Shown: positions 1-64,000 of the stretch, piece by piece | Layout: each line of letters begins with the position of its first letter | Position numbering within the stretch: position 1 is the stretch's first letter | From: Luscinia megarhynchos | Lineage: Eukaryota > Chordata > Aves > Passeriformes > Turdidae | Assembly (NCBI GenBank): GCA_034336665.1 | Contig: CM067576.1 | Span: 12,453,385 to 12,517,384, forward strand | Length of the DNA stretch: 64,000 nucleotides | Direction: 5' to 3' | Program-made: the position numbers and the translations under genes | The notes under the pieces: model-generated | Databases searched by the model: none | Told to the model about the DNA's origin: nothing | Seen by the model: only the letters and a program-made list of their open reading frames with translations

Positions 1-3000
1 CACTTCCTCTCCCATCCAAGCTGAATCTTTAATCAGCTCAGCAGCACAGGGAGCATTAATTGTGTGTGTTTTTCCACTGAGCATTGTGCTGAGCAGGGGT
101 AGGACACATCCAGGTCAGCTTTGGGCAGGCTGGTGATAGGATGGGCACGTCATCTTCTCAACTGGTTACAGCTCTGTAAAAAACTTGGTATACTATTAAA
201 AGACTAGGAGTATATAAGAGTGTGAAGCATTTACTGAGTGACTAAAGCAATGACAGCATTTAAAGCCTCCTGTTTGAAGTGGTTTATGTACAGAACAGCC
301 ACCCCACCCACTGCACCCAGCAGCTCTTGGGTGAAGTGTAGCTGTTCAACAAATGATGGCATCACCCTGTGGCTTTCGTTTGCCACCAAAATCAAGCATA
401 GCTCTCCTAATCTAAGACTCAACAAATGACACAGGGATCTACAGTGGGATGCTTTCCTTGTGTTCTTTCTGATCGTGAGATGAGGCTCTGCCCAGGCTGA
501 GCAGGGATGTTGTGCTCTGGGTGCTGGTCCAGCCTGGAGAGCAGCTCCCCTGCTGCTCCTTGTGCATGGGGATGTTGGGTGGACACAGATGTGCAGTGAG
601 TGAGGGAGAGCAGGGCTGTGCTCTGTGTGTGCAGAGGGGAGCCCTGCTGTACCCCTGCACCTGGAGAAATGCAAGCAGCAGCTGGTGACCTGGCTGTCAC
701 ACTCTGTGCTGCCCAGGCACCCAGCTTGTGCTCTGCTGCCACAGACAAGATGGATGGGCTATCCCTGCAAGCCACTCGCTGCTATTAATTTTCACCACAT
801 GAATCTTCCTGGCCAATAACACATTATTGCTTCCCTTTGTCTGGGATTGCCTTTCCTTGGCACCCGTCCAGAATATCTACAAATCTTACCTAGCCACAGT
901 TAGTGATTGTGCCTTAATATCAGGAGTCTCCCAAAATACTCCACGTGCTGCTCTTTCCCTAGAGAATGAGAGCTGAGCACGCTGCCAATCCCATCCCCCT
1001 GCAGCAGCCAACACAGCAGAAGGTGCTTGAGCAGAGCCCAGAGAAGAAGGATTTGCTGTGCTGGGGGCTGGAGCCCAGTTCCAGCACTGGGGAAGTGGTG
1101 CAGCCCCACAGCATTCCATAAAAACATGCCCACAACCTGGCTCCTGCTCCAAGCAGCCAGTGCCAGGTGAGGCCACCTGCCCAACCCCAAAGACCCCCAG
1201 AGTGCTCATTCCTGTGGCACAGGAGGGTGGCATCACAGATTCACTGCTGTAGGATAGAGCTGGAATTTGGAACAGCAACTTTCTGAGAAAAAACCCCAAT
1301 GTTAAAAAAATTAACATAAATCTAATTTTCTGCCGTTATCACCAATCTCGGATTAATTCTGCAGCATGACCAAACTGCTGCAAGGCCCCACACTAGTATG
1401 TTAAATATGTCCCACTGCATGCATTGAATGTGATTTCCAGACACTGAGGGCTTCTGGAGGAGGCTGCAGATAAGAGTGTGCTGGGAGGCAGCTGCCCAAG
1501 AGCTCTGCAGGAGCAATCTGTGGCACAGACACATGCAGGGCCCCACGCTTCCTTTCACTTGTTGAGTTTCTCACTCTTTTTCTGTCCTGTCACCCTCAGG
1601 TGTGTCAGCTTTTGATTTGCTCTGGAGCCTGGCCATTAAAGCTCTGCAAGGAGAACCCAGGGCTGTTATCCCAGCTCTGGGAAGAGGGGCTCTGTGGCAG
1701 TGGAACAAAGCAGCTCCCTCGCTGTCCCACAGCCAGAGGGTTTGACAGAGGCTTTGGCACTGATCTGTCCTTCCTTGGGGCTGTGTGGGTACTCCTGGAA
1801 ATGAACTGCATTAGCTTCTCCACCTCCTGAAGGCAGGAGCCACTTTTTCCCATTTATCCCCTCCCCTGCTGGCTGGGAATGAGCACAGACTCCTGCTGTG
1901 CTCCCCAGTGGCTGAGTGCAGTGCCCCAGAGCTGGGATGTGCCAGTGCCAGGGAACTCTGCACTGCCAGCAGTAAGGAAAATACCTCGTTGCTTCTGGGC
2001 TCTGCTTCAGAGCTGCCCCACTCAGCATCAGTCATGTGAAGGGAGTTTGTCTGTCTGAACCCCCGGTGTGTGGTGTCTGCTGAGGGCAGCTCAGCTCTCC
2101 CAAGGAGAGGAGCTGGAGCCTGGCAGTGGGCAGTGCCCTCCCCAGCACCCCAAAAGTGCCCATGGGTCCTGCACTGGGGCTGGGCTGGATGCACCTGCTG
2201 CATCCAGCATCCCAGTGGCAACGGGAGTGCAAGCACAGACCCGAATCCTGGGGTGTGGAGCTTATCCAGCTCAGAGAAAGAGAAATTCCACCCTGAGGCC
2301 TTTGCTGGAAGCAGCTGGAGGCAGGGATTGGGATGGCTCTGCCCCAGGGGCTGCACTTTGCCAGGTGAGGTGCAGTGATGATGGATGCCCCACACCCTGC
2401 AGGTCTCCAAGGGGGAAAACCCCTCAAACCACTTTGTTCCTAAGGACAGTGCACAGGAGAGGAGCTGCCCAGTATCTGCCTAAAGTATCTGGCTAAACAT
2501 CAATTTGAATCAAAGGCATTTTCCCTTTTGGGGGATGACCAGCTGAGCAGAACCTGGGACCATCTGCACAGTCAGGCAGGGCAGGGCTGGACTGGGGAGG
2601 TCAGCAGGGTGTGAATAGGAAGGACTTTGCCTGGATCCCAAGCCTGCTGAGCCTTCCAGGGCAGCCCAGGGGTGCTCACAAGCCCACATGCATCCCAAGG
2701 TATGGGATCCACCCTCAGCTGGCACAGCAGTGATCTGCTGCTGCCAGCAGCAGGGAGCACACGATGTTCAGGGAGGAGAGGTCAGGTCTCTTCCTGTTTA
2801 GATGTTTTCAAAAAATGCTTAAGCATTTTAATGGAAAAATGACTGAGGGAACCATCCAAATTAGGAAACAGGAAATACTGTACTAGCATAAATATCATTT
2901 TGACAGCTGAAATGAGGCAAGTGGTTGCCAGGTAGGGCTGCTGAAGATGCTGCTGGGCCAGCAGCTCGTGGGGGAGCTCAGCAGCCAAGGTGAGGTTCTC

Positions 3001-6000
3001 ACTGGGAACTCCTACCCAGCAGTGCTGTGCCAGGGGCCAGAGCCAAGTCCCTGGGTGTCTCTCACCTCAGGGTCTCCCAACAGTTAGCAAGATGTGCCCT
3101 TCAAGTGGATGACTCCTCATGTTTCCTGCAGTGGGTACATTGAAAACTAAGTCACTAAAATGAGAATTTTTATGGGGTATAAATAGCAGCAGCCTCCCCG
3201 TGCCAGGCTACCTGTGTGATATTAGCTGCTCAAATCTAATGTCAGCCCTGCTCTTGACTCTCTCTCCCCTTCAGCAAATCACTGAGCTCCCCAAGCCCCT
3301 TCCTAGCCATATGTTAAGTTGATGTAATGCTGCTTCTAAGTCTGTGCAATTACTCCTGCATCTGATTGCAAGTAATATACCCTCAGGGCTTTGCTTCAGT
3401 TTTGCCCATTGATTTGCTGTGTGACCTTGAGCACCACATTAAACATACTTTCAATATTCAAAGAAATTTTGTTCATTTATGCCCATGATCATGTTATCCA
3501 AACTCCTACTCTGCTCCCAGCTTTCCAAGCAGTGTCTGCCTGTTATTCATTGCAAAATTTAAGGACAGAAGCTAACCTAAAACACAAAAGAGATCTGGGG
3601 GCCTATGTTCCATTCAAATTCACCTCAAGCAAGTTTCAGTGGAGCTTGAAGAGCCTAAGATACTTCTGAAAATGTCACCCTAGCTGTACCTGCAGGCTGT
3701 GACATTCCATAGACACCTGAATTACTCAGGCAGCTCCCCTTGCTGATCCAGCCTGATGGCTGCAGAGCTGGCAGAGCTTTAAATATGCACATACTTAATG
3801 TCTGCTGTGCTGGAGGGGGAGGACGCCTCAAAGTGAAAACTGCTGTGCATTCAAATGTGTTCTTCAAAGCTCACACAGGTCCTCTCCAGCTCGAGCTGGG
3901 GAGGAACAGCTACCCTGGCTGCTGGGGCACAGTTTGGAGGGGCTGTGGGGTGCTGCTTTCCTCCTTGTTCTGCATGGGAGGGGTGGGCTGTGGGATCAGG
4001 GAATGGTGTCTGCTTGCTGGAAAAAGGAGCAGCCAAAGGAGAAGTGTGGGCAGGGCTTATCCTGTCACTGGGGTTGACCCCTGACTCTGATGGTACAAGG
4101 TTTTGAGAGTTTTCTCTTGTGCATCTTTGCCATGGTTTTCCCTTTACCTTTGCTGGAAGATGGCTGTGAAATAGCATGGTCAAGAGGCAAAGAACTTTTG
4201 GCTCAGTTTTCTGTGGCTGTTAATTAAGAGCAAATGAGATTTGGAAAAACCGCCAGTATGGATTTACCCTGGGATATTCATTCTGGGAACAAGCACACAA
4301 AAATAACCCTTTCCTAAAAATGTTCTTTACAGCCCCACCCTTCAGGAATGATGTTCCCTGCAATGACCCCAGCCTGGACAGCACTGGCAGACCAGGGCTG
4401 AACTTCAGCTCTGGTTCACACTCAGCAGTTCCTTTTTACAGTGCAAACAGCTCCCTGGAGCCAGAGCTGGCTTGTTGCGGAGCCAGAGGTACCAGAGTGA
4501 GTGGGGACTGCAGAGTCTGGCTGCCTGTCACCCCAGCCCAGTGAAAGCCAGGGACTGGGGACAGGACTGGAGTGACAGCAGCAGCAGGATTTGCTCCCCA
4601 CCTGCTGTTCCTCTCTGTACCTGCAGTACAAAGAAGCCAAAGTGCAACACGAGTTCCAGATAATGTCAGCACACCTGCACACAGGAGTTCTGCTGTGCAA
4701 GTCAGTCCTTGGAATCTCTAAAGTGCTTCATGCTCCTTGTCTTGTGAAACAACACTGAAATAGTGTGATGTGTAATTTCTACAAATGCTCCAGATTCTAC
4801 ACACAAGCCTCAAACCTCTGAAACAGTCACCCAATATCTGTGAAGACAAGAGCAGTGATAGACTCAAATGCTTTAAACAAGTAAAGCTACAGACCTCAGC
4901 TGTGCTCTGGTTATTTTCTTTGAATTTGCTTCCTCTCCACTGCTTTTTTTATACTGAGACATAAATAATCTTAAATTCCAGATCACCCATGGGTCCAAAA
5001 TTTAGCTGTAACAGGGACTACTGCCAACTTTTACAAAAGGATTTTGCTAACATGAAAGAAAATAACTCATGCATAATAAACACTCCTCCTGACCCACGTT
5101 ATCCTTTTGCATTTAAGGTCAACCATCTCTAAAAGGAGGGGAAAAAAAAAAAGATAAAGGAGATGCAGAGATTCAGCTGCAACAACAAACTAAACCCCTG
5201 CATGAAGGTCCTCCTATCAGGGCTGTTCACAGCTGCCACTACATTTTTTCCTTGGCCTGAATAATGTAAATACTGGGCTGGGGAGTGCTTTCCTTTGCAC
5301 TGGTGTAAATCTGGCTGGAGCTCCAGGCCTGCCCTGGCCCTGCACACACTTTATCCCTGGCAGCCCTGCCCTGGGTAAGGTGACTCCTCAGAGGAGCTCG
5401 CTGTCCTTTGATGCTCACTGCTGTGCTGAAAAAAGGGCTAAATTCCTCTTGTCTCTTGAAATAAACTTGCAAACCCCTTGACCTTCCTGAGCTGGAAGAA
5501 TATGTTTACAGATAGTTTAATCCCATTTTTCTTCCTGAGTCTGTGAGAGGGAGCAGTGTGGTTGAGGGAGGGAGCTGTGCTGTGTGACCAGCCTCTTCTC
5601 ATAGCAGAGACACTGATGAATCCCATCCACTTTGAAGGGTGCAGCCATTCCCATCACTTTTTGGAGGAGGAAGGAAAAGAATTATTTACTGGAATCCCCT
5701 GTAATTTTGCTTTATATAAAGTTCATGATGCAGCAATATAATCTTTTGTGTTTTGTTATCTATTCTCATGACATCTTCCAGGACACCAGTGCTTGTGGAC
5801 TTCAGATAAATATCAGGAGGTAATTCTGCAGCAGCAGCTCTTTTCTAGTGTTACCCCACCTAAACACATCTCCTTTACACTGTGATTGCTGCGTGAAGTC
5901 AGGGGAGCCTGGAAAAACAAAAACTTATGAGAGGGCAAGAGTCAAAGCACAAGGAGGGGACATTACTGACATACCTAAATTAAAGTGTAGAGCTTTATTT

Positions 6001-6971
6001 AAAGACTGTAGAAGCTGGAAAAAAGCTCTTCAAGACAGAAACCATCTTTTCTCCCAGGCCTGGGAGGCACTGGGGGCCTCATGGGTGTCATCACCAGGTA
6101 CTTGTAATAATGTCACTATTTCCAGAAGTCTTGGCATGAGCAGCACGGCAGGAGAGGAATTGTGAAGAGTAGCTGACTGAGGATAATGGATAGCAGGATG
6201 AAATTGAGAGGAAAAACTTAATTGGAATTAACTAGCTGAGAAAAGCCTCTTGATCTGTCAGACAGTGAAATTGCCTCCCAGGAGCAATGGTATAGTCTCA
6301 ACCACGTGGGCATTTAAAGCTAGTCTCATGTCTGTGATTCCCTGAGTTAGCTGGAGTATCTCAATAATTGGAACTGACACAAAGATTTATCTTCTTTGAT
6401 TGACTAGCTTTCATAGAGGCTCATCTCTTTGTGGTGCTGCACAGAGCTTTCAGGGCAGCTGTTTGCACTTAAACTGCCAGGAGCTGACAGTGTGTATCCA
6501 TTTCAGCTCTTCAAATGTGTTCTTTGAAAAAACACTTAAATGGCTGGAATAGACAGTACTAATCAGTCTGCAGGAAAATGGAGCATCCTTACCTGGGGCT
6601 CAGTGCTATCCATCTCCCTGTGCCATGCTCGGCCGTCCTGCAGCAGCAGAGACATTTAGGTGCATTACTGCCAAACGCCCAATCAGCCTGAAAAATTGGC
6701 CTGATTTGGCCAAGGCAATAAAAGGGAAAGGTGTTTTGCCAAATGTATAAAAACAAATGGTTGGTATTTCAGCAGTTAGAGCAGAGTAGGATTAATCACA
6801 CTGAGATGATGGAAATTGTTTCCCATGCTCATTTTTCCTGATTTCAGAAGAGACAGCGTGTGGCTAGCCTGAAGGGTGAGGCTCTAGGAGGGCTCTTGTA
6901 TTTGGAATTGCCCATTCATTCACCTGCTGTATGACCTTGTGCCAATTCCCTCTCTTGCTTTGCCTTCTGTA
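1..6971. other. Intergenic stretch without recognised genes
   Basis: No open frame in this stretch resembles a protein I know, and the frames present are short and lie on both strands, as expected by chance. GC-rich patches around 500-3,000 alternate with AT-rich sequence. A TATA-like string occurs at about 3,177 but nothing coding follows it. The block at about 6,180-6,420 is low in repeats and rich in TAATT-type words, as many vertebrate conserved noncoding elements are, but conservation cannot be judged from one sequence. Confidence 0.6.
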
Positions 6972-7807
6972 GGTTTACACTTGCAGAAAAGGGCACATCC
7001 AACCTCTGGCCTCGGCTGGAAGCTGGGTTCCTACTTTGCATGTAGCAGCAGCGTGTTGGGAAGGGTGTTTGCAATCCTTTCACTTCTCTGCCACTGACAC
7101 ACACAGGGATGGTGTCTTCTCTGCAAAAGAGAAGAAGAAGAAGAGAAGAAGATCTAAAAGATCTTACTGAGATAGCCTCGTAGTATGCAAAATATTAGGT
7201 CAAATGTTTTACAGAAAGTGAGAAATTGCTTTTCTTCAGGGCACAACTCACAGGTGTTTATGTGTGCTGGCATCCTAATATTGACAGGAAAATGTTCTTT
7301 TTTCTTGATCCTCTAAAGCCTTTTCTGTAGAAGATGTTACTTCCCCCAAAATAGGCCCCTGGGATGTCATTCCTTAAAACAAAGAAATTCCTTGAAACAG
7401 GGTCCCTTTTCCTTATCGAAACTCCTGTTATCTCTTAAGATTTCTATTGGTTCTTAAAGTCATAAGGTAATTGGTCTTTTTCTTACTTAGAATTTTAAGG
7501 TAATTGGTTAGTTTGTAATTTGTAGCTTTTATTGGTTAGACGGTCAATCCTCCAGAAAGCTATAAAAACCCTTTGTTGACTGATGTAATTAGACCCTGTC
7601 AGCAATTCCCTCTGGAGAAATAAAGCCATCTTGGGATCTTTGCAGCTCGGTCTCAGCCTTTATTCTCTGCTAGCGCGTAGCTGGGGCTCTGCCTCAAGGG
7701 TTCTGAGCTATCTGGGCTCTGGTAGCATCCCGGGGTTGGAAAGCATTTAACCCCAAAACAGCCACACTTTTCCATGGGGAATGCATCCTTGACTTGTCAC
7801 CTTGCCC
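6972..7807 (+). repeat. Direct repeat copy 1 (interrupted by a solo LTR)
   Basis: This segment is nearly identical to 10,368-10,734 on the same strand. Shared words include the stretch around GGGCACATCCAACCTCTGG near the start and ATTGACAGGAAAATG near 7,285. Copy 1 differs by a small GAA-rich expansion at about 7,128-7,160 and by the 441-bp LTR insertion at 7,326-7,766. The two copies could be a local segmental duplication or two insertions of one dispersed repeat; I do not recognise a named family. Confidence 0.85.
7326..7766 (+). mobile_element. Solo LTR of an endogenous retrovirus
   Basis: The element begins TGTAGAAG and ends GCCACA, giving the TG...CA termini of an LTR. It is flanked by the 6-bp direct repeat CTTTTC (7,320-7,325 and 7,767-7,772). 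Inside are a TATA-like TATAAAAA at about 7,561 and an AATAAA signal at about 7,619, in the right order for U3-R-U5 on the plus strand. The related segment at 10,368-10,734 reads straight through the insertion point, so the empty site is visible. There is no internal retroviral sequence. A 6-bp duplication suggests a class II (ERVK-like) element, which is an inference. Confidence 0.85.
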
Positions 7808-10367
7808 TCTCCCATTCAGCAGAGCTCTACAGTGGAGCACCTTCCCCTGTATTTTGGTCCTTTCTGGAGTGTGGGCATCAATATGCCTCTTTTGCTGTGG
7901 AGAAGTACAGCACGTTGGAAATCAGAATTTATGGAAATATCAGCTCCCAAGCTGATCAGTGTGTGGTTTTACAAACCAGGGATAACCACATCAGGCTGGA
8001 CACCAGAGAGGAATAAGCTGCTGCTGCCAGAGATGAAATCCGCTTGGCCTCTTTGCTGGTGGCAGCACCAGAAGCAGCTTCAGGTCCCAGTGTGTGGCTG
8101 TCCCTTGCTGGCTGTGAGGCTGGAGAGGTCTGACTCACAGCTGACTGCAGCTCAGAGCACAGCCTGCCCTGCACACCAGCCTGCAGGCAAGCATTTCTGG
8201 GGATAGTTACACAGACTCAGCCTGAGCAGCACTGCTGGCTCTCCTGCAGGTTTTCTTCCAGCCCAAAGACACAGCTTCACTCTCCCTCTCTGTCTGCCCC
8301 ACCTGGAAAAATGGAGCTGTGTGATTTCTGTAATGCTTCACTGACTGAAATCCTGCTCTGCCATTAAACCTTCCAGGTCACTAAACCTTTCAGGTTCTCA
8401 GTGCTCAGCTGGCTCCTCCAATGGCCACAGCCAGCACTGCCTAAGTGACCTAGTTGGGGCAATTAATGTAAATTAAATATGCTCAGATTTTCCCTGGAAT
8501 GCTGTCAGGTATATGAGGATAATATTCTGATTTTCTTTCTAAAGGGTAGCAGGTTATAAAGGGGTTTTCATCCCATTGGAACATTGTTTTTCCAACTACT
8601 CTTTCTTCTGCTATGAAAATTTTAGACAAAATATATCTATACAAAGCCAGAGAGAAAAGAAACTGAAAATTTAAAGTGAAAATTAGGGAGGCAATTGATA
8701 GGAAATGGTTAATTAAAGATTGGCGTGGAAAAAAGGGAGAAAAAGAAAAAAGTAAAAGTACACTTAGGGAAGTGGACTTTGGGTAACACATGCAAAGCTA
8801 AAACTGATTGGTACCACTTATTACACTTTTCTATTAAATTTCTTCATTCACTCTATTGTTTTTAGAGTCTCCTCAGGAGATCATCTGTTCTGCTGAGCTG
8901 GACTGTGTCTGCATGTGGGCTCTGAGGTTATCAAACAAAATCCTTTTCTCAGAGAGCAAACCCCTTCCAGCCCAGAAGGGCCTCACTGAAGCAGCTGGGG
9001 CTGGGCAGGCTGTGACACAGAGCCCTTGAGCTGACCCAAATCCAGCTGGTGGCCACCAGAGTGTTCAGGGGAAGGCCCTGCTGTTCAAACACACCATGGT
9101 GGGAGCAGTGAGCATCCTCTCTCTTTGCTAACCTCTTTGCTTCTGCCCCACCTTTCCCAGGCTGGTTTCCCACACCTGTTCTCCTTCAAAAAGTCCTTGA
9201 AGAGTGCTGGCCTGAAACTGCCAGCTCGTCTTCCAAGCCACAAATCCTGCTGCTTCTCGTGTTGTGCAAGAGTGCAAACAAATATTAGTTGTAAAATGAC
9301 TCAGTCTTTATGAAACCCAGCTAGACCATTCGGCTGTTAATAGCAGCAGCCCCGAATTACACGTCTGGACTAGACACAGTGCAGAGATTAATTTCCTTTA
9401 ATTTGTTCCAGAGTAACTCACAATTTAATTTAACTGAGCAGTTCCTTGTTCTCTTATTCTGGAATGATGGATTGTGAAATGCACTCCTTTAAATTAATCC
9501 AGACACTTGATTTTTGTCAGCAGAGTAATCTTTCTCAGCGGTATGCTAAGTATGCTTTTAAAAGGTATGGTGAATATGAATGATATGCACTTGGTTGATG
9601 ATTTAAGTGTTTACACTTTCCAAACCTTGCAGAAAAACAAATCCAGCTTAGCTGTATTTTGTTTTATAACCTTTCAGAAGTGATCATTCAAATAACATCA
9701 AAAGGACTTAAATGGATTTCTAAATTTGATGGCACATGTGAGGGCAACTCCCTTCTCATCAGAAAACCACGATTTTGAAATGGGGCTGAGCAAAGCTTAG
9801 ACTATTTCTGATTGCAGGACTTCCATAGATCATCCAGAAAGATTTCTATTGGAGCCATTAATGGTAAAATATTTCATGTGGGTGCTGTCACTGCTTACGC
9901 TGGCTTGATGTTGCAACAGAGCAATGTCCTTTCCTTTTTTATTTTTTCTTTCCCTTTTGCTGTTTTTGCTTCTTAAAGATGAAGTGGGGCATTTGTGGAG
10001 AGGAGTGAAGAGGCTGTGCATGAATATTTGTTTTTCTATGCTGCCTCCTTTAGAAGAACTGCAAGAAGTTAAAGTGAAGTTGAGTAAGTGATATTGATGT
10101 AAACCAACCCATCGGGTCCTGTCAGCCCAGGCACTCCCTCACTCTCCATTATCAGAGGTAAGGGCTATCTGAATGCCACACTAGAAACTGCACAGCATTC
10201 CTGTGTCCAGCTGGAACCTGACAACAATAGTTATTCTTAAATGTGGGGAGACAAGGCAAAGCCTCCTGTCACAGAAATATGTGGCAGTGCTTTGTAGGCA
10301 AAGGTGAATGTCCCTAAACTTAGCAACACAGGAACTGCAGCACACACCTACACATTCATTCTTGGAG
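7808..10367. other. Intergenic stretch without recognised genes
   Basis: No coding sequence is recognised. The region 9,320-9,700 is AT-rich with repeated ATTTAATT/TTAATTT words and few repeats, which is compatible with a regulatory element but not evidence for one. Confidence 0.55.
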
Positions 10368-10734
10368 GGTTTACACCTGCAGAAAAGGGCACATCCAACC
10401 TCTGGCCTCGGCTGGAAGCTGGGCTCCTACTTTGTGTGTAGCAGCAGCGTGTTGGGAAGGGTGTTTGCAGTCCTTTCACTTCTCTGCCACTGACACACAC
10501 AGGGATGGTGTCTTCTCTGCAAAAGAGATTTAGATCTTACTGAGATAGCCTTGTAGTATGCAAAATATTAGGTCAAGATGTTTTACAAAAAGTGAGAAAT
10601 TGCTTTTCTGCAGGGCAGAACTCACAGATGTTTACGTGTGCTGGCATCCTAATATTGACAGGAAAATGTGCTTTTTTCTTGGTCCTCTAAAGCCTTTTAC
10701 ATGGGGAATGCATACTTGACTTGTCACCTTGCCC
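10368..10734 (+). repeat. Direct repeat copy 2 (empty LTR site)
   Basis: This is the uninterrupted partner of 6,972-7,807. At about 10,694-10,700 the sequence passes directly from the equivalent of CCTTTT into CATGGGGAATGCAT, without the LTR present in copy 1. Confidence 0.85.
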
Positions 10735-13700
10735 ACGTAGCTAATATGTACTTTGTTCCTTCCAAACCATACTCTGCTCCAGCCTATGACATTCTTCCCA
10801 AGTAATGTTGTGGATACTTGGCAAGCAAAGGAAATGCATGTGTGTTTGTTACCAGTCTGACTTAGCCACTTTTAGCCACTACTGCTTAAAAAAGAAGGTG
10901 AAGATTTGCAATGTGCTTCATACTCCTTGCCAGACCCCTCTCAAGACAATCTGTGGTGACCTGTCAGCTCCATGTCCTCTAATAGCCTACACACCAAGCC
11001 ATCCAAGAAAAGATTGTTTGGCTCAATAAAGGGGCTGTGTTATGCCTGGACACACATAAGAATGGATGCAGCCTCCATCACAGGTGGACTGGCACCAAGC
11101 CTTGCTCCTGTCTTAGGCAAGGACTGAGTGCTGCTGAAATCTGAAGTGAGCTAGAGCACATCAATGTCTTTTGAAGTGAAGTGCTTTTATGAACAGGTTT
11201 TATTGGTTTGGGTGCTTCAGTGTCAGTATTTCTATTTTGAACATCTTAGCAGCAATCTTCTTCAAATTCTGAATGTGTGAAATACTCTTCTTCTGTTGAG
11301 TTTCGAAAATCTGCTATAGCCAAGTGGTAAAATAACCAACACAAAGGCTTTTAGGTTTTAAAACCAGGCTTTACTGGCCTTGCTCCTTTTTCAAAGCAGA
11401 AATTGATTACTAAATCGCTTTGCAGTATTGCCTAGGTAGTGGGTTCTTTATACCCATCAGCTGAATAGTAGAGATCCTGTGGAGATGTTATGGAAGACAC
11501 AGCCACATATCCTTAATTTGTATTAAATTAGAACTAAAATCCAAATAGCTTTTTTCTTCACGCTGCTGTATGACAGGAGCACTGGCTGAGTTAGTCTCGA
11601 GACTTGGGCTCACAGCCTTTCTCAGAACCAGCAAAGGTCTGTAAGCCAGAATGGGTTGTAAGCCTGCAAGAGAGGATCTGCAAGCCACCGAGAGATGTCA
11701 CAGAGATGAAAGCACCAAAAGTTGGGTAGTGATGTCTTCAGCAGTGACTTTGGGCTCTGTGTTACCCCCTAAAATCCAGTCTCAACTAAACCATGACCAG
11801 GCTGGGTGTCTCAGACAGTCACACTGTGCACACCCAGCCCTCTTGCCAGGGTGCTGAAAGCTCCGCGCCACCTGCCAGGGGCTGTGCATGAGCTGTGTGA
11901 GCTGCAGGCCGCTCAACAACTGCTGCAGGGCTGTGCTCAGCGTGGGCCAGCCAGCTCGGGTACTCTTGACATTCCTGGATGTCTTCTAAACATGTAATGC
12001 TGATAGAAATGTTGTTTAAATATTTGTGAGTTATTTAAAAATAGTGCGTCAAGTAAGCAGCCTGGTGACGCCCGGCAGACCTCTGGCTGGGACAAGTGCC
12101 CGATGGAGAAAGAGGAGGTCAGCAGCAGTTATGTACACAAGCCAGGCTCTGACAAGAGACACGCTGCATCCACAAAGCCCAGGCACAAAGCCCCTGTGCA
12201 CGGGGGTCCTGGGCAGGGAGCACAGTGCTGCTCGTGGCTGCAGCTCTCTCCATGCTCTGGCCCCTGCAGGTCCGTGGCTGGGGCAGGAGGTGCTGCCCCA
12301 CCTCGGGTTCAGCCATGCCCTGGGTGCCAGCACCTGGGAGCAGAAATGCTTTCTGGAGGGCAGGAAAACTGTGCCAGCATGTCCATCCCATTCCGAGCTG
12401 CTTAGGCTCTCCTGATAGTTCCACTGCTTGATGCCCATCTGTACATTCAGAGAACAAAATTTTAGTAAGAGGGGATGAATTCTCCATCCAACTGTGATTG
12501 AACTCTTTCAGTAGTTTCTTCTCAGTACTATCAGACAGAGAATTTTAGGTCAGTACAGGTAGGTGCTGGACAGAGCGGAAATAGATTCCTGTAATAGGCA
12601 AGAGAGCTGGGCATTATCTATTTATTATGTTAAATATTTATTTCCAGAGCTCTAATATACTCCTAAAATATTTTAAAAGCTGATTTTATATGTCAACTTT
12701 ATTCTCATCTTTCAGTAAACAATTATCATGCAGAGAATAAAGCAAGCTCCCGGGCATTGCTGAGATACATTGTAGTCTATTAAGGAGGCTAAGCCTACTA
12801 CAGTAAATGAATCTGCTTTTATGTTGCCTTTAAATTGATTTCACATCAATTCCAGGCCTATTGTAAAAATGAGATACGTGATTAAAGCAACACTGTCATC
12901 TTTCCAAGGAATTTCCACTTTTTAGAGCTGCTGCAAAGGAAATGATCTTTAAAGAACTCAGAATATTGACCTGTTTCTTGGCTCTTGTCACAATCCATGG
13001 AATGGCTGCAAGGGGAGCTCCTCTGTAGTTCTCTGACTAGACAGCACGTCTCGTACATTCAGAAAATGGATTTGAAAGTTGCTACTGCAATTTTACACTT
13101 TGCCTTACAGATACTGACCTGCAGTTTCCTTCCCCCCCCCCGCATTGGTTGCTTTATTCTTGTTCTTTTCACATCTTCTTCTCATTTAAAGTGCCAGAGT
13201 GAAAAGCCAAAATGAGTCTCAATTTCTCTGAGGCCCAGATACGAGCTGTGCTGTTTTTCAGATGAAAATTCTGCATATATTTATGGAATCTGTTGAGGCT
13301 ACTTATAAAAATCTTTTGGCTGTTATTTCTCCCAACAACAATTGCATTTTCAGAAGTTTACCATTGGTCTAACATTAGTGATTCAAATGAAAATCTTAAG
13401 TATCTATCATAGAAATGAGCACACATAAAAACCCACAGAACTAGAACAGCGGTGTTTTCTGGGAGGGTCTCAAAAATTTTAAGTTATTATTTGCTGATAA
13501 TAAATTTGAGCCAGGAAAAAAGCAAAGGGCATCAAATGTATCATAAAATAAGTCCATAATCTGTAACAATTGATTTGGCTTAAATTGACCACCATGACTT
13601 TTTCCTTCTCTTTGTCACATTCCTGGAAACAGATTGGTTAATACTTGACAAATATCTTTGAAAATAGCTTCAGCTTATGGGGGGTGCAAACTGGGCAAGG

Positions 13701-14059
13701 TCACTGGGGCATGAGTTGCTCATTCCAAACAGCAGAACTGTAGGTGAGATCAACTGGTCCCCAGTTATGCATCTAGATAAAATTATGGCTTTACAAATGC
13801 TTGAAAATAACAAAGTGAGAATGTGACCATGGCCAAACTGTGGAGAATTCAAGCTAGTATTTGTTAAATCTTTTTAATCATTATTCTATCAAAAAAAAAT
13901 TGCCTTTCAGTTTTTACTATTCTAATATTTGATTTCACCAGTAAATTGCCAACATTTCTGAAGTTTATATATCCTTATTTACATGAGCCAGCACACCATT
14001 CCTGTCATAAAGCCCATGTTGCTTTGCACCCCACTGCTCACACCGATGGCAATGCCACA
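10735..14059. other. Intergenic stretch without recognised genes
   Basis: No gene is recognised. A C-homopolymer lies at about 13,132-13,142. The block 12,590-12,920 is AT-rich and free of obvious repeats, with TAAATATTTA-like words; it might be a conserved noncoding element, but nothing in a single sequence proves that. Confidence 0.55.
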
Positions 14060-14330
14060 CCACTGGTTGTAGCAACGGGGAACAAAGTGACGTGGACCCC
14101 TTTGTGCATCCAAAGAAGATGACTTTATGGCAGAAATCACCCCCTTTTTATAGCCTTAATCTCCACGGGATGTAACCAAAACTGAACAGAAGGGCACCCA
14201 CTGGACCCAAGGGACTGCTCAGCTGCAGCGCTGCTGTCCATGCATCCTTCCACCCAATCAAGTTCTGCTCATAACCCCATATCCCACAACTGGTAATAAC
14301 TCAGGACCACCAGTTCCCAAGCTCTGACAT
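14060..14330 (-). mobile_element. Probable degraded LTR, minus strand
   Basis: Read on the minus strand, the segment starts TGTCAGAGC, has a TATAAAAAGG box (plus-strand 14,145-14,153) and an ATAAAG motif shortly after, and runs into a terminal ...ACAACCA at about 14,064. This spacing is typical of an LTR. No clean target-site duplication was found, so the boundaries are approximate and the call is tentative. Confidence 0.35.
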
Positions 14331-15018
14331 TCAGATGTCTTTATTTCTCTGGCATCTGTTTAGCTTAAAAGCAAGGAGTTCTTGGAAACACTCACAAACA
14401 AAGCCTGTTCTCAGGGGATTTCCAGGTCTGGCTGCAGGCACAGATAAACTCAGGATAGTCTTTGCTCTAGTATGGCATTTGCCTGTTGCTGTTTCCTGAG
14501 CTGTTAACACGTATGGTTAGAAACAGAAACTGTCTTTACATGCACAAAATTAATCTGCTAAAATTAGAAGGTACTGGTTTTGGATGATTGGCAAAAGATT
14601 GACCTGTCCAGCTGCTTTGACTATTGCTGGAATGAGCATCCACTGCACCTTTGAAGAATACTCTGTCCAACCACTTTGTTCAACAGCAGAGATATAATGA
14701 AGATAAGAAGAAAGGAAAAGCACTGTTTTTCTGGTCAGGCAAGAAGCTGCTGTTTTTCGAGAACCATGACTGAAAGAGGAGGCAGAGTTTGGATGCAGAT
14801 CCCTTTTCACTCAGTCTTGGTTCACAGCAGTGTCACTGCAATGCCTGATCTCCAGAGGGAAGGGCTGAGCTGTCTGTCAGCCTCTGTGTCACATCTCCTC
14901 CTTAGCCAGGGATGGTGGCACACTGAATCTCTTGAGGAATTTTCCTTTGTGACACTGCTTCCCTACAAATCAAATTCAAACTCTGGTGAAATGGTGGGGC
15001 TGCATCGGGGAAAAAAAT

Positions 15019-15066
15019 AAAATATATATGTATATATATATATGTATATGTATATATATATATATT

Positions 15067-15105
<39 letters not shown>

Positions 15106-15119
15106 GCATATACATATAC

Positions 15120-15151
<32 letters not shown>

Positions 15152-15159
15152 GCATATAC

Positions 15160-15190
<31 letters not shown>

Positions 15191-15191
15191 A
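15019..15191. repeat. AT / TATACA microsatellite
   Basis: About 170 bp of alternating TA blocks flank a core of roughly fifteen TATACA/CATATA hexamers, with occasional TGCATA variants. Both strands give long artificial Tyr/Ile/Thr frames across it, which are not genes. Confidence 0.95.
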
Positions 15192-18100
15192 TAACCCTGT
15201 TGAGCAATAGCAATGAGGGTTATGTGGAACTCCCATCCAGGCCACCACAAGCAGGCAGTGGGCAGAGGGCTATGGAACCAGGCTTTGTGAATCAAAGCTA
15301 GATAAAATCTGTGGCTTCTTATGTGGGAGCAGTTGAAAGAAGATACTTTTCCATACAGTTCCACATATTAGATAAAGGAACTTCATATATTTTGTGATGT
15401 TCTGACTGCTCCCATGTGTTTGCCTGGCTCTCCCACATCATGTAATATCTTTAGCAATGACCACCACTGTCCAAGGCAGGACACTGTGTTCACTAGTGCC
15501 TGGGACACATGCTGGTTATGCAGGGACTTACTCTTGGATTTGTTCCCCACATGAAAACCCTCAAGAGTTTCCTTCTAAGGAACATTAGTCTCAAAAATTT
15601 ACTCTGGAGAATAGCAGATTCTAGCTCGGCTGCTTTGCTTGAAAAAACATTTTGTCATTTCAGAAATTATGTTACTTTGATTAAAAAAACAAGCATTACT
15701 GACAATGCTTCTGTGTGGTGCACAGAGGTAAGAATTATCTATTCCCAAATATCTCAGGTCCAAATATAAGCAGGTGCAAAAAAGCTTCCTCAGGACCATT
15801 TCAGCAGCTTATTCATTCCCCTCTGAAGGGCCTGCTGTTGCTGGAGTGTAAACAAACCAAGCCCAAGTTCTGTTATGATTCTAGAAATGCATTTTAATGA
15901 CAGAGATTGCAAAACATTTAGAGACAATACTGGGAGAAGGAAGTGTAAGAGACTATAAGCAACAATTTTTTTTCTGCAACGTATGCAGAACTGGATTTTT
16001 AGGCTTCAGCAGTTAGATGTTGACTTTAACTTGAACTTTTTTTGCAGTATGCTTTTAACCCAGTTGTATTTATCCAAAGCATTTTGGAAGAAAGAACTGA
16101 AAGGAAGGCTCCAAGGCTGCATTATCGATCAAGTGCTTTCCCTCCTCGGGAAGGTCTGGTTGTGAGCACAGATTTTGTTCTGTTCCTCAAGAACCTTGGC
16201 CAAGGCTCTGCAGGTTAAAGCTTTCATGTAGAGACTTCAGAAGTGTCAGTGGCTCTGCCTCCAATGTCACCTTTGCTTTTAAGTGGCTCTTGAGATAGGA
16301 GAAGAAGTGAAGTGATTGAGAAAATCAAAGTGCTTACTCTGCTCGTTTTTCTTGGCTGGCAGGGGGTCAGAGCTGTGATTTTGCTCTGGATACCCTGTTC
16401 CCTGCACTAGTTAAACTCCTCCATGCTCTGTTCCTAGACATGAGCATTGAACGTAGATTTCCAGCTCCATGCATCCACTACATTTCTCCTGAGCTTTTTC
16501 ATATTAAATGGTCTCTGTGAATCTATGAAACAGGAAGATATGGTTTTTCTTGCTACATGCTCTCACCCACATTTTAAGAACTTCAACAGTTCTAAAAGAA
16601 TTCTTCAATTTGTTTAGTCTAACCCTAAAAGTTCCTGAGAAAATCCCTGGAATTCATCATGATAGCACAATGTTTTCCTCTCTAAAAAATGCTTAACTTT
16701 TGACAGCAGAAGACAAAAGTTAAATTCCAGCTTGAGATTTGACCTGCTCTAATGAGAAACAGATTACACAATTTTAATGGAAATTGGAGCATTGGAATTT
16801 AACAGAGGGAAGATCAAATCAATTGACACCTGCTGGCTGAGGCAAAGTTGCATTGTTTTCCAGGAGCAACAATTCCACAATATTTCCTTTCATAACAACA
16901 TGGAATTGTTCTGATTATCATAGGAGCAGGTAAACAGCCATATAAAGGGACTGACTTCTCAGGGATACAGGAATAACAAGGACATTTTACATTTCCATTT
17001 TTAAAAAAGGTTTGTCTTTGAATATCAGTTCTGTTATCTGATATTGGAAGGGAGAATTCTTCCTAGGATTTATTTTGCACAGATTTCCAGAAGATCTAAG
17101 TGAGGGTAGAGTATGGGTAATTCCCTACCATTTTGTATTGTTGTGACCTTTTAGTTGAAGGCTGAGTTTAGAAAGGAAGATATTAAAATTAGAATTAATG
17201 ATGACCTGATCCTGTTAGGGACCAAAAATCCATAGCAGCATTTTCTAGAGTTAAGTTCTGTGAAATTAAGCTTGGAAATGGGATAATGTGTTATCTGCTG
17301 CAGGTTTCACTGGAATGTCCTAGTGAAAGCAGCCAAGCAAAGTTCATTGGGAGGTGGAGAAAATAACGTGAAAACCATTTGAAAATTTTTAATCATATTT
17401 TAAGATTTTGATGGTGAAGTCTGGAAAATCAGCTCTAAATGGTTTTGAATGACTACAGAGGGACAAACCAAGAGAATGGGCTTTCTGTAATCCAAGAGCT
17501 TTTTGAATGGCATTGACCCAAACCATTTTATAGGGGAAAACTGCTGTTAATTTCAGGGGTCCCTGAATGTGCTTATTTTCTCATACTTCTATTCTTACAC
17601 AGCTGCTCTCTAACAGGAAGACCAGAGTGGTAACAAGATGCTACTTCTCTAATATGATGGGTTTATGTTTTGCTTCACCTCAACAGCACTTCAGCATATC
17701 CAAGGGTCTATATTTAACAATATTATTTTCCTCTTTTCAAAAAAGGTTAAAGACTTTATTCAGCTTACTCTTGTCACAAGAGAGGAAAAATATTGACACA
17801 GTCTGTGTTTCTGCTTGTACATTTTTCTCCCTGAAATACATATATGTGCAGTTTGTCTAACTTCTCTTGCATCATAAATGATAAAGATTCAGTCTTTGTC
17901 GCTGGAAAATTTTTTTTCAACCAATGGATTTCTTTCTCAGGAATTTTTGGTTTTGTTAACTTTTTTACCCCTTAATTTAATCCAATTATTTTCAATTTTA
18001 CATTCTTATCTTGTGAGCTTATTAGTTTTCTTCTTTCTAACTGACAGTTATCCCCACCACTTTTAATATCCCCCTCTTTTAACTGTCTCAATGTATTGCC

Positions 18101-20829
18101 TGTATTTTGTTCTTCATTTTTCCTCCCCATTAGTCTAATTTTTTAACTAATCAGTTGGCTTCTCTCTGAACTCGTTTCCATAGAAATATCTTTCTTGATG
18201 CCTCCTAGTATAGTCACAGCTGAAGTTAGGTTCCTTGATCTCCTATGTTAACTCAAGATCATCAGAGAAGAAAATAGAAAACAATTACTTTGGGATCTTA
18301 CCACGAGAAAGAAATTAAATGTCACTCAGCTTTGATTAATGAAAAGTGTTGAGAGAAGTGGTAAAAGGGAGAGCGGGAAAAAAGAAGTGAAGTGATTTTT
18401 CTGTAAATGTATAGTAAGTATTCCAGTGACAGGAATTAAAATATGCACGGAGCTTGGCTTTAATGCCAAGCTCCATTGCTTGACTGTCTGAAACAACTCC
18501 AGTGACTTGGGAGTTCTGCAGAGCTTTGGTTAAGCATGAGTGAGGGATTTAGCAGCAGCAGGCTCATTTCTAAAAACAATTAACTGTAGTCATGCAGTAT
18601 TTGGTGAAGTTGTTTAAAATTACCCACTCCAGGATTGTTTCCAGCACATTTGAGTGAGGTGGGATGTGACTGGTGTGGAGCTGCTGTGGGCAGAGTCCCT
18701 GCATGTGCTGACTACAGTCAGGGGATTGGCCAAAGCTTGGAAGGAAGCCCCTCAGAAAGATTCTGGAGAACCTTCAGTGAGGGTGAGTGGTTCCAGAAAA
18801 TAGGAAATCAAGCAACAATGACCATTTGGGGAAAAAGATCCCATTTTTCAGTCATCAGTCACAAACAGTGGCATAAGCTCTGGGTTTCTAGTAATATTGT
18901 GTGCTCCTTGGCAAGCTGCAGAGCTGGGAACTGAAAAGCCCAGGTGAGCAGGAAACGTCTCCTTGTTGTCTTTCCCTCTGGCTTGGGAACATCCACCAGC
19001 AGCCCCACAAGTCATCAGCCAGGCAGCTGGATGTGGAGGGTTTGACATGCTGTGAAAATACCCAAATGCCCCTTCTGAAGCTGAGACATCCTTATTCCAG
19101 ACACCCTCTACTCCAGCATGTAAGCTTCCTGTGTGTGGGCTGGCCCTCCTCCAGTGAGAGGCAGGTGCCAGGATTCCCTGGGTTCCTTGTCCTGTAGGAT
19201 ACCTAAAATGATCAAAATGGAGGAATGTAATTCCTTCTTGGAAAACCTTCAAAAATTCTTCACTGAACACTGCACTGTACTGTTGGTCTTTTCACAACTG
19301 GTAACCCACACAACACTAGGGAGTTTGATGGCATTTTGTTGTTAAAGAGACAGAAAATGAGCATTTTAGGGTTATGCATTGTCCTCTCATGGGAAATGCC
19401 CAAAGGAAAATGGGTGGGAAAGAGAAACTGCATGCTCTGGTTGGAGCATTTCTATGGGATAGGAGCAGTCTACTGATGTTATCCCCAGATTTGAATGACA
19501 CATTCTGTCTCCCTAATCCAAGCACATAGCTGCAAATTTAATCAGGGCAGGGTGTGTACATTTTATATGGCTTTGGGTGGGTCTGGCAAAAAGCATTTTC
19601 TTAGGTAATCATAGCTAATGTCATATATCACACTACCCTAATTTCTTTTCTATTGTGTCACCCAGTGCCAATATCAAACATCTTTTTCATTGTGCCATAC
19701 AAATTGTCCATTTAGGAAGCAATTGCACAAAAATAAATCATAGGTCTTTGCAAATTTTGCATTTAGTTGTTATACAGAAAACAAGTGATAATGAAACGCC
19801 CATAAATTAAACTTCATTAGGGTATAATTCTCCTAAATGAGATTGGGAAAAAGAAGATTTCTTCATCTATAAGAATTTTTTATTTAATTTAAAAATTTTT
19901 GCTTATCCACTTCCTTCAAGTTCTTATTTTTCCTGCTGTGTTTTAGGCACCAAACTCTAAGAGCCTAAACAGTGCAAAAAGTTGTTCTACAGAAATTTAG
20001 AGCCCAGTCTGGTTTCCTGGAGTGGTTCACAGAGTCTGAATTATCTTTCAACCTCTGTAAATTAACACAGCATCCCACCTTTCCATCTGCCCTATTGAAC
20101 TGTGATGCCTGACAGTCTAGCAGATAAAAATTATTAGGGATTTAAAATTTAACTTCTAGTGAAATGATTTTAAACTTTTGATATGTTCTTCTGAGACCAG
20201 CCTGCACACCACTCTGTACCTGCTGATGATTGTTCAGGCTGCAAAACTGATCATGGCATTTTATTAGATTTTGTACAGCATCATTAAAAGCAAAAAGTCA
20301 AATCATAGCAGCAATGAACTACAACAAACACGAAGAAGTCACGTCTGTTGCAGAGGTTGAAAAACATGCTAATATGATTTTAGCACCCGGATTCATTGCT
20401 CAACTGCATGTGAGCTTTTCAGACCACAAACACTTTTTAGTCTAGACTAAGTCCATATAAGCAAAATAAAAGCCCAGGTTCTTTCTGATCTAGGAAAACC
20501 ACTGTGGCAAGGGACATCACTACAAACACTGCAAAACACCGTGAGGCTGGGTCACACTCGGTAGCGGGGGTGAGAGGTCGGTTTTGGGATGAATCCCAGC
20601 TCTGCTCTGTGCCCCCTCTGCTGCTGGGCACAGCATCTCCTGTGCGGGATGCAGCATTGGTCTGGCTTTTTTGTGCAGGGTAGAGGTAGCACAGCTCTGT
20701 GTAATGAAAAGAAAAAGAAAAAAAAATACCTGATTTTGTAAAACTTTGCCATTGGCAAAACTTTAAAACATGGAGGTAAGCCAGCAAGGGAACTAGAGGG
20801 TGTCGATTTGCCTTCATCTGAAGGAATGT
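15192..20829. other. AT-rich intergenic stretch
   Basis: No gene is recognised across this interval. It is AT-rich and contains pyrimidine-rich tracts at 17,880-18,150. A perfect 10-bp inverted repeat with a 6-nt loop lies at 18,449-18,474. Confidence 0.55.
18449..18474. repeat. Short perfect hairpin
   Basis: GGAGCTTGGC is followed by the loop TTTAAT and then GCCAAGCTCC, a perfect 10-bp stem. Its function is unknown. Confidence 0.7.
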
Positions 20830-20855
20830 GGGGCAGTGGGGGATAGTGGCTCTGA

Positions 20856-20999
20856 ACGGGCAGGGACGGGCAGGGACGGGCAGGGACACCCGGCAGGCAC
20901 AGGCAGGGACAGGCAGGGACGGGCAGGGACCAGGGACGGGCAGGGAAGGGCAGGGACCGGCAAGGACGGGCAGGGACACCCGGCAGGCACAGGCAGGCA
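20856..20999. repeat. GC-rich decamer minisatellite
   Basis: This is a tandem array of variants of the 10-mer GGGCAGGGAC, interspersed with ACACCCGGCAGGCACA variants. It is purine-skewed on the plus strand with many GGG runs, so it could form G-quadruplexes. A smaller three-copy GGGCTGTCCCG array follows at about 21,067-21,103. Confidence 0.9.
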
Positions 21000-21185
21000 C
21001 CCGGGCCAGCCCTCCCGCGGCACGGGCGGCCCGAGCCGGGCACAGGCACAGGCAGCGGGGCCGGGCGGGGCTGTCCCGGGCTGTCCCGGGCTGTCCCGGG
21101 CGGGGCAGAGGGAGGGGTGGCCGGGAAGGGCCGTCCCACCGCAGCGGAGCCGAGCGGAGCGGAGCGGGGAGCGGTGCTGGGGCGG

Positions 21186-21198
21186 ATGGCATCCCCGG
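21186..21198 (+). CDS. Candidate first coding exon of the DLC-like gene
   Basis: An ATG in the CpG island is followed by GCA TCC CCG G and then by a GTGAGG splice donor at 21,199. Joined to the exon at 27,203 this gives Met-Ala-Ser-Pro-Glu-Ile-Glu-Ala, exactly in phase with the SAM domain. The phase match, the island and the donor support it, but the exon is only 13 coding bases and the match could be chance. DLC-family short isoforms also start a few residues before the SAM domain. Confidence 0.4.
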
Positions 21199-21487
21199 GT
21201 GAGGATCCAGTGGGTGCTGTGGCAGATGACATCCCCAGTTGAGGATCCAGGTGAGGATCCAGTGGGTGCTGTGGCAGATGACATCCCCGGGTGAGGATCT
21301 AGGTGGGTGCTGTGGCAGATGACATCCCCAGCTGAGGATCCAGGTGAGGATCCAGGTGGGTGCTGTGGCAGATGACATCCCCAGGTCAGGATCCAGTGGG
21401 TGCTGTGGCAGATGACATCCCCAGGTCAGGATCCAGTGGGTGCTGTGGCAGATGACATCCCCGGGTGAGGATCCAGTGGGTGCTGCT
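21186..21487 (+). repeat. ~40-bp minisatellite, seven units
   Basis: Units starting ATG(A/G)CATCCCC occur at 21,186, 21,226, 21,278, 21,319, 21,372, 21,412 and 21,452. Spacing is 40-41 bp, or 52-53 bp where an extra GAGGATCCAGGT is present. Each unit carries the consensus GGTGAGGATCCAGTGGGTGCTG with small variations. The first unit contains the candidate start codon and splice donor of the DLC-like gene. Confidence 0.95.
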
Positions 21488-24400
21488 GTTTCCTAGCACT
21501 GCTTTGTTAGTGTGACAGCAGCTCTCCAGCTGTCAATGTTTTGAATCGTGCTTTTCCAGTAGCTGCTGCTTTTGCTGATTTGTTGGATGCACTTGGAAAG
21601 TTCCAGGCAGACTGTCTGACTTTGTTGCATATCTTCAAATATCAACAATCTCCATCAGGGTAGAGTGACCCAGTAAAAGAGTGTCCACTGCTCGGGGCTC
21701 AGCAGGCTCAGCACAGCACAGCCTTAGCAGGGCAAATAATCCAATTTGCTTTTAGATATAACCACTTACTGGGCAGTCTCTGGGGGGTTAAATAGTTCCT
21801 TAGACATAGGCTGAACCTGTATTATGCACTGTGGTGTTATTGGCATTTTGTATATTTAAAGAAAGCCTAGTGCTACGCAATGAAAGAGCACAGACAGTTC
21901 ACTTGTCATGGGGTTTGTTACTTCTGTGCTATAGGTTTATTGATATTGGCTCCAGTGGCAGCAGGCAGTACCCTCCGTGCTACAATTCCTCCCAGGAATC
22001 TTGCACCAAGTGTTTCTCAATCATGTACAAGGGTCCTGTGAAAAAACACCCATAAGGAGCTTCTGCGTCAGAGAGATGTGGGATCTGTTCCCACTTCACA
22101 GTGAAGCAACATAGCTGGGGTTAGATTGCAGGGAGATAAATCCCCTCTCTCACCCCACTTACACTCATTTCTGCTGAAGCTGATGTGAATTAGGTACTAC
22201 TTTCCTTGAGCCCTGTGAAATTCCCATAGAGCAAACACTACTTTCTGTAACTTACTTGGAAGTAATTAAAAGATCAGCCAGCACTGACAAGCCTGTTAAT
22301 GTGGTCTGCAAAGAAAATGCCTTTAAAACTTCTCTGGGTCCCAAGAACCAACAGGGGTGGCAAATGACAAGGACCCAAGTAAAGACCTTACTATCAGCTT
22401 GGGAGTCCTGGTAATCAGCTTGGGAGCTGATGCCAAGGAGCTGGATAAAGATGCAATTAAGGTTGCCACAAAGTTCTGGGATACATTGCAGTTCCCAGCT
22501 GTGATAACTGAAGAGTTGGCTGCAGTTCCAAAACACCAGCATGATAGTAAAGTAGGAATGAAAGGACAAATATCTTGGCCTTTTCATTTTCCAGACATTT
22601 ATGTTCACTATCTGCATGGAGCCTAAGTTATCCTGGCTAAACTCCAAGCTATAATCTCTTTTTTTTTCCCTCCCTCTTCCTTGAGTGGGTTAGTAAAGTA
22701 CAATTAAGCTTTGATATTTTGCATTGCACAAGGGAAAACAGAATAAACATTTCCACTTCTTAATGATCCATCTTAGCTCTTGGAGAGTTTGACAGTTTTA
22801 CAAGTCCCTGACTGCTTATCTTGGTCAGTGCAAACACCCTTCTTTGAAAGCATTGCATTTGAATCTTCAGCATGGAGCAGACATCATGTTCCAACTCTCT
22901 TTTAAAGTAGAAGGATATAATGTAAATAAAAACAGTTATTAAAATCATGTCACAGGTGAAATGCAGTGTTGAACACCTTCAGAAATCAGAGTTCTAGCAC
23001 AGGAAATGCATTTTTCACAGTGTGTGCATAAAATGAAATGCCTCATTAGCAGCTGTAAGTCACAGGGAAGTTACATCAATTCTTACAGCCATAGGAAGAT
23101 GCATAAACTAGAAAGATGTGATGGGAGGCTCATGATTTGATGTTCAAATGGAACCTGAAAACCCCTTGTCACTTCCACCACTGCCAGCACAACCAGGAAT
23201 GACAGGATCTGAGTGAGAGCGTGAAGGACCTGCCAGTTCACAGCCCAGGCCTCCTGAGCTGTAGGGAAAATGAGTTTGGCGTGTGGCTGCCCAGCATGCA
23301 CGGGGCCTGTTGGCTCCAGCTCTGGGGGGGCTGGGGGATGGCAGCTGGGATTGTCAGTGATGAGAGGAGGCTGAGTGTTCCCCTGTGAGGCACAACAGGC
23401 AGCTTTTGAGGTGGGACCCTGGGCACCTGCCTGTCTGTGGCTGTTGAGGAGGATTACTACCATTTAGAGAAAAAAAGTCTTCCTGTATAATGACCGAGGT
23501 TGGGAAAGAGCAAAATCTTTGGATTTTTTTTTATTATTTTCTGTTTCGTTACAGAGTGGTGCAATGAGCAGTCAAAGTGAGGAGTGAATCCTACCCTCTG
23601 TTCTGTTCTCCTGTCTACTGGGCATGTTGAGAAATCCTTTCTTTGCCACAAGCACCACACTTGCACCCTACAGAAAAGGGGTAGTAACTAATGCAGGAGT
23701 GCTGCAGTTAGCAAGAAAACCTCTCCAACTGTTCTTCCTGCCATGGTTTTGGAAGGCATTCAGACTTAAATCCCTTTAATGAATGAAGTCCTGATCACCA
23801 TGTGATTTCTACCTGTTGAAACTGGAAAACTATTTTGGATGGAAATAGAAGTAATGCATCTACTATTGATTTTAAAAATCTGTTTAAAATTTTCTTTGAA
23901 ATAGACCTACAATGAGACAGCTCTGTGAAAAGCAACACATTTAGGTCAAGGTTTCACAGCTGGCTGAGCCCCCTGGCCTGAGCTGGCAGCTGTACACTTC
24001 TACAGCCCTCCCTGCATGGACCCACCAGTGCCCTTGTCCTGCCACTGGAACCTGTCAGAACATGTGGTAGCCAATTCAAAAAGCTAAAACTTCTTAGCTC
24101 TCACCTTGCCAAACAGAAGGGCCTCATTCCCTGCCAGTTTGGCTGCCAGGCCCTGCTGGCATGGCTCGGGTGTCGGTGAGGAGGGGCAGGAGCTCGCAGC
24201 TGGGGAATGGAAGAGATCTCCTGAGAGTCACACTGCATCCTGGCAGCAAGCTTCACTGTGCTGGTGCTTTCAAATAGAACTTGATATTCTCCCATTTTAC
24301 TTAGAGTGTTTTAAAATTTAAAGTACAGTTGGATGTTCTTCTTCAGCTGAAGTTAGTGATCAGCTCATATTACAGCTGACTTGCCTGTTTGATATAGAGC

Positions 24401-25127
24401 TGTCAGTGGTTTTGGATGCTGCCTCTGCCTCGTTGTTAGGAAAATGCTGCTTCTTGTGAGGAAAACATCTCAAAGACAATGCCCAGATCCCAGTACAGGT
24501 ACTTTTTCTTTATTGCAAACAATCTGGTTAACACTGCTGTTCGTTCTGATGGGATTTAATTCACACTGTATCATCTGGTTTCCAGGTTCCTGAGGAGTGT
24601 GGGTGCTGCAGTCTGCAGGCAGGACAGTGCTCAGTTGGGATACAGGGTTTTCAGCCCAGGTGGCTGCAGGAAGGGTGTCCCAGCCCAGCTGGTGGAGGAG
24701 CTGGGGCTCCATTAGAAGGGAGCAGTGGGAAGGGCAGCCCATGCAGGGCAGGTGTGCTGGGCTGGGGCACAGGCAGCTGGGGCACGGCCAGGACTCTGAG
24801 CGCTCTTTGCAGGGGGCCTGGCTGAGTGTTCAGCACAAAACGTACCTGTGGGACACGGTACAGAGGGTGCAGCAGGCGTTGCTGTGCTCTGAGTTGTCTC
24901 TCATAAACATCTGGTAGTAACCTACCAGCCTTAGCCCATGGGAAAATAGCTGGCTTGGCATGGAAAACTTGCTGGCAGCCTCTAACCTAGGAATATTAGG
25001 CTTTGCAGATTTTTTTTCATCTGCTTAATTATGAAATAAGTTCAGGAGAGGGAGGTGACACATTGAGGTTGCTCTGCTATTTCAGTTGTGCAGATAGCAC
25101 CCAAAAGATGTTAAAAAGTTGTCATCC
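21488..25127. other. Putative first intron or intergenic DNA, no gene recognised
   Basis: If the candidate first exon at 21,186 is real, this is the first part of the 6-kb first intron of the DLC-like gene. An 89-codon open frame at 22,357-22,626 was examined and not recognised as any family. An AATAAA occurs at about 22,742. Confidence 0.5.
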
Positions 25128-25263
25128 TCTTGTCTAGACCAGTCTTGCTCCAAGCCCTGTTCAGCCTGGCCTTGAACATTTCCAGGGATGGGGCAGCCAC
25201 AGCTTCTCTGGGCAACCTGTGCCAGGGCCTCCCCACCCTGTCTTCCTAATATCTAATCCAAAC
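25128..25263 (-). mobile_element. CR1 LINE fragment
   Basis: The plus strand reads as the reverse complement of the CR1 3' region, with recognisable words such as GGCCTTGAACATTTCCAGGG, ATGGGGCAGCCACAGCTTCT and TCTTCCTAATATCTAATCC. It is a 5'-truncated relic without coding capacity. Confidence 0.8.
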
Positions 25264-27202
25264 ATGCTCTGTGATTGTGCAAAGGTATGTTAAAAGGCCT
25301 GAAGATTTACCTCAGCAAAGAAAATTTCCCCAGCTCCTCTGTCCATGTTCTATGGAAGAGGCCATCTGTAAGTATGACAATGCTGTTATATTTTCAGTCA
25401 TATTCGTTGAAAATATCCTCGCTAGGTGCAAAATACTTTTCTGTCTTATTTTTCTGTTCTTTTTTCGTCACTTTTCATGGCTTAGCTTGGTCTAAAAATA
25501 GAGTTGTGCTTTTGATGTGTTGGGAACTAGGGAAGCTTCAGCCCCTAGAGAGTCCCTGTCTGAGCTCAGGATTGCTGAGCACAGGCTCTGAATGAGTAGG
25601 CTGAGGTCTGGAATGATGACAGCTACAGTTTCTCCACAGCTGAGATGCCTGAAGTGAATCTGTTGGGTTTTTCTAAATGAAAATCAATTTGTCTTTGGGA
25701 AGACTTTTGGTGTTAGACTGATCATCCTCTTGGCTCTTTTCTACAAATAGCTTTTCTTTGCATTTTTTGCTCTGTGAATACAATGCTTGTCTTTTATTGT
25801 CTCCAGTAAATGCTGTATTGTGGTAAAGATTATGATAAATTATGACACTAAGTATAGCAATAAATATAGGCATAGTGTATATAGGCTGTTGTAGAAGAAA
25901 ATAGTTTCTGTTCTGCAGTGTGAAAAAAGGAAGAAATTCATGCATCTATTTTGGTGTAAAAATATCCCAGTCTTCCTGTGCTACCACTTTATTCTCAGAT
26001 GAAAAAGCCATACAGTTTTGTCCAGGGAAGCCTCTGTTAGAATGGCATTGTCCAATTTGATTAAGTGATAATGGAAACTATTTTAAGTTTTAATGTAGAA
26101 AAATAAAATCAGGGAAGTTATGTGATATTTTTGGTTAGTGTCTAATTGTACTGATGACTTACAATTGAGAAGTCTGAGCAAAGCAAGCAGTGAATTTGAA
26201 CAGATATGTATGTGAAGTGCCTTGGAATCCTAATCTAAGTGTATGTGTAAAGAAAATAGTATTAAGGAACAGCTCTGTTCCTCTGGCCTGTCATGCTACA
26301 CTTTAAGATGCTTTAAAAATATTTCTCTCTACTGAGCGTGCTGGATTTTAAGGTAGCCCGAAAATGTTCCTTTCAAAGAAGTCTTTGCCTTAAGGCTGGC
26401 GTCTGGTGTAACACAAGCTGGGGTGCACGCAGACCTACAGAAAGTGTATTTGAGAATCCTCTCTCCCACAGACATTCCCAGTTTGGCAGAGCTCAGAGCC
26501 TGAGGGCAGGTACTCAGTCTGACCTGCTTGTGTTTTTGAGGAGTCTGGTGTGTGATTCTGTGAGGTTGTATCCTGCTCTGCCTCTGTGGGAATGTTTCAG
26601 CGCTGGCCTTCAGCAGCTGTCACAGAGTGAGCAGCTCGCTCCTGGCAGCTGCAGTGGCTGCCAAGCTGCGTAGGTAGTTGGCAAGGAAATAAATATTGAT
26701 AGACCCTAGCAACAGGTACTCCTGAGAACTCTGGTTCTGGGAATGCTTAGGCTGTGTCCGGTGTTACTAAAGTTGTGAGAGCATTTTAAGTTTATTTATA
26801 GGGTTTGTTTGCGTCTTATCACCATCTCTCAGCACTGGCATGCACGAGCAGGCTTTGCCGTGAGGGCACAGATGTGTGTCCCACACCCTGCTCTGGTGAC
26901 TCATTTGGACTTGCAGCAGATGCTCCACTGCCCCCAGCTCAGGGACAGCTGATTTACCCCTGTGTGACATCCCAAGTATGTGTTCAAATCTGTTCTCTCC
27001 TGTGTTAGCTTATCTCTGCTATAGTGGAATGGCTATTGCAGAGCTGTGTGCATGGAAGTGCATTGGATACAAGGATGTATTCCTCTTTAGCAATATCCTA
27101 AAAACAATTACAGACAAGATTCTCAGAGAGTGTGCCAGGTGAAATGAGCTTATCACTGACTGGTGAGCACTGTCCATGAACAATTGTGTGTTCTCATTGC
27201 AG
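25264..27202. other. Putative intron 1 (3' part), no feature recognised
   Basis: This is AT-rich sequence leading to the splice acceptor of the first conserved DLC-like exon at 27,203. An alternative first exon could lie here; none with the required one-base overhang was convincing. Confidence 0.5.
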
Positions 27203-27274
27203 AAATTGAAGCCAGAGAAGCCTGCGACTGGCTGAGAGCTGCTGGATTTCCCCAGTACGCTCAGCTGTTTGAAG
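27203..27274 (+). CDS. DLC-like exon: SAM2 domain, first part
   Basis: The acceptor is TTCTCATTGCAG and the donor GTATGA. It encodes (E)IEAREACDWLRAAGFPQYAQ and the next three residues, nearly identical to the start of the DLC1 and STARD13 SAM domains. It begins two bases into a codon, so an upstream coding exon ending in one base is required. Confidence 0.92.
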
Positions 27275-30200
27275 GTATGATCACAAAGACTTGCCAAGCA
27301 GCTGACACTGAATTCGAATGGAATTGTTCACATAAATAATATATTTCAGAACCTGACACTTTTGATGGAAGCACTTCCAAATTCTGTTATATCTACATGC
27401 AAACCTGTAGAAAAGTAGTGACCTGGTGTGTTCTCTTGCAGAAGGGACATCTCAGCAGGGACTCAGTAGAATTCAATAAAGGACCAAATCTTCCCTGGTT
27501 TTCTTTTCCTATTGTTAGACTGTAACTCAGTCAAATTTCAGCTTTTGTTATTTTTAGTTGCTTATAATTTTTTCAGGCTCTTTTTCTTGTTGTACTAGAG
27601 GTGATGTTTCCAACCACTGATTGCAACCAAAACTCCTCTGAGGCTCTCCAGCCTGTGATCTGAGTGAGATTGCTTTATTGGTGTTTTGAAAAAGAATGTT
27701 GGGAAAAATCATCTTGCAATCATAATTGTTCAGAAGAAACACTCAGCAGCAGCCAGACAGTCAAAAATGAAATTTCAGCATGTTTTCATGTTGTTAAAAC
27801 TACAAAGAGTGCTTGTTTCTTGGGAGGAGGTATGGATTTGTTGAGAACTTGTATGTATTTGAGGCCACACTTGTGCATATGCAGTAAAACTATTCTTCTT
27901 TAAAATAAGTTTTTTGTTACAAACAATGAAAGTAACAAAAGCTAATCTATTTTTAAGAAGGATTTTATCAAAGAACTACAGCTAAAAGAACAACATTAAC
28001 TGCTCTCATTCCCACCTCCCCTGGTCCCTGCAAAATCCAAAATTTTAAGTCAAGCCTGTAGAGCTGGGTTTGAAGGCTGGAAATGCTTTCTGTCTGCCTG
28101 CAGCAGATTTTATTCTATAGGCTGTTTGTTGGAAATGTGCATTGCCATGCTTCTGGAAAATTAATCCTCTGCATTACCTTGCTGCTTATGCAGTGTCCTG
28201 ACCTGGCTAGGAAAATGGAGCTTATAAAATAAGCTAAGAAAATACATGGAGACCTCAGTGGTTCCCTCGTGTGCAAGGCCAAATCTCGGAGCTGAACCAC
28301 TGAACTCTTCAGCTTCCAGCCCAGTGTGTTGTGTCAGGCTGCCTAGAGCTCAGAGAATGCATCTCACATGCTGCATTGCACCTCACCATGGCAGAGGCTC
28401 ATGTAGAACAATCCCAGCTTTATTCTGTAGAAGGTGCAGAGAGCCAAAGCAAATCTAAAGGTTATTTTGCTTTTCTTGTCTATGGCCAAGCTCCTGGAAA
28501 TGCAGAAGGGCTTGTCCACCTGTAAGAACAGCAGCAAGCAGATCCCTGCATGTATTCTCCCACTTGCCCTAGGGAAGGATGCTTGCATGAATGTACAGCT
28601 ATAGAAATAGAAGTAGTTTCATTTCACCTGTGATAAATGAGTTGCAAAATTGAAAGTTTTTACAATTACATCTCAGGTTTCAGGTTCAACTTCTTTGTTC
28701 ACAGATATGCAGTTTCCCATTGATGTAGAAACTGTGAGGAGAGATCATGAATTTTTAGATGGAGATGCGATTGAATCATTGTTCAGGTAAACATTAATCA
28801 TGAATCATCTTTGGTACCTCCAGGCCCCACAGTTTTTGTTATTCATCTTTTCATGCCTCTGTTTTTGTCAGAGACTAACAAAGTCACCAAACCTGTGACT
28901 GAAGGAAATCACTTAAGCACATAGTTTAGTGCCACTGAGTTGGTTGTTTTAGGAATTTAAAGGTAAAGTAAGCACATGTCTGCACTTCTTCTTTTGCCAA
29001 GCTCTCAGGGATTTTGCACTGAGCATTAAATATTTTTTTTGTAATGTGAAATGTCTGCAAGCTGGTTAAAAATAGCCAGTTCCCTGCAAGCATGACAGGC
29101 TGTTCTCTAGGATCACATGTAATGGAGTACAGGAATTTCCTCCAACTTCTGTTCCAGCAGATAGACAGAAAAAAATTATCTGCATGAGATCTGTTCTATT
29201 TTCCTGAGTATTTTTTGGGTGAGAAGCAAAGGTATTGGTTTGAAGCTATTGCTTTGCCACAGCTGTTCAGAGCCCACAAGTGAACCTGCACTGTCAGTGC
29301 CAAGTCAGACTCACTGCCCTGTGGAATTTCCCCATGGAAGAGTGCCAGGGCAGTGTGAGGCTTCTGCTTCAATTGGTACTGCAGTTACTGAAACTATCTC
29401 ATGATGAGATTGTTTAGCAGAGTTTCTTTAGCAGAAAGGACGATTTCTAACACTGGAAAGTTCCTCTCCTGGTGAAGTGTTCTGGCCCTTTTCTGTGCTG
29501 TCAGGTCGCCTGAATTCCAGCTCTGCCTGTACCAGAGCACCAAGAGGAGCTGTTCACACACACATCTCAAAAGCACAGCAGATATTAGAGAACTTGGGGA
29601 ATATTTTGTTTCTTGGTATCACTTCTGTCCTTAGTGCTCCTTGGAGACTCTCAGTGTGCCTCCTGTTGATGCCACCTGTTGTTTGACAACTAAGTGATTG
29701 ACTAGTTTGGGACCTTATTGATTCCACAAGCTTTAATTAAAATGATAGATAGTACAGTCCTTCCAGGGATACAAGTTAATGTCTTGGTTTTTAATTTTTT
29801 TTTTCAAGAAGCCCACACAGAGTTTCATTTCTTTTCAAAATCTTAAACCAATATGATGTTTTTCACAATCATGAAAGCTAATAATATGATTTTTTAAATT
29901 AAGTTATTGATTATGGCTGTCTTCTCTAGTTTTAAGATGGCAGAACTGGAAGTGTGAACATTCTGGTGTTGTTATTGGTGCTGGTTTTGGGGACCACTAT
30001 ATGGGAGCCTCTAACAGAATGTCAATCTTTGACAACAGTGAAGACTTCATGGTAGATCACAACTAGCTTGGTGCATGTTTGTTTTCAAGAAATAAAATAG
30101 TTGAAATTTAAAACTCCTGTGTTTTTTCTCAAACCCTAGAAGGTTGAACACATTGAACAAGTATGCATCAATGAAAGTGGAAATAAGCCGTGATAGGAAA

Positions 30201-33200
30201 CGGGTATGTCTGTAACACACAGTTCCTGTTCTAATTAAAGATGTGTTTAGCTATTGTATCAAGCACCTGGGTTTAAAAGCAGATGAAGGATTAGCAATTT
30301 CTGAACGTTCCTTTCTATTCCATTTCTATTCCATCCCACAAAGCTCTGCTATTTGCATTTTATGTTGAGAAAACATAGGGATGGAGATTGCAGCTACATA
30401 ATGTCTGAAACTTTGCAAGATAGGTTAGGGTTGGCTTTTGAAACACTTTTAAAATTTCATTTGGCATGTTACTATCCAACAGTTGCCCCAAATCCCCGTC
30501 TCAACGTGGCTATCATTGCTTTCCTAAGTAGTTTCCCACCTTATTTAAGTGCTGAAAGTGGAAGTTCACTCCTGCTGACTAAACAGACATGAGAAGGGCA
30601 ATCCAAATGTTCAGCCAGTACAAGCTGGGCAGGTTTTAGCTGTGCTGCCTTTGTGCTCTGCTGCTGCAGCTAAAACAGAGTGGTAGCCACAGCTTGGCTG
30701 GGCAGCACAGGTCTGTGAAGCCTCTGAGCCACCGTGGATTAACTGCAGGGCTAGTGAGAAAATGCCATTTCCTGGAAAAAGGTCTGGGTTTTGGAGAGTT
30801 CTGCTCTTTGGTTAGGGCAGAATGAGGCAAGAGAGCGCACAGAGAAGAGACAGGTGGCTCCCATCTTGCTGATGTTTCACTGTCCCTCAGAATGGGAACA
30901 ATCCAGCAAAGGTGGCACCTGGTGCAGCTGGCAAGGGAGGCTGAGGGCTCCAAAAAGGTGCCACACACACTGATGCTGCTGCAGTCCCACAGCTAAACAC
31001 TTCTTTACCTGAAAATGGATGAATTTTGGTCACACAAGTGTGAGTGTTTGATCTGTTTGACTTTAGGAATGGCAGTAAACCCAAGACAATTATCTTTCAA
31101 AACCCTTGGATTTGCCACATAACAGGACTTTTCACCCTTAGATCAAATCTGTCACCTTTTCCTGTGGTAAACTTCCCAGATTTATGAGCATGCTTGGGCA
31201 TCACTTGTAAGCATATTTTCAACTAACTTAGGGCAGATCTTCAGGGACTGAATGGTCGCATTTCCCTATGTTGGTCTTGGGGGTTTGGAGTTTGGCAGAA
31301 AACTTTATATGTTAATTTGTTTTTTTGTAATTTAAAATTTGCCAAACTTTTCCCTTGAACTGGTTTTGTTTTTTTTTCTCCTTCTAAGAGTGACGACTCT
31401 GAGGATGATGAGCCTTGTGCCATAAGTGACAGGTGGGCTTATGAGAGGTGCACTCAGCGCTGGTCTCGCATTGACAGCCTGCCAGCTTTTCCAGCAGAGG
31501 AAGGTGCTGGTGCCTCCACCCCAGGCAGCCCAATACTGAAGATCATCAACAACCAGAACAGTGTCTGTCTGGATCATGGTGAGAAGCATGATGTGTCCTC
31601 AATTCACAGCACCAGCAGTGCTGACAGTGACATTGTTAACTCCCAAAAACCTTTTGAAGATGTGGAAACCAGCACGAGTTCCTCAAGATGTTCCTCAGTT
31701 AAGGTGCCTTCACAGGACTCTGCTTTTAGTTGTTCTCCTCCCCCCAGTGAATTTTTAAATATCACTAGTGAGGAGAAGCTTTTGGATAAGTCACCATCTA
31801 AAAAGAGGAAGAGCCTTCTAAAGAAAATGGAGAAGCTGCACTTAAGGAGCTGCAATTTAAGGAGTGGTCAGACAAAGGCCAGACCCATAATAAGTGAACC
31901 TGTTCTTCTGGAAGGACTTAATGAAGAAAAGATGAAGATGCTGAACTGTGTAAATATTTCTGACCTCTCTGGCATCCGAACAAAGAACAATTCTTCCTTT
32001 TCTCCCCAGAGCTGCAATAGCAGCAATCAGTCTGTAAATAGCAGCACAGGGAGCACTCCAAGTCCTGTTATAAAACCAGGCAGCCCCTGTGAAGGAAGGG
32101 GGATGTATGCAGAGCACATGGACTCCAGCAAGCTGGGCAATGATCTATCCCAGCAAAACCTAAAAAATGACATGACATTACAAAAGAACCAGATGTTTCA
32201 AATACCACAAGGCCATAAACCTGGCACCTTCCCCACAGTACTTACAGACAGCTCCCTGTCTCCAGCAGACAGCTGCTCTGTCAACTGGAGAACTGGGAGT
32301 TTCCACGGGTGCAGGAGGAGCAGGAGCAGCAGCGGTTCCAAGGATGCCAGAGCCCCCAGGAGCTGCCAGTCAGGCAGAGACAACAGGCTGAGTGTGTATG
32401 ACAACCTGCCCAGCAGTGACCTGGAGAGCCTGCAGGCTGCACCAGCCGGGGACGACGATGTCTTTTCAGAGCTGAACAGCGTCATAGCAGATGTCAATGG
32501 TCTCAGAAAGTTGGTTGATCAGTGGACAGAGAAGTTCTCAGATGATGGGGATTCTTACTTTGCCAGTGACTTGACCTCTTTGTATCCACCCTTCCCTAAA
32601 GAAAGCTGTCTTGGAACAGAGGGCTCAGAAGATAAGGCAGCAGGGGAGGCTGAGGGAGAGAGCAGCTGTGGCCTGGGCAAGGAGATCGGTTCTGCAGACC
32701 TGGCATGCATCACAGACTCTAAAAAGACCAACAGGTCAGCCATCATTGGGTTTGTCTTTGGTTCTCTCCACTCAAAATGTAATTGATTTGCCAGAACAAA
32801 GTATTCTAAAGTCTGTCCTAGGTAGCAGGGTCTGCACTGCTGGTGGCAGGTGCCACTCCACAGGTACCAATATCTGACCTCTGCTGAAAGTAGGACACTC
32901 GTAGTCATGAGCACTCAGGCATTGGAATCAGGGATACTGGTGAAAGCCAGGGTAAAAGCAGCTTGGATTTTCTCAGGCTGCTCAAAGGAAAACAGGAGAG
33001 GAATAATTAATAACTCAGCTATCACCTGCTGTTGTGCACAGAGGAGTACGTGGGAAATGTGATGCTTTGGTGAAAGCATGTTTACAAGAGGTGTTACCTT
33101 CCTTGCACCAATGAAATTACTTCTATCCTCAGTTCCACGATCAAGTCTATAAAAGTATGCTTATTTTTTAAGTAAAGGCTTTTGCCTTTTGCTTCTTTTT

Positions 33201-36200
33201 TGCCTCATGAGGCTATATTTTTTCACTCCATCCTAGCTTGATAGCAGCAGTTTGCATTGCCAGTATTGCTCCTGGATGGGAAGTACCTTATTTAAGTTCA
33301 ACTAACTGCAGGTCATTTAGAGTCCTGGGTGCTTCACAGATGCAGGTAGAAAACAAGGATGGTGGAAACAGTCCTAAGCTTAAACCATATTTATCCTGTA
33401 GGCATGGGAAGCAAGAGTGGTGTGTGGAAGAGAGTGTGAACCTGGAAAGCCTTTCCCTCCAGACTGATGGCCAGTCAGCTGCCCAGCTGGCCCGCACACA
33501 AAAGCTGGCACTGTTGAAACTCACAGCTTTAATGGACAGATATTCCCCTTCCAGTAAGCAGGGCTGGAACTGGTAAGTTGTCTGATATTAAAGCAACCTG
33601 AGCTGGAAAGAGAGCAGTTGATGTAAGCATGTGAATTTCCTTGTCTGCCTACATTGCACATGTTCAAGATGAAGAATTTCATCCTATTAAATTGCCAGCA
33701 GCTTCATGTTATTTCCATGGCTCCAGGATTTCCTCTGCTCTGGGCTGTACTTTGGCCCCTCACTGCTGATTGTGCTGTTACTGATTTTAAGGCACATCAT
33801 AGTTTCTCTTTAAATCTGCCCAAGATTTAAATCTGCAGGGCTTTGTCAGAGGACCGTCCCAGGGACTGTGGGACCTGAGATGAGAATTGGCTGAACTGGG
33901 AATCCAGCCCTTGAGTGCTGTGTCTGTTTGAACTAAGCCAGTGACAATTTCAGACACTTCAGAGGACTTAGATACATCAGTCAGCATTTTGTGATAGGGA
34001 GTTGATACTTGAATACAGAAAGAATGGATAAACCCTGCAGTGGCATGAAAGGATGGAATGTATTCCCCATGAGGATGCTTTATTAAAGTTAATTTCAGCA
34101 ATGAAATGAAGAAGTCATCCCTGTAATTGCCTTTGCTGATTTTCTCTCCCTTCTGATGCTGTGTGTACAGGTACGTGGCAGAATTTGGGGTTGTGACAAG
34201 GTACAGCTCAGCCGTGTCTGATGAGTGTAAAGCAACAGGTGGAATGTGCTGGATACCTAGTAAGCTGCATCTACTGGTTTTCATTTCCAGGACCATACCA
34301 AAGTTCATTAAAAAACCAAAAGCCTCAGACTACAAGGACAAAAATGTGTTTGGGGTTCCTTTACTTCTGAATGTGCAGCGAACAAGCCACCCCCTGCCCA
34401 ATGGCATCCTGCAAGCCCTGGAGTATCTGAGAAGCCACTTTCTTGACCAGGTATGGACTGGAGGCAGCCCAGAGGAGCTGTGGGACATGAACAGATCTGC
34501 TCCAGGGAATCAGATTCTCTTTCATACTTTTTGAAGGACTTCGTGCCCCCTAAGGCTCTCAATAGGCTGAAAGGTATAGATCTGAGCAGGTGGCCTGTGA
34601 GGAAATACCACTGTTGATTCCCTCTGGGAATACCTTTAGCCCTGTGCTGTGTTTTTGTGCCTTCCCTCACTGAAACCCTCTGCAGGCATGTCTCTTGGTG
34701 CAGGCAGTCAGGCTGTCTTTGCCTGGGGAGGTGTCATGTCTCTGCTCCCCAAGGAGGCAAATCTGCCAGACAGTGTCATGTCATTGTTCCTTCTGTTCTG
34801 TGGCTGCTGGTAGTGCCCGAGCTAATGTGAAAATTAATCTTGTTTCAGCTGAAATGCACCACTAAGCAGAGAGGAAACATTGCCTGTAGCAACTTTTTCT
34901 GGAGCTCAGCTCTGTATTTGTCCCCTAAGTGGAGATGGCAGAGGAAGTGTGTGCTGTATGTAGTATTTCCATAGCATAGCTGCAGAAATGAGGACCTTTT
35001 GACATGAGACATATCAGTTAAAGAGAGGACTTTTCTTCTGGTGCTTTGCCATTGTCTAGGTGTGTAATGTCACACCAAAGTGCACAAGTGTGTGAGTTCT
35101 GTGAAGTGACAGTACAAGTGTTTTTCATTTTGAGGTTCTGGTACCCATTCAGTTTATATACATAAACCAGAGTGTAAATACTGTCTCAGTGGCACAGAGT
35201 AAAACTGTCACCAGAAGCTTTGGAGGGGTCAAACTCATGGGAAGCTCCTAAATCTTGCTCAGTTGACAATCACATTAAAAAGAAAACCAAATTTTCCCTC
35301 AAAATGGCATCTGCCCTTTACCAGCCTGTGGAAGGGCTAGATGTATTGAATGTGTCAGGTGTTACAAGGAGCCTTGTGGATCTCACAGTCAGTCTGTGTG
35401 AGCCAGCACTTGATGAATGTTTGTGTTTGGTGGACACACACTGGTGAATTTGAAATTTAGAGTTGCCATGTGTAAACATAGCCTTCCCAAGAAAATGGAC
35501 ATATGTCAATGGTAGTGATTTTAAAAGGTAAAGTGAGTACTTTTGTATTAAATGAAAGCCAAATGAACATGAAAATTGGTTTGTCACAGCTGATTCTGTG
35601 GGCATCAGCTGTGGTTTGCCTCTGAGGAATGTCCAGGTGGCTTCTAACAATACAAAAGTATTTTAGTGTTCAATTCTATAGGATATTTGTTATTACAAGG
35701 AAGGTGAAGGACCACTTGTTTGTCAAAATTTTGATTCCCAATGACTCTTCTCTTTGTCTCTAATAATTTCTTTTACCCACAGGTTGGCCTGTTCCGAAAA
35801 TCTGGTGTTAAATCCAGGATTCTGTCTTTAAGGGAAATGAATGAAACCAACCCAAACAATGTGTGTTACGAAGGGCAGTCAGCCTTTGACGTGGCAGATA
35901 TGGTGAAGCAGTATTTCCGAGACCTTCCTGAGCCTATATTTACCAGCAGGCTCTGTGAGTCCTTCCTCCACATCTACCAATGTAGGTACCAAAAGCTGTC
36001 ATTTTCCAATGCCTTGCATGTCCTGATACTCAGCTGTATAAGGCAGTGGCCAGACTAGGACTAGTGCCAAGTGCCCCGTGTAGTCAGAGGAGGTTTCTGA
36101 CAAGATGAGTTCATTGTGGCTCTGGACTTTGAGAGCTTCCCATCTGTGTCCTATGAACCAGCCAGTTCTCTTCCCTGAAGGATGAGTAATGAAATGCAGT

Positions 36201-39200
36201 AGCAGCCCCCTTAAGCTGTGCTTGTAAACAGTCATTTCCTTATGCGAAATTAAGATATAACCTGGTCCCCTTGTTCATGGGATGACATAGCTCCTTGTGC
36301 GAGAAGATCTGATATATTGATGACATTTCTTTATTAAGGTGGCCAAGAACAGCTGCTGTGAAACAGCTGGGAAATGCCAGCAGCTTTCTGCCTATGCTCA
36401 CACTCTTACTGTCCTTGAGACTCAACCCAAAAACCAAGGAAACACAAAGCTGAAATATTGCAGTTAATATTGCAGTTTGAATACAGTTTAAACAGGTTCT
36501 ATTTCCAGTACTTTGCCCTCAAGGAATTGACTTTCGAAAAGCACATGGACTGGGGAAGGAACTTGAAGTAGGGCTAATAATGTTGTTGGGACAGACAGGT
36601 TTATTCTGCTTTTGAGAAAAGGTTTTGAAAGACAAAGTGTGAGCTTTGTGGGAGGGACTGGTTTTGCAGACTAACCCGTGTGGCTTTTATTGATCTAAGT
36701 CAATGAGCAGCTGCTGTCCTGTGCACAGTGGAGGTTCATGAAAGTTCTGTTGGGTTTAATTTCATCACCTGTCAGGGTTTTAAAATCTGGTCTGAAAATT
36801 ATTTATGTGTTTGAAGTAAGTTTTCTTCTTGCATTCACAAATCGTCCTTTGTAAGGAGGTCTACAATTCCCATCTCTAAAGGATGTATAATTGTTTTCCT
36901 CTAATTATCGTAATCTGGCTACTGTCTACCTCCTATCTTGTTTCAGGAGAGAACAGCAAATGCCCAAATTCTATTCATCCCACTCACCCATCTTCTGCCA
37001 GATGTGACTGGAGCAAGTGCACAGATTAAATTACTCTTTTGGAGATAAGAACTGTGCTGCTTTCATCAAGCAGTGTGTTTTGTGTGTTCTATATATGTGC
37101 TTCTACCTGAAGGGAAGGAGAAGTGATCTTCCACCCTTTGCAGTGATGTTAATTGGAGAAATGCTTGTGCTAGGGATGCATGGCAGCATGAGCCAGACCC
37201 ACCCTCCTGCTGGAGCTGTTTGGGCAGACAGTCTCGGTGGGGGCTGGTGTGAATTAAAATCTGTTGGCAAAGCACTGCTCTCCGAATTGAGTTATCTGAG
37301 AGCATCTGTTCTCTTCATGCTTGAAGCTGAAAGGAAAAGACATTAGAGCAGCTACCTGCAGCAGCTACCTGCTCCAAAGTATCACTGCAGAGTAATATTT
37401 TATGGGGAGACAGACCCTTATTTGGATTGTAACTCAGTTCAGGATATGTTCATTAGCGTGGTGTTCAAGATAAATTGCAAGTCAGGCAGCAGCATCCCTG
37501 GGTGTGAACATGCACTTGACAGGCAGTTGGAGAAATGGTTCATGTTTGATGGGATAATGGCCTTTCCTTGTCTGCTGTGAGCATGGGACAAGGAAATGGA
37601 TGAACCTACAAGCTCAGTGCCCTGCTTGGGACCCTGCTGATGGATGCTCCTACTGTAAGTCATGTGTGATTTTTGTCATGGTTCATGTTTTCAGATGTGC
37701 CCAAGGACCAGCAGTTTCAGGCTGTCCAGGCTGCTATTCTCCTTCTCCCAAAGGAAAACAGAGAAGCTCTGAAAATCCTCCTGTTCTTCCTGCGAGATGT
37801 GGTGGCTTTTGTTGAGGAAAACCAGATGACCCCAACCAACATTGCTGTGTGTCTTGCACCTTCTTTGTTTCACCTCAACACCCTGAGGCGGGACAGTTCC
37901 TCCTCCTCAACCAGGTATTGGCACCTTGATGCTGGCACTGCTGCTGTTCATAGTGTTCTTGCTGGATTAATGCTTTCTGTAGCTGGCCTAGGCTCACTGT
38001 CTGACTTTGAGGGGGAAATAGGCTGTGTGTGCCTTGGGGTTTGCCTTCAGTCTGATTGCTCAGGTGCAGCAGGAGCTGCAGTGCATGGAGCTGCTCACTG
38101 CCCAGTGCAGAGGGCTGTGGTAATGTCTCATTGCCATGCTCCTGACCAGTCTGTCTGTGTCCCTCACCACTACTGCACTCCCCCTGGTTGCCCAGGAGCC
38201 CAGCATGTGGCCCACTGCTAGCATTAAAGTGGTGTTGGCCATTGGAAATTTGCTCCTGCACTGGCAGTCTGAGCTCAGGTGTAGCCTTAAGGCCCTGCAG
38301 ATACCTGGCAGCTTGAGACAGCTACTGGTTCTCCTGGTTGATAAGGGGGATCATTCCTACCAAATTGAGCCATAGGGATTCTGTAAATTTATCTTAATAA
38401 GTAAAAGTATCTGGATTGCATAACATCCCCTGATGTACGTGCAGGGAGGAAGGTGCCCGTAGGGCCAAAGTAGACAAATAATCTCTGAGAGCATTCATGT
38501 CTTATCTGGCCTCCTGAGGCAGATCTGTTTGCTCTGCTCGTGCTCCTGGGCTGTGGGCAGACAGAGCAGGGCAGGAGAGCACAACTGGCTGTGCAGGAGG
38601 CATCGTGCTCCCCACAGCGCAGCGAGCTGAACGCCTCACTTGGGGATCTGCAGGGGAGCTCTGGTCCCAAAGCAGAAGCTGTCAGATGTGCTGTTGGCAT
38701 CTTTTAGGCTCTGGATAGCACAGGGGAAGGGGAAGGAAACACTGAGGATTTTCTTTTGAATGTCACAAAGCATCAGAAGATGCCTCAGGCATCCGTGTGC
38801 TGAGCTGGCACACAGCAAGGGAGCCACGGGGCCACTGCGAGGGCACCTGGGGATGTGATGGAGCAGCAGCAGGTCCTGCTGGATTGCTGTGCTCTCTGAG
38901 CTCCTAGGAGCTGTTCCTCTTTGCTTTACATCAACACTGTTCTGAAACATCAGAACCAAAGATAGCAATGGAGTTTTCTCTTTGTTGTCAGTGTTTAGAA
39001 GCCAGGATGCTTTGAAGCTTTAGCTCTGCTGTAACTGTGCATTAATGGCTTGGTGCAGGGTTCCCACTTCAAAGGGTTCAAGCTGACAGGTCTGACTCTG
39101 AGGAGCAGCACTGAGGACTATTATCTTCCACCCAATTTTCAAGCCATTTGGCAGGAATGCACATAGATAAAAGTTTCAGAAGCCAGGACTAATGATATAA

Positions 39201-39727
39201 TACCACTAGCATGAATTAAAAGAGGGGACTGTTTTTGGAATGTGTTGGGAATGGTTTAGGCCAAAGGATTTAAAAGGTTCTACATGGCCTTTGCAGGTTC
39301 CAAAGGAGTTTGATATTGAAGATTATACACAAATAAGCTTGGGGTAATTTTGTTGTTCTTGGCCATTGTTGTTCTTGGCCAAGTGTGTGACGTGTTTGGG
39401 GAATAAATTCCTTGACTTGCCTTTCTTGGGTTTCCATTACTACTGGTCAGCAGTGCCCTGGACACCCTTGGGATATGCTGGGAGGGATTGACCTTCAGTA
39501 GTCACATTGCATGAACCCTACATGGCACATGCAGGTCCTTCAGTGCAGTGTTTTCTGTCTGGTTTCCCATCACTTTGCTCCTCCTCTTTCCTTTCACCTT
39601 CTCCTCTCCTAGATCCAGTCAGAGGAAGTGCAGCTTGGGGAAGCCAGACCAGAGAGAGCTGAATGAGAACCTGGCAGCAACGCAGGGCTTGGCCCACATG
39701 ATAATGGAGTGCAACAGGCTCTTCCAG
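27203..39727 (+). CDS. DLC1-family RhoGAP (SAM2 - Ser-rich - RhoGAP), START domain not found
   Basis: Nine exons join in one frame: 27,203-27,274; 28,705-28,786; 30,140-30,203; 31,389-32,734; 33,402-33,572; 34,291-34,450; 35,783-35,981; 37,695-37,914; 39,613-39,727. The protein (about 810 residues from the SAM domain on) begins with a DLC-type SAM2 domain (EACDWLRAAGFPQYAQLFE), then a roughly 500-residue serine-rich linker with KPGTFP, NWRTGSFHG and VYDNLP motifs, then a RhoGAP domain with the arginine finger in GLFRKSG, the DLPEP loop and NQMTPTN. By family knowledge it should accelerate GTP hydrolysis on RhoA-type GTPases at focal adhesions. It resembles DLC1 most in the SAM and its downstream acidic stretch (RSDDSEDDEPCAIS), but is divergent throughout. 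All junctions are GT/AG and phases are conserved. Family members end in a START domain of about 200 residues, which is missing here. Without a further splice the last exon runs on for 37 codons to a stop at 39,839-39,841. It could be a functional START-less paralogue or a gene beginning to decay. Confidence 0.85.
28705..28786 (+). CDS. DLC-like exon: SAM2 domain, middle
   Basis: The acceptor is TTCACAG and the donor GTAAAC. It encodes DMQFPIDVETVRRDHEFLDG and on to ESLFR, aligning with the second SAM exon of DLC1. Confidence 0.92.
29940..30110 (+). pseudogene. Possible processed pseudogene fragment in a DLC-like intron
   Basis: An intronic stretch encodes a non-random-looking C-terminus (GVVIGAGFGDHYMGASNRMS, then a Phe-Asp-Asn-rich end) followed by TAG, a short 3' tail, an AATAAA at about 30,091 and A-rich sequence. 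This looks like the 3' end of a retrocopied mRNA. I do not recognise the parent gene. Confidence 0.3.
30140..30203 (+). CDS. DLC-like exon: SAM2 domain, end
   Basis: The acceptor is AAACCCTAG and the donor GTATGT. It encodes RLNTLNKYASMKVEISRDRK and one further Arg. RLNTLNK is a hallmark of the family. Confidence 0.92.
31389..32734 (+). CDS. DLC-like large exon: serine-rich linker
   Basis: This is a 1,346-bp exon, open throughout, from the acceptor CTTCTAAG to the donor CAG|GTCAGC. It starts SDDSEDDEPCAIS, matching DLC1, and keeps scattered family landmarks: KKRKSLLKKMEKL, DHKPGTFP-like HKPGTFPTVLT, SVNWRTGSFHG, and SVYDNLPS, the counterpart of the tensin-binding tyrosine segment of DLC1. 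Also kept are an acidic helix SELNSVIADVNGLRKL in the place of the DLC1 LD-like motif, and DQWTEKFSDDGDS. The rest is diverged. A large uninterrupted frame implies selection for coding until recently. Confidence 0.9.
33402..33572 (+). CDS. DLC-like exon before the GAP domain
   Basis: The acceptor is TTTATCCTGTAG and the donor GTAAGT. It encodes (R)HGKQEWCVEESVNLESLSLQ through QKLALLKLTALMDRYSPSSK to a split Trp, matching the DLC1 exon with LLKLTALLEKYTPSNK. Confidence 0.88.
34291..34450 (+). CDS. DLC-like exon: RhoGAP entry
   Basis: The acceptor is TTTTCATTTCCAG and the donor GTATGG. It encodes TIPKFIKKPKASDYKDKNVF, then GVPLLLNVQRT and LRSHFLDQ. VFGVPL and the NVQRT strand open the RhoGAP fold. 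Confidence 0.92.
35783..35981 (+). CDS. DLC-like exon: RhoGAP arginine finger
   Basis: The acceptor is TTTTACCCACAG and the donor GTAGGT. It encodes VGLFRKSGVKSRI, whose first Arg is the catalytic arginine finger (Arg677 in human DLC1). YEGQSAFDVADMVKQYFRDL and PEP follow. All GAP landmarks are intact. Confidence 0.94.
37695..37914 (+). CDS. DLC-like exon: RhoGAP core
   Basis: The acceptor is CATGTTTTCAG and the donor GTATTG. It encodes (Y)VPKDQQFQAVQAAILLLPKE through EENQMTPTNIAVCLAPSLFH to a serine run SSSSS. NQMTPTN and CLAPSLF are family signatures; the Asn there contacts the GTPase. Confidence 0.94.
39613..39727 (+). CDS. DLC-like last recognised exon
   Basis: The acceptor is CTCCTCTCCTAG and the donor GTATGT. 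It encodes SSQRKCSLGKPDQRELNENL then AATQGLAHMIMECNRLFQ, which in DLC1 precedes the linker to the START domain. If the donor is not used, translation continues 37 residues to a stop at 39,839-39,841. Confidence 0.92.
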
Positions 39728-41896
39728 GTATGTCACTCACTGTCACCAAGCAAAAGCTCTGGGCATCCTGGGCGGGAGAGCAGCTTGGAGCAGCAGCTGG
39801 GCAATGTCCCTGCCAGCCCAGCTGCTGCTCTGTGCCTGTGACAGATGGGAGTCCTGCTGCTGCCACCAAAGAGAAAATGAGTGTCATTTTCTCCTCCATT
39901 CCCCCCTCCATCCCCAGCTTGTTGGGGCTTGGGGACAGCTTGGAGAGCACCTGTGGGGCAGTGGCTGCCATGTGCCCGGGCAGGGAAGCTCTGGCCATCC
40001 CTGCTGGAGGGAGGGTTGAAGTTTTGCTGCTGGGGCCTGGCCAGATCAACAGCCATGCTTGGGCCTGGCCACTGACTCCAGTAATCTGAACCTGGACCTT
40101 GGCCCACAGACCGACTTCCCAGCTTGACCACGGCCTTTGCCCGTCATGATGGACTTGCCTAGTGATCCTCAGAGTGTGGCTAACCCTGGTTGCTGTCCCT
40201 GGACCTGTTCCTGACCTCCCCTGCTGTCTCACCTTCCTGGCTCTACCTCGGACCTCATCGCCGTGGATGTGTCTGATGATCTTTACTCTTGGCTGACCCT
40301 GGCTGCCCCTCTGGCCCAGCTGCAGCAGCGTGGGACAGGGCAGCTGGCCTGCCAGCTCTCTTGTCCCACTTGACACCTGGCCCCTTTCCCTCAGGGGTGC
40401 TGTCCACACTCCAACAGTCAGCTCAGACCTTCTCGTGCTCTGCTCCAGTTCCTCATCTGGGCAGGGAACACTGCCCCATGGCTCCCCTGCACTGACACAT
40501 GGCCCTGCCCCAGGGCTCCCCCAGCACTGATTCCACAACCAGCACCTGGCTTCTTAGTGACACCCCACCCCAGGACAGCTGGGGTTCCCAGGGGTCTGAT
40601 CCCTGCATGCATCAGTCTCCAGCCCAGACAGGGCTCCTGAGTGCCCCCTCCACCCCCAGCCCAGCCATGGGTCCCTGTTTCCCCAGCAGTGGCCTGAGCC
40701 CCTCTGCCCAGCTCTGAGGCCCCTCTGCCCGCCCTGTACCCTCTGCACAGAGCTGCCCCATGGAATAGCCCCATGGGAGTTCTGAACTGCCCTTGCACAC
40801 ATGGACATTCCACACATCCTGCTATGACCATTGCTGACTCCAACCCTGAGCTGTGGGGCTGCCCCTCACCCCTGGAGTGCTGGGGTCCTGCTGGTGTGAC
40901 CCCCACCCTGCAGGGTCAGCATTTAGTGCTGAGACTCAGGGATTGCCTGGAGAGGGCTGTCCCACTTCTGCTGGAGACTACAGCTCAGTGTGGCAGCCTC
41001 TGCTATGCCAGTGCCTGGAGGAACACCCAGGTCTGCTACTCTGGACCCAGACCTGGACTGGTCACTGTGGCCACCCCTGGAGTGTGGCTGACACTGCTTC
41101 TGCCACTGAGCCTGAGCGTGTGTGGCCCTTGAGCAGGACTCGGCCCCGTGGGCAGGACTCGTCACCACTGCCACCCCCAGCCTGCCTGGCTGCCCCAGGT
41201 AGGGTGGGATGGGCCCTGGCTGGGGAGGCACTGCCCAGCCCTGCCTCAACTCTGGGAGCAGGGAGAGCATGGCCATGGCACAGGGGTGGGTGCAGCTGGG
41301 GGACAGGGAGCACAGCACACGGCCTGGGCAGCTGCTGACGGGACATGGCTGTCACCCTGTGGCACCAGTGCCAGGCCTGGGGGTTTGTGGGCAGTGCTCA
41401 GCCACTGGGAGAGTGCCTTTGCACAGGTGCTGGACATGAGGTGCTGGACACTGACCAGCTGTGAGAGCCGAGCCCTCCCCAGCTCAGGACACGGGAGAAC
41501 CTCATACACATCTCTTGTATCTATATATACAATATATAGATGTATGCACATGCATATGAATATGTGCATACATATACACACATGTATGTGTCAGTGAGCA
41601 CCTGCATCAATGCACCAGCTTCTGTCCAGTGGTAGCATAGCTGCATTTTGTGCTGCTTTAGGACTCTGAAATTTTTTTTAGGATGCTCACAGAGCCTCCA
41701 ACAAACCCCAAGGCAAAGGCAGGAGCTGTGGCTCCTTGTAGTTTCCCAAGATTTTCATGCACTGCACAAAGTGGTTTGCAACTCCATAGGGATTGAAAAC
41801 ATTGCTGCTGAGGGGGAAGGCATTTCCCTTGTGTTTTCCTCAGAGGGAATGCAGTTTAACTGATCTGCTCCTCCCCTGGGCCTCCTACTCCTCCAG
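39728..41896 (+). other. GC-rich sequence after the last DLC-like exon
   Basis: This is a 2.1-kb block unusually rich in CCTGG, CCCAG and CTGCC words, from which START-domain exons are absent. Frames on both strands are long only because of high GC. Between 41,510 and 41,590 there is an AT-rich patch with a perfect 10-bp hairpin (41,519-41,541). Confidence 0.6.
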
Positions 41897-41975
41897 GTGG
41901 AACTGCTGGCTGCCTCCCCCCACCATCACAGATGACATCAAAGGCTGGGTGACTTGCTTATACGTGGCACCTAAG
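41897..41975 (+). pseudogene. Candidate eroded START-domain exon
   Basis: A good acceptor (CCTCCTACTCCTCCAG) precedes a segment whose second half reads DDIKGWVTCLYVAPK up to a GTAAAG donor. STARD13 has KGWVTC and DLC1 KGWVSY at the start of START, with a Lys-Lys at the exon end. Entered from the preceding exon in phase 0, the frame stops after VELLAASPHHHR; the KGWVTC reading is in the +1 frame. The match is only six residues, so this is tentative. Confidence 0.3.
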
Positions 41976-42253
41976 GTAAAGTGGATGGAGGGAGTATGGA
42001 TCAGAGTACCATTGGCTGTGGGAGTGTGGGTGGCTGAAGGGTTTCCTGGAGGTACCCTTGGGTGTTCTGAGTTCATGGCTTTGGCTCCTTCACCGAGAAT
42101 TGCTCTGAGCTGTGCTCACAAGCCACTTGTCTGCCTCTATCTGCAGCTGCTTGAAGCCACACTCCTTTTCTCTCCTTTACCCTGCCCCTCTACTGTTTTT
42201 CCCCTTACCACAACCCCACTCCAACAGACAGACAACTCCAGTTGTTTAGTCCC

Positions 42254-42259
42254 TTTATT
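42254..42259 (-). terminator. RARS1: RARS1 polyadenylation signal
   Basis: TTTATT on the plus strand is AATAAA on the minus strand, beginning 20 bases past the RARS1 stop codon. The 3' UTR would be very short, around 40 bases. No other AATAAA on the minus strand was noted closer to the stop. Confidence 0.7.
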
Positions 42260-42278
42260 GTCATTCCACAGGGAACAG

Positions 42279-58164
<15,886 letters not shown>

Positions 58165-58489
58165 CCTCGGGCGGCCGGAAGCGGCGCTGGCGCCGCGGCA
58201 GCCGGAAGGCGGCCGGAGCGGCGCGGCCGCGGCGACAGCGCCCCCGGGCGGCGGGGAGGACCCCGGGCGGAAGGGCTGCCCTGAGAACGGGGCGGCGGCG
58301 GCCATGGACACCGGCAGCGTGAGGGGAGACGGGACGGGACGGGACGGGCACGGCACCCCCACACCCTCCCAACCCGCCGCGTGCCGTGTCACCACCCAGC
58401 ACTTTGAAACGTGTCCCATGCCCAGCAGGGGTGGGTACGATGGGCACAGGGAATGTTCAGGCAGGGACGAACGCCAGCACGTGCCAGGA

Positions 58490-58735
58490 GCCCAGGGAAC
58501 GGCTGGAGCTGGGCAGGGCAGGCTCAGGCTGGAGCTCAGGGAAGGTTCTTTCCCCAGAGCGTGCTGGCACTGCCCAGGCTCCCAGGGAATGGGCACGGCT
58601 CCAGGAGCACTCAGCGCTGCCAGGGATGCCCAGGGTGGGGTTGTTGGGGTGTCTGTGCAGGGCCAGGGGCTGCACTGGATGATCCTTGTGGGTCCCTTCC
58701 AGCTCAGGGATTATATCATAATTATATCAAATGTG
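58490..58735 (+). mobile_element. CR1 LINE 3' fragment between WWC1 and RARS1
   Basis: It reads GCTGGCACTGCCCAGGCTCC, TTGTTGGGGTGTCTGTGCAG, ACTGGATGATCCTTGTGGGT and CCCTTCCAGCTCAGG, the usual CR1 3' end. The element forms most of the short WWC1-RARS1 spacer. Confidence 0.85.
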
Positions 58736-58884
58736 TCAATTACAGCATCTCATGTGACAAGAGGTGTGAAAAGATGTATTCTTCCAGCTGGTCACACAAA
58801 CGAACCCCAGTTGAGGTGCCAGGGGATGAGAATATTTAACTCAAAACAAAAAGCAAGAAAGGCAGGTTTGTCCAGAAAGGTCAC

Positions 58885-58890
58885 TTTATT
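58885..58890 (-). terminator. WWC1: Alternative WWC1 poly(A) signal
   Basis: This is AATAAA on the minus strand, 655 bases past the WWC1 stop. It is the more distal of the candidate signals before RARS1. Confidence 0.35.
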
Positions 58891-59209
58891 GGAAAAACCT
58901 AATATGGACTTTAAACCTGCAGCCCTCCTCCCACAGCAGTGGTTTCAATGGGCTCCCCACGTTACCTTGACAGACCCATTACAGACATGAGCTGCAGTTC
59001 AAATGTTAAAAGTGCAAGTATTCTGACCTTCACACCTACTTTTATGACCTGGCAGGAAACACAAATGCTTCACAGCTCACAGAGAATTCGTTCACAGCAC
59101 TTGGGAGTCCCAGCTGGCTCCCAGCATTCCCCACAGGGTACAAAATACATCACTCAGAGGAGAGTCTGATGCAGAACATCATAGAAGGTAGGGGTGAGGT
59201 TCCTTCAAA

Positions 59210-59220
59210 TTTATTTTATT
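59210..59220 (-). terminator. WWC1: WWC1 poly(A) signal (two overlapping AATAAA)
   Basis: TTTATTTTATT on the plus strand gives two overlapping AATAAA hexamers on the minus strand, about 325 bases after the WWC1 stop. Confidence 0.5.
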
Positions 59221-59544
59221 GCAGTAAAACCTCTAAAAGGTAGAGCTGTACAAAAAGTCTAAACAGCATTATTTAAGAATAACAGCACCTTACGCTGCAT
59301 TTGTTCTTATTTAAAATTCTATTTCCCAAAAATACATTCCTAAATATACAAACTATACAATCTTGTCACTTTAATGCTGGTTTCTGTGATGATATAACTT
59401 TAACCTAAAAATCTTCAAAACATCCACATACCGACAAAAGCTCTAATATACAAATGCCTTGGTACCTTCATAATACCACATAAATAACTTCAAAACCCAA
59501 TCTGCATTTGTAGAATTGTCCAGAAAGCAAATACTTTATGGTGA
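59221..59544 (-). other. WWC1: WWC1 3' UTR
   Basis: This is AT-rich noncoding sequence between the WWC1 stop codon and the nearest strong poly(A) signals. Confidence 0.6.
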
Positions 59545-59611
59545 TCACACATCATCTGCAGAAAGCGTTGGGATGTTTATTCTTGGCCGTGTGAAAAATG
59601 CCATTTTCTCT
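59545..59611 (-). CDS. WWC1: WWC1 last coding exon
   Basis: It encodes (R)[21 protein letters not shown] and TGA at 59,545-59,547. The acceptor is GATCTTTTTTCAG. The ADDV end is the PDZ-binding motif. Confidence 0.97.
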
Positions 59612-62600
59612 CTGAAAAAAGATCATCAGTTGTTAATGCAACAGAAATCCTGCCAGAAATGTCCATTATCCACATGAGAATTTATCCCACCAGCTGTCCC
59701 TCACAAGGAGCAGGTGTACATCCTCTCACAACCCTCACCTTTTATTTACTTATCAGACATGAGTTAAACCCACAACACTGACCTTACCAAAAGCCATTTC
59801 AGAAAGGCTCAGGGCTTTTTCCTTTCTGGGGCAGTTGCTTAGGGAAGTAAAGAGCTGCTTCTGTGTTAAAGAATTTGTTGCCAGGGGAATGACTTGGAGA
59901 ATGCTGGTTGCTTTGATCATGTGCAGTGCTGCAACTAATTTCCCTGAGTCAGACCTTATACTTTGATACAAAAATACAGAAGTTCTTAGCAGAACAATTA
60001 ACTAACTACTTCTGCAGAGATCAATCCTCATCATCTCAGTCATCCACAGAAAAATCATGGTAGTAGTCAATTTTTCCTCCCCTTTACCTATAATTACCTG
60101 AATGACTGCACTTCCAGGGGCTCCTTTCGACTCTGCCCTCGCAGCCTGTGGACGTCCTTGGCAGCAGCTCTCATCATTTTATCAGCCTTGAGCTCACACT
60201 TGTGTTCTGGATTTTGCACCTAAATGAATAATGGAGAAGATTTTTTTTGTGTTTCCAGGAGGAATTCTCTTATCCTAACTGATCTTTCAGCTGGAGGTCT
60301 GAGGGGTTTGGAAACTGGTGACTCTGGAAGTCACAAGCCACAGAAGCTAAACTGAAGCTTGTCAACTAACCGTTCTAAGGGAGAGAGCTTTTTGTAAGGT
60401 GTCCTTCCAGCCTGTGGTAAGAATAATGGTTCTGTTCAGTACTGCCTTTGTATCTTCTTGATAGATCTTTTAAGGTGGAAGATCAGCACACACAAGAACA
60501 CAGCACCACAAAGAGTACTTCACACAAACTCCCTCCTACACCTGGTGCCAGCATAGCTTGGTCTCTGCCTGGTGCCAGCAGAGGTGCTGAGAAATCCCAG
60601 AAGCTGAGAAGGAGCCCTGTGCATGGGGGAGGGTGTGATGTAGAGTAAGGTAAGTGCCAACCACCACACGTCACACCTCCTGCAGACTGGGGGGCACTCT
60701 TGGCAGAACAGATGGCATTTGTGACTTCTCGTATTCGCACCTCTGCTAGGGCAGCAGATCTCTGTGCTGGTGAATGCAAGGGCTCAGGACTAACAGCTTG
60801 ATAGAGCTGTATGTGGCAGACTAACAGTGCTCAGGCTTCATTTACTGACTGTCCAAAGTCCCCTGTTTCCAAAATTTCTCCACCAAAGTGGAATGAAACC
60901 CCAAGGCAGGTATGACTCACTCGTTTCTCCACAAGCCTCAGCAGCAGTCGAAACCTCTCATCATCCTTCACCCACTGTGGCAACTCTTTTTCACCCTGAC
61001 TTTGAGCTTGTTCCAGCTGTTCCTTCAGTTCCTTGAGCACTGAGATCTCCTGAACCAGCTGGTCGTGCCAAGTTTTTGAAGCCTGCAGGTCCAGCTCCAG
61101 GTCCAGTGAGGTGCGGATCAGGCGCTCTGTACCGAAGGACTTGATTGAAGGCTGGAAGAGAAGGGGTGTGTGAGCACACTGAGAACTGTCCCAACCACTC
61201 CACCCAGAAAGTGCCAAACACATCATGAGACCCATCTTTCTAGTGCTTCTCTTTAACACAAACCATCTCTGTTGATCCTGCTTTCCTGTCTGTCTTGAGA
61301 CAGATACCACAAACTCAAGGAAATCTTATAGATAAGTGTTTTGATTTCTGTGCTTCCGCTCAAGTTCTTCCTTGGCAGCTTCTCCAAATCGAACAAGTCT
61401 TGCTTGCACACCTTTCTCCTAAGTTTAATGTCTCATCTTCAGATGAATACACAGTGCTCCAGAAAAACCTGTGATTGCTTTTTCCAGTAGCATATTGCCT
61501 TCTGCTAGTTTCAAACGCAAGCTGTCCCAAGAAAATAATTTCCTTAGGAGTTCATTGTCAATATCCTGGGGGTTTTAGTGATTGCCATCACAGTAGGTAC
61601 AGTGGTTTATTGTGTGCCATGGCATCACTACAACAGGGTCACCTGACATCTAACCCATCATTCTCCTCATCTTCTTTTCCAGCTCCTTAAATTTATTATA
61701 AATACTTAAGAATCTCACAACAATAAACACAGCAAAACTGTTTGTGCTACTTCTCTGATAAGATGGAAAATACCAGGAACCATTTTTCTAAATAAATTGT
61801 TATAAATGAGTTCCAACTTAAACGTTCCTGTCATAATCTGATATTTCAAAGAATCCTTGAAAGACTTCTCACACACAAAGAAAAGGTTGTGAATGAAAGC
61901 GTGTGGCAACTGATTTATGTTTGCAAATTTTTCCTTTGAAACAGTTTTCTGGTTTTTGCATGTATCTATGTTAGAGGGAAAAGAAGTGGTGATGTTCTTA
62001 CCCGTTTCACTCTGACACTTCGTCTCTCCATCGCGTTCCGAACGAAGGGGGGCTTTTTGGACAGTGTGGAACTGTCACTATCACTGCGATTCAGCTGAAA
62101 TGGAAGGTGAAAACCACAAATTTTTCATGAAAGAAGTACAAGCAGTGCATTCATACACTATCAGCAAGACCAGAGGTTGTTGTAAGCAGAACTGTGAAGT
62201 TTTGTGAAAGGCAGACAGCTGTCACCCCAGTCTGCACTGGCACAGCTAGATCCTGCCACAAGCCTTGAAACTCTGTCCCTTTTTGGGAATAGGCTATGAG
62301 CAAAGAGAGACACTAAGTTAGGCTATGACATGGGGCTCTGCACCACTGCTCTTCTCCTGTGCAAGTAACTAGGCTGGGCAAAACAGCCCAGAAAAATAAG
62401 CTGTAAGTACTAATAATAACAAGATCAGTAATAATAATAATAATAATAATAATACTCTTTCCTAACATATATAAAACATAGGACTATTTTATTAGAGATT
62501 CCTATTTTCTCTAATCTGTATTTTTCTCTATAACCTATATTTTAAGCTAGTGGTGGAAGAGACAAGTTTACCTGAAAGCTGTCCCCCTGGGTTTATCAGC

Positions 62601-63686
62601 TGAAGAGTTGCCATGCTACACACAGCCTGCCTTGTTTTGTGATTGTCGTTAGACCCTTACAAAGAGCTCGGCTCAAGCAGGGTTTAATTTTAATTCCCTT
62701 CTCATGTCCCTTCGTCAAAGCTGGTGAAGGAGGGGAACAGGTACTGGGATCTGTGTGGGATCTGGGACACAGCACCTGTACCACTCAAGCACAAGCCACT
62801 GCTGCAGAATGAGTAAGGTTTGTTCCTCTGGAAGCACCTGCTTCTGAACCAGGGAGAACCTACACAGCAAATCTGGATCAGCTGTATTAAGGGCTTGCCC
62901 ACTTGGGACAGGTCATGTGTGGTAAAAGACTTAAAAGTGCTTACTTGTTTGCCAATTCCACTTAAAAAACAAGATATTTATAGTTCATTCTGACCCTCAA
63001 TTCAGGAAATAATTGTGAACAAACATTTCATAGCAGGGGAAATGACATCTGACCCAACACATGGCCTGTTCAGTTACCTTCACACAAAGCACACTGGTGG
63101 CTTTCAGATTTCCACAGTTTTTTTGCTGATATTATCAGGTACTTACCTTTCCATTTCTATCAAGGTTTTATGTTCACTTCATCTCAAGTCAGGTGGACAG
63201 AGCTAACTGAGTTAGCACAGAACACTTCAAACAGCAGAAAACTGTTTAATATGCAGCTTATTCATCACTGTCTTACAGTGCCCTTCCAGGTCAGTTTGGG
63301 CATCTCAACAAGCTGAATGTGCCATAAATATATGTGCACATATATATCTGATAAATTTGTGCTTAATGCTGTTAGTTCCAAGGCAAGATACTGTCCAGGA
63401 GGTGAGGACAGAGAAAATTTGGAAGTCAGAAGGGGAGAGAAGAAAGCCCTGTTTGGTTTCTGTGAGCAATTCAAACTGAGTGAAAACAAGCACTTAGAAG
63501 CAGAGGGTTCATTTTCCTTACCCGACACACGTACTGACTCTGTGGTCCTGGGGAAAATGTTTTTGAGCGGATGATGGTGCTGCCCCTGACAAACTGAGTT
63601 TGGGGTGGATTTGCTGCTCTTTTGTCTTTTGGACGAACTACAGTCGAGGACTGTGCCAGACTCTCTGTGTTGGTCTCTTTATCCAC
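59545..63686 (-). CDS. WWC1: WWC1 (KIBRA), C-terminal part
   Basis: Five coding exons encode the last 225 residues of a protein of about 1,100: 63,522-63,686; 62,002-62,094; 60,921-61,151; 60,098-60,219; 59,545-59,611. KIBRA is a cytoplasmic scaffold that works upstream of LATS in Hippo signalling and binds atypical PKC. Seen here are the [19 protein letters not shown] segment, the aPKC-binding stretch [15 protein letters not shown], the coiled-coil stretch [17 protein letters not shown], the basic [13 protein letters not shown], and the C-terminal ADDV that binds PDZ domains. The WW and C2 domains lie beyond the window. Phases agree at every junction. Confidence 0.97.
60098..60219 (-). CDS. 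WWC1: WWC1 penultimate coding exon
   Basis: It encodes [20 protein letters not shown] then [20 protein letters not shown]. The donor is GTAATT. Confidence 0.97.
60921..61151 (-). CDS. WWC1: WWC1 coding exon
   Basis: It encodes [20 protein letters not shown] through [20 protein letters not shown] and [20 protein letters not shown], then KR. It covers 77 codons in phase 0. Confidence 0.97.
62002..62094 (-). CDS. WWC1: WWC1 coding exon, aPKC-binding stretch
   Basis: It encodes [20 protein letters not shown] then [11 protein letters not shown], covering 31 codons in phase 0. Confidence 0.97.
62428..62453. repeat. AAT microsatellite
   Basis: About nine AAT triplets lie in a WWC1 intron. Confidence 0.9.
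63522..63686 (-). CDS. WWC1: WWC1 coding exon
   Basis: It encodes [20 protein letters not shown] through [20 protein letters not shown] and CR, covering 55 codons in phase 0. No further exon was seen up to the window end, so the rest of WWC1 lies beyond 64,000. Confidence 0.95.
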
Positions 63687-64000
63687 CTGGAAGTCACAAA
63701 GTGCAGTGTAAATGCCAGCTTTCCATGTGCCCAGGACACACCCCCAGGGCCGTGTGACAGCCACCTGTGCCACGTCTGTGCTTGTGGCATTCAAATCCAG
63801 ACATTCTTTAGCCCTTCTCATGCAGCATGTCCTGACACTTCACTCCTGGAGCTCTGCTGCATTAACTGCATTGCTCCCTAAGGGCTCTGCATCCACTGAC
63901 TGCTCTACAACACAATTGATTACAATGGGCTTTGCCTGTGGATCCACACAGCACTGCAACCTGGCAATCCCACAGAGAGCAGGTACAATTTTAAAGACCC

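What the first reader, a model, noticed from the sequence alone, without database searches (positions are those of the whole stretch)
21186..41975. An extra DLC1-family RhoGAP gene beside RARS1/WWC1
Nine phase-compatible exons with intact splice sites encode SAM2, a Ser-rich linker and RhoGAP of DLC type. DLC1, STARD13 and STARD8 are the family members I know, and in mammals none lies next to RARS1; in human the far side of RARS1 leads to FBLL1, PANK3 and SLIT3. Divergence is spread along the protein while SAM and GAP landmarks stay, as expected of an old paralogue rather than a recent copy. It could be a fourth whole-genome-duplication paralogue kept in birds and lost in mammals.
Basis: partly seen in the sequence, partly recalled or inferred. 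Interest (0 to 1): 0.78.

Follow-up and report, generated by a model that had tools for sequence, protein, structure and literature searches.

The report
Bird DLC-type RhoGAP lacking START domain
This songbird gene is a fourth member of a family of Rho-switch regulators found from sharks to marsupials, and in every bird sequence examined it has lost the lipid-binding tail that its relatives, and this bird's own three sister genes, still carry.

Summary
The gene is real: nine GT-AG exons (27203-39727) read as one open 809-aa SAM2 - linker - RhoGAP protein; a widespread last exon (40110-40127, TDFPA-stop) and a short first exon (21186-21198) complete an 819-aa model. It is not DLC1, STARD13 or STARD8: those lie elsewhere in the same genome (C7, C2, C8), and a tree puts the window gene in a separate clade (38 of 38 rows, 100/100) running from chimaera and sharks to birds, echidna and marsupials. 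So 'fourth old paralogue' holds, but 'lost in mammals' does not; placentals are merely absent from the capped list. The LD-motif aspartate that contacts talin in DLC1 is asparagine in 196 of 196 bird rows; the arginine finger and YDN site are kept. Published START-deleted DLC/Cv-c proteins that keep SAM are described as inactive, so birds carry a long-lived natural delta-START RhoGAP. Function is inferred, not shown.

The parts
21186..21198 (+). putative first coding exon (ATG...G, phase 1), inside a minisatellite
   Evidence: in-phase ATG with GTGAGG donor; matches zebra finch isoform start MTSPEIEARE (P0006); other first-exon candidates at 21226, 21278, 21319, 21452
21173..21485 (+). 40/93-bp minisatellite carrying seven MTSPGEDP-like start stretches
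27203..27274 (+). exon 2, SAM domain start
28705..28786 (+). exon 3, SAM domain
30140..30203 (+). exon 4, end of SAM domain
31389..32734 (+). exon 5, Ser-rich linker with YDN site and altered LD motif (Asn435)
33402..33572 (+). exon 6, pre-GAP
34291..34450 (+). exon 7, start of RhoGAP domain
35783..35981 (+). exon 8, RhoGAP with arginine finger Arg636 (GLFRKSG)
37695..37914 (+). exon 9, RhoGAP
39613..39727 (+). exon 10, end of RhoGAP region (...MECNRLFQ)
40110..40127 (+). last exon TDFPA-stop, in the place where relatives go on into START
   Evidence: same ending or a one-residue variant in kiwi, ostrich, merganser, falcon and eagle
41897..41935 (+). alternative last exon VELLAASPHHHR-stop
39728..42290 (.). 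stretch between the last GAP exon and the RARS1 side: no Ns and no START found
42570..43157 (-). ORF holding a RARS1 C-terminal exon (neighbour gene)
   Evidence: 158 bits to cytoplasmic arginine-tRNA ligase structures
59545..61094 (-). WWC1 C-terminal exons (neighbour gene)
   Evidence...[13 protein letters not shown]... and ...SADDV-stop; WWC1 identity recalled

Best explanation
The gene is the bird orthologue of a fourth jawed-vertebrate DLC-family RhoGAP (call it DLC4; the name is mine). On the line to birds, after the split from crocodiles, it lost its START domain, gained a short stop exon after the GAP domain, and lost the acidic residue of its LD motif. Shown: gene structure, domains, clade, absence of START in the bird entries, conservation of the catalytic arginine and of the tensin-type YDN site. 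Inferred: the protein still speeds GTP hydrolysis on a Rho-type GTPase through Arg636 and is brought to adhesions or membranes by its central region. With no START it no longer answers to the lipid and caveolin/PLCD1 inputs described for DLC1, and SAM repression must be absent, weakened or relieved in another way (for instance phosphorylation of the linker).
For: Open 11-exon model, 819 aa. Bird orthologues: 195 entries (120, 2 more, 73 more), all in the gene4 clade. Tree: gene4 38 of 38 rows on one side at 100/100, DLC1 13 of 13 at 100/99, own STARD13-like and STARD8-like rows outside. Own genome: four DLC loci; matches reach DLC1 residues 1077-1081, through START, at C7, C2 and C8, but stop at 879 at the window locus (see full report). 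START profile: birds 0 of 195, non-bird gene4 94 of 95 (the miss, P0240, is a 488-aa fragment), DLC1 24 of 24, own C7, C2, C8 321-347 bits (C2, C8 and some of the other rows were in the profile's seed). The Pfam column lists no START for any bird gene4 row. Fossil: the cormorant tail LPDCCLDQVTNDFHETSILSTRA aligns directly after GAP with crocodile MPDYCLEQCGDDLHDQKVLSEGA, 0 of 1000 shuffles as good. Arginine-finger motif in 195 of 196 bird rows, YDN in 196 of 196. AlphaFold2 model of the zebra finch orthologue has confident SAM and GAP; its top PDB match is DLC1 RhoGAP 3KUQ.
Against: No expression or activity data. Published START-deleted Cv-c and DLC1 that keep SAM are described as inactive (PMC5854602, Discussion), which would predict a silent bird protein. 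Asp717, Asp in 94 of 94 non-bird and 26 of 26 DLC1/own rows, is Lys in 188 of 195 bird rows, so the GAP surface has changed too. The bird stem branch is long (0.155 against 0.066 for crocodile), which also fits relaxed constraint. Placement of the loss 'after crocodiles' rests on one full-length crocodilian row (P0125).
Confidence: 0.75

Rival explanations
1. The bird protein keeps its fold but is locked off by SAM because START is missing. It acts as a scaffold or competitor for tensin-type partners rather than as an active GAP.
For: [quoted passage not shown] START is gone in 195 of 195 bird entries while SAM is kept in nearly all.
Against: Catalytic landmarks stay almost invariant (arginine-finger motif 195 of 196), which a non-catalytic scaffold would not need. 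The same paper reports that START-less constructs are not completely inactive in Malpighian tubules.
Confidence: 0.25
2. It is the one-to-one orthologue of DLC1, STARD13 or STARD8 that has moved beside RARS1.
For: Databases call it 'rho GTPase-activating protein 7-like' or 'RHG07', and DLC1 is Rho GTPase-activating protein 7.
Against: The same genome holds three further DLC loci with START at C7, C2 and C8. Gene4 and DLC1 each contain sharks and form separate clades.
Confidence: 0.02
3. START is present but missed through an assembly gap or poor annotation.
For: 117 of 189 parsed bird tails end in a bare 'V', mostly in records labelled partial, which looks like an annotation cut.
Against: The window has no N. 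About 2.5 kb separates the last GAP exon from the RARS1 side, with no significant START match. The search that found START at three other loci found none here. One search, limited to proteins of 963 aa or more, listed three bird gene4 rows, none with START.
Confidence: 0.03
4. It is a decaying pseudogene.
For: Loss of a domain, a fast bird stem branch, and a charge change in GAP.
Against: Open frame in the window and long homologues across birds; window-to-crocodile GAP identity is 91%; splice sites and intron positions intact.
Confidence: 0.04

Closest known systems
Non-bird orthologues: 'rho GTPase-activating protein 7-like', also named Si:dkeyp-23e4.3 (coelacanth P0174, elephant shark P0200); crocodile P0125, turtle P0124
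   Same: same clade (100/100), SAM + linker + RhoGAP; window GAP identity 93% to turtle and 91% to crocodile
   Different: they carry START (94 of 95) and mostly Asp at the LD motif (92 of 95)
DLC1 (ARHGAP7)
   Same: domain order SAM-linker-RhoGAP, matching intron positions, arginine finger, YDN site; GAP 73% identical to turtle DLC1
   Different: separate clade; DLC1 has START and the LD Asp470 that contacts talin Lys1544 (PMC4938799, passages)
STARD13 (DLC2) and STARD8 (DLC3)
   Same: same architecture up to GAP; loci found in this genome (C2; C8 by elimination)
   Different: both have START here; GAP identity to the window gene 72% and 65%
Engineered Cv-c-deltaSTART (Drosophila) and START-deleted DLC1
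   Same: same domain content as the bird protein: SAM and GAP without START
   Different: laboratory deletions described as inactive; the bird form is natural, shared by kiwi, ostrich, geese and Neoaves, and carries further changes

Membership tests
DLC (START-GAP) family | N-terminal SAM_2 domain of DLC type | tested here: met
   Pfam SAM_2 E 1.2e-7; matches DLC1 and STARD13 SAM structures, 88-96 bits
DLC (START-GAP) family | RhoGAP domain with arginine finger, nearest to DLC1 GAP | tested here: met
   327 bits to DLC1 GAP 3kuq; G[LI]FRKSG in 195 of 196 bird rows, 92 of 95 non-bird rows
DLC (START-GAP) family | C-terminal START domain | tested here: not met
   none in the window protein or its flank, nor in 195 of 195 bird entries
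DLC (START-GAP) family | intron positions shared with DLC1 | tested here: met
   window exon ends map to turtle-DLC1 residues 36, 63, 85, 557, 616, 670, 736, 807, close to the exon limits at this bird's C7 and C2 loci
DLC (START-GAP) family | descent: clade among the DLC paralogues | tested here: met
   tree; unrooted for the family, no invertebrate outgroup
DLC (START-GAP) family | talin/FAK-binding LD motif with conserved Asp | tested here: not met
   Asn at 435 in 196 of 196 bird rows against Asp in 92 of 95 non-birds and 26 of 26 DLC1/own paralogues; binding itself not tested
DLC (START-GAP) family | RhoA GAP activity | not testable with these tools
   needs biochemistry
Fourth DLC paralogue by whole-genome duplication (ohnologue) | present before the gnathostome radiation | tested here: met
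   chimaera, shark, ray-finned and lobe-finned members in one clade with birds
Fourth DLC paralogue by whole-genome duplication (ohnologue) | conserved paralogon around the four loci | not tested
   the WWC1 search of the own genome did not complete

The most novel reading that the evidence does not exclude
On the bird stem a DLC-type RhoGAP was rebuilt into a START-free form: lipid/caveolin control and part of the talin contact were dropped, and SAM and linker changed so that the GAP works without START. If so, birds break the rule that a SAM-bearing DLC needs START.
Probability: 0.35. Interest if true: 0.75.

Novelty: new variant of a known kind. Interest (0 to 1): 0.58.

Why it matters
The DLC papers seen here treat the family as three START-bearing tumour suppressors (e.g. 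123 DLC-1/2/3 orthologues from 46 vertebrate species in PMC7662654, passages). A fourth clade, kept from sharks to marsupials, sits outside that picture. Its bird form is a natural version of the deletion used to argue that START lifts SAM repression, so the model can be tested with a protein that evolution has kept rather than a truncation. It also offers a clean case of regulatory-domain loss with the enzyme core preserved.

Tried and rejected
START relic in the window: 18 comparisons of crocodile, tuatara and turtle tail pieces with 39728-42290 gave nothing significant (40 two-base-block shuffles each). The best two, both turtle P0126 (40793-41032 and 40221-40298), were equalled by 3 of 40 shuffles. 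DDIKGWVTCLYVAPK at 41931-41990 against tuatara EKFKSWVTCPNLERVE was equalled by 7 of 40 and is suggestive by position only. Owl tails 'VPDCCL' are not significant (362-500 of 1000 shuffles); of six tails tried only the cormorant's is.

Own-genome search with the crocodile START: sent eight times, never answered. The DLC1-query search stands in for it. The WWC1 paralogon check did not complete.

Considered and rejected: orthologue of DLC1, STARD13 or STARD8; pseudogene; assembly gap (see rivals). The bacterial promoter scan is meaningless here.

Branch lengths by domain gave no clear domain-specific story: bird stem against crocodile is SAM 0.067/0.014, linker 0.207/0.080, GAP 0.052/0.046, but the whole turtle path is 0.027, 0.112 and 0.011, and SAM has only 65 columns.

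Galliform birds were not seen in any list. The lists show only the best 120 rows, so this says nothing about loss.

Literature: ten searches of an open-licence library, judged from their listings, plus passages of seven papers and one Discussion. In these I saw no fourth DLC gene and no START-less bird DLC. 'dkeyp-23e4.3' occurs in one paper (PMC8288007, listing only). No wider 'not in print' claim is made.

Full report
Observation. Nine exons with AG/GT borders chain in phase without a stop and give 809 residues with SAM_2 and RhoGAP and no START. Against PDB sequences the best match is DLC1 RhoGAP (327 bits), then the DLC1 and STARD13 SAM domains. With a first exon at 21186-21198 and a last exon at 40110-40127 the model is 819 aa, MASPEIEARE...LFQTDFPA. 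The first exon lies in a minisatellite that holds several equivalent start-plus-donor units; a zebra finch isoform uses the same kind of start (P0006). RARS1 follows tail to tail on the minus strand and the WWC1 C-terminus lies beyond it (identity recalled).

What it is. A protein search listed the best 120 of 2009 hits, all birds, 84-93% identical, mostly called 'rho GTPase-activating protein 7-like' or RHG07. A second search tuned to proteins of 963 aa or more (best 120 of 1879 listed) returned the non-bird orthologues: turtles, crocodile, tuatara, squamates, amphibians, coelacanth, lungfish, ray-finned fishes, sharks and chimaera, echidna, and seven marsupial entries, followed by DLC1. A third, tuned to 300-953 aa (best 120 of 531), added kiwi, ostrich, rhea, emu, goose and merganser. 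Two relatives (coelacanth, elephant shark) carry the name Si:dkeyp-23e4.3, a zebrafish clone name (recalled); no zebrafish row was seen.

Not one of the three known genes. A turtle DLC1 query finds four DLC loci in this bird's genome: C7 (89% to turtle DLC1), C2 (its START gives 392 bits to STARD13 structure 2PSO), C8 (STARD8 by elimination) and the window on C17. In a maximum-likelihood tree (LG+G4) of 53 rows and 818 columns filled in at least 70% of rows, the window gene sits with 37 fetched relatives in one group at 100/100. DLC1 from sharks to birds, with this bird's C7 copy, forms another (13 rows) at 100/99. C2 and C8 lie outside both. The gene4 group broadly follows the species tree, birds next to crocodile. 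The tree program warned that C2 and C8 are long branches that meet, so their pairing means little, and that the echidna row has an odd residue make-up. There is no invertebrate root, so whole-genome duplication is inferred, not shown. A larger FastTree tree (317 rows) gives the same split: 291 gene4, 24 DLC1 (own C7 among them), and own C2 and C8.

What is odd. A START profile finds START in 94 of 95 non-bird gene4 entries (the miss is a 488-aa fragment), in 24 of 24 DLC1 rows, and in own C7, C2 and C8 (321-347 bits), but in 0 of 195 bird gene4 entries and not in the window protein. Own C2, C8 and up to 13 other rows were in the profile's seed and match by construction; C7 was not. Independently, the precomputed Pfam column lists START for no bird gene4 row. 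In the genome search with DLC1, matches at C7, C2 and C8 run to residues 1077-1081; at C17 they stop at 879, and that last match runs on from the GAP exon into the following intron sequence (window 39602-39820), short of the main START exons. The non-bird set came mainly from a search that favours long proteins. The counter-check is, restricted to short proteins and queried with crocodile: 119 of its 120 listed rows are birds and the other is that fragment, whereas START-less reptile proteins would be expected to outrank birds. In the window there is no N and no significant START match between the GAP exon and RARS1. Entries are not species: several are isoforms. Of 195 bird entries 189 tails were parsed: 33 end in TDFPA or a one-residue variant (29 exact), 10 in VK.LPAS.HHHR, 117 in a bare V, mostly partial records, the rest otherwise. 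Kiwi and merganser have TDFPA and ostrich TDFLA, so the stop exon is probably as old as crown birds. A cormorant prediction keeps a fossil of the exon that led into START (23 residues; 0 of 1000 shuffles as good against crocodile and turtle, 3 of 1000 against tuatara). That tail was picked out by eye; five others tested were not significant.

Other bird-fixed changes. At twelve sites at least 95% of birds differ from a residue kept in at least 90% of non-birds. Two stand out. Position 435, the Asp of the LD motif (Asp in 92 of 95 non-birds and 26 of 26 DLC1/own rows), is Asn in 196 of 196 bird rows; one gar row also has Asn. In DLC1 this residue is Asp470, which contacts talin Lys1544 (PMC4938799, passages). 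The effect should be weaker binding rather than none: a DLC1 D470K/E488K double mutant still bound wild-type talin somewhat (same passages), the hydrophobic contact positions are kept or conservatively replaced here, and birds gain an Asp at 440 (196 of 196, mostly His elsewhere) that might compensate. Position 717 in GAP, Asp in 94 of 94 non-birds and 26 of 26 DLC1/own rows, is Lys in 188 of 195. Kept: arginine-finger motif 195 of 196, YDN site 196 of 196. AlphaFold2 on the zebra finch orthologue (mean pLDDT 57, most of the linker below 50) gives confident SAM and GAP and a helix over the LD region; the top PDB match is 3KUQ.

How it most likely works. In Drosophila Cv-c, a protein with SAM but no START is inactive in ectoderm, while one lacking both is active; the authors propose that SAM represses GAP and START lifts this, and note that START-deleted DLC1 behaves as a lack of function (PMC5854602, passages and Discussion). 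DLC1-START binds phosphatidylserine, PLCD1 and caveolin-1 (PMC8561924, passages). The bird gene is a natural form of that deletion. The kept catalytic residues favour an active Rho GAP freed from START control, with SAM repression weakened or lifted by other means. A SAM-locked scaffold is the main rival. Neither was tested.

Novelty. The gene is already predicted in databases. My ten literature searches in an open-licence library, judged from listings and passages, showed no paper describing a fourth DLC gene or the bird START loss. A published evolutionary study of the DLC START domain works with three paralogues (PMC7662654, passages). It is a new variant of a known kind.

Noticed in passing
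22327-22626 (+): ORF ...KDLTISLGVLVISLGADAKELDKDAIKVATKFWDTLQFPAVITEELAAVPKHQHDSK is included as an N-terminal exon in two passerine predictions (P0013, P0074). It has no Pfam match above cut-off; origin unknown.
   Followed up: partly
21173-21485: The putative first coding exon lies in a minisatellite whose units offer repeated ATGs, five of them with an in-phase GT donor, so repeat expansion may multiply alternative first exons.
   Followed up: partly
marsupial and echidna gene4 rows: The marsupial branch is long (0.45) and the echidna row has an unusual residue make-up: fast evolution in mammals that keep the gene.
   Followed up: no
gene4 lists: I saw no galliform bird among the listed orthologues although geese, ratites and Neoaves are there; lists are cut at 120 rows, so possible loss in Galliformes is untested.
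   Followed up: no
protein position 717 (GAP): Asp to Lys in 188 of 195 bird rows at a site that is Asp in all 94 non-bird and 26 DLC1/own rows counted. Three manakin entries and rhea have Glu.
   Followed up: partly
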